From Maritalea myrionectae DSM 19524 (GTDB taxonomy: Bacteria > Pseudomonadota > Alphaproteobacteria > Rhizobiales > Devosiaceae), in the NCBI RefSeq assembly GCF_000423365.1, contig NZ_AUHV01000002.1:915270-979269 (forward strand): DNA of 64,000 nt. The letters run 5' to 3'. The position numbers and the translations under genes are program-made. Under the pieces are notes generated by a model. It had not been told where the DNA came from. It ran no database searches and worked only from the letters and a program-made list of their open reading frames with translations. Below are positions 1 to 64,000 of this stretch, in pieces (position 1 is the stretch's first letter; every line of letters begins with the position of its first letter).

Positions 1-19
1 TGCCAGCCTAAATCCGTGG

Positions 20-1042
20 CTAGGTAACCAGCCTTTGCAACAGCGAATCCGATGTGACCATGCCGACCGGCGCACCGTTTTTGGTGACCACAACGGATGC
101 CTTGCTCGCGGTCAATTCGGCGGCGAATTCCATCACAGGTGTGTCTTCATCAACGTGTAAGTCGCCGCTGATGTCGGCATCGGTCATCACGTCTTTTGCC
201 CGCAAAAAGGTGAGCGGGTTGGAGTGGGCGACAAATTCTTCCACATAGTCGCTGACCGGGTTGTTGGCGATGCCGTTCGGCGTATCGCATTGCACAATGC
301 GGCCGCCTTCCATGATGGCGATGCGGTTGCCCAGCTTAAAGGCTTCGTCCAAATCGTGGCTCACGAAAATGATGGTGCGTTTCAGCCGTTTTTGCAGTTC
401 CAAAAGCTCGTCCTGCAGTTTTGTGCGGATAAGCGGATCAAGCGCCGAGAACGGTTCGTCCATCAACAGGATAGGTGCTTTGGTCGCAAAAGCGCGGGCG
501 AGGCCAACCCGCTGTTGCATACCGCCCGATAGTTCACTGACCTTATTATCTGCCCATTCGGACAAACCCACCAGTCCAAGTTGTTCGAGCACGACTTCAC
601 GACGCTTGGCTTTGGACATGCCGCCCAATTCCAGACCCAATCCCACATTTTCAGCGACACTACGCCAAGGCAGGAGGCCGAATTGCTGGAAGACCATCGC
701 CACGCGTTCGCGGCGAATGCGGCGAAGATCTACCTGCGCCGCTTCGGTCACGTTCATCAGACCTTCGCCATTGCCCTCGTCTACATGCACAGCGCCGCGC
801 ACGACGGGGTTAAGGCCGTTGACTGCGCGTAAAAGCGTTGATTTTCCCGAGCCGGACAGCCCCATCAACACCAGAATTTCACCTTCGTTCACATCAACAG
901 AGCAATCATGAACGCCCAGGACCTGATTGGTTTTTTCTTGAACCGTGGTGCGGTCTAGCCCTTCATCCATAAAGGGGAGCGCACTTTCCGGCGCATCACC
1001 GAAGACGATGGACACATTTTCGATTTTAACAGCTACACTCAT
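20..1042 (-). CDS. choV: Choline/glycine betaine ABC transporter ATP-binding protein
   Basis: This is the cytoplasmic ATPase of the quaternary-amine importer whose permease and binding protein lie upstream on the same strand. The 340-residue protein has a ProV-like N-terminal extension before the ATPase core. It shows the Walker A motif GLSGSGKST, the signature LSGGMQQR and the Walker B motif ILLMDEP. After the ATPase domain a short CBS-like tail begins near RAKDVMTDAD; in the ProV family this tail senses ionic strength. The start overlaps the permease stop by four bases, so translation is coupled. Placement beside betIBA makes choline the likely main substrate, but betaine or proline betaine cannot be excluded from sequence. 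Confidence 0.93.
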   Translation of the reverse strand: MSVAVKIENVSIVFGDAPESALPFMDEGLDRTTVQEKTNQVLGVHDCSVDVNEGEILVLMGLSGSGKSTLLRAVNGLNPVVRGAVHVDEGNGEGLMNVTEAAQVDLRRIRRERVAMVFQQFGLLPWRSVAENVGLGLELGGMSKAKRREVVLEQLGLVGLSEWADNKVSELSGGMQQRVGLARAFATKAPILLMDEPFSALDPLIRTKLQDELLELQKRLKRTIIFVSHDLDEAFKLGNRIAIMEGGRIVQCDTPNGIANNPVSDYVEEFVAHSNPLTFLRAKDVMTDADISGDLHVDEDTPVMEFAAELTASKASVVVTKNGAPVGMVTSDSLLQRLVT

Positions 1043-1875
1043 TGTTCCGACCCTCTGTTCAGCATGCGATCCAGCAAGATAGCGACCACAACAATGACAA
1101 TGCCGCTTTCAAAGCCTAGGGCTGTATTCACTTGGTTCAGGGCGCGCACGACTGGCACACCAAGTCCATCAGCACCCACGAGGGCGGCGATCACCACCAT
1201 GGACAGTGCCAACATAATGGTTTGGTTCAACCCCGCCATAATCTGCGGAAGTGCATAAGGCAGTTCAGCTTTGATCAGCACATCGCGGTCTGTTCCACCA
1301 AATGCGCGCACGGCCTCCGTCAAGCGACTTGGCGTGGAGGAAATGCCCAACTGGGTCAGACGAATTGGCGCGGGGAGCACGAAGATTACTGTCGCAATCA
1401 AGCCGGGCACCATGCCGATGCCGAAAAACACAATCGCGGGAATGAGATAAACAAAGGTCGGCAGGGTCTGCATCAAATCAAGCACAGGGCGCATCATGGC
1501 GTAAAGGCGCGGTCTGTGGGCGGCGGCAATCCCAATTGGTACGCCAACCGACATGCACACAATACAGGCGGAAAGCACCAGCGTGAGGCTTTCAGTGGTT
1601 TCTTCCCAATAGCCCTGGTTGAAAATAAAAAGGAAACCGAGAGCCACGAGCAAACAGGTTTTCCAATTGCGTTGCATGAGCCAGGTGAACGCAACGAATG
1701 CAGCGATCACCAAGAGCGGATGTGGTGTCTGAAGAATCCAAAGAAACCCATCGATCATGGCTTCGAGTACAAGGGACAGCAGGTCAAGCGCGCCCTCCGC
1801 ATGATCCCGAATCCATTCGAAAATCGCACTCGCGACTTTCCCCACTGGAATTTTGTAAGACGTCAGCCAATCCAC
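1039..1875 (-). CDS. choW: Choline ABC transporter permease
   Basis: This is the inner-membrane permease of the ProW/ChoW family, about 278 residues, with several hydrophobic helices and the usual EAA-type loop (residues around ALPQIMAGLNQ). I chose the GTG start at 1875 because a strong ribosome binding site (GGGGGAAACAG) sits just before it. The longer upstream frame begins with an arginine-rich stretch not expected of this family. The gene lies between the binding protein gene and choV and overlaps choV by four bases. The operon order binding protein-permease-ATPase is that of rhizobial choXWV. Confidence 0.9.
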   Translation of the reverse strand: MDWLTSYKIPVGKVASAIFEWIRDHAEGALDLLSLVLEAMIDGFLWILQTPHPLLVIAAFVAFTWLMQRNWKTCLLVALGFLFIFNQGYWEETTESLTLVLSACIVCMSVGVPIGIAAAHRPRLYAMMRPVLDLMQTLPTFVYLIPAIVFFGIGMVPGLIATVIFVLPAPIRLTQLGISSTPSRLTEAVRAFGGTDRDVLIKAELPYALPQIMAGLNQTIMLALSMVVIAALVGADGLGVPVVRALNQVNTALGFESGIVIVVVAILLDRMLNRGSEQ

Positions 1876-1959
1876 GACCTGTTTCCCCCTTCGTCGTCTA
1901 CATGCGAGACTTAATACGGCCCTGCACAAAGGCGCAGGGCCGCAATTTATAGCCTAAGA

Positions 1960-2883
1960 TTAAAGGCCGAGTGCTGATTTCACAGCAGGCAACGCTTCGC
2001 CACCATCTTGCGTGGTGACACCAGCCAACCAGCCGTCGAGCACGGATGGGTTTGCAGCCAACCACGCTTTTGCGGCGTCGCTTGCTTCTTCACCATCATT
2101 GAGGATCGCGCCCATGATTTCGTTTTCCATTTCAAGGGAAAACTCTAGGTTTTGCAGCAGCTTGCCAACGTTCGGGCATTCTTCAACATAGCCGGCACGG
2201 GTGTTGGTATAAACCGTTGCGCCGCCGTAGTTTTCGCCGAACCAGTCATCGCCACCGGCAAGGTAGGTCAGCTCAAAATTGGCGTTCATAGGGTGTGGCG
2301 CCCAGCCAAGAAATACGATTGGTTCGTCTTTTTTGGTCAAGCGGGCTACTTGCGACAGCATCCCCTGTTCGGAGCTTTCTTTTACGTCAAAGTCTTTCAG
2401 ACCAAACGCATTTTCCGCGATCATATCGAGGATCAAGCGGTTGCCGTCATTGCCCGGCTCAATGCCGTAAATGGTTTCATCAAGCGCATCGGCATGTTCA
2501 GCGATGGAGCCAAAATCTTTAATGCCAAGTTCTGCGCCAGCGGCGTTCGTGGCCAATGTGTATTTCGCGCCCTGCAAGTTGGCGCGTACAGTGTCCACAG
2601 TACCTTTTTCGCGATAAGGCGCGATGTCTGCTTCCATGGTGGGCATCCAGTTGCCCAAGAACACATCCACATCGCCTTCTTCAAGCGACACATAGGTCAC
2701 AGGCACAGACAAAACACGTGTTGTGGTGTCATAGCCCATGGCTTCAAGCACGGTGGTTGTGGCCGCGGTGGTGGCGGTGATGTCAGTCCAGCCCACATCA
2801 GAGAAGGTGACTGTTTCGCAACTGTTGGCCAGCGCAGATGTTGCGCTCAGCGTGAGAATTGCAGCAGTAAGTGTACGCTTCAT
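1960..2883 (-). CDS. choX: Periplasmic choline-binding protein of the ChoXWV importer
   Basis: This is the periplasmic substrate-binding protein that delivers choline to ChoW/ChoV. It belongs to the ProX/OpuAC family, in which an aromatic box binds the quaternary ammonium group; tryptophans and tyrosines are spread through the mature protein. The start at 2883 follows the ribosome binding site AGAGGGATCCC and begins a clean signal peptide (MKRTLTAAILTLSATSALA, cleavage after ALA), leaving about 290 mature residues. It is the first gene of the leftward operon and is divergent from betI, with the BetI-type palindrome between them. Choline-specific recognition is inferred from context. Confidence 0.92.
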   Translation of the reverse strand: MKRTLTAAILTLSATSALANSCETVTFSDVGWTDITATTAATTTVLEAMGYDTTTRVLSVPVTYVSLEEGDVDVFLGNWMPTMEADIAPYREKGTVDTVRANLQGAKYTLATNAAGAELGIKDFGSIAEHADALDETIYGIEPGNDGNRLILDMIAENAFGLKDFDVKESSEQGMLSQVARLTKKDEPIVFLGWAPHPMNANFELTYLAGGDDWFGENYGGATVYTNTRAGYVEECPNVGKLLQNLEFSLEMENEIMGAILNDGEEASDAAKAWLAANPSVLDGWLAGVTTQDGGEALPAVKSALGL

Positions 2884-2920
2884 TGGGATCCCTCTTTTTT
2901 TCACATCATAAGTGCATGAG

Positions 2921-2946
2921 TTATTGATTGACGAGTCAATTAATAA
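2921..2946. promoter_or_regulatory. BetI operator between choX and betI
   Basis: A 26-bp palindrome with a single mismatched pair. Its core is ATTGAC-GA-GTCAAT (2927-2940), extended by TTATT on the left and AATAA on the right. It resembles the known BetI box (ATTGATTG...CAATNAAT). It lies 38 bp before the choX start and 45 bp before the betI start, so one BetI site could repress both divergent operons. An AT-rich -10-like stretch (TAATATATTA) follows on the betI side. Confidence 0.8.
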
Positions 2947-2990
2947 TATATTATGCGAGAAATGCAACCTTCAACTCTGGAATGACCTTT

Positions 2991-3668
2991 ATGGCCCGCA
3001 AATCGGAAGCTGAACGCCGCCAGGAACTCATCGCCGCCACCATCAATGAAATCGGCTCCACTGGCACGTTGAATGTGACCACCAGTCAGATCGCGAAAAG
3101 TGCTGGCGTTTCGCCGGGGCTGGCCTTTCACTATTTCCAGGACAAGGAAGGATTGTTTCTGGCGGCCATGCGCTCAATCCTAAGTGAATATGGCAATGAT
3201 GTGCGCCAAGCCCTCCGCGGGAAGAAGACCGCGGATGAGCGGTTGGAAGCCATCGCCGAAGCCAGCTTTGGCATGACCAGCTTTCGCCGAGAGGCCATTT
3301 CGGCTTGGGTGAATTTCTATGCCCTATCGCTGCGTTCTGAACCTGCCCGGCGGTTGCTTTATGTTTATCAACGCCGCTTGCACTCAAACCTTGTAGATGC
3401 CCTGCGCCCAAAGATTGGTGTGCGTGCGCCAGACGTCGCGCGGCGCATTGCGGGTTTGATTGACGGACTTTATTTGCGCTACGCGCTCGACACCAGATCC
3501 ATCAATGTGATCGACGCCGAAACCCATCAGCTTGACGGCGCGGAGGGCTCGCAACATGTGATGCGCGCCATCGCAGCCGAATGTGCCGAAATTTCAGAAA
3601 ATGACGTGATCTCGACCGAACAGGTCGACCCGGACCCAACAGCCATTCTCGTTGGCCCACAGGAGTAA
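2991..3668 (+). CDS. betI: TetR-family choline-responsive repressor BetI
   Basis: BetI represses choline uptake and oxidation genes and is relieved by choline. The protein starts at [14 protein letters not shown], the canonical BetI beginning. A TetR helix-turn-helix follows at about residues 25-60 ([12 protein letters not shown]-like, then [14 protein letters not shown]), then the helical ligand domain. The ATG at 2991 is chosen over in-frame upstream ATGs because it gives the family's usual length (225 residues). The stop is 7 bp before betB, so it is the first gene of betIBA. Autoregulation through the upstream palindrome is expected. The C-terminal 40 residues are acidic and variable. Confidence 0.93.
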
Positions 3669-3675
3669 ATTGACC

Positions 3676-5130
3676 ATGAGTTACCGCCCCCAAGCCAGTC
3701 ACTTCATCAATGGCCAATATGTGGACGACTCAAACGGCGAACCGTTTGATGTAATCTATCCGCATACCGGCGAGGTGTTTGCCACGCTGCACATTGCGAC
3801 CGCCGCCATTTTGGACGCGGCATTGGACAGCGCAAAGGCTGCGCAAAAAGAATGGGCGGCCTTGTCGGGCACTGAGCGTGGCCGCGTGTTGCGCCGGGCG
3901 GCGGATATTATGCGTGCGCGCAACCGTGAGCTTTCTGAAATCGAGACACTAGATACAGGCAAACCCCTGTCAGAGACGTTGATCGCAGACCCGGCTTCCG
4001 GCGCAGATGCGCTCGAATATTTCGGCGGGCTTGCCGGCACATTGACGGGCGAACACATCCCCGTTGCAGGCGGCGATTTTGTCTATACACGGCGTGAACC
4101 CTTGGGGGTTTGTGTGGGGATTGGTGCATGGAATTACCCGATCCAGATCGCCAGCTGGAAGGCGGCACCTGCCCTTGCTTGCGGCAATGCGATGGTGTTC
4201 AAACCATCAGAAATGACGCCCTTGACCGCGCTAAAACTTGCCGAAATTTTGCATGAGGCAGGAGCGCCAGCAGGGCTGTTTAATGTGGTGCAAGGCGCAG
4301 GCAGCGTCGGCCATTCGCTTATAACCGACCCGCGCGTTGACAAGGTATCGCTTACCGGCTCTGTGCCCACGGGACGTAAAGTCTATGCGGCGGCCGCTGA
4401 TGGCATTCGTCATGTCACCATGGAATTGGGTGGCAAATCGCCCATTGTTGTGTTTGATGATGCGGATTTGGAAAACGCCGTTGCCGCCGCCATCAATGGC
4501 AATTTTTATTCAACGGGACAAATTTGTTCCAACGGCACACGGGTCTTCGTACAGGACGCGCTTTACGAGAAATTCATTGCCCGCGTTGCTGTGCGGATGG
4601 ACAATGCAATTATTGGCGACCCCATGGATGAGACCACGACAATCGGCCCCATGGTATCTGCCCGCCAGCGCGACATTGTTGCAAACTATATCCGCATTGG
4701 TCAGGACGAAGGCGCCCGCCTGGTCAAAGGCGGCAAGGTGATCGACGGCGACGGGTTCTATATCGAACCCACCCTTTTTGCCGATGTGACCGACGAGATG
4801 ACCATTGCCCGAGAAGAGATATTTGGTCCTGTGATGTCGGTGTTGCGCTTTAGCGATGAGCAAGAAGCAATCAACCGTGCAAACGCCACTGAATTTGGCC
4901 TTGCCGCAGGCGTTTTCACTTCAGATTTAACCCGTGCCCATCGCGTTGCGGCAGCGTTTGAGGCGGGTACATGTTATATCAACACCTATAATCTTACCCC
5001 CGTTGAAGCGCCGTTTGGGGGCATGAAAGCATCTGGCGTTGGCCGTGAGAACTCGAAAGCGGCGATTGAGCATTATAGCCAGATCAAAACCGTCTATGTC
5101 GGCATGAACGACGTCGAAGCCCCGTTTTAA
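3676..5130 (+). CDS. betB: Betaine aldehyde dehydrogenase
   Basis: This cytoplasmic NAD(P)-dependent enzyme oxidises betaine aldehyde to glycine betaine, the second step of osmoprotectant synthesis from choline. It has 484 residues, normal for the family. The general-base glutamate sits in MELGGKSP (about E250) and the catalytic cysteine in GQICSNGTR (about C284). The start at 3676 follows a GGAG site, whereas the longer frame would run into the betI coding region. It lies between betI and betA. No frame disruption or odd residue was seen. Confidence 0.95.
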
Positions 5131-5140
5131 GGAAATTGTT

Positions 5141-6799
5141 GTGCACGCAGAATATGTGATCATCGGTGCTGGCTCCGCGGGCTGTGCCATTGCGTATCGT
5201 CTCGCCGAAGCGGGCAAAAAAGTCATTGTCGTGGAATATGGCGGCACCGATGCGGGTCCGTTTATTCAAATGCCCGGCGCGTTATCCTATCCCATGAATA
5301 TGAAGCAATATGACTGGGGATATGAAAGCGAGCCAGAACCGCATCTGGGCGGCCGTCGGTTGGTCACACCACGTGGCAAAGTGCTGGGCGGTTCGTCCTC
5401 GATCAACGGCATGGTCTATGTGCGCGGGCACGCGCGTGACTTTGACAATTGGGCCGAAATGGGCGCTCAGGGATGGGCCTATGCCGACGTGTTGCCTTAC
5501 TATAAGCGGATGGAAAACTGGGATGATGGCGGCCATGGGGGTGATCCTTCGTGGCGCGGTAAGGATGGTCCATTACATGTCTCCCGTGGCAAGCGCGACA
5601 ATCCGTTGGTGAAGGCATTTGTGGAAGCGGGCGCGCAAGCTGGCTACCAGACAACTGATGATTATAACGGCCAACAGCAAGAAGGTTTTGGGCCTTACGA
5701 TGCGACGATCCATAATGGCGAGCGCTGGTCGGCTTATAAAGCCTATCTCAAACCCGCCATTGCATCTGGCAACGTTACGGTTGTGCGCGGACTTGCCCGT
5801 AAAATTGTCGTTGAAGACGGTCGCGCCACTGGCGTTGAAATCGAGCACAAAGGCAAGATTGAGACCATCCGCGCGACGGCAGAAGTAATCATTTCAGCCT
5901 CGTCGATCAATTCGCCGAAATTGTTGATGTTGTCTGGCATTGGTCCCGCGGCACATCTGCAAGAACATGGCATTGAATTGGTGGCAGATCGCCAAGGCGT
6001 TGGACAAAATCTGCAAGATCACCTTGAGCTCTACATTCAGCAAGCCGCCACCAAGCCGGTGTCCCTGTTTAAATATTGGAATTTGCTGGGCAAAGCCTGG
6101 GTTGGGGCGCAATGGTTGTTCACGCGCAAAGGCGTTGGCGCCTCTAACCAATTTGAAAGCGCAGCTTTTATCCGCTCCAAGCCGGGCGTGGATTATCCGG
6201 ATATTCAATATCACTTTTTGCCGATTGCTGTGCGTTATGACGGGCAAGCGGCGGCGGAAGGTCATGGATTTCAAGCGCATGTGGGGCCAATGCGGTCCAA
6301 GTCGCGCGGCAGCGTTTCCCTGAAGTCAAATGATCCGTCAGATGCGCCGAAGATCAAATTTAACTACATGTCCCACCCTGAGGATTGGGAGGATTTCCGC
6401 ACTTGCATTCGGCTGACTCGCGAGATTTTCGCGCAAGATGCTTTTGCACCCTATCGCGGCCACGAAATTCAGCCCGGAGCGGACGTTCAAACGGACGCCG
6501 AACTCGATGATTTCATTCGAGATCACGCGGAAAGCGCATACCATCCGTGTGGGACGTGCCGCATGGGCAAGGCCAGTGATCCGATGGCCGTTGTCGACCC
6601 CGAATGTCGCGTCATCGGGGTAGATGGACTGCGGGTCGCAGACAGCTCGATTTTCCCGCGCATCACCAACGGCAATCTCAACGCGCCTTCGATTATGACC
6701 GGGGAAAAGGCGGCTGACCATATTCTTGGCAAAGCCCCCTTGCCAAGAGAAAATGTTGGACCTTGGATCGCGCCGAACTGGGAAGAAAGCCAACGATAA
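5141..6799 (+). CDS. betA: Choline dehydrogenase, GMC flavoprotein
   Basis: This FAD-dependent enzyme of the glucose-methanol-choline family oxidises choline to betaine aldehyde, usually at the membrane. The 552-residue protein opens with the FAD-binding GAGSAG motif (residues 9-14). It carries the GMC signatures [13 protein letters not shown] and [16 protein letters not shown], and ends with the active-site histidine in [10 protein letters not shown] and the second catalytic position in [10 protein letters not shown]. Translation starts at a GTG preceded by AAGGAA, 10 bp after betB. It completes the choline-to-betaine pathway fed by ChoXWV. A second GMC protein at 40770 is in an unrelated locus. 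Confidence 0.94.
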
Positions 6800-6865
6800 T
6801 TTTGGGGCCGCCCGGCACTCCATTCACAAATGGTTCAGCCGGAAACCGATGCTGACGATCCAATG

Positions 6866-7555
6866 CTAATCAACCATTCGCTTTTCATGTGCGAACGGGC
6901 TTAGGCCGAGCCACTCTTGCATGCAGGTGATCACTTCGCGTTCGCCACTCAGCTCGAGCCTGCCTTCATCCAAGGCCCTTTCAACCGTGTCCAGCCCCAT
7001 CCAAATCGCGGTCATTGTGCGCAAGGTGGATTCAGAAAACAGATCAACGTCGTAACCGGGGTCGGCATAGCAGGCCTCTACGCCGGACTGGGGGTCGGCC
7101 AGCAGCCAGTAATTCTGTCTCGCCTTTGGCAAGTTACTAAAGACGAATTGCAGGCAAACGCGCCGCGCGGGAAGCGGGGCGATGTTCAGGCAACGATGCA
7201 TGTCCCATATCAGCAATTCGGGATCGAGATTATTGAGGGAAACCTCTGTCTCCACCCATCTTTGCCCCCATGTCCCGATCCCCATAATAAGGGGCCGGAG
7301 GTCTTCACCAGCTTTGGTGAGGCGATATTCTTGCGTGCCTTGTTTGTTTTTGAACGATTGAATAACACCCACTGTTTCAAGCTCACCCAGCCGCTTGGAC
7401 AATAATGATGGTGACATTCGCGGCACGCCACGCCGAAGGTCGTTGAACCGCGTGCTGCCACATAAAAATTCCCGGATTAGAAGCGGCGTCCAGCGCGCGC
7501 AAAGGATTTCAGAAGCCATCGAGATTGGACAAAACTGACCGTAACTGCCGCGCAT
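6866..7555 (-). CDS. HxlR-family winged-helix regulator with C-terminal SCP2-like domain
   Basis: The 229-residue protein starts with the HxlR-type winged helix (residues about 8-100). The motif RFNDLRRGVPRMSPSLLSKR is typical, and a cysteine (FCPIS) lies near the N terminus, where redox- or electrophile-sensing HxlR members carry theirs. The C-terminal half resembles the SCP2-like ligand domain found in a subgroup of the family. The gene is divergent from the monooxygenase-like/reductase/nitrilase operon, and an inverted repeat lies between them, so it probably controls that operon. The ligand is unknown. Confidence 0.8.
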   Translation of the reverse strand: MRGSYGQFCPISMASEILCARWTPLLIREFLCGSTRFNDLRRGVPRMSPSLLSKRLGELETVGVIQSFKNKQGTQEYRLTKAGEDLRPLIMGIGTWGQRWVETEVSLNNLDPELLIWDMHRCLNIAPLPARRVCLQFVFSNLPKARQNYWLLADPQSGVEACYADPGYDVDLFSESTLRTMTAIWMGLDTVERALDEGRLELSGEREVITCMQEWLGLSPFAHEKRMVD

Positions 7556-7617
7556 AAGTGCCCCCCTTTCGGGTCCGGAGTTTTAGTCATTCTAGCCTAG
7601 GCCGAATTGTGACGGTG

Positions 7618-7637
7618 GTCCAGTACAGTTTCTGGAC
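7618..7637. promoter_or_regulatory. Inverted repeat in the hxlR/monooxygenase divergent promoter
   Basis: Perfect 6-bp arms GTCCAG and CTGGAC separated by 8 bp (TACAGTTT). It lies 62 bp before the regulator start and 63 bp before the start of the plus-strand operon. Position and symmetry suit an operator for the adjacent HxlR-type regulator. This is an inference from sequence only. Confidence 0.45.
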
Positions 7638-7700
7638 TATCGCTGCGCGGCCAATGGGAGGAACCTGTTTGCACATTCACGATACGAGGGAGAACAGGAC

Positions 7701-8852
7701 ATGGCACAAGTTATGGATAGATCAAAAACGGCTATCGACTTCAATGCGACGGCCAAAACTCTGGCTGAATCTTTTGCCGGCAAGGCGCAAGAGCATGACA
7801 ACAATGACAAGTTCGTTGCCGAAAATTATGCCGAGTTGAAAAGCGCCGGGCTGATATGTGCTGCGGTGCCTGCGGAGTTGGGTGGTCAAGGCGCGAGTGT
7901 ACGCACCCTTTGCGAGGTTTTGAGTATTATATCGGCGGCCTGCGGCTCAACGGGTCTGGCACTTGCCATGCATACGCATCAGGTGGCGATCCCCGCGTGG
8001 CGCTGGCATCATCAAGAGCCAGCGCGTCCGATGGTGGAGCCCCTTTTGCGTCGAATTGCGGCAGAAAAACTGGTGCTGTTGAGCTCGGGCGGATCCGACT
8101 GGATCGGCGGTTCTGGCAAAGCGGATCGGGTGGACGGTGGATATAAGATCACCGCACGCAAGGTGTTTTCATCCGGGGCACCTGCAGGCGATATTCTGAT
8201 GACCAGCGCCATTTTTGAGGAGAACGGCGAAAAAACCGTTCTGCATTTCGGGGCTCCCATGGCCGCGCCAGAGGTCACTGTTTTGGATACGTGGCACACA
8301 ATGGGTATGCGCGGAACCGGTTCGCACGATGTGCAAATTGATGGACTATTCATCGCGGATGACAAAATTCCGCTTCAGCGCAAGGCAGGTGAGTGGCACC
8401 CGGCATTCCAGATGATTGCAACCATTGCGTTCCCGCTGATTTACGCGGTTTATTTGGGCGTAGCACAAAGCGCACGTGACATCGCGATTGACATTGCTGG
8501 CATGAAGCCGATCTCTCATCGCGCACAGGCAATTGCAGGCAGAATGGAGAATGCGCTGGTTGCCGCGCGGCTGGCGCATAATTTTATGATTGAGGCGGCT
8601 GAGCGCAATGCCCCATCTGCCAACACAGTCAATGATGTGATGATCGGCCGCCGTTTGGTGGAAGAGAACACCATCCGGACCGTCGAATTAGCGATGGAAC
8701 TGGCCGGTGGTGCGAGCTTTTATCGCCGCACCGAATTGGAACGGCGATTCCGCGATATTCAGGCCGCCCGCTATCATCCACTCCAGAAAGAAGTGCAGGC
8801 CGAATATGCTGGCGCCATGGCGCTCGGGCACCCGATTGCGGAAATCTACTAG
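7701..8852 (+). CDS. Acyl-CoA dehydrogenase-fold flavoprotein, probable FMNH2/FADH2-dependent monooxygenase
   Basis: The 383-residue protein has the three-domain acyl-CoA dehydrogenase fold. A helical N-terminal region contains VPAELGGQGAS, a middle beta domain carries TWHTMGMRGTGSHDV, and a helical C-terminal domain follows. The region where true acyl-CoA dehydrogenases carry their catalytic glutamate and YEGT-type motif instead reads like the group D monooxygenases (DszC/HsaA type). A flavin reductase gene follows after 23 bp, which strongly suggests a two-component monooxygenase rather than fatty-acid oxidation. Context with a nitrilase suggests a nitrogen-containing substrate such as an amine or aldoxime; that is inference. 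A true acyl-CoA dehydrogenase remains possible. Confidence 0.72.
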   Translation: MAQVMDRSKTAIDFNATAKTLAESFAGKAQEHDNNDKFVAENYAELKSAGLICAAVPAELGGQGASVRTLCEVLSIISAACGSTGLALAMHTHQVAIPAWRWHHQEPARPMVEPLLRRIAAEKLVLLSSGGSDWIGGSGKADRVDGGYKITARKVFSSGAPAGDILMTSAIFEENGEKTVLHFGAPMAAPEVTVLDTWHTMGMRGTGSHDVQIDGLFIADDKIPLQRKAGEWHPAFQMIATIAFPLIYAVYLGVAQSARDIAIDIAGMKPISHRAQAIAGRMENALVAARLAHNFMIEAAERNAPSANTVNDVMIGRRLVEENTIRTVELAMELAGGASFYRRTELERRFRDIQAARYHPLQKEVQAEYAGAMALGHPIAEIY

Positions 8853-8875
8853 CACAGGTTTTGGGAGCTAAAACC

Positions 8876-9460
8876 ATGGGACAAAACGCCAAAGCCAGCG
8901 AACGATTGAATGCAGGAGGCGCGGCGGCCCCTCACCCACTATCTTCGGTTGATGCGGCTGCATTCCGAAATGCTTTATCGCGGCTGGCTGCGGCGGTGAA
9001 CGTGATCACCACCGATGGCCCCGCGGGGCGATGCGGCGTCACAGCATCAGCGGTGTGTTCGGTATCGGATACACCGCCAACCGTTTTGGTTTGCCTAAAT
9101 CGGGCGCATCGCATGAACGGTTTTGTGAAGGCAAATGGCGCATTTTGCATCAACATGCTGGCTGCTGACCAGCAAGACATTGCCGAAATGTTTGCAGGCT
9201 TTGGTCGGGTCGGAATGGCGGAGCGCTTTATCCGTTGTGGCGCTATTTCGGACATGGATCGAGCGCCGATTGTGGCCAATGTAATCGCCGCAATTGATTG
9301 CGACATAACTGGCATTCGCGAGGTCGGCACCCATTCGGTGATCTTTGGTACGGCCCGAGCGATAAAGATTGGCAAGGACCAAAAGAAGGCTCCTCTTGTC
9401 TATCATCAGCAGCACTACCACACCGTACAAATTCTCAAATCAAATGGAGAAAGCGCATGA
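8876..9460 (+). CDS. Flavin reductase (HpaC/HsaB-like) partner of the monooxygenase
   Basis: This protein should supply reduced flavin to the preceding flavoprotein using NAD(P)H. It has the flavin reductase-like split-barrel domain, recognisable from FRNALSRLAAAVNVITT, GVTASAVCSVSDTPPTVLVC and FCINMLAADQQDIAEMFAG. The ATG at 8876 is preferred (GGGAG eight bases upstream), giving 194 residues; a TTG 15 bp earlier is in frame but overlaps that binding site. The stop overlaps the nitrilase start (ATGA), which indicates tight coupling. Flavin preference cannot be read from the sequence. Confidence 0.85.
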   Translation: MGQNAKASERLNAGGAAAPHPLSSVDAAAFRNALSRLAAAVNVITTDGPAGRCGVTASAVCSVSDTPPTVLVCLNRAHRMNGFVKANGAFCINMLAADQQDIAEMFAGFGRVGMAERFIRCGAISDMDRAPIVANVIAAIDCDITGIREVGTHSVIFGTARAIKIGKDQKKAPLVYHQQHYHTVQILKSNGESA

Positions 9461-10392
9461 CTAAAATTGCGATTGTACAGGAACCACCTGTATATCTAAA
9501 TCTTGCAGCCAGCATGGAACGCGCCATTGGCCTTGTTGAAAAGGCCGCTAAAGACGGCGCCAAGCTGCTCGTTTTTCCAGAAGCGTGGTTTCCGGGCTAC
9601 CCAACCTTTTGTTGGCGCCTCTCGCCCGGGGCGGATATGGGCAAGACCGACGATTTATTTGCCCAACTTCAAGCTAATTCCATCGATCTGAGCAAAAACG
9701 GCATGGCCCCCTTGCAAGAAGCGGCGGCGGAGCATGAAATGGTCATCGTTGCGGGGTATCAGGAAGTTGACGGCGCAGTTTCAGGTTCGACCCTGTTCAA
9801 TTCCTGCATCACGATTGATGCGGACGGTACAATTGCCAACAATCATCGAAAACTCATGCCGACCAATCCTGAACGAATGATTTGGGGTTTTGGCGATGGG
9901 GCCGGACTTAATGTGGTGGATACCGCTGTTGGCCGCATCGGTGCGCTTTTGTGTTGGGAAAGCTACATGCCGCTTGCGCGATACACACTCTATGCGCAAA
10001 ACATCGACATCTATGTGGCGCCAACATGGGACAGTGGCGACACATGGCTTGCCACAATGCAACACATTGCCCGCGAGGGTGGCTGTTGGGTCATTGGGTG
10101 TGCAACGGCGCTTGAGGCGTCTGACATCCCAACCGACATCCCCCACTATGACATCTTGTTTCCGAAAAAAGATGAATGGGTAAATCCCGGCGATGCGGTT
10201 GTCTACCAGCCGTTCGGTGGGGTTGCAGCCGGCCCGATGCACCGGGAAAAGGGACTGCTTGTTGCCGAAATTGATGTGGCGGCGGCCAAAGCTTCACGCC
10301 GGAAGTTTGATGCAAGTGGTCACTATGCGCGGCCAGACATTTTCTCGCTGTCGGTTGACCGAACACATAAGCGGCCAGTTTCGTTTAAATGA
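9457..10392 (+). CDS. Nitrilase (carbon-nitrogen hydrolase)
   Basis: The 311-residue protein belongs to the nitrilase branch of the carbon-nitrogen hydrolase superfamily, which hydrolyses nitriles to carboxylic acids and ammonia. The catalytic triad is visible: Glu42 in FPEAWFPGYP, Lys132 in NHRKLMPTNPER and Cys166 in LLCWESYMPLAR. The CWE context and the overall length fit true nitrilases better than amidases or beta-ureidopropionases. The ATG at 9457 overlaps the flavin reductase stop; the longer upstream frame is a read-through of that gene. With the monooxygenase pair it suggests oxidation of a precursor to a nitrile, then hydrolysis to an acid. The substrate is unknown. Confidence 0.88.
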   Translation: MTKIAIVQEPPVYLNLAASMERAIGLVEKAAKDGAKLLVFPEAWFPGYPTFCWRLSPGADMGKTDDLFAQLQANSIDLSKNGMAPLQEAAAEHEMVIVAGYQEVDGAVSGSTLFNSCITIDADGTIANNHRKLMPTNPERMIWGFGDGAGLNVVDTAVGRIGALLCWESYMPLARYTLYAQNIDIYVAPTWDSGDTWLATMQHIAREGGCWVIGCATALEASDIPTDIPHYDILFPKKDEWVNPGDAVVYQPFGGVAAGPMHREKGLLVAEIDVAAAKASRRKFDASGHYARPDIFSLSVDRTHKRPVSFK

Positions 10393-10397
10393 CAATC

Positions 10398-10445
10398 AAA
10401 CCGGCGGTTTTGTTCAACAAAACTGCATCTCAGTGCCGCCGGTTT
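10398..10445. terminator. Nested inverted repeat between convergent genes
   Basis: Outer arms AAACCGGCGG (10398-10407) and CCGCCGGTTT (10436-10445) enclose a second perfect hairpin, TTTTGTT-C-AACAAAA (10408-10422). It lies between the stops of the nitrilase and the RuBisCO-like gene, so it probably terminates one or both. No clear T-tract follows. Confidence 0.5.
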
Positions 10446-10454
10446 CAGTCGCTT

Positions 10455-11579
10455 TTACGAATGTCGCGCTGCCTCAAGTGCGGCGCGCATGTCTTTAATG
10501 CCTTCACCTATCTTATCGCCATAGCGTAACAGGCTGCCGCCCAAAAGATAAACCACATCGTCACCATACATGCTGAGCATATCGCCAGCCCTGTCTTTTG
10601 ACATGCCGCCGCCCGGGCTGGGGAACATGGGTTTCCCGATGCCGTCCGCTGCACGGCATGCATTTGCGATTGATTTGCACTCTTCAACAGAAAAGCCGAA
10701 ACGACCGCCTACATTGGGGAAGACAGAAATGTCCGAGCCAGCCAAGCGCTGCAACACGCCAAACATCATGGCGTGGGTGAAACCCGTATCATTGGACAAA
10801 ACATATGGCCCCAAAAAGCTGGGGTGTGTCATGATCGGCAAGTCGAATGCCGTGTCGCGCGAGAAGTGGTTGACGATGTCAAAACCCAATAGGCCGGGCA
10901 TGAGCAAAATGCCTCCTGCACCCGCCTGTTTGGCAAAATGGGCATCGTCGATCAATGTCGCGAAATGGCCGCCAATGTTGGGCAAGTAGAGGCAGCTTTG
11001 ACCGGTCTCTTGATTGGCCCGCGCCACCGCGTTGGAGATTTTCTCCACCCGCTCTTTGAACGGCGCTGCCGGCTGGTTCACCAACCCATGATCTTCTTTG
11101 ACAATATTGGCGCCAGCCACCGCGCACAAATAGGCGATTTCGGCCAATTCGTCGGCACTTGAGCCCTGGGGCTTCAGCACTGGAGAAATCAACCCTCCCT
11201 TTGGGGTATCCGCACGTTTGCGCACACCTTCAATACCAAATCGCGCACCGGGAAATTGTTTGCCCAGCGTGGAGCCCAAATCAATATGAGTTACCTGCAG
11301 GCCTTTTTGGATTGAAGAATTGCCAAAGATGACGTTGAAAAGCTGCGTTAGCTCTGTGCCAACGCTTTCAGGGCTATAGGAGAGCACAGCCTCGAACTGA
11401 CCTTCATGGGATTGGCCACAACTTTCAACTTTACCTAAAATCTCGTCCTCGATAAATCCTTGAGGCACCACGTCCCGCGGGATCTCAACGGTCTGCTCCA
11501 GCGCGATATTATGGGCGCGTTCCAGCGCCTCATCGTTGCTTTGCGCTTCGATTTGATAGGTAACGTGCAAGCGGTCCAT
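10455..11579 (-). CDS. RuBisCO-like protein (form IV), probable sugar-phosphate isomerase or enolase-type enzyme
   Basis: The 374-residue protein is clearly of the RuBisCO large-subunit superfamily. LKPQG holds the lysine equivalent to Rubisco K175 (K136), and VKEDHGLVNQP aligns with the carbamylated-lysine motif KDDENVNSQP, giving K161-E-D163-H164. A catalytic histidine candidate is H252 (THPSF). Phosphate-binding loops are SPGGG (321-325) and LLGGS. The Rubisco loop 6 lysine is absent and the metal-binding Glu is replaced by His164, so it should not fix CO2. It is last in the leftward operon after the transketolase halves. With mtnK and mtnA nearby, a role on methylthioribulose- or deoxyribulose-1-phosphate is inferred. 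An alternative is the RuBisCO-like enzymes of apiose/isoapionate breakdown. Confidence 0.85.
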   Translation of the reverse strand: MDRLHVTYQIEAQSNDEALERAHNIALEQTVEIPRDVVPQGFIEDEILGKVESCGQSHEGQFEAVLSYSPESVGTELTQLFNVIFGNSSIQKGLQVTHIDLGSTLGKQFPGARFGIEGVRKRADTPKGGLISPVLKPQGSSADELAEIAYLCAVAGANIVKEDHGLVNQPAAPFKERVEKISNAVARANQETGQSCLYLPNIGGHFATLIDDAHFAKQAGAGGILLMPGLLGFDIVNHFSRDTAFDLPIMTHPSFLGPYVLSNDTGFTHAMMFGVLQRLAGSDISVFPNVGGRFGFSVEECKSIANACRAADGIGKPMFPSPGGGMSKDRAGDMLSMYGDDVVYLLGGSLLRYGDKIGEGIKDMRAALEAARHS

Positions 11580-11581
11580 GA

Positions 11582-12586
11582 TTAAAGGGCCTCCGCCTTG
11601 GCGCTTGAATGCACCGCATCTACCCGCACTGTGTCTAAATCGTCTGCGTCGATATTGGTTTCAATGTTCATCAGCCCTTCAATGCCACGCACTAGGGCCA
11701 GAGCATCAAGACCGTAATAGCGCATCAAATAGGGGCGTGAACCCCCATGGGCATATGTGTCTTGAAGGCCCAAACGCACCAGCTTTTTCTCAATACCAGC
11801 TTCGGCGATGGTTTCTGCCACGAGCGAACCGATACCACCATTGATCACATGGTTTTCAAGGGTGATCACCCCGTGTTTGACTGATTGCAAATGGTCAAGC
11901 AGACGTTTTGAATCAAACGGCTTGATGGTGTTGAGGTGCAAATGCCGGATCGACACGCCAGCGCCTGCCAAAGCCGCCTTTGCGCGAAGAGCTTCTTCTG
12001 TTGTGATGCCCGCTGTCACCACCAGAACGTCATCGCCTTGGGAGAGTTCGCGCATTTCACCCACTTTGATCGGGGTATCAAACAGACGCGGCACCGAACC
12101 GCGCAACACGCGACAATAAACCGGACCATCAATGGAATCTGCAGCTTCACAAAGACTTTCGACTTCCGTGGCATCGCCTGTTTCCAAGATCGACATATTT
12201 GGCATCGCGCGCATGATCGCAATGTCTTCAATGGCTTGGTGGGTCATGCCACCCGGCGTGGTGACGCCCGGCAAAAAGCCCATGATCCGCACTTTACGGC
12301 GCGGATAAGCGATCGAGGCCATCAATTGGTCATAGGGGCGACGATAGGTGAACACCCCAAATGTGTGAATGAAGGGCCGGAAGCCAGCAAGGCCCAATCC
12401 GCCCGCAAAGCTCATCATATTCTGTTCAGCCATGCCCATCGACATGAATTGCTCGGGGTGCCGATCGCGGAAGCCATCAATCTCGCAAGATGAGGTCAAA
12501 TCCGCTGACATGCACAACACATCTTTGTTGGCCAGCGCGTATTTTTCAAATGCACCCGCATAAGGGCGCGTTACCATTTCAACCAT
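11582..12586 (-). CDS. Transketolase C-terminal subunit (pyrimidine-binding half)
   Basis: The 334-residue protein corresponds to the C-terminal half of transketolase. It has the pyrimidine-binding domain with the glutamate that activates thiamine diphosphate (MGMAEQNMMSFAGG) and then the transketolase C-terminal domain. The substrate loop contains PGVTTPGGMTHQAIEDIA. It starts 11 bp after the stop of the N-terminal subunit gene and ends 2 bp before the RuBisCO-like start, so the three genes form one transcript. The pair must assemble into an alpha2beta2-type enzyme. Linkage to mtnK/mtnA suggests an unusual ketose phosphate substrate rather than the housekeeping pentose phosphate reaction. 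Split apulose-4-phosphate transketolases are a known precedent. Confidence 0.88.
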   Translation of the reverse strand: MVEMVTRPYAGAFEKYALANKDVLCMSADLTSSCEIDGFRDRHPEQFMSMGMAEQNMMSFAGGLGLAGFRPFIHTFGVFTYRRPYDQLMASIAYPRRKVRIMGFLPGVTTPGGMTHQAIEDIAIMRAMPNMSILETGDATEVESLCEAADSIDGPVYCRVLRGSVPRLFDTPIKVGEMRELSQGDDVLVVTAGITTEEALRAKAALAGAGVSIRHLHLNTIKPFDSKRLLDHLQSVKHGVITLENHVINGGIGSLVAETIAEAGIEKKLVRLGLQDTYAHGGSRPYLMRYYGLDALALVRGIEGLMNIETNIDADDLDTVRVDAVHSSAKAEAL

Positions 12587-12597
12587 TTTGATCTTCC

Positions 12598-13527
12598 CTA
12601 ATGCGTGTCGAATTGAACCGGATCAATGCCCAGTTCTTTTGCGATGGAGACGTTCATCTCGTCACGCTCTTGTTCTGATTTAAAGCGCACATAGTGCAAG
12701 CGCGGGAATCGTTTTTGCAAAAATGACATGCCGTGTGTGGGTGATGAATGCGCCAGAATTATCAAGGGCTGCCCCTCATGTGGCTCTTTTTTGGCTTGTC
12801 GCATCGCATCCAAATCATGGGCGTCAATTTCCACCACGGTTGCGCCAAAGGCGCGCATCTTGGTGGCGATATCGCGTACTTCCATAACTGAGGACATGGC
12901 GCCATCGCACTGCTGATCATTCACATCCATGATCGCCCACACATTGTCGATACCATGGTGCGCGCAGGCCTGAATGGCTTCCCAGGTCTGTCCTTCTTGC
13001 ACTTCACCGTCGGACATGAACACGCAGACTTCGCCAGGTTCGCCGCGCAAGCGACGGCCATATGCAAGGCCAGCGCCCGTGGATAGGCCGATGCCGAGGG
13101 TGCCATTGTGCACTTCCATGCCGGGAGAGTGTTCCGCGCCAATCATTTCAACTGAAGAACCGTCCTTATTGAACATTTCAAGCCCCTCTGCCGCCATGCG
13201 CCCTGTCTCGATCAAGGTGGCATAGGCCACCAGCGCGTAGTGGGCTGGGGCAATGAACAGTCGGTCATATTGGGGTTCAAACGGCCCGTTGTAGCCAGCA
13301 CCGGTGACATAGTCATCATTGCCCGGCGCGGGCACCCCGCCAAATGGCGGCGGGATCATCGGCATTGTTGGCTCGCCCAAATTCAACGCTTCATTGTAAA
13401 GCCATGCCAATTGCTCAGCGGCTGAACAGGCTTGGCTGAGATAGCCACCATTGTTGCGCATCGAGTGTTCAAAAACGCGGCGGCGTATGCCCAACGCGAT
13501 CTCTTCTGTCGTCTTTTGGTTTTTCAC
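12598..13527 (-). CDS. Transketolase N-terminal subunit (diphosphate-binding half)
   Basis: This is the thiamine diphosphate- and metal-binding half of a split transketolase, about 309 residues. The cofactor motif is SDGEVQEGQTWEA followed by DVNDQQCDG. The substrate loop with conserved histidines is EHSPGMEVHNGTLGIGLSTG, and APAHYAL holds the usual early histidine. I prefer the GTG start at 13527, which has GGGGGA five bases upstream; an ATG at 13539 is in frame but lacks a ribosome binding site. An operator-like palindrome lies 41-73 bp upstream. A small insertion near PMIPPPFGGVPAPG differs from housekeeping transketolases. Confidence 0.87.
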   Translation of the reverse strand: MKNQKTTEEIALGIRRRVFEHSMRNNGGYLSQACSAAEQLAWLYNEALNLGEPTMPMIPPPFGGVPAPGNDDYVTGAGYNGPFEPQYDRLFIAPAHYALVAYATLIETGRMAAEGLEMFNKDGSSVEMIGAEHSPGMEVHNGTLGIGLSTGAGLAYGRRLRGEPGEVCVFMSDGEVQEGQTWEAIQACAHHGIDNVWAIMDVNDQQCDGAMSSVMEVRDIATKMRAFGATVVEIDAHDLDAMRQAKKEPHEGQPLIILAHSSPTHGMSFLQKRFPRLHYVRFKSEQERDEMNVSIAKELGIDPVQFDTH

Positions 13528-13567
13528 CCGTTCCCCCATCAAAAGTGTGGCGTGGATTCTCTAATTA

Positions 13568-13600
13568 TTACTAATGTCAGTAACACATAACATTTGATAA
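13568..13600. promoter_or_regulatory. Operator-like palindrome upstream of the split transketolase
   Basis: TTACTAATGTCAGTAA (13568-13583) is an inverted repeat with 5-bp arms, and AACATTTGAT follows at 13590-13599. On the minus strand TTACTGACATTAGTAA matches 13 of 16 positions of the right half of the strong palindrome in front of the SorC-type regulator. It probably binds the same regulator. The match is weaker than at the other two sites. Confidence 0.45.
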
Positions 13601-13626
13601 ATAAAGCGTGCAGGCGCCCTGAACTG

Positions 13627-14070
13627 CTAAAAAATCACGCCTTTGCGCAAGATAAAGCACCCAAATGGGCGCATTTCACCCACACGCACCACAGCAAAGC
13701 AATTTTTGGCGCGTTGGTAGAATGTTTGACGCTCAAGTGAGCCGAGATTTGCAGGCGCTGGCTTGGCCTTTTCCAGCACATCAAATACCAATTGATGCAC
13801 CTCACCCATTTCGTCGGGCGCATTGTCGATTTCCATGCGCCATGCGCAAAAATCGTAAAATTCTTCAAGCGGGAAATGCTTGGTCATGGCGTTGATCAAA
13901 GCTGGGGCATCCATGCCGGGCAGGTCGACGATTTCGCCGGTTACTGTTTCAAGCGCTGTCGAATGAGCAGGAAAATTTGCATCCACAATAGCGATCTCGT
14001 CGCCATGGCCCATTTGCATCATCACATAGACGAGATGGGCGGATAGTTTGCGGTCTAGTCCTTTGAGCAT
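13627..14070 (-). CDS. RbsD/FucU-family sugar mutarotase
   Basis: The 147-residue protein is of the RbsD/FucU family, cytoplasmic enzymes that interconvert ring forms and anomers of ribose or fucose after import. The N-terminal signature MLKGLDRKLSAHLVYVMMQMGHGDEIAIVDANFP is followed by the PGMDAPALINAM region and a C-terminal YQRAKNCFAVVRVGE active-site segment (only short pieces are typical of the family). The ATG at 14070 follows GGAGGAG, which fixes the start. It lies between the importer genes and the split transketolase. Here it likely prepares the imported pentose derivative for the kinase MtnK. FucU-like length (about 147) favours the FucU branch. Confidence 0.85.
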   Translation of the reverse strand: MLKGLDRKLSAHLVYVMMQMGHGDEIAIVDANFPAHSTALETVTGEIVDLPGMDAPALINAMTKHFPLEEFYDFCAWRMEIDNAPDEMGEVHQLVFDVLEKAKPAPANLGSLERQTFYQRAKNCFAVVRVGEMRPFGCFILRKGVIF

Positions 14071-14082
14071 TTGCTCCTCCAC

Positions 14083-14123
14083 AAAAAAGGGGCGATCTTG
14101 GGTTTTGCCCAGTTGATCGCCCC
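14083..14123 (-). terminator. Intrinsic terminator or attenuator after the importer binding-protein gene
   Basis: On the minus strand a 9-bp stem GGGGCGATC/GATCGCCCC is followed directly by six T residues. It lies between the binding-protein stop (14150) and the rbsD/fucU-like start. Transcription from the importer genes into the enzyme genes is therefore probably reduced, and the transketolase genes have their own operator-like site. Confidence 0.7.
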
Positions 14124-14149
14124 AAGTTCAAAGGGTTGCGTCTTTTAGA

Positions 14150-15196
14150 TTATGGCAACGGCATCCAGTCTGGAACCGCCACTGGTGCATGGGCAAACTG
14201 TGGCAATTTTTCGCTCAGCTCTTCCATGTTTTTGATGTCTTTTTCCAACAGATCTTTTTGTGTGATCAAGGTTGGTGGCACCACAACGCTTGCGCCGGGA
14301 TCTTCACCAGCCAACATCATGGCCAAGGCCCGTACAGACACTTCGCCCACAACTGCTGGGTTGGTTGCCGCTGTGGCTTTCCAAGCACTGTTTGGCTCGC
14401 GCATTGCTGCAATGTCAGATGTCGAAACGTCAGCGGAATAGATGCTGACTTGATCGGTCATGCCCGCTTCATCAACAGCAATTTTTACGCCTTTAGCAAA
14501 TTCATCATATGGCGCAAACATCACAGTGATGTCTGGGTTGGCGGACAATACTGAACGCGCTTGGTTGGCGTTTGAGTTGGCGATTGGGTTGTCCAATGTG
14601 CCGAACTGGGCTTTTTCGTCGATGCCAGGATAGCGTTCTTTGAACTCTACCCAAGTTTCGTTACGACGATCCAATGGCGCGATGCCTGGTACGTAGACAT
14701 AGCCGGCTTTCCAGCTCTCGCCATTGTCAGCGATCGCTTGTTCCAAAGCCAAACGGGCCAAGTCGCGGTCAGACTGTTCGATCTGCGGCACCGCTGGATT
14801 TTCAACATTCACGTCAAAAGCCACAACTTTGATGCCTGCATCCACTGCGCGTTGCACAGCTTCCTGCATGGATTCAGTCAGGCCGTGCTGCACGATGATG
14901 CCGTCTACACCAAGGGCGATGGCTTGATCGACCATATCTGCTTGCAAGGCAGCGTCCTGACGGCTGTCCAACACGCGCAGATCAACGCCCAAAGCTTCTG
15001 ACTGACGCTCTACGCCAGACAAATAAGCCTGGAAAAAGTCACCCGTTGAGAGATAACGCACCAACGCAATTTTCACATCGCCTGGATTGTCGAATGGTGC
15101 AGGCATATCGGCCGCATGGGCCAATCCTACGAAGCTAGATGCGGCAAGGGAAACCCCTGCGAGCATTTTAGCAAACATGCGTCTAGTTAGTTTCAT
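14150..15196 (-). CDS. Periplasmic sugar-binding protein, ribose/autoinducer-2 type
   Basis: This is a Peripla_BP_4-type binding protein for a type II sugar importer, 348 residues. The start at 15196 follows GGAGGA; it begins MKLTRRMFAKMLAGVSLAASS, a twin-arginine-like or Sec signal ending near LAHAA. The body has the two-lobe fold seen from VKIALVRYLSTGDFFQAYLSG, DSRQDAALQADMVDQAIALG and AVVGEVSVRALAMMLAGE. It is the third gene of the leftward importer operon and is followed by a terminator. Linkage to mtnK/mtnA makes 5-methylthioribose or 5-deoxyribose the candidate ligand; that is inference. Confidence 0.88.
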   Translation of the reverse strand: MKLTRRMFAKMLAGVSLAASSFVGLAHAADMPAPFDNPGDVKIALVRYLSTGDFFQAYLSGVERQSEALGVDLRVLDSRQDAALQADMVDQAIALGVDGIIVQHGLTESMQEAVQRAVDAGIKVVAFDVNVENPAVPQIEQSDRDLARLALEQAIADNGESWKAGYVYVPGIAPLDRRNETWVEFKERYPGIDEKAQFGTLDNPIANSNANQARSVLSANPDITVMFAPYDEFAKGVKIAVDEAGMTDQVSIYSADVSTSDIAAMREPNSAWKATAATNPAVVGEVSVRALAMMLAGEDPGASVVVPPTLITQKDLLEKDIKNMEELSEKLPQFAHAPVAVPDWMPLP

Positions 15197-15251
15197 TTGG
15201 TTCCTCCGATTTAAGTCGACCATATTGTTGAACGCTCTAGGGTGGTCGGGC

Positions 15252-16271
15252 CTAGCGTCTATTTGAAAGCGCGAACGTGAACATGAGGGCCACCACCAGC
15301 ACGCCACCTTTCACAAAGTCCTGCGTGTAATAAGGGGCATTCATCATGGTGAGGCCTTGCAGCAAAATGCCGACGAAAAGTGCGCCGATTGCCGTGCCGA
15401 AAGCATTTGGCTTGGCGGCGCCCAGAACGGCAAAACCGATCAGCGCGGCGGCCACGGAATCGAGCAGCAAATTGTTGCCCGAGGCGATATCGCCACGGCC
15501 AAGACGGGCCGCAAGCAAGATGCCACCCATTGAGGCCAAAACGCCTGAAATCATATAGGCGATGATTTTGTATTTTTTCACCGGCACACCAGCAAGGCTT
15601 GCGGCGCGTTGGTTGGAGCCAATCGCGTACATCACTCGGCCATAACGGGTATATTCAAGGAAAAGCCAGATGCCGATGGCAATAACAATCAAGAAGACCA
15701 CGGAAACCGGGATCAGATTGTCGATAAAGAAGTCAAAGCGATGACGGCCCAGCGCCAAGAATTCTGGCGAAAAGCTACCCTGAGCTGTCGAACCATCGGG
15801 CAAGCTCATGCCAGTCGCGATGGAGCGCCCTTCGGTTGGAATACGCTGCAGACCAATCAGCAAGAACATCATGCCCAATGTTGCCAGCAAATCCGGCACG
15901 CGCATTTGCACAATCAAGAAGCCATTGATCAGTCCGACCAGCGCGCCCATCAACAAACAGGCAACAACGGCAACCAGTGCGCTTTGCTCGAGCACCACCA
16001 TCACATAGGCGGATAGCATCAACGCCGAAGTGGCGACCGCCCCAATGGACAGATCAAACCCATCCACCACCAAGGTGGCCGTTACGCCCAAGGCCAAAAT
16101 GCCGGTGATGGCAACAGACTGGAAGATAAACACTGCGCTATAGGGACTTGCAAACCCTTCTGCGGCAATGCTGAAATACACCACAAGGCCGACCAACAAG
16201 GCCACAAAGCCATAGCGAATGGCGTAGTCGGTTAATGACATTGTTTTTGTGTTTACACGGGTTTCGCTCAT
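15252..16271 (-). CDS. Ribose-type sugar ABC transporter permease
   Basis: The 339-residue membrane protein is of the BPD_transp_2/RbsC family, with about eight to ten hydrophobic helices. The family landmarks are VVDGFDLSIGAVATSALMLS, a YAIGSNQRAASLAGV loop and LLDSVAAALIGFAVLG. Its start overlaps the ATPase stop by four bases. It probably works as a homodimer because no second permease gene is present in this operon. Together with the ATPase and the binding protein it forms a complete importer. Confidence 0.9.
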   Translation of the reverse strand: MSETRVNTKTMSLTDYAIRYGFVALLVGLVVYFSIAAEGFASPYSAVFIFQSVAITGILALGVTATLVVDGFDLSIGAVATSALMLSAYVMVVLEQSALVAVVACLLMGALVGLINGFLIVQMRVPDLLATLGMMFLLIGLQRIPTEGRSIATGMSLPDGSTAQGSFSPEFLALGRHRFDFFIDNLIPVSVVFLIVIAIGIWLFLEYTRYGRVMYAIGSNQRAASLAGVPVKKYKIIAYMISGVLASMGGILLAARLGRGDIASGNNLLLDSVAAALIGFAVLGAAKPNAFGTAIGALFVGILLQGLTMMNAPYYTQDFVKGGVLVVALMFTFALSNRR

Positions 16272-17803
16272 CGAGCTGCCCCTTCTTTTTGCTTTTGTTG
16301 GTCTTTTGCCGCTGCAGCGCCAGATACTTGCTCTAAGATCAAGTCCACATCGACATGTTCATTTTTGTGCTCACCGACAATGGTGAATTCAGCCATCACC
16401 AAAATACGGTCTGCAATTTCCAAAGCCTCATCCAATTCCGCCACCAGCACGATGGTAGCCCGATCTTTGGCTGTTTCGCGCAATTTGGTGCCAATATCGC
16501 GACGCGCAGCGATATCCACCCCTTGGAAGGGCTCATCCAAAATCAGCACGTCGCATTCGTGAGAGAGCCAACGGCCCACCATGACTTTTTGCTGGTTGCC
16601 GCCAGAAAGCGTGCCAATTTCATCATTGGCCCCCTGGCAGACGATGCCCAGCTTGTCGATGGCGGCATTGGTTATTTTGTATTCGGCATTTCGGCGCACA
16701 AAACCGAAGGAAGACAGGCTGGACAAGAACGGCAAGGTAATGTTGCGGTTAATATCGAAATCCTGAACCACACCGTTTGTGCCACGGTCTTTTGCGCACA
16801 AAAACACGCCTTGATTGATGGCATCGCGTGCGGAGTTTGGCGCATAGGGCTTGCCGTTAAGTTGCACTTTGCCGCCAGCCGCAGCCATTTGACCAAATAG
16901 AACTTCAGAAAGCTGGGTTTTGCCCACGCCAACCAACCCGGTGATCGCGATCACTTCATTGCGGTGGGCTGTTAGATTAATCGGCTGGCTTTCAGGTTTG
17001 AGTTTCACATCGGTGAGCTCCAGCACTTTTTCGCCAGGCGCTTGTACGGTGATGTTCACATCGGTCATGGTGTGCCCGAGCATGTCATTCACGGCGCCCT
17101 CATAATCCAGCGGCGCTGTTTCGTATTTGCCAACAATAGTGCCATCTCGCATGGAGACAATTCTGTCGGCCACGCGACGGATATCTGACATGCGGTGGGA
17201 AATATAAAGAATCGCAACGCCGCTCTCACGTAGTTTTTCCACCAACCTGAACAGGCGCTCAGCTTCGGCTGCGGAAAGGGAGGAGGTCGGCTCATCCAAA
17301 ATCATCATTTTGGGCGAATGGGCCATGGCCCGTGCAATCGCGACCAATTGGCGATCAGCGAGCGTGAGGTCGCTGACCATTGAATTCATATCAAAGTTCA
17401 AGTCGAGTTTGGCGGCAATTTCCTCAGCGGATTTGCGAATCCGTCTTGGATTGAGCAATGGCGCGCTCTTTGGGTTGGCCAACCAGTCCAACATCAAGTT
17501 GGACGCCACATCCAAGTCTGGCACCACCCCATCATTGATGTTTTGGTGCACAGTGACGATGCCTGCTTGCAGCGCCGCTGACGGCGTGTTGGGCGCAAAT
17601 GGCTCGTCGTTGAGAAACACTTCACCTGCGTCCGCTTCATATAGGCCACAGATTATTTTCACCAGCGTAGACTTGCCCGCCCCGTTGGCGCCCATCAAAA
17701 CGGTCACCTTGCCCGCAGGGATATCAAGATCCACGCCGCGCAACACACGGTTGGCGGCAAATCTCTTTTCTAGCCCACGAATTTTAATGGGTATTCCAGC
17801 CAT
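16268..17803 (-). CDS. Ribose-type sugar ABC transporter ATP-binding protein (double ATPase)
   Basis: The 511-residue protein contains two fused ABC domains as in RbsA/MglA. Domain 1 has the Walker A motif GANGAGKST and MILDEPTSSLS. Domain 2 has a degenerate Walker A (GLVGVGKTQ), the signature LSGGNQQKVMVGRW and VLILDEPFQGVD. The start at 17803 is fixed by GGAGGAG just upstream; the frame extends 14 codons further but runs into the operator palindrome. It is the first gene of the leftward importer operon, divergent from mtnK. Confidence 0.92.
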   Translation of the reverse strand: MAGIPIKIRGLEKRFAANRVLRGVDLDIPAGKVTVLMGANGAGKSTLVKIICGLYEADAGEVFLNDEPFAPNTPSAALQAGIVTVHQNINDGVVPDLDVASNLMLDWLANPKSAPLLNPRRIRKSAEEIAAKLDLNFDMNSMVSDLTLADRQLVAIARAMAHSPKMMILDEPTSSLSAAEAERLFRLVEKLRESGVAILYISHRMSDIRRVADRIVSMRDGTIVGKYETAPLDYEGAVNDMLGHTMTDVNITVQAPGEKVLELTDVKLKPESQPINLTAHRNEVIAITGLVGVGKTQLSEVLFGQMAAAGGKVQLNGKPYAPNSARDAINQGVFLCAKDRGTNGVVQDFDINRNITLPFLSSLSSFGFVRRNAEYKITNAAIDKLGIVCQGANDEIGTLSGGNQQKVMVGRWLSHECDVLILDEPFQGVDIAARRDIGTKLRETAKDRATIVLVAELDEALEIADRILVMAEFTIVGEHKNEHVDVDLILEQVSGAAAAKDQQKQKEGAAR

Positions 17804-17841
17804 AGTCTCCTCCGATGAAGTCACGTTAAATGCATCTGACA

Positions 17842-17869
17842 TCAAATGTCAAACGTTATTGACATTTGA
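17842..17869. promoter_or_regulatory. Perfect palindromic operator between the importer operon and mtnK
   Basis: Arms TCAAATGTCAA (17842-17852) and TTGACATTTGA (17859-17869) are perfect inverted repeats with a 6-bp spacer, ACGTTA. The element (T/G)ACATTTG(A/T)CA is shared with the palindrome in front of the SorC-type regulator gene. It lies 38 bp upstream of the importer ATPase start and 107 bp upstream of mtnK, so it can control both divergent units. Confidence 0.7.
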
Positions 17870-17975
17870 CATTTAAATTGCAAATCATGGGTCAATATGT
17901 GTTTGGCGTTTGCGCTTTTGCATGTCACCCTAACCCTTGAATTTGTTAGCGTGACGAGCGCTTTGGGAGGATATT

Positions 17976-19244
17976 GTGAGCAATCCATATGAACCATTAA
18001 ATGTAGACACAATTGGCGAAAAACTTGGCCATTTGGAGATTTTACAGGAAAAAGTAGGCCCCGATTCCAGCACGTGGACAGCCCAAGAAGTCGGCGATGG
18101 AAACTTAAACCTTGTGTTTATTGTCACCGGCCCGAGCGGACAAGCAATTGTGAAGCAGGCGCTGCCTTATGTGCGCCTTGTGGGCGACAGTTGGCCCCTG
18201 CCGCTAAAGCGTGCCTTTTTTGAATATCACGCGCTGACACGGCAGGCAAAATATGCGCCAGAGGATGTGCCGGAGGTTTATCACTTCGACGAATCGCAGG
18301 CGCTTATTGTGATGCAGTTCATGTCACCGCATGTCATTTTGCGCAACAGCCTGAAAGATGGTGTGCAGCATAAAAATTTGGCTGAGGTGGCTGGCAAATT
18401 TTGTGCCCGTACTTTGTTCCGCGGCTCAGACCTTTCAATGGACACAAAGCAGCGTAAAAAGGATTTGGCACTTTTCGCGGACAATATTGAGCTTTGTGAC
18501 ATTACCGAAAATCTGGTGTTCACTGACCCTTATTATGATGCGGAGATGAATCGCCACACCAGCCCGCAATTAGACGGCCTCGTGGCCAGCCTGCGCGCGG
18601 ATATCGACCTTAAAGTCGCCGCACAGCATCTAAAGGCCAAGTTCTGTAACAATGCAGAGACTTTGTTGCACGGCGATTTGCACACCGGCTCCATCATGGT
18701 GACTGAAACGGACACGGTTGTGATTGACCCTGAATTTGCCACCTATGGTCCCATCGGGTTCGACATTGGCATGTTGTTGGGCAATTTCTATATGGCGTTT
18801 TTTGCGCAAGATGGCCACGAATCTGAAAAAGGCGCGCGCGACGATTATGCCCAATGGATTTTGGACGTGACGTGCGACATCTGGCACCATTTTGAAGAAG
18901 AGTTCAGCCATTTGTGGCGTACGGAACGCAACGGCATTTTGTATGACCAGCGGCTTTACGAAGACCAAAATCAAAACCTTGCGTCAGAACAAGCGCTGGC
19001 CGATCGGTTGAACGACATATGGACAGACTTGCTTGGCTTTGCTGGTGTTGAAATGCACCGCCGCATTCTGGGTCTGGCTCACATTATGGAGCTCGACAGC
19101 ATCGAAGATGATGATCAACGCGCCGCCTGTGAAGCGCGGGCATTGCATTTTGGCCGCCAGCTTGTGATTTCACGCGCTGCATATAAATCCCCCCACCAAA
19201 TCGCCGAGCTTGCGCGCACGGTTAGAAAGGACAATTTCCTATGA
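17976..19244 (+). CDS. mtnK: S-methyl-5-thioribose kinase
   Basis: MtnK phosphorylates 5-methylthioribose, and in some organisms 5-deoxyribose, at C1 using ATP. The 422-residue protein has the aminoglycoside-kinase-like fold. [10 protein letters not shown] forms the nucleotide loop, the catalytic motif is [13 protein letters not shown] and the metal motif is [19 protein letters not shown], both diagnostic for MtnK. Translation starts at GTG 17976 with GGGAGGA upstream. The stop overlaps the mtnA start, so both are co-translated. No mtnB, mtnC or mtnD genes of the classical methionine salvage pathway are in the window, which points to another fate for the product. Confidence 0.93.
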
Positions 19245-20335
19245 AAATAGATGGCACCCATTATCGCTCGATTTGGCTTGGGGACGATCAAAAAACCGTC
19301 AAAATAATTGAGCAGCGCCTGCTGCCGCATGAGCTGAAGGTCGTTGACCTGAAGTCGCGGGAAGACGCGGCCATTGCGATTAAGGATATGTGGGTGCGCG
19401 GTGCGCCGCTGATCGGCGCCACCGCGGCGTACGGCATGGCTTTGGCTATGGCCGACGATCCATCGGATGCCAATTTGGAAAAATCGTGGGAGATTTTGCA
19501 CGAGACACGCCCCACCGCCATCAATCTACGTTGGGCTTTGAACCGCGCCAAAGCGCATCTTGGTGCCATGGCACCGGAAGAACGCGCGGCAGCGGCTTAC
19601 AAACTGGCAGCCGAAATTTGCGATGAAGATGTAGAGATCAATCGCTCCATTGGCGAAAACGGCCTCAAACTCATTGAAGAGATTGCGGCCAAAAAAGCGC
19701 CGGGCGAAACGATCAATATTTTAACTCATTGCAATGCGGGGTGGCTCGCCACTGTGGACTGGGGCACCGCCACCTCGCCCATCTATCATGCGGTGGAAAA
19801 AGGCTTGAAGGTTCATGTGTGGGTGGATGAAACCCGGCCCCGCAACCAGGGCGCACAATTGACCAGCTGGGAAATGGCCAGCCATGGCGTGCCGCACACG
19901 TTGATCGTGGACAATGCGGGCGGCCATTTGATGCAGCATGGGCAAGTGGACATGGTGATTGTGGGGACAGACCGCACCACCGCCCAAGGCGATGTGTGCA
20001 ACAAGATCGGCACCTATTTGAAGGCGTTGGCCGCCAAGGACAATAATGTGCCTTTCTATGTGGCGCTGCCCTCACCCACCATCGATTGGACCGTGAACGA
20101 TGGCGTGAAGGAAATTCCAATTGAAGAACGCGATGGCCGCGAAGTGACCCATGTTTATGGCAAGCTGGAAAATGGCGAGCGTGATTGGGTGCAAATTTCA
20201 CCTGACGCCACCCCAGGTGGCAACCCCGCATTTGACGTGACACCATCGCGCCTGATCACTGGTCTGATCACAGAGCGTGGCATTTGCGATGCTTCGAGTG
20301 AAAGCTTGAAAAAACTATTCCCTGAGCAGGAATAA
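19241..20335 (+). CDS. mtnA: S-methyl-5-thioribose-1-phosphate isomerase
   Basis: MtnA converts methylthioribose-1-phosphate to methylthioribulose-1-phosphate, and also accepts the 5-deoxy analogue in the DHAP shunt. The 364-residue protein shows the eIF2B-alpha-like fold with the catalytic cysteine in [11 protein letters not shown] (C164) and aspartate in [19 protein letters not shown] (D244). [15 protein letters not shown] is the usual substrate loop. It follows mtnK with a 4-bp overlap and is ended by a strong terminator. The product would be the substrate for the aldolase at 21445 and possibly the RuBisCO-like protein. Confidence 0.94.
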
Positions 20336-20341
20336 TGTGGG

Positions 20342-20377
20342 AAGGGGGCGCAACATGGTTTGCGCCCTTTTCTTTTT
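20342..20377 (+). terminator. Intrinsic terminator of mtnK-mtnA
   Basis: Stem GGGCGCAA (20346-20353) pairs with TTGCGCCC (20360-20367), followed by TTTTCTTTTT. It lies directly after the mtnA stop and before the convergent SorC-type regulator gene. Confidence 0.85.
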
Positions 20378-20382
20378 AACGT

Positions 20383-21360
20383 CTAATCTAAAGCGAGAAT
20401 AAGTTCAGCTGTTTCCGCATCGGTCACCAAATGGGTCGCATAGCCGCCATTCATCACCGCCGCCATCGCTTTGGCCTTATCTTCGCCGACGGAAACCAAA
20501 AGTCCCATTTCGAGATCTGTTAGCTTGTCCAGTTCAACGCCAATCATGCGTTCATCAAGCGGCCCTTTGACAGGTTTACCGACCTTGTCGACAAAACGAC
20601 CACACAAGACCCCACTGGCGCCATTTTCCACATAGGTTTTCAAATCGTCTTCGCTGGCAATGCCGCTCATCACGACGTGGGAATTGGCGCACACAGACCC
20701 TGCGGCAAACACAGCCTTGTTGCATTGATCCAACGCGGCCAACTGATTTTTAATGATCGGCTCCGCCCGCAATTGCCGGGCCAAATCAATGTTGGTGACA
20801 ATGGCCGGCGCATGCAAATTGATGCAGGCCGCGCCGAGGCCCTGTGCCAAATGGGCGGAACAGATTTCGGCAGTGAAGCCATAGGGCGTTGCCATCGAAC
20901 CGACGAGCTGCGCCACTTCCACATCAGGAATGGTCACATTGGCAGAGGACACCAAAAGTTCTGCCATTTCATATATGGTTTGCCCCCAAGCGACCCCCAG
21001 CTTATCGCCGGGCGCCACCAAATCCGGCAACCATTCGGCCGCGCCGCGCGCGGCCCGTGTGAGCCGCGATTGAATATCGCCCAACCCGTTGGGCACGATA
21101 AAGGCGGCTTTCAGGCCAAACTTTTCGCGCAATTGGTGCGAAAGCTTATGGCCCATAAATACGTCAGGCGCCATGGTGACGCGGATATAGTTCCGCTCAC
21201 GCGCTTCCTGCAAATAATTAACGACAGTGGCGCGAGACACCGCCAAGCGATCGGCAATTTCGTTTTGGTTTAGCCCGTCATGGTAATAAAGCCACGCCGC
21301 TTCCACCACGATTTCGTCACCACTCACCTGTCCTGAGGCGCGTCTTTTGCCGTATGCCAT
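20383..21360 (-). CDS. SorC/DeoR-type sugar-responsive transcriptional regulator
   Basis: The 325-residue protein has an N-terminal helix-turn-helix (residues about 15-55: NQNEIADRLAVSRATVVNYL) and a SorC-type sugar-phosphate-binding domain. That domain starts near GLKAAFIVPNG and includes GVAWGQTIYEMAE and CGRFVDKVGKPV. Regulators of this family usually bind a phosphorylated sugar as effector and form tetramers on palindromic DNA. It is divergent from the aldolase/dehydrogenase gene, with a 31-bp palindrome 19 bp from its own start. Related palindromes before the importer and the transketolase suggest it controls the whole locus. Confidence 0.9.
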   Translation of the reverse strand: MAYGKRRASGQVSGDEIVVEAAWLYYHDGLNQNEIADRLAVSRATVVNYLQEARERNYIRVTMAPDVFMGHKLSHQLREKFGLKAAFIVPNGLGDIQSRLTRAARGAAEWLPDLVAPGDKLGVAWGQTIYEMAELLVSSANVTIPDVEVAQLVGSMATPYGFTAEICSAHLAQGLGAACINLHAPAIVTNIDLARQLRAEPIIKNQLAALDQCNKAVFAAGSVCANSHVVMSGIASEDDLKTYVENGASGVLCGRFVDKVGKPVKGPLDERMIGVELDKLTDLEMGLLVSVGEDKAKAMAAVMNGGYATHLVTDAETAELILALD

Positions 21361-21378
21361 AAAATCCCTCTTTTTTCT

Positions 21379-21409
21379 ATTTGACAGATGTTACTAACAT
21401 TTGTCAAAT
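21379..21409. promoter_or_regulatory. Near-perfect 31-bp palindromic operator
   Basis: The half-site ATTTGACA-G-ATGTTA is followed by a central C and then TAACAT-T-TGTCAAAT; there is one mismatched pair (21387/21401). It sits between the divergent SorC-type regulator gene and the aldolase/dehydrogenase gene. A TTGACA-like -35 is embedded, so bound regulator would block RNA polymerase. This is the strongest of three related sites in the locus. Confidence 0.75.
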
Positions 21410-21444
21410 TACAGAAAATTTCCCCTAACTGGACGGACAGCTTC

Positions 21445-23484
21445 GTGGTAAAAAATCTCTGGAACGACAAAGACGCTCAACATTTTCTTGATAATGCTGG
21501 CCCAGAGGAAGCAGATCGTCAACTGGCATTGAGGGTTTATACATCCCGTATCATTGGTCAAGACCCTGATATGGTGATGCATGGAGGTGGCAACACTTCT
21601 GTGAAGGTGAAACGCGCGGATATTTTCGGCAATGAAATAGATGTGCTTCACGTAAAAGGCAGCGGTTGGGACCTTGAAACCATCGAAGCGGCGGGCCTGC
21701 CCGGTGTGCACATCACACCGCTTGAAAAGCTACGCCAGCTCCCAGCGTTATCCGACGAAGACATGGTGAATTTGCAGCGCTCCAACCTGCTCGACAGTAC
21801 GTCGCCGAACCCTTCAGTTGAAACCTTGCTGCATGCATATATCCCCCACAAATTCGTCGATCACACCCACGCCACGGCCATGCTGGCTTTGGCCAACATG
21901 CCGAATGTGGAAGAGGTGATCAAAGAGATCTTTGGCGATAAGGTGGCTCTGGTGCCCTATATTATGCCTGGCTTTGAACTGGCCAAGGTGGCGGCCGATA
22001 TCTTTGATCAGAACCCTGATGTTGAAGGGCTGCATCTGATCAATCACGGTCATTTCACGTTCGGCCCTGACGCCAAATCATCCTACGAATTGATGGTTGA
22101 GCATGTGAGTGCGGTTCAAGACTGGTTTGAGCGCCGCGCTGAAGCGCAGCCCCCTGTGCGCGGGTCAATGCTCAGTGCCAAAAGCATCTTGCCGAAAATT
22201 CGTGCCAGCCTTGCCCGTGCCATGAAGACACATACGGGCAATCAGGACCAAGCCGCACCATTTTTGGATTTGCGTGCCAATGACCAGATTTTGCGCTTTC
22301 TCACCCGCGATGATTTGGGTGATCTGGCCAAGCGCGGTGTAGCCACACCAGACCATGTGATCCGTACCAAAGGGTTTCCTACCATTATCGCCAGCGACGA
22401 TCAGCAAACAATTGATGCGGCCATTGATGCATTTGTCGAGAATTACAAAGCCTATTTCGCGCGGCAGGACGCACGAGTGAGCGATCAAAAAACCATGTTG
22501 GTGCCCACCCCAAATCTATTTTGGGTGCCCGGTCTCGGTTTGATCGGGGTTGGCGGCAATGCTGCCGCTGCTCGCATTGCAGCAGATCTCGGCACGCAAA
22601 CGATTCAGGTGATGGAATGGGCCGAGGCCAATGGTGGCTTTTACCCGATCAAGGAAGATGACCTTTTTGATATGGAATATTGGTCATTGGAACAGGCCAA
22701 GTTGGGCAAAGCCAAACCAAAGCCATTGCAAGGCAAAGCCGTGTTGGTGACGGGCGGTGCCGGTGCAATCGGACTGGCCACAGCAAAAGCATTCAAAGAT
22801 CAGGGCGCCAACATTTTCGTGGTCGACCGGGATCAGGATGCGTTGATCGGAGCTATTGGCAATTTGGGCATGGATCATGATGGCGCCGTGATCGATCTTT
22901 GCAGCACGGAAGGGCCACAACATGCCATTGATGCCATCGTTCGACGGTTCGGCGGCATTGACATTTTGGTCACCAATGCAGGCGCGGCGTGGTCAAAATC
23001 CATGCTCGATATAGATCAAGATACATTGCGCAATAGCTTTGAGCTCAATTTCTTCTCGCACCAAAAAATTGCGCAAGCTGCAGCAAAGGTGATGCATACC
23101 CAAGGCACGGGCGGCGATATTCTCTTCAATGTATCCAAGCAAGCGGTCAATCCAGGCAAAGATTTTGGCGCTTATGGATTACCCAAGGCCGCGACATTTT
23201 TCTTGGTCAAGCAATTTGCCCTCGAGCTCGGGGAAATGGGCATCCGTGTCAATGGCGTTAATGCCGATCGCATTCGCTCTGGTTTGTTGACTGACGAATT
23301 CATCGAAAGCCGCTCTAAATCTCGCAACATCAGTGCCGAAAATTATATGGCTGGTAATTTGCTCAAGCGGGAGGTCGAGGCCCACCACGTTGCGGACGCA
23401 TTTGTGGCACTTGCGCTCGCGGCCCGCACAACGGCGCATATAATGACCGTAGACGGCGGCAACATTGAAGCCAGCTTACGCTAA
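21445..23484 (+). CDS. Bifunctional class II aldolase / short-chain dehydrogenase
   Basis: About 679 residues in two domains. The N-terminal class II aldolase (to about residue 400) has HGGGNTSVKVK, VDHTHATAM and HLINHGHFTFG, whose histidines bind the metal. The C-terminal short-chain dehydrogenase has TGGAGAIGLA for NAD(P) and the SxnYxxxK catalytic set (FNVSKQ, YGLPKAA). The architecture is that of rhizobial RhaD (rhamnulose-1-phosphate aldolase/lactaldehyde dehydrogenase). Next to mtnK/mtnA it likely splits methylthioribulose- or deoxyribulose-1-phosphate into DHAP and an aldehyde, which the second domain oxidises or reduces. The GTG at 21445 is preferred because the upstream ATG at 21388 lies inside the operator. 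Confidence 0.87.
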   Translation: MVKNLWNDKDAQHFLDNAGPEEADRQLALRVYTSRIIGQDPDMVMHGGGNTSVKVKRADIFGNEIDVLHVKGSGWDLETIEAAGLPGVHITPLEKLRQLPALSDEDMVNLQRSNLLDSTSPNPSVETLLHAYIPHKFVDHTHATAMLALANMPNVEEVIKEIFGDKVALVPYIMPGFELAKVAADIFDQNPDVEGLHLINHGHFTFGPDAKSSYELMVEHVSAVQDWFERRAEAQPPVRGSMLSAKSILPKIRASLARAMKTHTGNQDQAAPFLDLRANDQILRFLTRDDLGDLAKRGVATPDHVIRTKGFPTIIASDDQQTIDAAIDAFVENYKAYFARQDARVSDQKTMLVPTPNLFWVPGLGLIGVGGNAAAARIAADLGTQTIQVMEWAEANGGFYPIKEDDLFDMEYWSLEQAKLGKAKPKPLQGKAVLVTGGAGAIGLATAKAFKDQGANIFVVDRDQDALIGAIGNLGMDHDGAVIDLCSTEGPQHAIDAIVRRFGGIDILVTNAGAAWSKSMLDIDQDTLRNSFELNFFSHQKIAQAAAKVMHTQGTGGDILFNVSKQAVNPGKDFGAYGLPKAATFFLVKQFALELGEMGIRVNGVNADRIRSGLLTDEFIESRSKSRNISAENYMAGNLLKREVEAHHVADAFVALALAARTTAHIMTVDGGNIEASLR

Positions 23485-23494
23485 CCAAACTTGT

Positions 23495-23523
23495 CGGCAC
23501 GTGAACTGGCTAGTCACGTGCCG
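23495..23523. terminator. Hairpin between convergent genes
   Basis: Perfect 10-bp arms CGGCACGTGA and TCACGTGCCG with a 9-base loop, 10 bp after the aldolase/dehydrogenase stop. There is no T-tract, so it may act as a transcript 3'-end stabiliser or a weak terminator. Confidence 0.55.
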
Positions 23524-23542
23524 CTCCCCAGCGCGCAATCGG

Positions 23543-25927
23543 TCAACCGCTACGGCTCCAATCCAACAAATTGGCGATCAGGCGGTAGGCACCCGGCACC
23601 AGCTTATCAAGCTGGTGATGCAGGATCAGACTGGTGTGTATGTGGCGCCCCTTGCCAAACGCACCGACAAGCAAGCTGCCCTCAAGTGGCTTCTCGCCCG
23701 CATCATGCATAGACAAGAGCGGCTGATAGGCATCGTCCCAGGTTGAAGCAAAATAGAGCCCTCGCTCCTTGTGCCAATCTGCCCAGTCGTCAGCCCCTAT
23801 TGTGTTTGGCCCGTTCAGCACCTCGTGCTCGGGCGCCAAATAGGTCACGGCTGCATTTTCATCGGTCACACGCCACCGTAAGGAGGGTTTGCCAATTTCC
23901 AATGGCGCCAATGGGACCCGATCTTTATCCCAATTGTCCCATGGGCGATGATATAGGGTGAGCAAATTGCCGCCGCCATGCACCCATCTATGTAGTGTCT
24001 CGATATTGTTGAGCAATTCGGGGCGAGTGCGGAAAGCAAATACCCCCACAATGATGCTATCAAAATCATCAAACCGACCCGCTGCAATGGCATCGTCGTC
24101 GATGTTTGCCACCTCCACGCCAAATTGGTTTAGCCAGTAATCCACACGATCACTGCCGCCACCAATATAGCCAATACGTCCCCGTGGCAGCGTGGCATCC
24201 AAAACACGCACCGACAATCGCGCAGGCTCTGCCCGATTGAGTGGTCCCGTGTGCGGATAATGCATACGCCGGACAAAATAGGCATCTTCACCGCCCAGCG
24301 TCACGGGCAACTCATAAAGACCTGGCTCAATGTTTTCCTTCGCCGTCAACGCAATCCCTCGAGCCCCCACTTCGCATTCCAAAGAGTCGTCTCCAGCTAT
24401 CTGCAAATCGTCGGCGCTGCCGCCCGCACGCTCAATAGATTTGGTGGCCAAGCATTGTTTATTCAGCAAAATTGCTTTGGGCTCCAAGGCCACTTCATGT
24501 GCAGGCAAAATGTTTAGCCGTTGCAATGGATCAATTTGCATTTCTATTTTCACGCCTTCGATCGTCCACGCGAGCTGCAGATGGACATCTTCATTGGCGC
24601 GCACTGGCGACCAAATATCGGGCAATGGATCGCTTGGTAGCGCGTCCACGGGCACTCGGACCTCGAATTGATGTGGCGCTTCTTTTGTTACCTGCCATCC
24701 TGCTGGGCAAACGACCGTCGCTTCAATGTCAAATGGCGAATCCAACTCCACCTCAAATCGCACCGCATCGCCGGGACGCGCATAAATCTGATCTGACGAC
24801 AAACTGGCGCGCACTGGACAGGCAAAGTAAAGCGCACGCTGTAGTTGCATCTCTTTTGCATCGAGCCGATGGATGATTTCGGCCTTCGCGTGGCTTGGAC
24901 ATTGCGCCTTGGCTTCACGCACAGCTTCCAGCGCCGCCAGCAAAGATGTCATAACACGATTGGCATGCGGCCAATGCTCAAGCGCAGCGTCCATCGCACT
25001 TTGTGCGGTGAAAAGCAGCAAGCCGATTTCGGGCGCTTTGGCGTAATTTGCCAGCTGGTCTAAAGTCTGGGGCAGCCCCTCAAATATTGAGTGCTCATCA
25101 TGGGGTGCCTCGTCGGCCGCCCAGGCCAAATGCAGGGGCCATTTTTTCTCTTTGCCCGGCGCGACCCAGGTGCCCATGCCTTGCGTTTGGTGGTAAGCGC
25201 GAGACACTTGCCCCAATTGCGCATAATCCATACCGATCACAGGATCTTGGCCAGTCCCGTCAATCTCCACGGTTGCGGGCGGCGGCGGCAAGTCATCATC
25301 ATATGCATCTCCCGCACCAGACCATGCGGGCAGATAGAGTTTTTTGACATGCCACACAGGTAGATTTTGCTCAGGAAACGCCTCTGGATCAGCGGCCAAT
25401 ATCACCGCCTTATAGGCACTTTTTGTCATCGCCCGATGGTGCCCGTGCTGCCCCGGCACATCCAGAAATGTGACGGCGGCGATATCTGGACGCTCGGTAC
25501 GTAAAATCCAAACAAAACGCTCTAACGTGCGCGCTTCGCCCCACTTTTCTAGGGTTTCTTCGCCACTTTTGGAAAATCCAAAGTCTGCTAGCGGATCACC
25601 GGGATATTGGCACAGCCAATATTGGGTCATGTCCAAAATGTCTGCCGCACGTTCCATTTCACGCGTACGCACCACGCCAAGATCAACACCGGTTTCGGTG
25701 CCAATTGCATTCTGCCCGCCTTCCCCACGGGTAGAACAGGCGTGGGATAAATTGATCCCATCGCGATAATGCAAAGCCGCCAGCATGGTGGAGATTTCAT
25801 CATCAGGGTGTGCACCGGTATTCATAAAGGAGACACAGGATTTTAGCGGCAACAAAGCGCGCCAAAGCTGCACAGAACGTGGCTGCGCAAAGGCGTTTAA
25901 CAATCGATCTGCATCATGCTTGGGCAT
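23543..25927 (-). CDS. Large PIG-L family deacetylase with C-terminal amidotransferase-like domain
   Basis: The 794-residue protein begins with a PIG-L/LmbE zinc deacetylase domain (residues about 30-270). The metal motif is GAHPDDE (38-44) and the second histidine set is GQHGHHRAM (161-164). PIG-L enzymes remove N-acetyl groups from GlcNAc-type conjugates. A beta-rich middle region (about 380-570) follows. The end (about 590-790) resembles a class I glutamine amidotransferase/ThuA-like fold (IGYIGGGSDRV, FDSIIVGVFAFRTR, WVHGGGNLLTLYHR). No signal peptide is seen, so it should act in the cytoplasm. It follows the ROK gene by 16 bp as its operon partner. The substrate is unknown. Confidence 0.8.
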   Translation of the reverse strand: MPKHDADRLLNAFAQPRSVQLWRALLPLKSCVSFMNTGAHPDDEISTMLAALHYRDGINLSHACSTRGEGGQNAIGTETGVDLGVVRTREMERAADILDMTQYWLCQYPGDPLADFGFSKSGEETLEKWGEARTLERFVWILRTERPDIAAVTFLDVPGQHGHHRAMTKSAYKAVILAADPEAFPEQNLPVWHVKKLYLPAWSGAGDAYDDDLPPPPATVEIDGTGQDPVIGMDYAQLGQVSRAYHQTQGMGTWVAPGKEKKWPLHLAWAADEAPHDEHSIFEGLPQTLDQLANYAKAPEIGLLLFTAQSAMDAALEHWPHANRVMTSLLAALEAVREAKAQCPSHAKAEIIHRLDAKEMQLQRALYFACPVRASLSSDQIYARPGDAVRFEVELDSPFDIEATVVCPAGWQVTKEAPHQFEVRVPVDALPSDPLPDIWSPVRANEDVHLQLAWTIEGVKIEMQIDPLQRLNILPAHEVALEPKAILLNKQCLATKSIERAGGSADDLQIAGDDSLECEVGARGIALTAKENIEPGLYELPVTLGGEDAYFVRRMHYPHTGPLNRAEPARLSVRVLDATLPRGRIGYIGGGSDRVDYWLNQFGVEVANIDDDAIAAGRFDDFDSIIVGVFAFRTRPELLNNIETLHRWVHGGGNLLTLYHRPWDNWDKDRVPLAPLEIGKPSLRWRVTDENAAVTYLAPEHEVLNGPNTIGADDWADWHKERGLYFASTWDDAYQPLLSMHDAGEKPLEGSLLVGAFGKGRHIHTSLILHHQLDKLVPGAYRLIANLLDWSRSG

Positions 25928-25943
25928 AATTATTCCTTTGCGT

Positions 25944-27140
25944 TCAATATGTTCGTGTGTTTGGCGTTATGGTTTGGTGGATCACCATTGCGCCCGCACC
26001 CAATGCCGCCGTCAGTCGGCCGGAAAACCCACGCATGACCCGCGGGCAGGTGCGGTCTTCGCGATTGGAAACAGACCCATCGGGCAAATCGAGGCGTTCG
26101 ATAAGCGCGTTGATGACAGCGTCGGGCAACGCCCCACCTAAAATCACGCTTTGGGGGTCAAAAATGTTCTCTAGCGTGCCAATGACGTGGGCTAGATGTT
26201 GAGCGGCCTGGTCAAGCCAATCGCGAAAATGTGGATTATCCTGCGCCACCAATTGAGCAAAATCATCGCCGGAATTTGCGTCGATTCCAAATTGTGCCAA
26301 ATGTTGCCGAGCCGCATAGCGGCTGGCATAGGTTTCAAGACACCCTTTGTTGCCGCACGGGCAATCACGACCGCCAATTTGCGTGACGATGTGGCCGATT
26401 TCACCCGCATTTCCAAACGCACCGCGCATCACATGCCCCTGAGAAATCACCCCAAGGCCAATACCCGTACCGAAATACACATAGCAAAAATCGTCCATGT
26501 CACTGGCGACCCCTGCCACCCGCTCTGAAACAGCGGCGGCTGTCGCGTCATTTTCGATCAGAACGGGATGTCCTATTTCGGCTTCAAATGCCGCCTGAGG
26601 ATCAACATCTTCCCACCCTGGCAGCACAGCTTCACCGGCACTGGAGATGGCTGTTTCGCCAAACGGACCGGGCATCACCACACCCACACCCAACAGGCTT
26701 TTCGGACTAAAGGCAGTGGCGGCTATTGCTGCCCGCACCTGATCGCCCACCGCTTTGATCGCCGGCTCCGGGTGAGCATCCTCCAGCATCACACGTTCAA
26801 AATAAATCTGCTTGCCCGACAAGTTCAACGCGGCAACAATAATCACATCCGGTCGCAACTCGACGCCGATCGCAAAGGCCCCCTCGGGATTGAACCTATA
26901 TTGCAAAGCAGGCTTGCCGCGCACCCCAGTTTTGTGGCCGTCGGGCATGAGCAATTTTTGACGCTCAAGTTCAGCTGTAATGTTAGAAACCGCCTGAATA
27001 CTGAGCCCGCAACTACGCGCAATTTCGGCCCGCCCGGCAGGTTCATTCGCCCGCACATAATCAAGCACCACTTTTTGATTGTGGTCGCGATTGCGCAGCG
27101 CGTTGCCGCCAATAATGCCTGTTGTGCTCTTTGTTGTCAT
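25944..27140 (-). CDS. ROK-family transcriptional regulator (NagC/XylR-like)
   Basis: The 398-residue protein has an N-terminal winged helix (residues about 20-80, GRAEIARSCGLSIQAVSNITAE) and a sugar-kinase-like ROK domain. The zinc motif CPCGNKGCLE and the preceding GEIGH are intact, as are the ENDATAAA and YFGTGIGLG segments, so sugar binding is likely. It is divergent from a sugar ABC operon and in operon with the PIG-L deacetylase. Both may be regulated from the intervening palindrome. Many NagC relatives sense phosphorylated amino sugars, which would fit an N-acetylated substrate; that link is inference. Confidence 0.9.
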   Translation of the reverse strand: MTTKSTTGIIGGNALRNRDHNQKVVLDYVRANEPAGRAEIARSCGLSIQAVSNITAELERQKLLMPDGHKTGVRGKPALQYRFNPEGAFAIGVELRPDVIIVAALNLSGKQIYFERVMLEDAHPEPAIKAVGDQVRAAIAATAFSPKSLLGVGVVMPGPFGETAISSAGEAVLPGWEDVDPQAAFEAEIGHPVLIENDATAAAVSERVAGVASDMDDFCYVYFGTGIGLGVISQGHVMRGAFGNAGEIGHIVTQIGGRDCPCGNKGCLETYASRYAARQHLAQFGIDANSGDDFAQLVAQDNPHFRDWLDQAAQHLAHVIGTLENIFDPQSVILGGALPDAVINALIERLDLPDGSVSNREDRTCPRVMRGFSGRLTAALGAGAMVIHQTITPNTRTY

Positions 27141-27152
27141 AAATGAAATTTA

Positions 27153-27175
27153 TTTACTCAATTAACTTGAGTTAA
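27153..27175. promoter_or_regulatory. Overlapping palindromes upstream of the ROK gene
   Basis: ACTCAA-TTAAC-TTGAGT (27156-27172) and TTAACT-TG-AGTTAA (27162-27175) overlap and are each perfect inverted repeats. They lie 13-35 bp before the ROK start and about 150 bp before the ABC binding-protein gene. AT-rich symmetric DNA at this place suits a ROK/NagC-type operator. Confidence 0.6.
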
Positions 27176-27323
27176 GTATTGATTTGTTTTCTCAAATGGT
27201 CAACACTTACCGGCAGGCTCGAGCAAAAAAACATCAAATGTAGGGCATATCCCTCCATTAAGATGTTGAAAAACAAAAATAATATTCAGCCTTGAGCACA
27301 ACCTATAGTGGAGGGATCCAAAA

Positions 27324-28583
27324 ATGAAATCATGGAAGAACAAGCTACTGGGCTTTGCCTCAGGTGCAATTTTCGCCCTCAGCGCCGGGTCATCCTGGGC
27401 TGTGGAAATCGAATATTGGCAATATTTTTTCGAAGCCCGCGTCAATGCCATTGATGCGCTGATCGAAAAATTTGAGGCTGAAAACCCAGACATCACCGTC
27501 AAGCACAACACATTCCCTTATGCGGATTACCGCACCAAAGTGGCGGCAGCGATTCCCGCAGGCGAAGGCCCGGACGTTGTGCAGCTATTTTATGGGTGGT
27601 TGAATGATTATGTGGACGCTGAGCTGATTACGCCGCTGCCCACCGATATGTTCCCCCCGGAAAAAATCGAAGCCGAATTTTTCCCCATGGTGCAAGCCAT
27701 GAAGCGTGATGGTCAATATATGGCGCTGCCCACTGCGGTGCGCTCATTGGCTCTTTTCTACAATGAACGCTTGTTTGAAGAGGCTGGCATCGAAAACCCG
27801 CCAGCAACGCTGGATGAGTTGGTCGAATCTGCCAAAAAACTCACCAAAAAAGACGGCTCCGGCAACATCACGCAGGTGGGCATCACCACAGGCATGAATG
27901 CTCAGGATCACCATTGGTGGCGCGAGGTGTTGACCCGTCAGTTTGGTGGCGAGCCCTACACCGACAATTATCAGAATGTGAATTATGATGATGACGGCAG
28001 CGGCGCTGCGGCCATGAAGTGGTATACCGACCTGCAGAACGTGCACGAGGTGACCCAAGCAGGCTTTATGGACGAGCCGCAAGCGGCCTTTAAAGCAGGG
28101 CGCGCAGGCATGCACATTGATGGTTCATTCCGCATTGGGGCACTTGAAAAGACCCGCGGATTGAAGTGGGGCGTGGCTGAACTGCCCGCTGGCCCTGATG
28201 GCACCAAGTCCAACTATTCAAGCTATTGGGTGAATGCCGTCACCTCTAAGGCACAAGGCGAAAAAGCCGAAGCTGCGCAGAAGTTCCTGGCCTTTATCAC
28301 ATCAGACGAAGCAATGCAGATTTGGCTGGACACAGTTGGCGAGCTGCCTGCGAAACCTTCGGCCGCATTGACAGATGAAAACAAAGCCAATCCTGTGTTT
28401 GGTCCTTTCATCGAAGGCTTGGGTTATGCAAAAACCACCATTTTTGCCAATGAGTCAGCTCAACGTCAGGTCTTGATGGATGCAACACAACGCATCTTCC
28501 TTGAAGGACAAACCGCTGAGCAAGCCATTGCGATTGCGGCAGAAGAAGAGCAAAAAATTCTCGACGAATATTACGGCGAATAA
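27324..28583 (+). CDS. Family 1 extracellular sugar-binding protein
   Basis: This is a periplasmic solute-binding protein of the maltose/UgpB type, 419 residues. A signal peptide (MKSWKNKLLGFASGAIFALS to about SSWAVE) precedes the family 1 domain, with EIEYWQYFFEARVNAIDALI and AQGEKAEAAQKFLAFITSDE as typical segments. The start is supported by GGAGGG upstream. It is the first gene of a six-gene operon with two permeases, a lyase, an ATPase and a kinase, and a hairpin after the stop may raise its expression over the permeases. The ligand is probably a di- or oligosaccharide or a glycoconjugate. Confidence 0.92.
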   Translation: MKSWKNKLLGFASGAIFALSAGSSWAVEIEYWQYFFEARVNAIDALIEKFEAENPDITVKHNTFPYADYRTKVAAAIPAGEGPDVVQLFYGWLNDYVDAELITPLPTDMFPPEKIEAEFFPMVQAMKRDGQYMALPTAVRSLALFYNERLFEEAGIENPPATLDELVESAKKLTKKDGSGNITQVGITTGMNAQDHHWWREVLTRQFGGEPYTDNYQNVNYDDDGSGAAAMKWYTDLQNVHEVTQAGFMDEPQAAFKAGRAGMHIDGSFRIGALEKTRGLKWGVAELPAGPDGTKSNYSSYWVNAVTSKAQGEKAEAAQKFLAFITSDEAMQIWLDTVGELPAKPSAALTDENKANPVFGPFIEGLGYAKTTIFANESAQRQVLMDATQRIFLEGQTAEQAIAIAAEEEQKILDEYYGE

Positions 28584-28593
28584 TCGAGTTAGA

Positions 28594-28614
28594 GGGGCGG
28601 CGGCGCGTCGCCCC
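28594..28614 (+). terminator. Intercistronic hairpin after the binding-protein gene
   Basis: GGGGCG (28594-28599) pairs with CGCCCC (28609-28614) over a GC-rich loop, followed by TTTATATT. It lies between the binding-protein gene and the first permease. Such elements commonly keep binding-protein transcript levels above the rest of the operon. Confidence 0.55.
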
Positions 28615-28637
28615 TTTATATTCTGAGGGGAACAGAT

Positions 28638-29531
28638 ATGAGCTTTTACGCCAATTTGACCATCAAACAAAAACAGGTGGTTTGGGCATGGACGTTTCTG
28701 TCGCTGCCAATTCTTTTTTATTGTGTCATACGCTTCTACCCAACCTTGAATGCCATCACCTTATCGTTTCAAGAATGGAACCTGTTGGGCGATCGCACGT
28801 GGGCTGGTGTCGACAATTATGCCAAATTGTTCGCGGACCCTGTTTTTTGGAAAGTGTTTAAAAACACCTTTATCTATTTGCTTTTGGGCACACCGGTCAG
28901 CTTGGTCCTGTCATTCCTTGTCGCTTATCATCTGGACAAAGTGCGCTTTATGCACGGCACCATCAGAGCGCTCTACTTTCTTCCCTTTATGACATCAGCA
29001 GTTGCCATGGCATGGCTTTGGCGCTGGTTTTATCAGCCCGTGCCGATTGGCCTCTTCAACAATGCGTTGGCCAGTGTCGGCATTCCGCAGTTTCCCTTCC
29101 TGTCCTCAACCACCTGGGCGCTTCCCTCAATTTTGGCACCGGCGGTTTGGGCAGGTTTGGGTTTTCAAATCATCATCTTTATGGCCGGGCTGCGCGCCAT
29201 TCCGCAAACTTATTATGAAGCGGCCCGCATTGATGGTGTTGGTCCTTGGACCATTTTATGGCGCATTACCCTGCCGCTGCTCAAGCCGACCATAGTCTTC
29301 CTGGTCGTGCTGTCATCGATTGGGTTTTTGCGGATTTTCGACCAGGTCTTCAACATGACCTCAAACAATCCGGGCGGTCCTTTGAACTCCACCAAACCGT
29401 TGGTTTTGATGATTTATGAAACCGCCTTTGACTCATTTGACATGGGGTATGCCGCTGCCCAAACCGTAGTGCTTTTTGTCATTCTTTTGGCGGTGAGCCT
29501 GGCGCAGCTTTATATCATGAGGGACAAGTAA
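28638..29531 (+). CDS. Sugar ABC transporter permease (MalF/UgpA type)
   Basis: The 297-residue inner-membrane protein has six predicted helices. The cytoplasmic EAA loop reads YYEAARIDGVGPWTILWRIT, which contacts the ATPase. A ribosome binding site (GAGGGGAAC) precedes the start. It pairs with the following permease, which begins 2 bp after this stop. The hydrophobic C terminus ends in a short basic tail (YIMRDK), typical of the family. Confidence 0.92.
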   Translation: MSFYANLTIKQKQVVWAWTFLSLPILFYCVIRFYPTLNAITLSFQEWNLLGDRTWAGVDNYAKLFADPVFWKVFKNTFIYLLLGTPVSLVLSFLVAYHLDKVRFMHGTIRALYFLPFMTSAVAMAWLWRWFYQPVPIGLFNNALASVGIPQFPFLSSTTWALPSILAPAVWAGLGFQIIIFMAGLRAIPQTYYEAARIDGVGPWTILWRITLPLLKPTIVFLVVLSSIGFLRIFDQVFNMTSNNPGGPLNSTKPLVLMIYETAFDSFDMGYAAAQTVVLFVILLAVSLAQLYIMRDK

Positions 29532-29532
29532 G

Positions 29533-30417
29533 ATGGCCAACACAGCAGAAATTAAAGTCACGGCTGACGCCCTTGATAAAGCCGCGCCAAAGCGCCATGC
29601 CCGCAAACAGGACCCCGCCGCAATTTTGCGTTGGATCTTGCTGATGGGTGGCGGCATCCTGATGGTGTTGCCGATTGTTTACATGCTCTCCACCTCGCTC
29701 AAATGGCCGCATGAAATTTACAATCTATCCATCTTTCCGGATGAACCCACCCTCGATAACTACGCGTATGTGCTTGAAGATGGCCGCTTTTATATGTGGT
29801 TCGTCAACTCGCTTATTATCGCGGTGATCACCACGGTCTCCGCCGTGCTGTTCGACGCGCTTGTGGGATACACCTTGTGCAAGTTTGAGTTCCGTGGCCG
29901 CCTGATCGTGTTCGTTGCCATCTTGTCAACGCTGATGATCCCAACCGAGATGCTGGTGATCCCCTGGTATTTGATGGCCAAAAACTTTGGCTGGCTCGAC
30001 ACCTATTGGGGCATCATGTTCCCCGGCATTATGACGGCGTTCGGCACGTTCTTGATGAAGCAATTCTTTGAATCTGTGCCCAACGACTTCTTGGAGGCCG
30101 CGCGTATCGACGGGCTGAATGAATTTCAAATCTGGTGGCGTGTCGCCATGCCGATGGTGAAGCCCGCGCTTGCCGCGCTTGCAATCTTCATCTTCCTCGG
30201 CAACTGGACAGCCTTTATCTGGCCGCTCATCGTCACCAACTCGCCCGAGCTTTATACATTGCCGGTTGGCCTCACGACGTTCAGTGTGGAGCAGTCCGTG
30301 CAATGGGAGTTGATTATGACAGGCGCCGCTTTGGCCACGATCCCAACTCTGATTGTGTTTTTGGTGTTCCAGCGCTTCATTATTCGCGGCGTGGTAATGG
30401 CAGGGTTGAAAGGATGA
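29533..30417 (+). CDS. Sugar ABC transporter permease (MalG/UgpE type)
   Basis: The 294-residue inner-membrane protein is the second half of the heteromeric permease. Its N terminus is cytoplasmic and basic, followed by six helices. The EAA loop reads FLEAARIDGLNEFQIWWRVA, and WTAFIWPLIV is a typical MalG-family segment. The stop overlaps the start of the lyase gene (ATGA), so the lyase is translationally coupled to transport. Confidence 0.92.
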   Translation: MANTAEIKVTADALDKAAPKRHARKQDPAAILRWILLMGGGILMVLPIVYMLSTSLKWPHEIYNLSIFPDEPTLDNYAYVLEDGRFYMWFVNSLIIAVITTVSAVLFDALVGYTLCKFEFRGRLIVFVAILSTLMIPTEMLVIPWYLMAKNFGWLDTYWGIMFPGIMTAFGTFLMKQFFESVPNDFLEAARIDGLNEFQIWWRVAMPMVKPALAALAIFIFLGNWTAFIWPLIVTNSPELYTLPVGLTTFSVEQSVQWELIMTGAALATIPTLIVFLVFQRFIIRGVVMAGLKG

Positions 30418-31910
30418 CCGATAACTCAACCTTTCCACATCCTGTTTATAAAGACACGGTTTTGGCCCCTCTATTTGAGGGGGCCAAGGCCCATCATGTG
30501 GACGCGTTCCGCATGATCAACCAAGCGCATCTTGTGATGTTGGTGGAAGAAGGCATTTTGCCCACTAAAACAGGGCATGAACTGGCCAAGGCATTGCGAT
30601 CGATTGATGAAGAAGTCGACGTTAGCGCCCTCACCTACACGGGTGAGGTTGAAGACTATTTCTTTCTTGTGGAAGCAGAGCTTAAAAAGCGCCTTGGGCC
30701 AGATATCGCTGGCGCGTTGCACACCGCGCGCAGCCGCAACGACATGGACCATACGGTTTTCAAATTGGGGCTGCAAAAGCGCGCGGATCATTTGATCCAA
30801 TCGCTGCATAATTTGGTCAACGCCATGCATGAAACGGCGGCACGTGAAAAAGAAACATTGATCGTGGCCTATACTCATGGCCAGCCAGCCCAGCCCAGCA
30901 CGTTTGGCCATTATTTATTGGCCGCTTCGGAGGTTTTGTTGCGCGATCTCGACCGCTTGATGTTGGCGCGTGATCAAATCGAAAAATGTCCGATGGGCGC
31001 CGCCGCGATCACAACATCGGGCTTTCCAGTCAGCCGCCAGCATGTGGCGGAATTGCTTGGATTTGAAGAACCGCTAGAAAACTCATATGGCTGCATCGCT
31101 AGCGTGGACTATATCACCGGGTTATATAGCGCCATCAAACTTGTTTTCGTGCATCTCGGCCGGGTCATCCAGGATTTCCAATTTTGGAGTGCCTTTGAAG
31201 TTGGCCAGCTCTATGTACCGAATGCGTTGGTGCAAATCAGTTCGATCATGCCACAAAAGCGCAACCCAGTGCCCATCGAGCATATGCGCCATTTGTGCTC
31301 TGTGACGGCCGGGCGTTGCGACATGATGGTCAACACCATGCACAATACACCTTTCACCGACATGAATGACAGCGAAGGCGAAGTGCAACAAGCTGGCTAT
31401 TCCACTTTTGAAAGTGGCGGTCGGGCCATTGATCTGTTGGCAGCTTTTATCCCGGCCCTATCCATCAATGACGACCGGGTGGCCAAAACCGCCGACGCGG
31501 CCTGCATCACGATCACAGAGCTGGCAGACACATTGGTGCGCGAGGAAAGCATATCCTTCCGCCAAGCGCACGAAGTCGCGGCGGCGACAGCCAAAAAGGT
31601 GATTGCTGAAGGTAAATCGTTGGGCGACGCCCATACGGATTTTATGACAGCTTTTGTCGAGATGACCGGACGCGAGTCCCATTTGGATGAGGCCGCTTAT
31701 CGACGCGCTGTTTCAGCTCGGCATTTTGTGAATGTGCGCAAGCGTTTCGGCGGCCCAGCCCCGGTGGCAATTGAGGCGTCGCTTGAGCGACAAATAACGC
31801 ATTTTGGACATCTCAAAGCCCACTTCGAGCAAATTCAAACAAGAAAAAAAACAGCGAACCAAATGCGTGAAAAGGCATTTGACGCCCTACTCAACAATCG
31901 GGGGGAATGA
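30414..31910 (+). CDS. Argininosuccinate lyase-like enzyme in a sugar transport operon
   Basis: The 498-residue protein belongs to the argininosuccinase/fumarase superfamily. TARSRNDMDHTV and THGQPAQPSTFGHYLLA are present, and the signature loop SSIMPQKRNPVPIEHMR carries the catalytic serine. True ArgH would cleave argininosuccinate to arginine and fumarate. Here it sits between a permease and the importer ATPase, with four-base overlaps at both ends and no arginine genes nearby. It probably cleaves an imported or derived adduct that releases fumarate, like EDDS lyase, a known ArgH relative. The start at 30414 is chosen because the longer frame runs through the permease gene. Confidence 0.8.
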   Translation: MTDNSTFPHPVYKDTVLAPLFEGAKAHHVDAFRMINQAHLVMLVEEGILPTKTGHELAKALRSIDEEVDVSALTYTGEVEDYFFLVEAELKKRLGPDIAGALHTARSRNDMDHTVFKLGLQKRADHLIQSLHNLVNAMHETAAREKETLIVAYTHGQPAQPSTFGHYLLAASEVLLRDLDRLMLARDQIEKCPMGAAAITTSGFPVSRQHVAELLGFEEPLENSYGCIASVDYITGLYSAIKLVFVHLGRVIQDFQFWSAFEVGQLYVPNALVQISSIMPQKRNPVPIEHMRHLCSVTAGRCDMMVNTMHNTPFTDMNDSEGEVQQAGYSTFESGGRAIDLLAAFIPALSINDDRVAKTADAACITITELADTLVREESISFRQAHEVAAATAKKVIAEGKSLGDAHTDFMTAFVEMTGRESHLDEAAYRRAVSARHFVNVRKRFGGPAPVAIEASLERQITHFGHLKAHFEQIQTRKKTANQMREKAFDALLNNRGE

Positions 31911-32971
31911 TTGTGGCAACGGTAAAATTAAGCGATCTAACAAAAGCCTATGGCAAAACCGAAGTGCTACATGGCATCAATTTAGATGTAGAGGACGGCG
32001 AGTTCGTTGTGTTGGTCGGGCCCTCTGGTTGCGGCAAATCGACAACATTGCGCATGCTTGCGGGCCTAGAAGAGATCACCTCTGGCGAGGTCAGTATTGG
32101 CGACCGCGTTGTCAATAATCTGGAGCCGAAAGAGCGTAACATCGCGATGGTGTTTCAAAACTATGCGATTTACCCGCATATGAGTGTGCGCAAAAATATC
32201 GGCTTCGGGCTGCACACATCAAAAATGAGCAAGCCTGAAAAGGAAAAGCGCATTGATGAAGTTGCCGCCATTTTGAGCATGACAGACTTGCTGGAGCGCA
32301 AACCTTCGCAGCTGTCTGGTGGCCAGCGTCAGCGTGTTGCTATTGGCCGCGCCATGGTGCGGAACCCAGCTGTTTTCCTCTTTGACGAACCTCTTTCCAA
32401 TTTGGACGCGCAATTGCGCACGCAAATGCGGTTGGAAATCAAAAAACTGCACCAGCGTGTTGGCACCACGATCATTTTTGTGACCCACGACCAGGTGGAA
32501 GCCATGACGTTGGCAGACCGCATCGTCATTATGAAGGATGGTCATATTCAGCAGGTCGGCACACCCTCTGAAGTGTTTCAAAAGCCTAAAAACATGTTTG
32601 TGGCCCAGTTTATCGGCGCCCCTTCCATGAATATGCTCACCGCTACTGTGGCGGGCAACAAAGCAAAACTGGATGCTGGCCCCACGATTGAACTGCCCAA
32701 GGCGCCAGGGGTTAAAGATGTCACTATTGGCATTCGCCCAAGTGAATTGACCACCGCCAAGGATGGCCAAACACCAACAATGGAAGGCATCGTTTCACTC
32801 GTCGAGCCCCTGGGCACCGAGACGTTGCTTTATCTCGATGTTGGCGGCATTGAAGTGATTGCGTCTGCCCCTGGCCGTGTTCACCCCCAGCCTGGCGACA
32901 AGATCAAGCTTTATGCTGATCCCGAAGAAATTCACGTATTCGATAGCGCCACGCAGGAGACCATTGCGTGA
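31907..32971 (+). CDS. Sugar ABC transporter ATP-binding protein (UgpC/MalK type)
   Basis: The 354-residue protein has the ABC ATPase domain: Walker A GPSGCGKST, signature LSGGQRQRVAIGRA and Walker B VFLFDEPLSNLD. The C-terminal TOBE/OB-fold region begins near IGAPSMNML, as in MalK. The ATG overlaps the lyase stop; a GTG six bases later is an alternative. It energises the two permeases of the same operon. Proteins of this type can interact with regulators, but nothing in the sequence shows that here. Confidence 0.93.
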   Translation: MIVATVKLSDLTKAYGKTEVLHGINLDVEDGEFVVLVGPSGCGKSTTLRMLAGLEEITSGEVSIGDRVVNNLEPKERNIAMVFQNYAIYPHMSVRKNIGFGLHTSKMSKPEKEKRIDEVAAILSMTDLLERKPSQLSGGQRQRVAIGRAMVRNPAVFLFDEPLSNLDAQLRTQMRLEIKKLHQRVGTTIIFVTHDQVEAMTLADRIVIMKDGHIQQVGTPSEVFQKPKNMFVAQFIGAPSMNMLTATVAGNKAKLDAGPTIELPKAPGVKDVTIGIRPSELTTAKDGQTPTMEGIVSLVEPLGTETLLYLDVGGIEVIASAPGRVHPQPGDKIKLYADPEEIHVFDSATQETIA

Positions 32972-33879
32972 ATGAGCTAGACCAAAAAGGCGTTTTATGC
33001 GTCGGCCGGGTTTATTGCGATTTGGTTTTCGCCGGCCTGCCGCATATGCCCAAGCTGGGCGAGGAGGTTTATGCCGAAAGCTTTAGCGCACACGCGGGTG
33101 GCGGCGCCTACATCACTGCGGCCTATTTAGCGGCGGCGGAACAACCGACGGATCTATGCGCATTTTTGCCACACGGTCCCATTGGCACCTTTGTGCAGAA
33201 TGATCTGAACAAATCGGGCATCAGCAAGACATATACCGAAGAGGCCGATGCCAGCTGGGGCACGCAGCTCACTGTTGCAATGGCCCTCAATGACGATCGC
33301 GCGTTTTTAACGCGTAGGGGTGGCGCTCCCATTCCTGATAGCTTTGATCGTGCAATCAACGATCCCACCATTCAGCATCTGCACATTGCTGAACTGGCAA
33401 CCTTGCTGGAAGCGCCCACAATTTTGGAACGCGCCAAGCAAGCAGGACTGACCATTTCTTTAGATTGTGCTTGGGATGAAAGCGCGATGGATGCCGGTCA
33501 TGTGCGTGAATTGATTGGCGAAGTGGACCTTTTCTTGCCCAACCTATCCGAATTCCGGCGCGTCTTTGATGTGGCAGGCGAGATCGAGTTTTTTACTTCC
33601 GAAATGAGCAATTGGGCCACAAAAGTTATTGTAAAACGTGGTGCAGATGGCGCTACGCTTTTCCACAAAGCGTATCATATATCAGCGCCTGCACTCCATT
33701 GCGCCATTGTCGACCCCACCGGTGCAGGTGATGCGTTCAATGCGGGGTTCATCACCGCATGGCTTCGAGGTAAATCTGATCAGGAGGCATTGGCTGAAGG
33801 CAATCGCTTCGCCGCCTCGTCCATTAGCTCAATTGGCGGCGCCACTGGTGCAGCAATGATCAAAAAAACCGGCAGCTAG
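32968..33879 (+). CDS. PfkB-family carbohydrate kinase
   Basis: The 303-residue protein is a ribokinase-type enzyme that phosphorylates a sugar or nucleoside-like substrate with ATP. The N-terminal substrate motif HAGGGAYITAAYLA and the C-terminal catalytic signature DPTGAGDAFNAGF are both intact. It starts at a GTG overlapping the ATPase stop and is the last gene of the operon. It probably phosphorylates the sugar released after deacetylation and lyase action. A hairpin 76 bp downstream may end the transcript. The specific substrate cannot be deduced. Confidence 0.88.
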   Translation: MNELDQKGVLCVGRVYCDLVFAGLPHMPKLGEEVYAESFSAHAGGGAYITAAYLAAAEQPTDLCAFLPHGPIGTFVQNDLNKSGISKTYTEEADASWGTQLTVAMALNDDRAFLTRRGGAPIPDSFDRAINDPTIQHLHIAELATLLEAPTILERAKQAGLTISLDCAWDESAMDAGHVRELIGEVDLFLPNLSEFRRVFDVAGEIEFFTSEMSNWATKVIVKRGADGATLFHKAYHISAPALHCAIVDPTGAGDAFNAGFITAWLRGKSDQEALAEGNRFAASSISSIGGATGAAMIKKTGS

Positions 33880-33955
33880 ACAAAATTCTCGCTGCAGTCG
33901 GGGCAAACTCCCACTTGCCACGCTGTGTCGGCTTGGCATCGCGTCTTAATCCATC

Positions 33956-33976
33956 TTGCCCTTGGAGTAAGGGCAA
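33956..33976 (+). terminator. Hairpin downstream of the PfkB-kinase gene
   Basis: Perfect 8-bp arms TTGCCCTT and AAGGGCAA with a 5-base loop. It lies in the 311-bp gap between the kinase and the next regulator gene. No T-tract follows, so it could be Rho-assisted or a processing site. Confidence 0.45.
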
Positions 33977-34117
33977 CACCAGTCTTGTCGATTTCTTTCT
34001 GCTCGTGATAAGAGTGTTGGTACATCGGAACATGTGCCTCTATCAGCAGCATGTCCTCATGCGTTGATCACAAGAAATTCGCTTGGACACATCACCTTCC
34101 CAATTTTGTCGACAGAA

Positions 34118-34130
34118 ATCCATTTTGGAT
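34118..34130. promoter_or_regulatory. Copy 1 of a 13-bp palindrome, upstream of the HTH/solute-binding regulator
   Basis: ATCCATTTTGGAT has perfect ATCCA/TGGAT arms. The identical 13-mer recurs at 37106 and a variant at 40690, all in promoter regions of the same catabolic locus. It lies 61 bp before the GTG start of the regulator, which suggests autoregulation. Apart from this site and the hairpin above, the gap 33880-34190 holds nothing I recognise. Confidence 0.65.
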
Positions 34131-34190
34131 ATTTTTCGACCTATCGCTTGGTCACACAATTTGAGAATGTTCAAAGAGGGAGGACGTATC

Positions 34191-35897
34191 GTGACCAGAG
34201 ACGAACTTATACGCATTTTGGACTTTGCTGATACATCGCGACAGATCTGTTCAGACCGCACCAATCTCGCGGCGCCAGATGCGCGGTGGAACATCATTTC
34301 ATATTCCATGCGTCGACACCTAGAGGGAAAGCTGTTGACGATCACGTCAGCGGCGTCAGCGTCAGGTGTGCCTTATGGCACCGCGATGCGAAGGATTACC
34401 GAGTTGATCGACGAGGAGCTTTTGCATAAGCGCCCAAGATCAAATACTGGCCGCTCGTTCTCGTTGCACCCCACCCGTAAGCTGATCCGTGAATTTGAAT
34501 CTTATGCGTTGCAGCTTAAAGCCCATGTTGGCAAAACATTTGGGTTTGTCCAAAATGATGGCACCGCGAGCGACTTCTTCTTTGGTGGTTCATATATGAC
34601 CGCCAAAATCCTGTCATTTCCCAATGCGATGCGAACTGGCGTTGGATTTGACAAGAAAATAAAGATCCTTTGCTCGCCCGACCCGACTTTTCGAACGCTG
34701 AAGCAAAACGCGCGAACGATCAATGAGCTTTGCGGCACGCAGGTGGAATTCACACTCTTGCCTCTTAATGAGCTTTATGCGGCCATTTTGCAAAATCACG
34801 AATTGGAGCAGTCAGAATTTGATATTGTCAATTTCGATCTACCCTGGCTGGGCAAGTTCGCGCATGATGAGATATTACGCCCCCTTTCAGACCTGATTGA
34901 GAATGAGCGGTATAATTCATCGGACTTTCATACCGCAGCTTGGAAAGGTGGACGATATCAAAATAGGCAATATGGCATTCCCATCCAACCCACCACTGAA
35001 TTGCTTTTCTACCGTTCAGATTTGCTCAATGAAGCCGGTCTCACTCCGCCGCAAACAACTGAAGACGTTTTGCTCGCGGCGCGCACTTTGCATAAATTCC
35101 GCGGCACAACGCCCGGCATCGTGATGAATTACGGCCGTGGTTTGCCGGTGGCGCACACCTTTGTGCAAACCTTGGCGGATTTCGGCCAGCCCATTATCAA
35201 TCTGCAACAGATCGACAATGAATTCGATGTCGATCATATCGAAGGCGAAAATTTTCGCCCAATGATCGATACAGAAGCTGGGCATCGAACGGCAGAGTTT
35301 TTGAAAGCATTGTTGGATTATGCCCATCCGAAAAGCCTCAAATGTTCTTGGGACGAACGGATTGCCATCTTCGCCAATGGCGATGCGGCGATGACCTATG
35401 GTTGGTCCGTGCGGGCAGCGGCCTTTGGCAAAGAGGGCGCAAAGGACATCCACGATAAAATCGGGTTTACGTGCCATCCATCCGTGGAAGGCAAGCCAAT
35501 GGTGTCTCCAATTGGCGGTTTTTGCATGGGCATGCCAGCCAATTTGAGCGATGAGCGACGCCAATCCGCATGGAAAGTCATGGAATATCTGGCACGCCCG
35601 GAAATGATGAAGTGGTATGTGCAAAATGGCAGCCACACCAGCCCTCGCTTTTCGACCAGTGCCGACCCTGAGGTGCAGTCTTTTTCTAAAATGCTGGGTT
35701 ATTTGGACACCATGGAACGTCAGGGGATGACGCAAAACTGGCCCCGCCCTCCTGTGCCTGAAATCAGCGGTATTTTTGAGATTCTTGGCAATGTCATTCA
35801 TCAGATGCTGTTGAAGGATATCACCATTAAACAAGCGCTTTTGACCTGCCAGAATTCGATTGATCATTTGATGCGCGAAAATGGTCGCTATAAATAA
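34191..35897 (+). CDS. Cytoplasmic one-component regulator: winged helix fused to a family 1 solute-binding domain
   Basis: About 568 residues. The N-terminal 110 residues contain a winged helix (TITSAASASGVPYGTAMRRI as recognition region). The rest (about 130-560) matches ABC sugar-binding proteins of family 1: YGIPIQPTTELLFYRSDLLN, AIFANGDAAMTYGWS, SPIGGFCMGMPANLSDERRQ. No signal peptide or membrane helix is present, so the binding domain should work in the cytoplasm as an effector sensor. SgrR, which carries a family 5 solute-binding domain, is a known parallel. The GTG at 34191 follows GGGAGGA; the longer frame would cover the palindrome at 34118. It is followed by an importer whose promoter carries the same palindrome. 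Confidence 0.8.
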   Translation: MTRDELIRILDFADTSRQICSDRTNLAAPDARWNIISYSMRRHLEGKLLTITSAASASGVPYGTAMRRITELIDEELLHKRPRSNTGRSFSLHPTRKLIREFESYALQLKAHVGKTFGFVQNDGTASDFFFGGSYMTAKILSFPNAMRTGVGFDKKIKILCSPDPTFRTLKQNARTINELCGTQVEFTLLPLNELYAAILQNHELEQSEFDIVNFDLPWLGKFAHDEILRPLSDLIENERYNSSDFHTAAWKGGRYQNRQYGIPIQPTTELLFYRSDLLNEAGLTPPQTTEDVLLAARTLHKFRGTTPGIVMNYGRGLPVAHTFVQTLADFGQPIINLQQIDNEFDVDHIEGENFRPMIDTEAGHRTAEFLKALLDYAHPKSLKCSWDERIAIFANGDAAMTYGWSVRAAAFGKEGAKDIHDKIGFTCHPSVEGKPMVSPIGGFCMGMPANLSDERRQSAWKVMEYLARPEMMKWYVQNGSHTSPRFSTSADPEVQSFSKMLGYLDTMERQGMTQNWPRPPVPEISGIFEILGNVIHQMLLKDITIKQALLTCQNSIDHLMRENGRYK

Positions 35898-35926
35898 AAA
35901 GCCCGCAATCGTTTAAGATTGCGGGC
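35894..35926 (-). terminator. Intrinsic terminator for the binding-protein gene
   Basis: A perfect 10-bp stem GCCCGCAATC/GATTGCGGGC with a 6-base loop (35901-35926). On the minus strand it is followed by TTTTTATTTA. It ends the minus-strand binding-protein gene and may also stop the convergent regulator transcript. Confidence 0.85.
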
Positions 35927-35953
35927 CCTATTAAGTGACATTTTAAATGTCGC

Positions 35954-36955
35954 TTACCAGCTAGGACGCTCGAACTCATCCACATTTTCTGGTGTTACTT
36001 TCGGTGTTTCAATACCTTGTAGCGGTGGCACCTCAATGCCATTCGCAATTTTGATTGCCGTTTGAATGGCAAGGATGGCATCATCAACAGGTGATTGCTT
36101 GTTAGAGCCAGAGTGCCAGCCCTCTTTCATGGCGTCCCAACCTTCACCAAACTGGTTACAGGTTACGACTTTCACCTCACCCGGTGCTTTGCCCGCACCT
36201 TGAAGTGCACTAATCACACCAAGGCCCATGCCATCATCAAAGGCATAAACGCCGTCGATTTCATCACCAAACTGGGTCAGGAATGTTTCCATCACCGTTT
36301 GGGCTTTCTCGCGGTTCCATTCAGCGGTTTGGCTGGCCAAGATATTGATGTCCGGATAGGAGTCGGCCATTTTATCTAGGAAGCAGTTTTTGCGTAGAAT
36401 GGACACGGTGTAACCCGGCGTACCTTCCACAACCACAATGTCACCTTTGCCGCCAAGCGACTCGGCCAACATCTCAGCTGATTGCTCCGCCTGTGCGCAG
36501 TCATCCGGGCCGGTATGCCCTGCAATATAGCGACGCCCCGCTTCGCCGATGGGAGAATTCGACGTGATAACCGGGATGCCATTGCGTGATGCCTGACGGA
36601 TCGCAGGGATCAATGCATTTTGTGATGTTGGCCAAACCACCAGGGCGTCAATCGGCTGTGATGACATGTCTTGGATTTGGTCAAATTGTGTTGCGGGGTC
36701 GCCTTGTGGGTCCAACACAATGGCTTGGATGCCAAGCTCTTTTGTGTAGCTTTCAGCGGTTTCCGCATATTTTGCTTGGTAGGCATTAGAGCCTGGGTAA
36801 AGCACGGTGATACCGATGCGTGTTTCAGCCAATGGTTTTTTCAGTTCGCCACCCAACCAGTCTGGAGCGTCCTGCGCCATGGCCAAGCCAGTGGCGCTGG
36901 CCATTAAAACCACGCTTGCGACCGTAAGCTTGATCGATTTGATCATGCTGTTCAT
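35954..36955 (-). CDS. Periplasmic sugar-binding protein, ribose type
   Basis: The 333-residue protein has a signal peptide (MNSMIKSIKLTVASVVLMAS to about AMAQ) and a Peripla_BP_4-type two-lobe body, with ITVLYPGSNAYQAKY and PVITSNSPIGEAGRRYIAGH as binding-cleft segments. The start is well supported by AGGAGGAAG. It is transcribed alone, divergent from its permease/ATPase genes, and has its own terminator, so its expression can be set independently. Several conserved cysteines (DDCAQ, RKNCF, VTCNQF) are unusual for the family and might form a disulphide. The ligand is unknown. Confidence 0.88.
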   Translation of the reverse strand: MNSMIKSIKLTVASVVLMASATGLAMAQDAPDWLGGELKKPLAETRIGITVLYPGSNAYQAKYAETAESYTKELGIQAIVLDPQGDPATQFDQIQDMSSQPIDALVVWPTSQNALIPAIRQASRNGIPVITSNSPIGEAGRRYIAGHTGPDDCAQAEQSAEMLAESLGGKGDIVVVEGTPGYTVSILRKNCFLDKMADSYPDINILASQTAEWNREKAQTVMETFLTQFGDEIDGVYAFDDGMGLGVISALQGAGKAPGEVKVVTCNQFGEGWDAMKEGWHSGSNKQSPVDDAILAIQTAIKIANGIEVPPLQGIETPKVTPENVDEFERPSW

Positions 36956-37057
36956 ATTTCTTCCTCCTCATTGATGCACAACTGACGTTGAGAAATAGCT
37001 CTCTTGCCAATCCGGTTAATTGGACGATTTGTGCATTTGAAAAACAACGACCCTGAT

Positions 37058-37070
37058 ATCCAAATCTGAC
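37058..37070. promoter_or_regulatory. Half-palindrome in the divergent importer promoter
   Basis: ATCCAAATCTGAC matches the left half of the palindrome at 40690 (ATCCAAATC), but its right arm is degenerate. It lies about 103 bp upstream of the minus-strand binding-protein gene and could be a secondary site for the HTH/solute-binding regulator. Confidence 0.35.
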
Positions 37071-37105
37071 AATTGGCCAGAACCACCCATCAAACGGCAA
37101 TAAAT

Positions 37106-37118
37106 ATCCATTTTGGAT
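37106..37118. promoter_or_regulatory. Copy 2 of the 13-bp palindrome, upstream of the permease genes
   Basis: ATCCATTTTGGAT, identical to the copy at 34118. It lies 84 bp before the first permease start and 151 bp before the binding-protein start in the divergent promoter region. Probable operator of the HTH/solute-binding regulator. Confidence 0.65.
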
Positions 37119-37201
37119 GAACGACCGCTGTTCTCCCGCGTCTAATTGCGTCAGTTTACAATAAATGCTTGTCAGGCAAAGCGTGGAGGAGAGATTTGCC
37201 T

Positions 37202-38158
37202 ATGTTCAAGCAGGATATGACCGCCCTACTCAGGCGACACGGTCTCTTATTCGCATTCGGCATATTTCTCGCCGGGGTTGCGCTCACCACAGACACCTTT
37301 TTAACCGTTGGCAATTTTCTCGACGTGATCCGTCAGGTGTCGATAACAGGCATGATCGCAATCGGGGTGACCTTTGTTGTCATTACTGGGCGCTTTGACC
37401 TTTCCGTTGGGTCCATGCTTACGTTTTTGACGGTGATTGTTGTTGACCAACACAATGTGTCAGGCCCCTTTATGGCCATTATATATGTGATGATTGGCGG
37501 CATCGTCATCGGCGCAATCAATGGGTTGCTTATTGGCTTTATCGGCCTGAATGCCCTCATCGTTACGCTCGCCATGCTGTCATTCCTACAAGGCCTGACT
37601 TTGTTTTATTCCGGCGGCGCCAATGTGAATGTCCAAAACGCGCAGAATACTTGGTTTGCCTTTTTCGGGCGGGCCGATTTATTCGGAATTCCTGTTCCAG
37701 CGCTTATTTTCATTCTCACGGCGATTGTGGCCAGCTTTGTGCTGACGCGCACAACATTTGGGCGGCAAATCTTTGCGGTGGGTGGCAATGAAACGGCCAG
37801 CAAATTCTCCGGTATTGATACGCGTAAAACGATTTTCTTTGCTTACATTCTGTCCGGCCTAACCACTGCGTTGGCCGCCATTATTATGGGCAGCCGGGTT
37901 ATGGGCGCGCAAAACACCATTGGCCAGGGATACGAGCTTACCGTGCTTGCAGGCATTATTCTCGGTGGCACCTCATTGCTTGGCGGCTCTGGCGGCATTT
38001 GGCGCACCATTCTCGGCATCACCATGCTGGGCTTTATTCAAAACGGCCTGCTTCTGCTCGGATATCCCTATTATGTTCAATGGCTTGTCACCTGGGTTGT
38101 GATCATCCTCGCAGTATGGATTGATCTTGGTGCGAAGCGTGGAAAGGTGTTTGCATAA
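37202..38158 (+). CDS. Ribose-type ABC permease 1
   Basis: This membrane protein of the RbsC family has about 318 residues and eight or more hydrophobic helices. Family landmarks are VVITGRFDLSVGSMLTFLTV and FAVGGNETASKFSGI. The ATG at 37202 is chosen because GGAGGAGAG lies 9-17 bp before it; an upstream TTG would overlap this site. The stop is adjacent to the second permease start. Two different permeases in one operon point to a heterodimeric channel. Confidence 0.9.
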   Translation: MFKQDMTALLRRHGLLFAFGIFLAGVALTTDTFLTVGNFLDVIRQVSITGMIAIGVTFVVITGRFDLSVGSMLTFLTVIVVDQHNVSGPFMAIIYVMIGGIVIGAINGLLIGFIGLNALIVTLAMLSFLQGLTLFYSGGANVNVQNAQNTWFAFFGRADLFGIPVPALIFILTAIVASFVLTRTTFGRQIFAVGGNETASKFSGIDTRKTIFFAYILSGLTTALAAIIMGSRVMGAQNTIGQGYELTVLAGIILGGTSLLGGSGGIWRTILGITMLGFIQNGLLLLGYPYYVQWLVTWVVIILAVWIDLGAKRGKVFA

Positions 38159-39133
38159 ATGTCTACTCCCAACAAAATCTCCTTTCTCGCTCCCATTAAA
38201 AACTGGCTGCTGCGCAACCATATTTGGGTGTTCTTTCTGGTGGTGTTTGGCGCGTTTTCTCTCGCTTCGCCCTATTTCTTGACGGTAAATAATCTGAGCA
38301 ATGTCCTCACCCAGTCTGCCTTTATCGGCATTTTGGCCATCGGCATGACCTTGGTGATGATCAATGGTGAAATCGATCTGTCGGTCGGTGCGGTTTTGGC
38401 TTTGGCCAGCGCGTTGGCCATTGGCCTGCAAGATTCGATTGGTGTTTGGCCCGCCGTGTTTTGCGGCTTGCTCTCCGGTGTGGCGCTTGGTGCCTTAAAC
38501 GGCACCATTATCGCCCTCTCCGGCATTCACTCCTTTATCGTGACCTTGGGGGCGCTGATTGGCGTGCGGGGCCTGGTGTTCATTTACACTGGCGAAGATG
38601 CACTGATGGTCAGCGACTTTTCCTACACTGAATATCCCGAGATTTATCTCGGCCCCCTCTCCATCACCGCGATGATCTTTTTGGGGCTGGCTTTTCTGTT
38701 TCAATGGATTTTGACCTCCACGCGACATGGTCGCGAAGCCTATTCGGTGGGCGATAATATTGAAGCGGCACATGATGCAGGCATCAATGTAAAGCGCAAC
38801 AAGATCATCAATTTCACCATTTGCGGCGGACTGGCCGCAGTTGCAGGCATCTTGCTGTCCATGCGTTTAGGCACAGCCGAGCCAAATGCGGGGAAGATTT
38901 GGGAGTTGTGGACCATTATCGCTGTTGTGCTGGGCGGTGTGCGGCTCACTGGCGGCTATGGCACTTTATGGATGACCATTGGCGGGGTGTTGACCCTGGC
39001 GGTTATGCGCAATGGCCTACGCCTTCTGAGCACTCCTAATTATGTGGAACTGATGGTTATGGGTGCAGTGCTTATTATGGCGTTGCTGCTTGATCACTTT
39101 TTGTCTGGCATCTCACGGAAGAAAACGTCATGA
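38159..39133 (+). CDS. Ribose-type ABC permease 2
   Basis: The 324-residue membrane protein is a paralogue of permease 1, with the same family landmarks (GMTLVMINGEIDLSVGAVLA, YSVGDNIEAAHDAGI). It starts immediately after the permease 1 stop, and its own stop overlaps the ATPase start (ATGA). Rhamnose, autoinducer-2 and erythritol-type importers have similar double-permease layouts. The two permeases presumably form the translocation pathway together. Confidence 0.9.
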   Translation: MSTPNKISFLAPIKNWLLRNHIWVFFLVVFGAFSLASPYFLTVNNLSNVLTQSAFIGILAIGMTLVMINGEIDLSVGAVLALASALAIGLQDSIGVWPAVFCGLLSGVALGALNGTIIALSGIHSFIVTLGALIGVRGLVFIYTGEDALMVSDFSYTEYPEIYLGPLSITAMIFLGLAFLFQWILTSTRHGREAYSVGDNIEAAHDAGINVKRNKIINFTICGGLAAVAGILLSMRLGTAEPNAGKIWELWTIIAVVLGGVRLTGGYGTLWMTIGGVLTLAVMRNGLRLLSTPNYVELMVMGAVLIMALLLDHFLSGISRKKTS

Positions 39134-40623
39134 CCCAGAACACAACACTTTTAGAGCTACAGGGCATCACCAAAACATTCCCCGGCGTCAAAGCGCTCGA
39201 CAATGTGAGCTTGGATGTGAAGCAAGGCGAAGTGCTGGCCCTAGTGGGCGAAAACGGCGCTGGCAAATCCACATTGATGAAGGTGCTCGCTGGGCTTTAC
39301 ACCGCGGAACAAGGCAGCATCAAATATTTGGGAAAAGAGATGCAAGTGCACTCGCCGCTTGATGCGCGGCTTAAGGGTATTTTGCTGATCCATCAGGAAC
39401 TTTCCCTATCCCCTGAGCTGTCCGTGGCTGAGAATATCTATCTCGGTGCGTGGCCAACCAATCGGTTTGGCTTGCTGCAAAAAAGAAAGCTGCGCAAGCA
39501 GACGCAGCAGGCATTGGAAGCACTTGGCTGTGACTTTGCGCCCGATGATCGCGTTGGCCAATTGTCCATCGCGCGCCAACAGATGGTGGAGATTGCCCGC
39601 GCTCAGGCGTTCAACGCCAATATTGTGATTTTTGATGAGCCCACTGCCTCCCTTACAGACAATGAAAAAGCCCAGCTTTTCGAAACCATTGAGGATCTAC
39701 GTTCTCGCGGCAAAGGCATCATTTACATCTCGCACAAAATGGATGAGATCTTTGAAATCACTGATCGCATCACTATTTTGCGCGATGGCCAAGTGCAAGG
39801 CACCAAAATTACTGCGGATACGAGCGTTGATGAAATCACCCGGGCAATGATCGGGCGCGACCTCGACACCTATTTCCATCGCGCCAAAGAAAATTTTGGC
39901 GAGGATGTGCTGGCGATAGACGGTTTGAGTGCTGATGGTCTGTTCAGCGACGTCAGTTTTTCGGTGAAATCCGGCGAAGTGCTTGGCCTTTATGGCCTGG
40001 TGGGCGCTGGTCGATCCGAGGTGGTTGAAACCATTTTCGGCATTCGCAAGGCCCAAAGCGGCAGGATCATATGGAAGGGACGCGAGATTTCTCACCCCAC
40101 GCCGGCTGAGGCCATTGAACTCGGCATCGCCTTGGTGCCCGAAAGCAGAAAAGAACAGGGCTTGGTTCTGGGCATGGGCGGACGTGAAAACATCACGCTG
40201 CCGCACCTTCACTTCTTTTCTACTTTGAGCGTGATGTCGAAAGAAAAAGAGCTCGAAACCTACGAGCAGTTTCAACAGGCGCTTGATATCAAAACCACGG
40301 GCCCCGAACAGCCTGTTGCCAAACTGTCAGGGGGCAACCAGCAAAAGTTTGTTCTGGCAAAATGGCTATGCTCAAGCCCCAATCTTATCATTTTGGATGA
40401 GCCAACGCGTGGCATTGATGTGGGATCAAAATCGTCCATTCACGAGCTGATCGCCAATTTGGCGGAACAGGGCTTGGCGGTGATCGTTATTTCTTCGGAA
40501 ATGCCTGAAGTGCTTGGCGTGAGCCACCGCGTACTCGCCATGGCGAATGGCCGGATTGTGGGCAGTTTTTCTGGGCAAAACCAAACAGAAGAGAACCTGA
40601 TTTCTGCTGTCTCCAAAACCTAA
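39130..40623 (+). CDS. Ribose-type sugar ABC transporter double ATPase
   Basis: The 497-residue protein has two ABC domains. Domain 1 carries Walker A GENGAGKST and NIVIFDEPTASLT. Domain 2 carries a degenerate P-loop (GLVGAGRSEV) with LSGGNQQKFVLAKW and LIILDEPTRGIDVG. This asymmetry is normal for RbsA/MglA proteins. It ends the importer transcript, with a strong terminator 26 bp later. Together with the divergent binding protein it makes a complete importer. Confidence 0.93.
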   Translation: MTQNTTLLELQGITKTFPGVKALDNVSLDVKQGEVLALVGENGAGKSTLMKVLAGLYTAEQGSIKYLGKEMQVHSPLDARLKGILLIHQELSLSPELSVAENIYLGAWPTNRFGLLQKRKLRKQTQQALEALGCDFAPDDRVGQLSIARQQMVEIARAQAFNANIVIFDEPTASLTDNEKAQLFETIEDLRSRGKGIIYISHKMDEIFEITDRITILRDGQVQGTKITADTSVDEITRAMIGRDLDTYFHRAKENFGEDVLAIDGLSADGLFSDVSFSVKSGEVLGLYGLVGAGRSEVVETIFGIRKAQSGRIIWKGREISHPTPAEAIELGIALVPESRKEQGLVLGMGGRENITLPHLHFFSTLSVMSKEKELETYEQFQQALDIKTTGPEQPVAKLSGGNQQKFVLAKWLCSSPNLIILDEPTRGIDVGSKSSIHELIANLAEQGLAVIVISSEMPEVLGVSHRVLAMANGRIVGSFSGQNQTEENLISAVSKT

Positions 40624-40649
40624 CCTCGCACAACCCTCTGTGTGAACTT

Positions 40650-40686
40650 GGGCGGGCAATCACCAATGGTGTTGTCCGCCCTTTTT
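40650..40686 (+). terminator. Intrinsic terminator of the ribose-type importer
   Basis: GGGCGG (40650-40655) pairs with CCGCCC (40676-40681). The inner complementary segments CACCA/TGGTG extend the stem, and TTTTT follows. It separates the importer genes from the oxidoreductase operon. Confidence 0.85.
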
Positions 40687-40689
40687 ATT

Positions 40690-40702
40690 ATCCAAATCGG
40701 AT
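40690..40702. promoter_or_regulatory. Copy 3 (variant) of the 13-bp palindrome, upstream of the oxidoreductase operon
   Basis: ATCCAAATCGGAT, embedded in the longer inverted repeat TTATCC-AAATC-GGATAA (40688-40704). It matches 10 of 13 positions of the copies at 34118 and 37106. It lies 67 bp before the GMC oxidoreductase start, which links that operon to the HTH/solute-binding regulator. Confidence 0.65.
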
Positions 40703-40769
40703 AACTGCGCGATAGGCGCGTTTTGGGCGAAATGTCATCATCGCCAAAAGACAGTTTTTGGAGTTTTAT

Positions 40770-42371
40770 ATGTCACAATCCAGCACAAGCTATGATTTTA
40801 TTGTGGTTGGCGCAGGCTCGGCGGGTTGCGTGGTCGCGGGTCGATTGGGCGAAGCCGGATTTAAAACTCTACTTCTTGAAGCGGGTGGAAAAGATCGTAA
40901 TCCTTGGATTCACATCCCGCTTGGCTATTCTCAGCTATACGCCAATAAATCCGTCAATTGGTGTTACGAAAGTGAGCCTGAACCTCACCTCAATAATCGG
41001 CGCTTGTTCCAGCCCCGTGGCAAAGTCATGGGCGGCAGCGGTTCGATCAATGGCATGATCTATATGCGCGGTCAGCAGCAAGATTTTGATCATTGGCGCG
41101 ATTTGGGGTGCGATGGCTGGGGCTGGTCTGATGTGTTGCCCTTTTTCAAAAAAAGTGAAGATCAGGAGCGCGGACCCGACCAGTTTCACGGCGTTGGCGG
41201 CCCACAGGCCGTATCGGATTTGAGGACCGAACATAAGCTCGGCGAAGCCTTTCACGCCGCTTCTGAAGCGTTGGGCGTGCCGCGCAATCCGGATTTTAAT
41301 GGTGCCACGCAGGAAGGCACAGGGTACATACAAACCACCACCAAAAAGGGTTGGCGCCATAGCACGGCAGCGGCTTTTTTGAATGGTCCGGGCAAAGAAA
41401 ACATTCACATCGTGACCCATGCGATGGTTGATCGCATCATCATCGAGGATGGTAGAGCGATTGGCGTTGAATGGCATGATCGTTCGGGCCGTCATCAGGC
41501 ACATGCAAATCGCGAAACGATTTTGTGCGGCGGCACGTTTAACTCACCGCAATTGCTCAAACTATCAGGTGTGGGCCCTGCAAACGAGTTACAGGCGCAC
41601 GGCATTCCGGTGAAGCACAATGTACCTGGCGTTGGTGAAAATCTGCGTGACCATTTTGGCATTGGTGCTGAATATCGGTCGCGCGAGCATTCCACCGTGA
41701 ATGACCTTTATAACAACCCGCTAAAGGGCGGATTGCAGCTGCTGCGTTTTCTCTTGTTCAGAACGGGTCCATTTGCGGATAATGGCAATTATTCCAACAC
41801 CTTTATCAAAAGCCAACCGCATATTGATCGCCCGGATATGATGGTGACTTTTATGGCCTGGTGCACCGACGAAGAGCTAAAGCCACACCCTTTTTCCGGC
41901 TTCACCATCTTGGCGGAACATATGCGGCCAAAATCATGCGGACGGGTCACCCTTTCCGGTCCGCGATTGGAAGATCAACCGAAAATTCAATTCAACTTTC
42001 TTGAACATGATGACGATGTGCAGGCGGCGCTGGCCGGACTTAAATTTGGAAGAAAAATCGCAGAAACTGAGCCTTTGGCGAATATGGTTGAATATGAGCT
42101 ATCGCCCGGCCCTCAGGTTCAGTCTGACGATGACTTGATCAGCTATTTGCGGGAAAGTGGCCTGTCCCTGCTCCATCCTGTGGGCACCTGCAAAATGGGT
42201 GTCGATGAGGATGCAGTCGTCGATTCACGACTCCGCGTGCATGGCATTACCAATCTGCGCGTTGTTGACGCCTCCATCATGCCCAGCATTGTCACGGCAA
42301 ACACAAATGCCGCCGCCATTATGATTGGCGAAAAAGGTGCTGCACATATTATCGAAGATCATAAAGGGTGA
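40770..42371 (+). CDS. GMC-family FAD oxidoreductase
   Basis: The 533-residue flavoprotein of the glucose-methanol-choline family oxidises an alcohol group. The FAD motif GAGSAG lies near the N terminus. GKVMGGSGSINGM and GTFNSPQLLKLSGVGP are the GMC signatures, and LHPVGTCKMG plus VTANTNAAAIMIGEKGA hold the catalytic His and Asn positions. The ATG at 40770 has GGAG upstream. It resembles BetA, but the locus has no choline genes; its partners are two Gfo/Idh/MocA dehydrogenases and a sugar importer. A sugar, polyol or glycoside is the likely substrate. Confidence 0.85.
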   Translation: MSQSSTSYDFIVVGAGSAGCVVAGRLGEAGFKTLLLEAGGKDRNPWIHIPLGYSQLYANKSVNWCYESEPEPHLNNRRLFQPRGKVMGGSGSINGMIYMRGQQQDFDHWRDLGCDGWGWSDVLPFFKKSEDQERGPDQFHGVGGPQAVSDLRTEHKLGEAFHAASEALGVPRNPDFNGATQEGTGYIQTTTKKGWRHSTAAAFLNGPGKENIHIVTHAMVDRIIIEDGRAIGVEWHDRSGRHQAHANRETILCGGTFNSPQLLKLSGVGPANELQAHGIPVKHNVPGVGENLRDHFGIGAEYRSREHSTVNDLYNNPLKGGLQLLRFLLFRTGPFADNGNYSNTFIKSQPHIDRPDMMVTFMAWCTDEELKPHPFSGFTILAEHMRPKSCGRVTLSGPRLEDQPKIQFNFLEHDDDVQAALAGLKFGRKIAETEPLANMVEYELSPGPQVQSDDDLISYLRESGLSLLHPVGTCKMGVDEDAVVDSRLRVHGITNLRVVDASIMPSIVTANTNAAAIMIGEKGAAHIIEDHKG

Positions 42372-42379
42372 ATTGAACC

Positions 42380-43381
42380 ATGCTGAATATTGCGCTCTTG
42401 GGCAGCGGCAGAATGGCCCATGTGTATGGACCCAAAATTAATGCGCATCCGCAGATGAATTTGGCCGCGATTTTCAATCCACGTTTATCGTCTGCGCAAA
42501 AAGCGGCGGCTCAATATGGCGGCCGGGCGGAAGATTCACTGGACGATCTTTTATCGGCACCGGACATTGATGCGGTGGTTATCGCCACACCGACAAACAC
42601 TCATTTGGAGTATATTGCCGCCTGCGCCAAAGCGGGCAAACCCATCTATTGTGAAAAGCCGTTGGATTTAAATCTCGAACGGGTTGATCATTGTTTGGAT
42701 ATGCTCGCAACGCATCGCGTGCCCTTCATGTTGGGGTTCAACCGTCGGTTTGATCCGGACGTTGCCGCGTTGAAAAAAGCCGTGGATGCAGGTGACATTG
42801 GTGCGCTCACCTTTTTGATGAGCTGGAGCCGCGAGCCAGCTCCGCCACCTATACAATATGTGCGACAATCCGGTGGCTATTTTGTCGATGGAACGATCCA
42901 TGACATTGACCTAATGTGTTGGATTACAAACGAAAACCCTTCGGAAGTGTTTGCTGCTGGCAGTTGCCTGTTCGATCCTGAAATCGGCGCGGAAGGCGAT
43001 TTCGATGCTACAATGACAACGTTGAAAATGCCGTCGGGCTGCATTGTGCATGTCAATAACAGCCGCAAATGCGCCTACGGGTTTGATCAACGTATCGAAG
43101 CCTTTGGTCGCGATGGCATGTTGCAAACGCAAAATCATCGGGATCAAAATCTGATCCGCTCCACGAAAGATCTCACCCAGGCAAAAGCGCCGCTAAAGCA
43201 CTTTTTCTTGGAGCGATATGATGCCTCTTTCGGACACGCGCTTGATGCATTTCATCAAGCCATTATGGCCGGCGCGGCTCCCTCTCCGTCAGCATCGGAT
43301 GGTCGCAACGCGTTGGCCATTGCGCTTGCCTGCACGCATTCGGCAAAAACCGGCGAAACCGTCAAACCTGACTATATCTAA
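42380..43381 (+). CDS. Gfo/Idh/MocA-family oxidoreductase 1 (inositol dehydrogenase-like)
   Basis: The 333-residue NAD(P)-dependent dehydrogenase has a Rossmann motif GSGRMAHVYG, the conserved EKP motif (YCEKPLDLNL) with the catalytic lysine, and FVDGTIHDIDLMCW with the Asp/His pair. Its overall form resembles myo-inositol 2-dehydrogenases. It lies 8 bp after the GMC gene and 11 bp before a second family member, so the three are one operon. Candidate roles are oxidation of a ring hydroxyl or reduction of a keto-sugar made by the GMC enzyme. Confidence 0.85.
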   Translation: MLNIALLGSGRMAHVYGPKINAHPQMNLAAIFNPRLSSAQKAAAQYGGRAEDSLDDLLSAPDIDAVVIATPTNTHLEYIAACAKAGKPIYCEKPLDLNLERVDHCLDMLATHRVPFMLGFNRRFDPDVAALKKAVDAGDIGALTFLMSWSREPAPPPIQYVRQSGGYFVDGTIHDIDLMCWITNENPSEVFAAGSCLFDPEIGAEGDFDATMTTLKMPSGCIVHVNNSRKCAYGFDQRIEAFGRDGMLQTQNHRDQNLIRSTKDLTQAKAPLKHFFLERYDASFGHALDAFHQAIMAGAAPSPSASDGRNALAIALACTHSAKTGETVKPDYI

Positions 43382-43392
43382 AAGGGGTATTT

Positions 43393-44511
43393 ATGTCTGA
43401 ACAACAATCTGTCGGCATCGGTTTGGTCGGAAGTGGATTTATGGGACGATGTCATGCCAATGCATTTCGCTCCGTTGCCGGGCTGTTTGATTTGCCGGTT
43501 ACCCCCGTGCCGGTCATGCTGGCCGATGCAACCTACGATCTGGCGGAGCAAAGTGCGCAACAGCTTGGCTATAAGCGGTTCACTGGCGATTGGACAGAGC
43601 TTTGTCACGACCCTGACGTGGATATTGTGGCGGTCACCGCGCCCAACGCGTTGCATGAGCCAATCGTTATGGAAGCACTTCAAGCCGGCAAAGCGGTTTA
43701 TTGCGAAAAACCACTTTCCACCACACTTGAAAGTGCGCGACGCATGGCGAAAGCCGCGCGAGACGCCAATGCCCTCACCTTGGTCGGTTTCAACTTTTTA
43801 CGCAATCCGTTGATTGCCTTTGCAAAGCAGATGGTTGAGTCGGGTGAATTGGGTGAAATTGTCAATTTCCGGGGCCGGCATGCGGAAAACTATATGTGCG
43901 ATCCCTCAACGCCGCATTCGTTTCGCACGGCGATTGATGGCGGCGGTGCCCTGGCGGACATTGGCAGTCACATCATTTCCATGGCGCGTTATCTGCTCGG
44001 TGATTTTGCTGCGGTTTCCGCTCAATGCAAAACCATCCACAAAGAGCGGCCTGTGGCGGTAGGTTCAAGCGAGCTTAAGCCTGTCGAGGTCGACGACATC
44101 ACAAACGCCGTTATCAGCCTCAAAAATGGCGCCAGCGGCACGATTGAGTCCAACTGGGCGGCCAGTGGCAGAACGATGGATTTATCCTTCGAGATCACCG
44201 GCACTAAAGGTGCGATATCGTTCTCACAGGAACGCATGAACGAGTTGCTTGTGACGTCCAATGATCCAAAGCGATCTGGCTTCACCAAAATCGAAAGCGC
44301 TCCACAGCATTATCCTTACGGAAATTTTTGCCCCGCCCCCGGTCATCACCTTGGGTTTAACGACCTAAAGGTCATCGAAGTTGCAGAGCTGTTGCAAGCC
44401 TATGCCAATAGCTCGTTTTGCCAGACCGACTTTGACGAAGCTGTCGAAGTTCAACGCATTGTGGACGCCATGCAGCAATCATCGCGTGAGCAGGCAGTGA
44501 TTGCCATATAA
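43393..44511 (+). CDS. Gfo/Idh/MocA-family oxidoreductase 2
   Basis: The 372-residue protein has the N-terminal Rossmann motif GSGFMGRCHANAF, YCEKPLSTTL with the catalytic lysine, and GGGALADIGSHIISMARYLLG with the Asp/His pair. It is longer in the C-terminal substrate domain than oxidoreductase 1, so the two probably act on successive intermediates rather than being duplicates. It is the last gene of the operon. The 452 bp that follow are non-coding. Confidence 0.85.
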   Translation: MSEQQSVGIGLVGSGFMGRCHANAFRSVAGLFDLPVTPVPVMLADATYDLAEQSAQQLGYKRFTGDWTELCHDPDVDIVAVTAPNALHEPIVMEALQAGKAVYCEKPLSTTLESARRMAKAARDANALTLVGFNFLRNPLIAFAKQMVESGELGEIVNFRGRHAENYMCDPSTPHSFRTAIDGGGALADIGSHIISMARYLLGDFAAVSAQCKTIHKERPVAVGSSELKPVEVDDITNAVISLKNGASGTIESNWAASGRTMDLSFEITGTKGAISFSQERMNELLVTSNDPKRSGFTKIESAPQHYPYGNFCPAPGHHLGFNDLKVIEVAELLQAYANSSFCQTDFDEAVEVQRIVDAMQQSSREQAVIAI

Positions 44512-44963
44512 AGAACGAGGCAATTAGTCTTTGGGCTCTTCCGGACACACTGCGAATTGCACAGTGAAGCGCGTTGTTTATCGTATTCCACTTGCAATGC
44601 AAGTGGTCAAAATTCTTGAAGGGATCCACCAAGACCGGGATCAGGGAACTAATCGTGTCGTTCCCTCCTCTGGAATTACTCCGTTTGCGATATGGCATTC
44701 GCTATATTCTAGCGTAAGAAGTAACCTGCCGAGCGGCATGGTGGGCCAGCATGCGACGGCGCAAGGCTTTCGCTCATACAATAAAAAGCATTCTGACAAT
44801 GATCGTCAAAACAGCATTCAGGCAGAAATCGCCCAACGCTAACATTCTTCGCTCGACTTTTTCTAATGATAGCATAATCCCATGACTAAGCTTCGCACAG
44901 TTGGCCATCTCAAACGGCCGTAGCTATCTGAAAACAAACATCGTGAAGTTCGTCGTCGTCATA
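44512..44963. other. 452-bp stretch without a recognisable gene
   Basis: Only short reading frames without family resemblance or good ribosome binding sites are present on either strand. The one conspicuous element is the palindrome at 44588. The 3' part is AT-richer than its surroundings. It may be the remnant of a decayed gene, but I see no transposase or inverted-repeat ends. Confidence 0.5.
44588..44606. repeat. Perfect 19-bp palindrome
   Basis: CCACTTGCA and TGCAAGTGG flank a central A. It lies 77 bp after the stop of the second Gfo/Idh gene with no T-tract. It may be an operator, a terminator stem or a leftover of a lost gene's promoter. Confidence 0.5.
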
Positions 44964-45371
44964 TCATCTGATCACATGAACAGCGGCTGCGGCGTGGCGT
45001 ACGACGCGGCTGGCGGTTGAGCCCAGAAAGTAGTCTTGGAATTCCGGTCTATGGGACGCAATGACGATACAGTCGATCCCATGATCATCTGCATATTCCA
45101 CAATGGCGCGCCCGGCATGGCCTTCAACAATAGCCGGCGCAATATCTTTGGCGCCTTCCAATGCGGCGGCCAGCGCCGTTTCCGTTTCCGACTGGCGTTT
45201 CGTGCGGTGGCCTTCTGGCAAATAGGGCTCGACATAGCCGGAGATCGGCTCCATGACGTGTAAGGCTGTAATCTTGCCCCCGTCAGCCAAAAGGCGCTGA
45301 GCAATTTCTATTGAGCCGCTGATGTCGCGATCATGTTCCAATGCGACGGCGATCAGAATGTTTTTATACAT
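44964..45371 (-). CDS. Universal stress protein, UspA family
   Basis: The 135-residue single-domain protein begins MYKNILIAVALEHD, the classic UspA strand, and ends with the nucleotide-binding segment ASHRPEFQDYFLGSTASRVV. The start at 45371 follows GGAGGA. It lies downstream of the CBS-domain gene in the same direction, with an FNR-like box in the 99-bp gap. UspA and CBS proteins are often part of low-oxygen regulons, which fits this context. The exact role is unknown. Confidence 0.9.
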   Translation of the reverse strand: MYKNILIAVALEHDRDISGSIEIAQRLLADGGKITALHVMEPISGYVEPYLPEGHRTKRQSETETALAAALEGAKDIAPAIVEGHAGRAIVEYADDHGIDCIVIASHRPEFQDYFLGSTASRVVRHAAAAVHVIR

Positions 45372-45421
45372 GTTCAATCCTCCTCTGCCTCCGAAGTATA
45401 GCAATTTCTGCCGGAGACAGA

Positions 45422-45435
45422 TTGATTTAGGTCAG
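45422..45435. promoter_or_regulatory. FNR/FixK-like box upstream of uspA
   Basis: TTGATTTAGGTCAG differs at two positions from the consensus TTGAT-N4-ATCAA. It is centred about 57 bp before the uspA start. A closely similar sequence (TTGATTTGGGTCAA) lies in the nqrA/cytochrome promoter. Confidence 0.5.
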
Positions 45436-45470
45436 CCCTTTCGCCGAGCCTGTGCACGAGTGCTGCGCGG

Positions 45471-45866
45471 TTATCCCAACTGGGCAAAAGCTTTGAGCAA
45501 ATCCGATCGGCTGATGATGCCAACTATTTGGCCATCATCAACAACTGGAAACAGGCGATAGGAACTGGCAAGGAAATGCTCGGCGGCTGAGACCACATCC
45601 AAATCCACATCAAGTGTGACCGGATCATGCGACATATATTGCGCGACGGTGCCGCCCCATTGCTTGTAGTAATTGGCGTTCAGCGCTGCGCGGAAACAGT
45701 CTTTTTTGGTGAGCATGCCGAGCAAACTGCCCGTATCATCCACCACCGGCGCGCCCGAAATGCCTTTATCCAGAAGCATCGCCACCGCATGATTAATTTC
45801 GAGCGTGGGAGAAAAGGTGGTGACATCTCGCACCATAAAATCGGCAATCGACTGGCGGGTACTCAT
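45471..45866 (-). CDS. Stand-alone CBS-pair protein
   Basis: The 131-residue protein consists of two CBS motifs: IADFMVRDVTTFSPTLEINH for the first and VAQYMSHDPVTLDVDLDVVS for the second. CBS pairs bind adenine nucleotides and modulate partner proteins. It overlaps nqrM by four bases at its start, so it belongs to the end of the Nqr transcript. A role in sensing energy state for the Nqr complex is a guess from position only. Confidence 0.88.
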   Translation of the reverse strand: MSTRQSIADFMVRDVTTFSPTLEINHAVAMLLDKGISGAPVVDDTGSLLGMLTKKDCFRAALNANYYKQWGGTVAQYMSHDPVTLDVDLDVVSAAEHFLASSYRLFPVVDDGQIVGIISRSDLLKAFAQLG

Positions 45867-46036
45867 GTGTTTTCCCGTTCATGTTCGCGATACGGACAGA
45901 AGTCGCAATCAAGCTTTTTGATACATGCCAACCCGCCACAGGACCCTTTGATTGGTGGGCGCCCCAAAAAGACGCCCACAGCCATGGCCGTCACGGCCAA
46001 TAAAAAGATCACAAACACCGGCAGCAGAATTTCCAT
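45863..46036 (-). CDS. nqrM: Nqr maturation factor NqrM (DUF539)
   Basis: A small 57-residue protein with one N-terminal membrane helix (MEILLPVFVIFLLAVTAMAV) and a cysteine-rich tail, GSCGGLACIKKLDCDFCP. This pattern is that of NqrM, needed to mature the iron centre of the sodium-pumping NADH:quinone reductase. It lies right after apbE and overlaps the CBS gene (ATGA). Finding both apbE and nqrM supports Nqr rather than Rnf. Four of its cysteines are in the conserved cluster. Confidence 0.88.
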   Translation of the reverse strand: MEILLPVFVIFLLAVTAMAVGVFLGRPPIKGSCGGLACIKKLDCDFCPYREHERENT

Positions 46037-46052
46037 GATCTCTCTCCCTTCC

Positions 46053-47018
46053 TCACGCTATGACGAAACGCGTAAAATCACCAGTGTAGACCGGCTGCAC
46101 CTTGTCGCCGTCTCGCAACAAAAACAGCGCATTCAGGCTTTCCCGCTCGGCCATTGCGATGGCTTGTTCTTCGGCAACGGCCATTAAGGCGGTGGCCCAT
46201 CCATCAGCAAAGGCCGTATTGGCGCTGATCACCGAAACCGAAAGGGTGCGGCTTGGGTTGGGCCCGTCGCTGAACGGGTTGATGATGTGACCAAAGGTAC
46301 GTCCGCCGCTTTTGTAGGCCTGCACGCCAAGCCCCGATGTGGCTATTGTTTGCCCCTTCAGGTCAAGCAAATGCGCAAGGCCCTGTTCGCCGGGCGTTTC
46401 CACGCCCACCTGCCAGGGGCGCCCATCCGGATGCAGACCGTGGCTGGTAACTTCACCGCCCAGATCAAGCATATAATCAGCAACGCCCATTGCCGCCAAC
46501 TCTGTACGCATCAGGTCAAGGGCATGGCCCTTTGCGATGCCGCACAGATCAAGAGTGAGGCCCGCCCGTGCTTTGCGCAATTTGCCGGGGGCCAGGGTAA
46601 GCTCCTGATAGTTGCCGGCCACCCCTTCAATGGGACCAAAGCCATAATGCGCCACCCGTGGCCCGACGGTCGGATCGAAAGCCCCGTCGCTGCGTGCCGC
46701 GAGGTCGAGGCCTTCTGCCAGCAAGGCCTCCAGCGCCGGTGGCAGCGCGATCCAGTCTGTGCCGTCCTGTTTATTGACAACAGAAAGCGCGCTGGTGGCC
46801 AGATAGGGCGAAAATAATGCATCCGTCTCGCGGATGACCTGATTGATCTGCCTGGAAATCTCAGCTTCGGCGAAAGGCTGAGCAAGGGACAGTCGCCAGT
46901 ACGACCCGAAGGCAGGACCGCCATAGGTTGCCAATTCCGCAGACCGCGCGGGCAGCGCCGTTAACGCAAGTCCACTGGCGGTAAGGGTCATAAATTTACG
47001 TCGCGTCAGCATGATCAT
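46053..47018 (-). CDS. apbE: FAD:protein FMN transferase ApbE
   Basis: ApbE covalently attaches FMN to threonines of Nqr or Rnf subunits. The 321-residue protein has an N-terminal export signal with a twin-arginine-like start (MLTRRKFMTLTASGLALTAL). Conserved elements follow: SDGAFDPTVGP, GIAKGHALDLM and DLGGEVTSHG, then HIINPFSDGPNPSRTLSVSV. It overlaps the nqrF stop by four bases and precedes nqrM, so it is a dedicated flavinylating enzyme. NqrC here has the acceptor motif, but NqrB apparently lacks one. Confidence 0.93.
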   Translation of the reverse strand: MIMLTRRKFMTLTASGLALTALPARSAELATYGGPAFGSYWRLSLAQPFAEAEISRQINQVIRETDALFSPYLATSALSVVNKQDGTDWIALPPALEALLAEGLDLAARSDGAFDPTVGPRVAHYGFGPIEGVAGNYQELTLAPGKLRKARAGLTLDLCGIAKGHALDLMRTELAAMGVADYMLDLGGEVTSHGLHPDGRPWQVGVETPGEQGLAHLLDLKGQTIATSGLGVQAYKSGGRTFGHIINPFSDGPNPSRTLSVSVISANTAFADGWATALMAVAEEQAIAMAERESLNALFLLRDGDKVQPVYTGDFTRFVIA

Positions 47019-48235
47019 ATCCCGAAATCGTCGTTAAAAATGGAAGTGGGCTCAACCCCACAACTGTCCAGCATGGCCAGAACCGCCTGGATCATCAGTG
47101 GTGGGCCGCACAAATAATATTCGCAGTTTTCCGGTGCTGGATGGTTTTTCAGATAGTGGCGGAAAACCACTTCATGGATAAAGCCGGTCGCGCCGCGCCA
47201 CTCATCTTCGGGCGCAGGCTCTGACAAAGCCAACGTCCAGTCAAAATTCTCGTGCGCTGCGGCGAGTTTGTCGAACTCATCGGCATAAAAAATGTCGCTG
47301 CCACTTCGGGCGCCATACCAAAACGAAATTTTGCGCGTGGTGCCAGCGGTCAGTTGCTCGTGGATCATGGCCCGCAGGGGCGCCATGCCGACCCCACCGC
47401 CAATGAATACCATTTCCCGCTCTGTCTCCTGCACGCCGAAATCCCCGAATGGCCCGGAGACGTTCAAGCTGTCACCTGATTGCAGATTGAACAGATAGGA
47501 GGAAACTATTCCCGGCGGAATGTGGGCATCAGCACCCGGTGGCGGCACCGCAAGGCGAATATTGAATACGATTTTGCCCTGATCCTGCGGCCGACTGGCG
47601 ATGGAATAAGCACGGTGGGTGGTTTCATCATTTTTGGCCACAAGCTGTCGCCACCCCATGGTCTGCCACACCGCGTCATATTTGGGGGGCACGTCCAATT
47701 CGGCAAAGTCTAGCGTGTAGGCAGGCGCTTCCAGCTGCATATAGGTGCCAGCGCGGAAGGCAAAATCAACATTTGGCGGCACCTCCAGCACAAGTTCCTT
47801 GATGAGCGGCGCGAGCATCTGATTGGAGACAACGCGCGCGGTCCAGCTTTCGGCGGCCAGAATGTCATCAGGCACCGCCACAGCCATTGGTGCGCGGACC
47901 ACAATTTGGCAGGCCAGACGTTCCCCTTGTTCCAGATCGCTGCGCGAAAGGCGGGCGGTCTCTGTGGGCAAAGGAGGTCCGCCGCCTTCGGTGACCTTCA
48001 CCTTGCACAGGCCACAGGTGCCTGCCCCTGCGCAGGCCGAGGGGACGGGAATGTCGGCGTTGTTCAGCAAATTGAGCAGTTTTTGGCCGGTAGTGCCGGG
48101 CACTTTCATGGACCCATTTACAGTGACCTCCACAGGTAGGGCTGGCGACAGCCAAGCCCTAACCCCGATTACCAAAAGGGAAAGACATAAGATCAATATA
48201 GTGATCAGCGCGGTGCCCATGAGAATTTCGGTCAT
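47015..48235 (-). CDS. nqrF: Na+-translocating NADH:quinone reductase subunit F
   Basis: NqrF oxidises NADH and passes electrons into the complex. One N-terminal helix is followed by a 2Fe-2S ferredoxin domain with cysteines at 68, 74, 77 and 109 ([17 protein letters not shown]). After this come the FAD domain ([12 protein letters not shown]) and the NADH domain ([25 protein letters not shown]). At 406 residues it matches known NqrF proteins. It overlaps nqrE and apbE by four bases each. Confidence 0.95.
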
Positions 48236-48831
48236 AGCTGCACCCCGGCAAAAGCGGTAAAGCCCATGGACATCAGCCCGGTGACAATAAAGGCCATGCC
48301 GAGCCCGCGCAGCCCGGCGGGGATGTCCGCATAGTTCAACCGCTCCCGAATGGCGGCGAGACCCATGATCGCCAGCGCCCAGCCAATGCCGCCGCCAAAG
48401 CCGAACACAACGCTTTCGGAAAAGCTATAATCGCGCTCGGCCATAAAAAGGCTGCCACCCAAAATGGCGCAGTTGACGGTGATCAATGGGAGATAGATGC
48501 CTAGCGCGCGATAAAGCGCTGGCACAAATCGATCCAACACCAGTTCGAGGATCTGCACCGTGGCGGCAATCACCCCGATAAAGGCGATGAGGCTCAAAAA
48601 GGTCAGGTCTACATCGCCGAGACCAAGCCAGCTCCAGGCACCTGGCGCCAGCAGTCGGGCCAGAATAAGATGATTGAGCGGCACGGTGATCGTTTGCACC
48701 ACGATCAGGGCAATACCCAGACCAAAAGCTGTGTCCAGACGTTTGGAGACGGCGAGAAAGGTGCAGACCCCCAAAAAGAAACTGAGGATCAGATTGTCCG
48801 CAAAAATGGAGCGCAGAAATAGATCGATCAT
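48232..48831 (-). CDS. nqrE: Na+-NQR subunit E
   Basis: A 199-residue membrane protein with six helices. The two cysteines that with NqrD ligate the membrane iron centre are visible in [17 protein letters not shown] and [14 protein letters not shown]. It overlaps nqrD and nqrF by four bases each. Length and motifs are normal for the subunit. Confidence 0.94.
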
Positions 48832-49484
48832 GGCGCTCTCCGATTGGGATCAATGGCGATTTTATAATCTGACGGCTCAATTTGCGCAGGGCGCAGCGCG
48901 CGAATGGCCCAAATTAGGAGCCCGAGAATGAAAAAGGCGCTTGGGGCCAAAAGCATGAGGTTTAGCGGGGTAAACCAGCCCCCGTCATAAACCGAAGGAA
49001 ACACGGTAAGCCCGAACAGCGTGCCGGCCCCTAACAGTTCCCGAATAAAGCCCACAATCAGCAAGATCAGACTGTAGCCAAGCCCGTTGCCCAAAGCATC
49101 AAGCACGGCTGGCCCTGGCGGATTTTGCATGGCGAAGGCCTCAGCTCGCCCCAAAACCAAACAGTTGGTGACGATCAGGCCCACAAAAATCGAGAGACGC
49201 TGGCTGATGTCAAACGCAAAGGCCTGAATGATCTGATCGGCAACAATCACCAGCGACGCGATGATGGTGATTTGAACAATCAGCCGGATAGCGCTCGGTA
49301 TATGCCGCCGAATGGTGCTGATTACCAGACTGGACATCACCAAAACGGTGATCAGGGCTAACGACATCACGGCAGAGGTGGTCAGGGAGGTGGTGACCGC
49401 CAGCGCCGAACAGATCCCAAGGATTTGCAGGGTGATTGGATTATTGTCGATGATCGGACCATAAAGATGCCGGAGTGCGCTCAT
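48828..49484 (-). CDS. nqrD: Na+-NQR subunit D
   Basis: A 218-residue membrane protein with about six helices. The conserved cysteines are in [16 protein letters not shown] and [17 protein letters not shown]; together with those of NqrE they hold the intramembrane iron site. The motif [17 protein letters not shown] identifies NqrD rather than RnfE with fair certainty. It overlaps nqrC and nqrE by four bases each. Confidence 0.94.
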
Positions 49485-50290
49485 TGTTCAAGCGCCCCCG
49501 CGCGCAATTTGTCGAGGAATGGCCCATATCCATATTCTCCAAGCCAGAAATGCACCGCTTCCGTCACCGCATTGCCGGTGCGCGTGGCGCCGGTGATCCC
49601 ATCAACCTCAAACTCATTCGTGGCGCGACCGCGCACAACAGTAAGGGTGATGTCGCCATTCTTATCGGCCAGTTTTTTGCCCGGCCAGAGCGCTTGCCAT
49701 GCCGGTTCCTCAATGCGGGCACCAAGGCCGGGCGTTTCGCCCTGTTCGACAATGGACAGACCTGCCACCGTATTGAGGTCAGCTTCAAGCGCCAGATTGG
49801 CATGGATGGTGGATTGATAACCGGACGCCGAAATCGGCAGGATGATCAACCGCAACTCGTCGCCGCTGCGCAAAATATGCACGGGTGCATAATCTGCCCG
49901 TCGCCCAAGACCCGCAATATCCGCTTCCGGCGGGATAATCGTGGATGTTTCGGGATCTTGCGCTGCAGCACGCATGTCGAAGGTGCTCGGGTCGATCTCG
50001 GTCATCTCAATATTTTTGAGATCAACGACTACGCTGTTTAGAGTGTCCGCGTCTGCCTCGGCGAGGATTTCTTCCATGCCGGGCATGGCCGCCATCATGG
50101 CGTCCAGCCGTGCCTGCCGTTCCGCAGCGCGGTTTGCCTCTTGCATTGGTTCCAGAATGACTGCGGCGCTCGACACCACCAGGGCACAAATGCCAGAGAC
50201 CAGAAAGGCCACCACCAACGTTTTGGTGCGGCTTTCATTGGGCAATGCCAGCAATTTCAGCCACCAGGATATCGGATTAAGATCAGGCAT
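49481..50290 (-). CDS. nqrC: Na+-NQR subunit C
   Basis: NqrC carries a covalently bound FMN in the periplasm. The 269-residue protein has one N-terminal membrane helix ([20 protein letters not shown]) and an FMN-binding domain ending with the flavinylation motif GITGATRTG, whose second threonine is the expected FMN acceptor. The start at 50290 overlaps the nqrB stop by eight bases. The adjacent ApbE should perform the flavinylation. Confidence 0.92.
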
Positions 50291-51068
50291 TATGTTCTCT
50301 CCATTGCTTTGTGGTGGCGGCGATAATGCCGGCATCGATCAGGGGCGCAAAAATCGCGGCCAGCAAAGCGGCAAACACCACTGCCTGAGGCGCGGCGATG
50401 CCCACATCGGCCCAGCCGAGCAGTGCAATCAGTGCCCCAGCCAAGCCACCATAAAGCCAGCGCCCGCCGCGGGTGCTGGCCGAGCAAACCGGGTCTGCCA
50501 CCAGAAAAACCATCCCAAAAACAAGACTTCCCTGCAAGAAAGGCGCGCCCGGATCTGCGCCCATGACAAGCGTGACAACAACAAGGCCGACGACGGCACC
50601 GATCATCACGCGCCCGGACAAGATGCCCGTGAGCAACAGCAAAGCCGCGCCGGGCAAAACCGATATGGCGACCCAGATGCCGGTGCCCTGATGGGCCACC
50701 TCTGGAAAGGCAAAGTATAAAAAGGCGAGCGCAACAACGCCGGCATGAATAAAGTTGCGACCCCAGCCGCCGAATATCTGTTCACCCACCACCGTGCCGA
50801 AACTGACCGCCAGCACAATTTGCCAGGCTTCGGTTATGCCGGAGGCCAAAAGCGCGACGGCAAAGGCGGTCACCACCGCAATCGGAGACAGGGGTTGCGC
50901 ACGCGCAATCAAAAACACGGCCTGCCAAATAAGGATGGTGACCAACGCCACGCCGAACCGGAGCAATGCCGCGCCATCCTGCTCGATCCACAGGGCAGCG
51001 GCCACCGGCAAAAGCGCCACCACCAGCATCCAACTCACCATGTTACGTTGCCATATGCCAGTTGTCAT
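50283..51068 (-). CDS. nqrB: Short, divergent Na+-NQR subunit B
   Basis: At 261 residues this NqrB is far shorter than the roughly 410 residues known for the subunit. The segments GEQIFGGWGRNFIHAGVVAL and GSLVFGMVFLVADPVCSAST are clearly NqrB/RnfD, and FAPLIDAGIIAATTKQW ends it as usual. The N-terminal cytoplasmic region is missing. So is the D-G-x-S-G-A-T motif whose threonine carries covalent FMN; the corresponding stretch reads AHQGTGIWVAISVLPGAAL. It overlaps nqrA and nqrC. The frame is intact, so this looks like a natural compact variant rather than a broken gene. Confidence 0.85.
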   Translation of the reverse strand: MTTGIWQRNMVSWMLVVALLPVAAALWIEQDGAALLRFGVALVTILIWQAVFLIARAQPLSPIAVVTAFAVALLASGITEAWQIVLAVSFGTVVGEQIFGGWGRNFIHAGVVALAFLYFAFPEVAHQGTGIWVAISVLPGAALLLLTGILSGRVMIGAVVGLVVVTLVMGADPGAPFLQGSLVFGMVFLVADPVCSASTRGGRWLYGGLAGALIALLGWADVGIAAPQAVVFAALLAAIFAPLIDAGIIAATTKQWREHNA

Positions 51069-52306
51069 GAGGCCTCCAATGTCGTCAATACGTCGCGCAG
51101 ACGGGCAGCAAAATCTACTTCGCCGCCAGTCGCATAAGTGGCCAAAGCCATATCTTCTTCCGCCAGTTGCAGACAGCCCAACCGCGCCGCGCTTTCAGCA
51201 TCACCAATGCTCAATGCCCGCAATAGCGGCACCACATGAAGCTTTGGGCCGAGGGCATTTTCCACCGCCTGTGTGGGCACAAAAGGCGCGGGCACAGCCG
51301 CAGCCCGCAGCGCAGCCACCAACCAGTTGCGTGGCCGTTCGGGCGGCATATCCAAGACGGTGGCTTGCAGGTGATATCGCGACAAATGGCGGTTTTCACG
51401 CCCACCCAAAGCTGGGCCGGAGAGAATACGCTTCCGGCCGGGCTGCAAATCCTTCCGCGTCAATGCGTGTAAATCCGCCCCCCACCGGACGCGCAAATAG
51501 CGGGCCGTGCTCAGGCCGGGGCCGGACAGCGTGATGGTGCGTTGTCCCGTGAGGTGACCATCGGTCAGCAATATGCCGAGTTCCGCCACATCCTGATAGC
51601 CGATATGCCAGACCGGCTTTTGCCGCGAAGGTGGATGAAGCCGGTTAATATGGGTGCCGACCAAGCCGGCGGGATGATGACCATCCACGTTCACAATCTG
51701 CGTTTGCTCATCCGCCGGGGCCAAAGCATCGCCGCTATGCTGGCAAAGATAGATTTTTCCCGGCGTCAAAAGCTTGAGCGCCGCCACGCCACGGGCAAAG
51801 CTGGTTTCCAGCCCCGACAGCACATCACGCGGATTCGGCGCTTGTGCGTGGGTGTCTGTTGCTGTGATAAAAATGGCAGCAGCCTGCCCGTCCAATGGCG
51901 GCACGCGGTCAAAAGGTCGGGCACGAAGAGCGGGCCACAGCCCGGCGCTCTGCATGAGGGCGCGCAGACCTTCATTAGTATGCGCCTTGCTCACATCAAA
52001 CGACAGTCTATCATCGCCTGCAACCGTGATATGAATGGAGGACAGGCGGCGTTGAGCGCCGATATTGATCTGGTCGATTTTGCCACTGACTGGCGCGGTG
52101 ACCGTGATTCCCGGGTTCCGCCGATCCTCAAAAAGCGGCGTGCCTGCTTTCACCGTTGCGCCCTGATCCACAAGAACCCGCGCGCGCATGCCGGGATAGT
52201 CCACGCCTAAAAGGGCGATGCAATCGGTTTTAACAGTGTCTGTTGGCCCGCTTATGGCTGGGCCGCTGAGTGGATACGGCAAGCCGCCGCGCACACTTAT
52301 CTTCAT
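51065..52306 (-). CDS. nqrA: Na+-NQR subunit A
   Basis: NqrA is the peripheral cytoplasmic subunit involved in quinone interaction. The 413-residue protein begins MKISVRGGLPYPLSGP and contains the RnfC-like barrel-sandwich segment GATVKAGTPLFEDRRNPG, which leads into TAPVSGKIDQINIG. The start at 52306 is chosen because the longer frame runs into the FNR-box promoter and lacks family resemblance. It is first in the leftward nqr operon. At about 35 residues shorter than typical NqrA it also looks divergent. Confidence 0.88.
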   Translation of the reverse strand: MKISVRGGLPYPLSGPAISGPTDTVKTDCIALLGVDYPGMRARVLVDQGATVKAGTPLFEDRRNPGITVTAPVSGKIDQINIGAQRRLSSIHITVAGDDRLSFDVSKAHTNEGLRALMQSAGLWPALRARPFDRVPPLDGQAAAIFITATDTHAQAPNPRDVLSGLETSFARGVAALKLLTPGKIYLCQHSGDALAPADEQTQIVNVDGHHPAGLVGTHINRLHPPSRQKPVWHIGYQDVAELGILLTDGHLTGQRTITLSGPGLSTARYLRVRWGADLHALTRKDLQPGRKRILSGPALGGRENRHLSRYHLQATVLDMPPERPRNWLVAALRAAAVPAPFVPTQAVENALGPKLHVVPLLRALSIGDAESAARLGCLQLAEEDMALATYATGGEVDFAARLRDVLTTLEAS

Positions 52307-52363
52307 GCCGATCAACCCCTTCTGATACAAACCCAAGCCTAGAGGTTTTATTGCGCTCAATCG

Positions 52364-52377
52364 TTGATTTGGGTCAA
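52364..52377. promoter_or_regulatory. FNR/FixK-type box between nqrA and the pentaheme cytochrome
   Basis: TTGATTTGGGTCAA has TTGA-N6-TCAA symmetry and one mismatch to TTGAT-N4-ATCAA. It is centred about 64 bp before nqrA and 60 bp before the cytochrome gene. It suggests low-oxygen control of one or both divergent units. Confidence 0.65.
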
Positions 52378-52429
52378 TCTGATCTGCAACTTGTGGACGT
52401 ATAGTCGGATGCAATGGAGGACCCTCAAT

Positions 52430-53485
52430 ATGAAGCGAAATGTTATTCTCGTTATTCTGGCTGGCCTGAGCCTGTTGCTCGCTCAGGTTGCCCTTTCCCA
52501 AAATGAGTCGACCGGACCGTCAATGGTTGAGCTTTGGCAAAAGTCGGGTCATGCCAATCCGCAGTCGTCTTCCTTCACGCATTGGAATGATGAGGGCGAG
52601 ATCCCGGTTTCATGCGCCGCGTGCCACTCGGGTGAGGGTTTTCGCGCCTTTCACGGTATTGACGGTTCGTCCGTTGGTGTCATCGATAAGCCAGTAGCGA
52701 CTGGCGGTGTCGTTGATTGCGCGACCTGTCATGATGACGGGGTGAAACAACTCGAACAAATTTTGTTCCCCTCTGGCGCGGCAATCGCGGCGCATGACGG
52801 CAGTGCAACTTGTTTGACTTGCCATCAGGGCCGGCAATCTGGTCCCGACCTTGACCAACGCACAACAGGTTTGCCGGATGACGAAGTGAATTCCGAGCTC
52901 AGCTTTGTGAACCCGCATTATGCATTGGCTGCTGCAACCTTGTTCGGTACTGAGGTCAAGGGCGGCTACGAATATCCGGGGCGCGACTATGCCGGGAAGT
53001 TCAGCCATGTCGAAGCCTATTCAACTTGTATCGACTGTCACGATCCGCACAGCACGCAGGTTACGCTGGACAATTGCACAAGCTGTCACACGGTAGATGC
53101 GTTGCGCGATATCCGTACGTCAAAGCTTGATTTTGACGGTGATGGCGATGTAACGAACGGCATTTACGCTGAAATTTCTGCACTTCATGAAAAGCTATTG
53201 TCCGCAATCGAAGCATACGCGGAAACCGTTTCCGAGGCGCCGATCGCCTATGCTAAGCAGTATCCTTACTTCTTTCATGCCGAGACTGAGCCAACCTACG
53301 CCAACCGCTACAATGCGTGGACCCCTGCCCTTTTGCGCGCCGCTTATAACTATCAGTTCATTGGCATGGACAAGGGCGCTTATGCCCACAACCCCCATTA
53401 TGCGGTGCAACTGCTGCATGACGCGATCACTGATCTCGCAGACCGCACCAACACGACAAATATCGAGATTGGGCCTCGCCCGTAA
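52430..53485 (+). CDS. Exported pentaheme cytochrome c
   Basis: The 351-residue protein has a signal peptide (MKRNVILVILAGLSLLLAQV to about ALSQ) and five CXXCH heme motifs at residues 62-66 (CAACH), 97-101 (CATCH), 128-132 (CLTCH), 200-204 (CIDCH) and 216-220 (CTSCH). The last 130 residues contain no heme motif. The start at 52430 has GGAGG upstream. It is divergent from nqrA, with an FNR-type box between. I cannot assign it to a named family; a periplasmic electron carrier used at low oxygen is the likely role. Confidence 0.85.
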   Translation: MKRNVILVILAGLSLLLAQVALSQNESTGPSMVELWQKSGHANPQSSSFTHWNDEGEIPVSCAACHSGEGFRAFHGIDGSSVGVIDKPVATGGVVDCATCHDDGVKQLEQILFPSGAAIAAHDGSATCLTCHQGRQSGPDLDQRTTGLPDDEVNSELSFVNPHYALAAATLFGTEVKGGYEYPGRDYAGKFSHVEAYSTCIDCHDPHSTQVTLDNCTSCHTVDALRDIRTSKLDFDGDGDVTNGIYAEISALHEKLLSAIEAYAETVSEAPIAYAKQYPYFFHAETEPTYANRYNAWTPALLRAAYNYQFIGMDKGAYAHNPHYAVQLLHDAITDLADRTNTTNIEIGPRP

Positions 53486-53496
53486 TACACAAAGCC

Positions 53497-53523
53497 CATG
53501 AAAGCCGCCTCGCGGCTTTCATG
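53497..53523 (+). terminator. Hairpin after the cytochrome gene
   Basis: A perfect 12-bp stem CATGAAAGCCGC/GCGGCTTTCATG with a 3-base loop, 11 bp after the stop. No long T-tract follows, but the stem is strong. Confidence 0.65.
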
Positions 53524-53669
53524 CTGTTCGTCTGATCGGCATTAGAGTGGGCAAGGTAGTATACCCAATACTGCATTTCAGCGGTTGCAGGTTGCCAACC
53601 GTCGCAAAATCCCAATAGCAGACATTGGGACATTTGATTTGAGTTTACTCAAAACAGACCTTCGTCGAA

Positions 53670-54563
53670 CTATTGGTCTAAATTGTAGGTTAGTCGCTCG
53701 TGAAACTTGCTGGCGGCGAATGAAAGATGCCGCTTGCGCTCTATGACGACATTTATGTAGCCGGACCCAACATCGTTTTCGTGAAGTTTCAAGACCTTAT
53801 ACCCAACAGGGACAACGCCGATTTGATTGGGGTTCGGCAATATTGCAAGGCCGATCAAGGCAATGGGTGTTTGTTGGAGATATTGTGTCTGATCCGGGCA
53901 GGACAGATATAGCGTGGGTTCGATATCCTGTCTTTCGCATGCCCCCTCAAATTTCGCCATTAACTCGGTGTGTGTTGGCGGTGTAACAAGATTCAGGCCC
54001 TCCAGATGGTGGAGGCGCGCGGTTCGATCCTGTCCGAGCTTCGCACCATTTGGCACCATTAAACATATATCGACTTGTTTGGAGAAATTGATCTTTATGT
54101 TGCGGCTTAATTGGGGTTGATAAAAAAGGGCAAAGTCAATGTTGCCATTTACAAGTTGATCTTCGAGATCGGATTGAGACACGAGTTGGATTGATAGTTC
54201 AACTTGCGGGAACTCCTGTTTGAACTCGGTAATAAGAGGCACTAGGAACCCTGTGTGAATGTCTGCACTTACGCCAATCGTAACCTTGCCGATGTGCAGC
54301 CCCTTAACCGCCTCGATCTGAGAATTCATTCTGTCGTAGCTTGTCAATTGTTCCAAAGCAAAGCGATAAAACAGCTCTCCCTCAACGGAAAGCGCCACGC
54401 CGCGTGACAACCGGTCGAACACCGATATCCCCAGATCCAGTTCCAGCGCCTGAATGTTTCGATTGAGCGCGGACGGCGAAATTGCGAGCGTTTCTGCGGC
54501 CCCACGAATAGAACCAGCCTCTACGATTGCCCTAACATATTTGAATGTTTGTAAGTGACGCAT
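53670..54563 (-). CDS. LysR-family transcriptional regulator
   Basis: The 297-residue protein has the N-terminal LysR helix-turn-helix (residues about 15-60: AGSIRGAAETLAISPSALNR) and a LysR substrate-binding domain (GLHIGKVTIGVSADIHTGFL and beyond). The ATG at 54563 gives the family's usual start, MRHLQTFKYVRAI. It is divergent from urtA. LysR proteins often control the divergently transcribed unit, so it may regulate the urea genes, although nitrogen regulation of these is more commonly by NtrC. The effector is unknown. Confidence 0.87.
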   Translation of the reverse strand: MRHLQTFKYVRAIVEAGSIRGAAETLAISPSALNRNIQALELDLGISVFDRLSRGVALSVEGELFYRFALEQLTSYDRMNSQIEAVKGLHIGKVTIGVSADIHTGFLVPLITEFKQEFPQVELSIQLVSQSDLEDQLVNGNIDFALFYQPQLSRNIKINFSKQVDICLMVPNGAKLGQDRTARLHHLEGLNLVTPPTHTELMAKFEGACERQDIEPTLYLSCPDQTQYLQQTPIALIGLAILPNPNQIGVVPVGYKVLKLHENDVGSGYINVVIERKRHLSFAASKFHERLTYNLDQ

Positions 54564-54694
54564 GATTATTGTTTCACCACACTGGTGCAAAAAACGCAAC
54601 ATTAAGCGCACTTCTTTGCGGCAGACAGCAACACTCAATGTTTATTACCGTTCTGGCATGTCCAAAATGCTGATCAGTTATGGGCTCGAATGAA

Positions 54695-54718
54695 CGCGAA
54701 AAGCGCAGGGCTTTCGCG
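54695..54718 (+). promoter_or_regulatory. Hairpin in the urtA leader
   Basis: CGCGAAAAGC and GCTTTCGCG form a stem with one bulged A just before the urtA ribosome binding site (GAGAGAG). It could affect translation or mRNA stability. Weak evidence. Confidence 0.3.
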
Positions 54719-54735
54719 ACAACATTGAGAGAGAA

Positions 54736-56001
54736 ATGATGAAAAAGCTGCTTCTAGCAACCGCAATGTGCGCCGCCGCCACAACATCAGCATTCGCGGA
54801 AATCAAGGTGGGGATTCTGCACTCATTGTCAGGGACAATGGCAATTTCTGAAACAACATTGAAAGACACCATGTTGATGCTCATTGAGCAACAGAATGAA
54901 AAGGGTGGTCTATTGGGCGAGGAGATCGTGCCCGTGGTGGTCGATCCAGCATCAGACTGGCCTTTGTTTGCCGAAAAGGCGCGTGAACTTCTAACAGTTC
55001 ATGAGGTTGATGTGATCTTTGGGAACTGGACTTCTGTATCTCGGAAATCTGTTCTTCCAGTTATTGAAGAATTGAACGGCTTGCTGTTTTACCCGGTTCA
55101 ATATGAAGGCGAAGAATCTTCCAAGAACGTTTTCTACACTGGTGCTGCACCCAACCAACAGGCCATCCCGGCGACCGATTATTTCCTGGAGGAGTTGGGC
55201 GTAGAGAAATTTGCACTTCTGGGTACAGACTATGTCTATCCACGCACAACGAACAAAATTCTCGCCCAATATTTGGCTGACAAAGGCATCTCTGAAAGCG
55301 ACATCTTTGTAAACTACACGCCATTTGGCCATTCTGACTGGTCAAAGATCGTTGCTGATGTGGTTGCACTTGGCGCTGATGGCAAGAAAGTCGGCGTGAT
55401 CTCAACCATCAATGGCGATGCCAATATCGGCTTCTATAAAGAGCTAGCTGCAGCTGGTGTCTCCGCTGCAGATATTCCAGTTGTTGCGTTTTCAGTGGGT
55501 GAGGAAGAGCTGACCGGCTTGGACACAACCAACCTTGTTGGTCACCTTGCGGCTTGGAACTATTTTCAGTCTGCCGATAGTGAAGCGAATGCAAGCTTCA
55601 TCGAAACATGGAAAGAGCGCATGGGTGAAGATCGGGTGACGAACGACCCCATGGAGGCGCACTATATCGGGTTTAACATGTGGGTGAATGCTGTCGAACA
55701 AGCCGGCACAACCGATGTGGATGCTGTGCGTGAGGCCATGTACGGCCAGCAATTTGAAAACCTGACTGGCGGCACAGCCGAGATGTTGGTGAACCACCAC
55801 CTGACAAAACCCGTGCTGATTGGTGAGATCCAAGAGGACGGCCAGTTCGACATTATCAGCCAGACTGAAGAAGTGCCGGGTGATGCATGGACAGATTTTC
55901 TTCCAGAATCTGCTGTCCTGAAATCAGATTGGAAAGAGCTTGGCTGCGGTATGTACAACACCGAAACATCAAGCTGCGTTCAGATCAAATCTAACTACTA
56001 A
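54736..56001 (+). CDS. urtA: Urea ABC transporter substrate-binding protein
   Basis: This periplasmic urea-binding protein has 421 residues and a signal peptide (MMKKLLLATAMCAAATTSAF to about FAE). The UrtA-specific opening IKVGILHSLSGTMAISETTL and GLLFYPVQYEGEESSKNVFY are diagnostic. The start has GAGAGAG upstream. It is first in a long operon that continues into urtBCDE and the urease genes. The protein ends in a cysteine pair region (GCGMYNTETSSCVQIK). Confidence 0.95.
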   Translation: MMKKLLLATAMCAAATTSAFAEIKVGILHSLSGTMAISETTLKDTMLMLIEQQNEKGGLLGEEIVPVVVDPASDWPLFAEKARELLTVHEVDVIFGNWTSVSRKSVLPVIEELNGLLFYPVQYEGEESSKNVFYTGAAPNQQAIPATDYFLEELGVEKFALLGTDYVYPRTTNKILAQYLADKGISESDIFVNYTPFGHSDWSKIVADVVALGADGKKVGVISTINGDANIGFYKELAAAGVSAADIPVVAFSVGEEELTGLDTTNLVGHLAAWNYFQSADSEANASFIETWKERMGEDRVTNDPMEAHYIGFNMWVNAVEQAGTTDVDAVREAMYGQQFENLTGGTAEMLVNHHLTKPVLIGEIQEDGQFDIISQTEEVPGDAWTDFLPESAVLKSDWKELGCGMYNTETSSCVQIKSNY

Positions 56002-56061
56002 TCCTATTGTTTGACCGATGAGAGGGCGGGGCTCTGCCCTCTCATTTGCTTGGAGACCAAT

Positions 56062-58023
56062 GTGATATCTCGATTTCTCTTATTGCTGGCATGCTTTCTG
56101 ATCGTACTGCCCACCCAAGCACAGGAAGGCACTGCTCCTTCCTTGAAATCCATTGTGTCTCAAAACGCACCGGACATCATCAAAGGCTCCGTGAGGACCG
56201 CCCCCCCAATCATTGATGCACTCGTCGCTCTGGACGATCCCAGCAGCCTACGGTTTCTTTCGCTTTGGCAGGAAAAAGACCTTTGGTATCGCAAGTCTGA
56301 CGAAGAAATTTTTGTCGCAGAAAAGCGTGAAGACCGCACCTACGAATTGTTTGATATTGCCACCTTGGAACTTGTCGAAACCCTGCCCAAAAAGCAGATC
56401 AAGCAAATCAAACCCAATTCAGGTTTGCGGGCGCTCATTGATGAAGCCTTGGTGATCTCCCGGCTCAAAAGCGCCGACATGTCAGTCAGACAGGAAGCTA
56501 TTTCAAGCCTATCACGCTTAGCCAACAAGCAGCATTTGCTGCCGTTGCGCGGGGCCATCAGTGCCGAACCCAACCAGGCGCTAAAAGCGGAAATGGAGCG
56601 GCTTGAACGTTTTTTGACTATTCAGTTCGGTGCGAGCTCTGAGGAACGGGTGAGTGCCATTCATAGAGCATCAGATGATCTGTCAGTTGAAACGCGCGCC
56701 AACCTAAATCGTGTCACCAGTTCGACAATGGCATTAAAAGACATGCTGGACGATGATGCCAACATTGCCCGGCACGTCATCCCGGGAGAGGCCGATTTTA
56801 GTGTTGAAGATGCGTATCAGCTTCTCATCGACAACGACCTTGCCGAAGCTATTCCCACCGCCAGCGAACGAACACAATTCCTTATCGAAAACATTGGGGA
56901 AGGAAAAGTCGGCCGATTCACATTGCACAATCTCGACACTCAAAAAAATCGCGATGCGGCCTATCTTTCACTTGTTGCTGAAGGAAAAGCACCCTTTTGG
57001 TCACCAGGGCTTAGCGCAGACATATTGGTTGAACAATTTGAGTTTGTAGAAGTCTATGATGAAAGGGATGCCCAAGTAACACAGGCGGCGGAAGTCGCGC
57101 TTGAAAAGATCGAAACCAGCGTCGCCTTGTCTGAGTTTGTGGATGTTTTGCTTGACGCCATTTCGCTGGCATCCATCTATTTCCTGGCTGCAATTGGCCT
57201 GGCCATCACTTTCGGCGTTATGCGCGTTATCAATATGGCCCATGGCGAATTCATCATGATGGGCGCATACACTGGCTTTGCGGTCCAGCAATTCGTCACA
57301 AACTACACCCTGTCTATCATCATCGCCATTCCTCTGGCGTTTGCCGTGACCTTTTTTGCTGGTGTTGCCTTAGAGCGATTGGTCATTAGACACCTTTATC
57401 ATCGTCCTCTGGAAACTCTTCTTGCAACATTTGGCATTTCCATCGCGCTGCAACAGCTTGCGAAAAACATTTTTGGCACCCAGGCACGGCCGCTCACCGC
57501 GCCAGAATGGTTGGATGGAGCCTTAGTGATCAATGATGTGATCTCCATTTCCTTGATTAGGATCGCGATCTTTGGATTGGGTGTCCTATTTTTCGTGGTG
57601 CTCTTGTTTGTACTGAACAAAACAAGGTTTGGGTTGGAAACGCGTGCGGTGACCCAAAACCGCCAAATGGCGGCAAGCATGGGCATCAACCCGAACTTCA
57701 TCAACATGCTGACCTTTGGCCTTGGCTCTGGCATTGCGGGCATCGCAGGCGTCGCAATTGGCCTATACGCCAAAGTGACGTCAGAAATGGGCGGTGACTA
57801 TATCGTCCAAAGCTTCATGACCGTGGTCGTTGGTGGTGTTGGAAACATTTGGGGCACGCTGGCTGGCGCTGTGATGATCGGCTTTTTGCAAAAAGGCATC
57901 GAATGGTTCAATCCGGCAAACACTTTGGCGGCACAAACCTACATGATCATCTTCATCATCATTTTCATTCAATTTCGACCTCGCGGCATTATCGCCCTTA
58001 AAGGTCGGGCAGCGGGAGATTGA
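56062..58023 (+). CDS. urtB: Urea ABC transporter permease UrtB with long N-terminal exported domain
   Basis: The 653-residue protein begins at GTG 56062 (GGAGA upstream) with a signal-like helix (ISRFLLLLACFLIVLPTQAQ). A 330-residue extracytoplasmic domain follows. The LivH-like permease core starts near residue 355 (AISLASIYFLAAIGLAITFG, VMRVINMAHGEFIMMGAYTG). UrtB proteins commonly carry an N-terminal extension, but this one is longer than the usual 180-200 residues. It includes a helical-repeat-like part (ADMSVRQEAISSLSRLANKQ). Confidence 0.92.
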   Translation: MISRFLLLLACFLIVLPTQAQEGTAPSLKSIVSQNAPDIIKGSVRTAPPIIDALVALDDPSSLRFLSLWQEKDLWYRKSDEEIFVAEKREDRTYELFDIATLELVETLPKKQIKQIKPNSGLRALIDEALVISRLKSADMSVRQEAISSLSRLANKQHLLPLRGAISAEPNQALKAEMERLERFLTIQFGASSEERVSAIHRASDDLSVETRANLNRVTSSTMALKDMLDDDANIARHVIPGEADFSVEDAYQLLIDNDLAEAIPTASERTQFLIENIGEGKVGRFTLHNLDTQKNRDAAYLSLVAEGKAPFWSPGLSADILVEQFEFVEVYDERDAQVTQAAEVALEKIETSVALSEFVDVLLDAISLASIYFLAAIGLAITFGVMRVINMAHGEFIMMGAYTGFAVQQFVTNYTLSIIIAIPLAFAVTFFAGVALERLVIRHLYHRPLETLLATFGISIALQQLAKNIFGTQARPLTAPEWLDGALVINDVISISLIRIAIFGLGVLFFVVLLFVLNKTRFGLETRAVTQNRQMAASMGINPNFINMLTFGLGSGIAGIAGVAIGLYAKVTSEMGGDYIVQSFMTVVVGGVGNIWGTLAGAVMIGFLQKGIEWFNPANTLAAQTYMIIFIIIFIQFRPRGIIALKGRAAGD

Positions 58024-58025
58024 TC

Positions 58026-59204
58026 ATGCAAGGCCCCTTGACCCAGTTTTTGATGAAAAACCCGAGCGTTTTGATTTTTCTCGGATTGCTCTCCGCTTTC
58101 ACCATTTTCGCCGCCATCGGCAGCGAGGCATTCGGCATCGGGTTCATTTCAACATCGATGATCAAAACACTTGGCAAAACACTTTGTTTTTGCCTGATCG
58201 CCATCGCCATGGACCTTGTGTGGGGCTATTGCGGCATCTTGAGCCTGGGGCATTTCGCCTTCTTTGGGCTTGGCGGATATATGATTGGCATGTGGTTGAT
58301 GTATGAACGCACGCGCCTCATCGTGGAAAGCTCCATGGCGAATGCAGCACTGCCCCCCACCCCACAGGAAATTCAGGAGGCCATTGGCACGCAAATTTTC
58401 GGCGTTGTCGGTGGTGCCGAAATTCCGGCAATCTGGGCGTTTGCACATTCCTTACCGATCCAGCTTGCGCTGGTCGTGCTGGTGCCCGGTTTGCTTGCCT
58501 TGGTTTTTGGCTGGCTCGCATTTCGCAGTCGCGTAACAGGCGTTTATTTGTCGATCCTGACGCAGGCTATGACGTTGGCGTTGGCGCTCTATCTTTTCCA
58601 AAACGATAGCGGCCTTCGCGGCAATAATGGTCTTTCTGGCTTGCAAAATATTCCGGGGCTTGACCATGTGCCCCAATCTCATATCTCCCTTTATTTCCTT
58701 TTGGCGTCTGCGTTTGCGCTGGGCCTTGGATTTGTCATTGCCAAGCTTATTGTCGAGAACAAAATGGGCAATGTGATCAAGGGTATTCGTGACAATGAGG
58801 CGCGTGTACGCTTTCTCGGATATCACGTGGAGACCTATAAGCTGTTCATCTTTGTGCTTACGGCCATAATGGCCGCAATAGCCGGTGCCATTTACTATCC
58901 TCAGGCGGGCATCATCAACCCAGCGGAAATCGCGCCGATTGCCTCAATTTATCTTGCTGTTTGGGTGGCGATAGGCGGGCGTGGCCGCATTTACGGCGCG
59001 GTGATTGGTGCCGCGCTTGTGTCGATGCTATCCAGTTTGTTCACCGGGGGTCAGATACCGAATATTGAGGTCGGCCCCGTCAATGTCGTCTGGGTGGATT
59101 GGTGGCTCGTTTTGTTGGGCGTGAGTTTTGTCGCCGTAACACTTTACGCACCTAAGGGAATTGGTGGCCTAATCGATATGATTAAAATGGAGCGGACAAA
59201 ATGA
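58026..59204 (+). CDS. urtC: Urea ABC transporter permease UrtC
   Basis: A 392-residue LivM-like permease with about ten helices. DLVWGYCGILSLGHFAFFGL is the family signature and IRDNEARVRFLGYHVETYKL the EAA-type loop. The ATG at 58026 has GGGAGA upstream and nearly abuts the urtB stop. The gene overlaps urtD by four bases. It pairs with UrtB in the membrane. Confidence 0.93.
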   Translation: MQGPLTQFLMKNPSVLIFLGLLSAFTIFAAIGSEAFGIGFISTSMIKTLGKTLCFCLIAIAMDLVWGYCGILSLGHFAFFGLGGYMIGMWLMYERTRLIVESSMANAALPPTPQEIQEAIGTQIFGVVGGAEIPAIWAFAHSLPIQLALVVLVPGLLALVFGWLAFRSRVTGVYLSILTQAMTLALALYLFQNDSGLRGNNGLSGLQNIPGLDHVPQSHISLYFLLASAFALGLGFVIAKLIVENKMGNVIKGIRDNEARVRFLGYHVETYKLFIFVLTAIMAAIAGAIYYPQAGIINPAEIAPIASIYLAVWVAIGGRGRIYGAVIGAALVSMLSSLFTGGQIPNIEVGPVNVVWVDWWLVLLGVSFVAVTLYAPKGIGGLIDMIKMERTK

Positions 59205-59944
59205 ATGAAGCTCTATTGGAAGTCCGCAATATTTCCGTTTCCTTCGACGGGTTCAAAGCCATCAACGCGCTTTCTTTCAGCATCGCTGAAGGAGAATTGC
59301 GGGCAATCATCGGACCGAACGGGGCGGGCAAGACAACCTTTATGGATATTGTAACGGGCAAAACCAGGCCCGATGCCGGAGAAGTCATTTGGGGCGAAAA
59401 AAATGTTTCGTTGCTCAAACGTCAGGAAAGCCAGATTGCGCGTCTCGGTGTGGGGCGGAAATTCCAAAAGCCCACGGTGTTCGAAGAGCAGAGTGTTTAT
59501 GAGAATTTGCTCATGGCGCTCGACAATGATCGTAGCCCGTTCTCGGTATTGTTCTATCGACATAATGAAAGTGACGACCAACGGATAGCGGCATTGGCCG
59601 AGGAAATTGGGCTTCAGGATCATCTGGAAAAACGCTCTGGAGACTTAAGTCACGGACAAAAACAGTGGCTGGAGATTGGCATGCTGCTCGCACAAGAACC
59701 AAGATTGCTGCTGGTGGACGAACCCGCTGCAGGCATGACCCAGGAAGAGCGCCAAAAGACGGTGGACCTGCTCCGCCGCGCGGCGCAAAGCCGGGCTGTG
59801 GTTGTCGTGGAGCACGATATGGACTTCGTCCGTAAACTCGACTGTCGGGTGACCGTATTGCACGAGGGATCGGTTCTTGCCGAAGGCTCATTGGAACATG
59901 TGACCGAAAACCAAGACGTCATTGACGTATATCTGGGGCGCTAA
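59201..59944 (+). CDS. urtD: Urea ABC transporter ATPase UrtD
   Basis: A 247-residue LivG-like ATPase with Walker A GPNGAGKTT, signature LSHGQKQWLEIGMLL (the usual SGGQ is SHGQ, as in UrtD) and LLLVDEPAAGM. It overlaps urtC by four bases, and urtE starts two bases after its stop. UrtD and UrtE form the heterodimeric motor of the importer. Confidence 0.94.
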   Translation: MNEALLEVRNISVSFDGFKAINALSFSIAEGELRAIIGPNGAGKTTFMDIVTGKTRPDAGEVIWGEKNVSLLKRQESQIARLGVGRKFQKPTVFEEQSVYENLLMALDNDRSPFSVLFYRHNESDDQRIAALAEEIGLQDHLEKRSGDLSHGQKQWLEIGMLLAQEPRLLLVDEPAAGMTQEERQKTVDLLRRAAQSRAVVVVEHDMDFVRKLDCRVTVLHEGSVLAEGSLEHVTENQDVIDVYLGR

Positions 59945-59945
59945 A

Positions 59946-60641
59946 ATGCTGGAGCTAAAAGACATCACCCTTCACTATGGCCAGAGCCAGATTTTGCACG
60001 GTGTGGATTTGGTCGCTGAAAAGGGCAAGATCACTTGTTTGTTGGGCGTAAACGGCGTCGGCAAAACAAGCCTGTTAAAAGCCATAGCAGGTGTCCACAA
60101 TCATTCTGGCGGTCACTATGTTCTGGATGGCGTGGAAAAAAAGGCGGCTTCGGCACACCATCTGGCCAAAGCCGGTATCGGCTATGTCCCGCAAGGTCGC
60201 GACATCTTTCCGCTCATGACCGTGCGGGAAAATATGGAGATCGGGTTCGCCTGTCTGGATAAAGATGAACGTGTTTTGCCAGAAGAAATGTTTGAGCTGT
60301 TTCCGGTCTTAAAGGAGATGCAGAACCGCCGTGGCGGTGACCTCTCTGGCGGCCAGCAGCAACAACTGGCCATCGCACGTGCATTGATCACGAAGCCAAA
60401 GCTTCTGCTGCTCGATGAACCCACCGAGGGCATTCAGCCCAATGTCATACAACAAATCGGACGTGTGATTTCATTTCTCAATGATCAGGGGCAAATGGCC
60501 ATTTTGCTTGTGGAGCAATATTTTGAGTTCGCCTACCAGCTTGCTGATCATATCTATTCCATGCGTCGTGGTGAGATTATTTTGGACGGCAAAAAGTCTG
60601 AGCTGAAAAAGTCTGCGGTTCTGGAAACGCTGAAGGTATGA
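59946..60641 (+). CDS. urtE: Urea ABC transporter ATPase UrtE
   Basis: A 231-residue LivF-like ATPase with Walker A GVNGVGKTS, signature LSGGQQQQLAIARA and LLLDEPTEGIQPN; the last motif is characteristic of UrtE. The start at MLELKDITLHYGQS is chosen over an upstream ATG inside urtD. It is the last transporter gene, with ureD beginning 4 bp later. Confidence 0.94.
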   Translation: MLELKDITLHYGQSQILHGVDLVAEKGKITCLLGVNGVGKTSLLKAIAGVHNHSGGHYVLDGVEKKAASAHHLAKAGIGYVPQGRDIFPLMTVRENMEIGFACLDKDERVLPEEMFELFPVLKEMQNRRGGDLSGGQQQQLAIARALITKPKLLLLDEPTEGIQPNVIQQIGRVISFLNDQGQMAILLVEQYFEFAYQLADHIYSMRRGEIILDGKKSELKKSAVLETLKV

Positions 60642-60645
60642 TTTG

Positions 60646-61467
60646 ATGCTGGATCGGGCGAGCCAAAATATTCATATGCAACGCGCCAAGGGATGCGCGA
60701 GGATTGGGTTTACGCATAAATCCGGTTCAACTCGGCTTGAGAGTTTGCATCAGTCCGGCTGCCTGAAAGCGCTGTTGCCAAATGTGCACAACACTTCGCC
60801 AGAAATTGTCTTCGTAAACACAGCAGGCGGCATCACCGGCGGCGATCAACTGGATATTTCGTGCTCGATCAGCGCGCAATCTGAGGCCACCGCCACAACG
60901 CAGACTGCCGAACGCCTTTACCGATCCACGGGCGACAATGCGTATATCAATATTCACCTGAAAGTGGATGAAAACGCCAAATTTTTCTGGCTGCCGCAAG
61001 AAACAATTGTTTTTGACGGTGCCCGGCTAACCCGTCGCATGAATGTCGAAGTGGCACCCACCGGCAGCGTGCTGTTGCTTGAAAGCTTTATGCTCGGGCG
61101 CAAAGCAATGGGTGAGAAGGTTCTTCAGTGCGATTTGTCTGATCAATGGCGCGTGTATTTGGGCGATAAGCTTGTTTTTGCAGAATCCATGAAAATCGGC
61201 GACGTCAGCGGACTGAGCTCTGCCGCGGCCCTCAAGGACAATTTGGCCTTTGCGACATTTGCATTTGTTGAGAAAGATGCACACCAAAAACTCGGCTGGC
61301 TCAACTCGCTCCTGACTGGTCTAGACATTCGCGCTGCCGCAAGCGGATGGAATGATGTTTTGGTCGCGCGATTTGTTGCTCCCGATGCATTTACGTTGCG
61401 CAGCGCCCTGTTCACAGTTTTAGAGCAATTCAACAAGCGACCCCTCCCCCGGGTTTGGCAACTTTGA
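60646..61467 (+). CDS. ureD: Urease accessory protein UreD
   Basis: UreD is the urease chaperone that, with UreF and UreG, delivers nickel to the active site. The 273-residue protein shows VNTAGGITGGDQLDI and QTAERLYRST, which are family landmarks, and ends with a typical RPLPRVWQL. It lies between urtE and ureA, the usual alphaproteobacterial order. ureF and ureG are expected past the window end. Confidence 0.93.
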   Translation: MLDRASQNIHMQRAKGCARIGFTHKSGSTRLESLHQSGCLKALLPNVHNTSPEIVFVNTAGGITGGDQLDISCSISAQSEATATTQTAERLYRSTGDNAYINIHLKVDENAKFFWLPQETIVFDGARLTRRMNVEVAPTGSVLLLESFMLGRKAMGEKVLQCDLSDQWRVYLGDKLVFAESMKIGDVSGLSSAAALKDNLAFATFAFVEKDAHQKLGWLNSLLTGLDIRAAASGWNDVLVARFVAPDAFTLRSALFTVLEQFNKRPLPRVWQL

Positions 61468-61476
61468 GGTTCAAAC

Positions 61477-61779
61477 ATGAAACTTACCCCCCGAGAAAAA
61501 GACAAGCTGTTGGTTAGTTTAGCGGCCATGGTCGCGCGAAACCGGCTTGAGCGAGGCGTTAAACTCAACCACCCGGAAGCAATCGCATTGATCACCGATT
61601 ACGTTGTTGAAGGCGCGCGCGATGGCAAGTCAGTTGCCCAGCTTATGGAAGAGGGCGGACGTGTGATCTCTGACGAGCAATGCATGGATGGCATCGCCGA
61701 CATGATCCACGAAGTTCAGGTTGAAGCGACATTTCCGGATGGAACCAAACTTGTCACTGTCCACCACCCCATTCGATAG
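61477..61779 (+). CDS. ureA: Urease gamma subunit
   Basis: The 100-residue structural subunit begins [20 protein letters not shown] and ends [18 protein letters not shown], both diagnostic for UreA. Three-gene urease (separate gamma, beta, alpha) is the bacterial norm. It lies 9 bp after ureD and 17 bp before ureB. Confidence 0.97.
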
Positions 61780-61796
61780 CTTTTTCGGAGACAAAA

Positions 61797-62102
61797 ATGA
61801 AACCAGGTGAAGTTATTACAGGACCTACTCCGATCACGCTCAATGCGGGCGTTGACTCCATTGTGCTCAGGGTTGCCAATTCAGGTGATCGGCCCATCCA
61901 GATCGGCTCGCATTACCATTTTGCCGAAGCAAACCCATTCCTCATGTTTGATCGCGATGCCGCCTATGGCATGCGTTTGGATATTGCGCCCGGCACCGCG
62001 GTTCGGTTCGAACCCGGCCAAGAGCGAGATGTGCAGTTAATCCCGATCTCCGGAAACCGCAAAGCATTCGGCTTTAATCAAAAAGTCATGGGAGACCTCT
62101 AG
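61797..62102 (+). CDS. ureB: Urease beta subunit
   Basis: The 101-residue structural subunit begins [18 protein letters not shown]. It contains [18 protein letters not shown] and ends in [11 protein letters not shown], typical UreB features. Its stop directly precedes the ureC start. It forms the trimeric base of urease with UreA and UreC. Confidence 0.97.
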
Positions 62103-63812
62103 ATGGCGCGCGATATTGCACGGAATACTTATGCCGATATGTTTGGTCCGACGACAGGCGACAAAGTTCGGCTGGCGGATACAGAGCTGTTTATTGAAGT
62201 CGAGCGGGACCTGACAACCTATGGCGAGGAAGTCAAATTCGGCGGTGGCAAAGTTATTCGCGACGGCATGGGTCAGTCTCAAGTGACAAATGCCGATGGG
62301 GCGATGGATACGGTGGTCACCAATGCGCTGATTGTCGATGTTACTGGTATTTACAAAGCCGATGTCGGGCTCAAGGCGGGCCGCATTGCAAAGATCGGCA
62401 AAGCGGGAAACCCCGATACCCAGCCAAACGTAGATGTCATCATCGGCCCCGGCACAGAGATTATTGCGGCCGAAGGTAAAATCCTCACATCGGGCGGTTT
62501 TGACAGCCACATTCATTATATTTGCCCTCAGCAAATTGACGATGCGCTGCATTCCGGCGTCACAACCATGCTTGGCGGCGGCACCGGACCCGCGCATGGC
62601 ACGTTGGCCACCACCTGCACGCCGGGGCCTTGGCATATTGGTCGCATGCTGCAATCAGCAGACAGTTTACCGATGAACCTTGCCTTTGCCGGAAAAGGCA
62701 ATGCGGCGCTGCCACAGGCATTGGAAGAGCAAGTGCTTGGCGGTGCCTGTGCCCTGAAGTTGCATGAGGATTGGGGAACCACGCCTGCAGCGATTGATTG
62801 CTGCTTGTCGGTTGCCGATGCATTTTATGTGCAGGTGATGATCCATACTGACACTTTGAATGAAAGCGGGTTTGTCGAACATACGGTTGGTGCGCTCAAA
62901 GGCAGAACCATTCACGCCTTTCATACGGAAGGCGCTGGTGGTGGTCATGCCCCCGACATCATCAAAATTTGCGGCGAGCAAAATGTGTTGCCAAGCTCCA
63001 CCAATCCGACCCGACCATTTACCGTGAACACACTTGAAGAACATCTCGACATGTTGATGGTTTGCCACCATTTGGATAAGGGCATTCCAGAGGATGTTGC
63101 CTTTGCTGAAAGTCGAATCCGAAGGGAAACCATTGCCGCAGAGGACATTTTGCATGATCTGGGCGCCTTCTCCATTATCGCATCTGACAGTCAGGCCATG
63201 GGCCGTGTCGGTGAGGTTTTGATCCGCACCTGGCAAACTGCCCATAAAATGAAGGTGCAGCGCGGTCCGTTGAAGGACGAAACGGGTGACAATGATAATG
63301 TTCGCGTCAAACGCTATATCGCCAAATACACGATAAACCCTGCGATCGCCCATGGAATTTCGAAAGAAATCGGGTCAATCGAACAAGGCAAGCGGGCCGA
63401 TCTGGTGTTGTGGGACCCGGCCTTTTTCGGAGTGAAACCTGAGATGGTTGTGATGGGCGGCAGCATCGTGGTTGCCCAGATGGGGGACCCAAACGCCTCT
63501 ATTCCCACGCCGCAGCCCGTTTATTCGCGCCCAATGTTTGGCGCGCTGGGCGGAGCCGTTCAACACACCTCGGTGTCCTTTGTATCCGCTGCGGCATTTG
63601 AAGCGGATATTGGCAATACGCTCGGATTGCAAAAGGAAACAATAGCCGTGGAGAACACACGGAATATAGGCAAATCGGATCTGGTGATGAACGATTATTG
63701 CCCTGAAATAGAAGTCAATCCGGAAACATATGAAGTGCGCGCTGACGGCGAACTTCTCACCTGCGAACCGGCCGAAGAGTTGCCGATGGCCCAAAGGTAT
63801 TTCTTGTTCTGA
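62103..63812 (+). CDS. ureC: Urease alpha subunit (catalytic)
   Basis: The 569-residue nickel enzyme hydrolyses urea to ammonia and carbamate. Metal and catalytic residues are intact: H136 and H138 ([11 protein letters not shown]), carbamylated K219 (ALKLHEDWG), H248 (MIHTD), H274 (HAFHTEG), flap C321-H322-H323 (VCHHLDKG) and D362 ([10 protein letters not shown]). Length and sequence are standard for the family. It is fed by the UrtABCDE importer upstream, and its stop overlaps the ureE start. Confidence 0.98.
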
Positions 63813-64000
63813 TGTTACGCGCTTTAAAAATTGACCGCCGCCAGGCGGATCCCATCGATACGGTAACCCTTTCATTTGATGATCGTTTTCGTCGCCGGAT
63901 CAAGCTGTGTGGTGATGCTGGAACCGAGTTCCTGCTGGATCTTGAGAAAACGACTGAGCTTCACGAGGGCGATGATCTGATTTTAGAGGACAACTCGCAT
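63812..64000 (+). CDS. ureE: Urease accessory protein UreE, partial (runs off window)
   Basis: The first 63 residues of the nickel carrier UreE are present, starting [18 protein letters not shown] with the beta-rich N-terminal domain (FLLDLEKTTELHEGDDLILE). The start overlaps the ureC stop (TGATG). The metal-binding C-terminal domain lies beyond the window. Confidence 0.88.
   Translation, partial: MLRALKIDRRQADPIDTVTLSFDDRFRRRIKLCGDAGTEFLLDLEKTTELHEGDDLILEDNSH

Follow-up and report, generated by a model that had tools for sequence, protein, structure and literature searches.

A split transketolase and a RuBisCO-like protein in a predicted pathway for methylthioribose and deoxyribose in Maritalea myrionectae

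Among the described systems compared with the locus analysed here are the MTA-isoprenoid shunt and the DHAP shunt. In Rhodopseudomonas palustris the RuBisCO-like protein (RLP) RLP1 acts on a methylthio compound, and the biochemistry of RLP1 and of the cupin is known, as set out in the cited part of PMC5893883. MtnK and MtnA accept methylthioribose and 5-deoxyribose alike, according to the cited part of PMC10986504. The locus in the marine bacterium Maritalea myrionectae DSM 19524 encodes MtnK, MtnA and an RLP, together with a split transketolase and a class II aldolase fused to a short-chain dehydrogenase (SDR).

Gene content and putative operators of the locus

A window of 64,000 nucleotides (contig NZ_AUHV01000002.1, positions 915,270 to 979,269 of the forward strand) was analysed. 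The sequence-only reading had described a gene set at 10455-23484; an ORF check placed every gene where it had been listed, and Pfam and NCBIfam profile searches returned the same families, with Pfam matches for the RLP, both transketolase halves, RbsD_FucU, the ribose-type ABC importer, IF-2B (MtnA) and Sugar-bind (SorC/DeoR). The minus strand carries the RLP, a probable 5-methylthioribulose-1-phosphate 1,3-isomerase (10455-11579, 374 aa; PF00016 61.5 bits, cut-off 30.1), and the two halves of the transketolase: TKc, the pyrimidine-binding and C-terminal half (11582-12586, 334 aa; PF02779, PF02780), and TKn, the ThDP-binding half (12598-13542, 314 aa; PF00456 53.3 bits), whose true start is perhaps the ATG at 13539. 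On the same strand lie an RbsD/FucU-type sugar mutarotase (13627-14082; PF05025 105 bits; FucU model NF011949 67.5, under its cut-off of 141) and an importer made up of a periplasmic sugar-binding protein (14150-15196; PF13407 118 bits), a permease (15252-16271; PF02653 140 bits) and an ATPase with two ABC domains (16268-17845; PF00005 in two stretches). The plus strand holds mtnK, for S-methyl-5-thioribose kinase (17976-19244; TIGR01767 492.5, cut-off 275), and mtnA, for methylthioribose-1-phosphate isomerase (19241-20335; NF004326 494.5, cut-off 271; TIGR00512 432.4, cut-off 279). A SorC/DeoR-type regulator with a sugar-binding domain (20383-21360, minus strand; PF04198 186 bits) is followed by the aldolase/SDR fusion, Ald-SDR (21388-23484, plus strand), which was rejected as a RhaD equivalog (TIGR02632 461.4, below 567.75), whereas NF006192 was passed (881.8, cut-off 639).

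Both the binding protein and Ald-SDR probably begin later than the ORFs assigned to them. The binding-protein ORF extends to 15307 and is judged too long because relatives, such as that of locus L032 (348 aa), begin at the equivalent of 15196; the Ald-SDR ORF is so judged because a putative operator falls within it, and its true start probably lies 3' of 21408. Longest-ORF calling produced false genes in GC-rich loci, and a GC3-based choice, itself imperfect in places, was used instead. The flavin monooxygenase and nitrilase genes adjoining the RLP (7701-10392) were dropped as members of the system, the nitrilase being without a match in the other Maritalea loci. Elsewhere the genome encodes an MTA/SAH nucleosidase (TIGR01705 235, cut-off 152) and a separate DXP synthase (814, cut-off 466), and a follow-up search confirmed its own transketolase too.

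Two near-identical putative operators and one related palindrome lie at the promoters of importer/mtnK-mtnA, transketolase-RLP and regulator/Ald-SDR; chance would be expected to produce none of them. The palindrome of the divergent importer/mtnK promoter (17842-17869, TCAAATGTCAAACGTTATTGACATTTGA) is present in L032-L034, with similar sites seen by eye in L059 and L062. Its pattern is matched exactly 5' of TKn-TKc-RLP (13573-13597, AATGTCAGTAACACATAACATTTGA; 0 expected in 100 shuffles). This second site is kept 5' of TKn in L032-L034 and was not evident in 9 other relatives examined, so that it is clear in Maritalea only. The palindrome of the divergent regulator/Ald-SDR promoter (21380-21408, TTTGACAGATGTTACTAACATTTGTCAAA) is the sole match in the window, with 0 expected in 100 shuffles, and is present in L032 too. 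The gene set is apparently under joint control. Promoter and terminator scans did no better than shuffles (9 against a mean of 11.2, and 18 against a mean of 17.6), and served just to direct attention to the palindrome.

Kinship of the RuBisCO-like protein and linkage of the gene set

The closest PDB sequence match of the RLP was 3qfw, an R. palustris RLP (199.7 bits; runner-up 121.8), which was also the best Foldseek match of its structure model (pLDDT 94.1). By elimination, since 2qyg carries the title rlp2, 3qfw is probably RLP1, the R. palustris protein shown to turn methylthioribulose-1-phosphate into methylthioxylulose-5-phosphate. In a tree the RLP clustered with cupin-linked RLPs, separate from OiaX-like and RuBisCO-type rows (100/100), and K136, K161, D163 and H164 were unchanged across 30 transketolase- and cupin-linked rows; its identity to the cupin-linked RLPs of the class is just 34-36%. 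No NCBIfam model cut-off was reached by the RLP. The MtnW enolase of canonical salvage was rejected as its identity (TIGR03332 135.6 against 513.6; PRK09549, the best NCBIfam score, 186 against 409), with MtnD not found either: PF03079 was matched in 0 of 35 genomes, this one included, in a search that found MtnD in B. subtilis and four others of 14 controls, two of them above cut-off. The apiose-pathway protein OiaX was likewise rejected (67.2, cut-off 700). By sequence, the RLP would belong to the methylthioribulose-1-phosphate isomerase (DeepYkr/RLP1) kind.

To compare neighbourhoods, 39 loci with a close RLP were scored by tblastn using identity thresholds of our choosing. The split transketolase adjoins the RLP in 35 of the 39; three of the other four genomes carry it elsewhere, and one has a cupin instead. 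Lack of any linkage between the RLP/transketolase block and mtnK/mtnA elsewhere had been named as the observation that would refute a joint locus, but linkage was found: mtnA lies near the RLP in 29/39 loci and mtnK in 26/39, with Ald-SDR beside the RLP in 22/39. Co-occurrence in other alphaproteobacteria, also proposed as a check, was borne out. Gene linkage exceeds chance, because the set recurs with shuffled order in several alphaproteobacterial families and in a Bacillota MAG, where it is spread over two contigs. In the Devosia-type loci L059-L065, mtnK-mtnA-TKn-TKc-RLP form a single same-strand run. A close TKc (48-100% identity) was present in 35 of the 36 RLP genomes searched (L052 left out), in three of them at another genome position. 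In the window's own family, comprising 136 genomes, TKc and RLP occur together in 15, TKc alone in one, at a contig end, and a close RLP alone in none.

In ten of the 39 loci, some on short contigs, neither mtnK nor mtnA nor a phosphorylase gene lies near the RLP. Other kinases stand in place in some loci (PfkB in L042/L044, a xylulokinase-like kinase in L054/L071), where the substrate may differ. These ten loci, some with another importer and kinase, would suit a transketolase-RLP block serving a different sugar, for example in an apiose-type pathway, and simply neighbouring an mtnK/mtnA/aldolase DHAP shunt; apiose catabolism does employ other RLPs, as the cited part of PMC6302742 describes. 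This explanation is very unlikely, given the OiaX score (67 bits against 700), the putative operators common to the blocks in the window, the single run in L059-L065 and the mutual exclusion of transketolase and cupin.

That exclusion was seen in 385 genomes of the class, 17 of which have an RLP: a cupin is adjacent in 13, the split transketolase in three and both in none, one of the 17 being interrupted by a contig end. Conversely, none of 37 transketolase-type genomes (G000 and 36 others) gave a match to the cupin methylthioxylulose-5-phosphate methylsulfurylase at E<=1e-10. The split transketolase therefore probably stands in for the cupin; methylthioxylulose-5-phosphate would be its substrate, and glyceraldehyde-3-phosphate plus a two-carbon unit the products of the cleavage.

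Purine nucleoside phosphorylase genes occur in 8/39 loci, those of L061, L040 and L103 exceeding the cut-off, and genes for a TRZ/ATZ-type deaminase, under every model cut-off, in 6/39. In L061 and L064 a Bmp/PnrA-type importer, including a Bmp-type binding protein, lies beside the phosphorylase/deaminase genes. An S/N-oxide-reductase-like gene is present in 6/39 loci (834-909 bits, all five that were read falling below the bisC_fam cut-off of 1017.55). Together these neighbours support methylthio- or deoxynucleoside salvage.

The split transketolase and the predicted pathway

The closest PDB matches of TKc and TKn were 6yaj, a split transketolase of Carboxydothermus, and 6yak, respectively. 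In L051 the halves are joined as one 669-aa ORF, an AlphaFold model of which was left unused for its poor pLDDT (65.4). D178, N208 and H101 of TKn and E54 and H116 of TKc, which we take to be the ThDP-binding and catalytic residues, are each invariant in 36 of 36 rows. The phosphate site, at the S386 and R528 positions, is likewise retained in all 36. This retention speaks against the transketolase using a free deoxy sugar as acceptor and adding a two-carbon unit to it, in the manner of 7-deoxysedoheptulose formation, which a promiscuous cyanobacterial transketolase performs with 5-deoxyribose (PMC8102628, cited part); leaving the strict RLP pairing and the cupin replacement unexplained as well, that reading is scarcely credible.

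The canonical sugar-site residues (yeast H30, H103, H469 and D477) were not conserved in the 36 RLP-linked rows: Y occupies the H30 position in 35 (one gap) and M the H103 position in 35, with F at H469 and G at D477 in all 36. The H263 position has K in 34 of 36, although the alignment is unsure there. In a control set of nine paralogous transketolases (TKc part 36-43% identical), H30 is replaced by Y in 8/8 N halves, H103 is lost in 8/8 and D477 in 9/9. Because paralogues share them, the H30, H103 and D477 replacements are no proof of a 1-substituted substrate, and loss of H30 and H103 in TKn was rejected as a sign of a substrate lacking a C1 hydroxyl. F at H469 and G at D477, with S at S386, set the RLP-linked enzymes apart, S at S386 being retained also by one paralogue, L098.

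The locus would act as one regulon scavenging 5-methylthioribose, and probably 5-deoxyribose too, as leftovers of MTA and 5'-deoxyadenosine. The ABC importer would take up the sugar and the RbsD/FucU protein interconvert its anomers; by family assignment, MtnK would form the 1-phosphate and MtnA the ribulose-1-phosphate. In one branch the RLP, judging from its kinship to the R. palustris protein, would shift the carbonyl to give 1-methylthioxylulose-5-phosphate. Because it occupies the place of the cupin, the thiamine-dependent split transketolase is predicted to break the C2-C3 bond, with glyceraldehyde-3-phosphate released and a methylthio two-carbon unit left on ThDP. The pathway up to this cleavage, leaving the fate of the two-carbon unit aside, we consider probable. 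In the other branch, ribulose-1-phosphates, with 5-deoxyribulose-1-phosphate perhaps the main one, may be split by the aldolase domain of Ald-SDR into DHAP and an aldehyde, the latter to be processed by the dehydrogenase domain of the fusion. The sequence-only reading had also proposed an aldolase branch alongside one through the RLP and transketolase; the second branch is supported because the RLP is kin to a characterised isomerase type, cupin and transketolase are exclusive, and the putative operators are common. With both yielding triose phosphate, the two branches look redundant.

We lean towards methylthioribose rather than 5-deoxyribose as the substrate. Were the RLP-transketolase branch mainly for 5-deoxyribose, the RLP would turn 5-deoxyribulose-1-phosphate into 1-deoxyxylulose-5-phosphate (DXP), from which the transketolase would form glyceraldehyde-3-phosphate and a two-carbon unit at the level of acetaldehyde. 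Such splitting of DXP corresponds to half of the DXP synthase reaction run backwards. MtnK and MtnA of DHAP-shunt bacteria take 5-deoxyribose (PMC10986504, cited part), in NCBIfam the DXS model ranks second for TKc at 146.8 bits (cut-off 465.95), and the deaminase matches include 5'-deoxyadenosine deaminase (319 bits, below the cut-off of 522). This alternative is nevertheless unlikely: the S/N-oxide-reductase-like gene by transketolase-RLP (6/39 loci) suggests a sulfur substrate, the genome already has a DXP synthase (814 against 466), the substrate of RLP1 is a methylthio compound (PMC5893883, cited part), and mtnK-mtnA-ald2 are enough for 5-deoxyribose in E. coli, as stated in the cited part of PMC10986504.

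For the bound unit derived from methylthioribose, loss of methanethiol to give acetyl-ThDP, and from it acetyl phosphate or acetate, would be the most likely fate, release of methylthioacetaldehyde being the other predicted end. In the sulfoacetaldehyde acetyltransferase Xsc and phosphoketolase, similarly, the two-carbon unit bound to ThDP sheds a leaving group at the beta position, and acetyl phosphate results. We tentatively suggest that the transketolase is a C-S-breaking phosphoketolase-like enzyme converting methylthioribose to glyceraldehyde-3-phosphate, acetyl phosphate and methanethiol, and that it was swapped with the cupin more than once. Among the gene families identified in the cluster, none points to the use of acetyl phosphate or of methanethiol. 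The alternative end departs from this explanation at the last step only: the transketolase would free methylthioacetaldehyde for the SDR domain to oxidise or reduce, so that the branch would reach the DHAP-shunt end product by another path and free no methanethiol directly. It is rather unlikely. The aldolase carries a fused SDR in 22/39 loci, and the DHAP shunt yields 2-(methylthio)acetaldehyde, observed as methylthioethanol (PMC5893883, cited part), yet the branch would then duplicate the aldolase, while RLP and transketolase stay together in 35/36 genomes, and the cupin of the same step strips off the methylthio group, whose final form is methanethiol (the same part of PMC5893883).

Comparison with known systems

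The proposal suggests a role for a conserved split transketolase, as well as for RLPs passing no curated NCBIfam model, and has two unrelated enzymes exchanged at an apparently single step of metabolism. It predicts a further bacterial route for methylthio sugars left from SAM metabolism, possibly freeing methanethiol, with a range covering alphaproteobacteria and some Bacillota and Chloroflexota. If the C-S-breaking reading is true, the route would be an oxygen-independent salvage that supplies carbon, energy and sulfur and has a sugar importer of its own, and the reaction of the RLP isomerase would have a further outcome. A search of an open-access library found no pathway of this kind, and we know of no description of a transketolase expelling methanethiol from a ThDP-bound unit.

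Canonical methionine salvage (MtnW/MtnX or MtnC, MtnD) shares MtnK and MtnA with the locus, as well as an RLP in the case of Bacillus, but it uses MtnD, found in 0/35 genomes of the present set, and the RLP is far under the MtnW cut-offs. Xsc and phosphoketolase belong to other ThDP sub-families, and the leaving group proposed here is methanethiolate. The two-gene transketolase SqwGH of the sulfo-TK pathway likewise serves the peripheral catabolism of a sulfur sugar, but its substrate is a sulfonate, whereas the present candidate is a thioether, and SqwGH transfers a non-sulfonated C2 unit; RLP, MtnK and MtnA are not mentioned in the cited part of that account (PMC11659671). With the DHAP shunt (MtnK/MtnA or MtnP/MtnA plus Ald2) the locus shares both MtnK and MtnA, and it has a class II aldolase domain that may correspond to Ald2; here the aldolase is fused to an SDR, and there is an extra RLP-transketolase branch with related putative operators. 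Like the MTA-isoprenoid shunt of Rhodospirillum rubrum and R. palustris, the locus has MtnA together with an RLP resembling RLP1 of R. palustris, and MtnD was not found in the searched genomes of the present set. Compared with that shunt, the locus adds a sugar importer, a mutarotase and MtnK, and has a split transketolase in place of the cupin methylsulfurylase; the product of the shunt is DXP, whereas that predicted here is triose phosphate.

Gene content and predicted operators of the locus

The window (G000:C1:915270-979269, within a 3.54-Mb assembly) carries at 10455-23484 the gene set proposed in the sequence-only reading, and every family was located there. Seven minus-strand genes encode the RuBisCO-like protein (RLP), the C-terminal (TKc) and ThDP-binding (TKn) halves of a split transketolase, an RbsD/FucU protein and a three-gene ribose-type ABC importer. 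Divergent to these lies mtnK-mtnA (plus strand), beyond which stand a SorC/DeoR regulator (minus strand) and a class II aldolase/short-chain dehydrogenase fusion (Ald-SDR, plus strand). In profile searches MtnK, MtnA and Ald-SDR passed curated NCBIfam cut-offs; the RLP passed its Pfam cut-off and reached no NCBIfam equivalog cut-off. Its nearest named relatives (91% identity) are held by Maritalea species.

A perfect palindrome was found at 17842-17869 in the importer/mtnK divergent promoter, a site of the same pattern at 13573-13597 in the 84-base gap that precedes TKn-TKc-RLP, and a related 29-base palindrome at 21380-21408 in the regulator/Ald-SDR divergent promoter. These patterns match nowhere else in the 64-kb window, with 0 matches expected (100 shuffles). 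Both the palindrome at the importer/mtnK promoter and the TKn-upstream site recur in three other Maritalea loci, and similar sites were seen by eye at the importer/mtnK promoter of loci L059 and L062. In the 160 bases upstream of TKn in nine non-Maritalea loci, half-sites were absent from three, and six had one or two half-sites without the paired arrangement. The locus is probably one regulon, with a single regulator binding all three putative operators.

Directly beside the RLP, 7701-10392 encodes a flavin protein resembling acyl-CoA dehydrogenases (SfnB and DszC are among its sub-cut-off matches), a flavin reductase and a nitrilase; none of the three other Maritalea loci has a match to the nitrilase. 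A choline dehydrogenase gene (betA, over cut-off) lies at 5141-6799, and ORFs homologous to its region occur near the RLP in L036 and partly in L037. Just past the locus, 23543-28583 encodes a large protein with weak similarity to mycothiol conjugate amidase, a ROK-type regulator and a sugar-binding protein.

Linkage of RLP and transketolase, and apparent exchange with the cupin

Co-occurrence was tallied over 39 loci that carry a close relative of the RLP; these are not independent, as the window and 14 others belong to the window's own family. TKc stands beside the RLP in 35 of the 39, and the linkage to mtnA and mtnK seen in the window recurs (29/39 and 26/39, respectively), together with the importer binding protein (24/39), Ald-SDR (22/39) and RbsD (10/39). 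Ten loci, several of them short contigs, have no mtnK, mtnA or phosphorylase nearby. Gene order is shuffled among loci, so the linkage is not simple synteny. L059-L065 carry mtnK-mtnA-TKn-TKc-RLP as a single run, an Oscillospiraceae MAG has the importer, MtnK, MtnA, RLP and a class II aldolase on one contig and RbsD, TKn and TKc on another, and in a Hyphomicrobiaceae MAG both transketolase halves form one ORF.

When 36 RLP genomes were searched (L052 was left out), a close TKc (48-100% identity) was found in 35, in three of them elsewhere in the genome. In the window's family (136 genomes), RLP and TKc occur together in 15, and a close RLP never occurs without TKc. A single genome has TKc without the RLP; there TKc sits at a contig end, and the RLP could lie beyond it. 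A more distant transketolase paralogue is present in nine further genomes. The family also holds a paralogous transketolase half (about 43%; L107:7218-8444), whose neighbours include a regulator of the GntR/LacI type and a ribose-type importer, and distant RLPs (L017-L030) about 25% identical to that of the window. Two of these RLPs were read: one resembles OiaX without reaching the cut-off, and the other scores over cut-off as a RuBisCO large subunit.

A sample of 385 genomes of the class contained the RLP in 17 (E<=1e-30). Of these, three carry the transketolase, 13 have a cupin (the probable methylthioxylulose-5-phosphate methylsulfurylase) immediately adjacent to the RLP, and one is truncated by a contig end. 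One cupin-type genome, G390, has a distant transketolase paralogue (222 bits). No cupin was found in 37 transketolase-type genomes (E<=1e-10), whereas L053 (Syntrophomonadaceae), the only one of the 36 RLP genomes above to lack the transketolase, does have it. In the RLP tree the cupin-linked proteins of the class form one clade with 3qfw, a solved R. palustris RLP (100/100), and L053 falls inside a transketolase-linked group (97/95). The starred branches force at least two changes; several rows lie on long branches.

By sequence, 3qfw is the best solved relative of the window RLP (199.7 bits; next, 121.8), and it is also the best fold match. Since 2qyg is titled rlp2 of R. palustris, 3qfw should, by elimination, be RLP1, the enzyme that converts methylthioribulose-1-phosphate to methylthioxylulose-5-phosphate (PMC5893883). 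Residues K136, K161, D163 and H164 are invariant in 30 aligned transketolase- and cupin-linked RLPs.

Substrate clues in neighbouring genes

A purine nucleoside phosphorylase occurs in 8/39 loci and an amidohydrolase-kind deaminase in 6/39, with matches including MTA/SAH and 5'-deoxyadenosine deaminases, all below cut-off; in L061 and L064 a Bmp/PnrA-type importer adjoins both. L040 has the phosphorylase and mtnA without mtnK, as expected if phosphorolysis already yields the 1-phosphate. In L103 the phosphorylase is over cut-off and a NupC-like transporter below it. The window's own genome encodes an MTA/SAH nucleosidase that passes its cut-off. A search of 35 genomes, several of them MAGs of unknown completeness, found no MtnD. 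Six of the 39 loci have a gene like an S/N-oxide reductase of the BisC/TorA kind, which scores 834-909 bits in the five read against a cut-off of 1017.55. This neighbour speaks for a sulfur substrate, with 5-deoxyribose also possible.

In some loci other genes take the place of mtnK/mtnA. L042 and L044 each combine a PfkB kinase with a class II aldolase and a zinc-dehydrogenase-like gene; in L071, and partly in L054, a xylulokinase-like kinase is present instead. L071 belongs to a Roseitalea MAG in which the RLP/mtnK/mtnA cluster is separate (L037); between 9493 and 17410 of L071 the transketolase is accompanied by this kinase, genes like those for an S/N-oxide reductase and a zinc dehydrogenase, and an AraD-like aldolase. 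Beside TKn-TKc-RLP in L044 (11129-16219), an S/N-oxide-reductase-like gene precedes an ABC importer of the amino-acid type and a gene resembling homocysteine S-methyltransferase.

A candidate role for the split transketolase

The nearest solved structure to TKn/TKc is the split transketolase of Carboxydothermus. The genome also encodes an ordinary transketolase and DXP synthase, both over cut-off, so the split enzyme is not needed for those roles. With numbering and residue roles as in yeast transketolase, all 36 aligned rows retain the ThDP/catalytic residues and, at the phosphate site, the S386 and R528 positions; 32 of the 36 retain R359. Four canonical sugar-site residues are replaced in the RLP-linked enzymes. 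Paralogues have three of these four replacements, which therefore do not identify the substrate. Because the transketolase stands where the cupin stands, its inferred substrate is methylthioxylulose-5-phosphate, cleavage of which would yield glyceraldehyde-3-phosphate and a ThDP-bound unit. Bearing the methylthio leaving group, this unit might then expel methanethiol. This bolder reading is proposed because Xsc and phosphoketolase lose leaving groups from ThDP-bound units. More speculatively, Ald-SDR might handle 5-deoxyribulose-1-phosphate, which has no leaving group, and RLP-transketolase the methylthio compound; other class II aldolases lie near the RLP in 4/39 loci (L042, L044, L054 and L055).

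The individual elements have precedents (the RLP step, the DHAP shunt, split transketolases). Searches of open-access literature showed no RLP-transketolase pathway, and we take the joining of these elements, as well as the apparent substitution of a transketolase for the cupin, to be new. The MTA-isoprenoid shunt uses a cupin methylsulfurylase; the window's locus has the split transketolase in its place.
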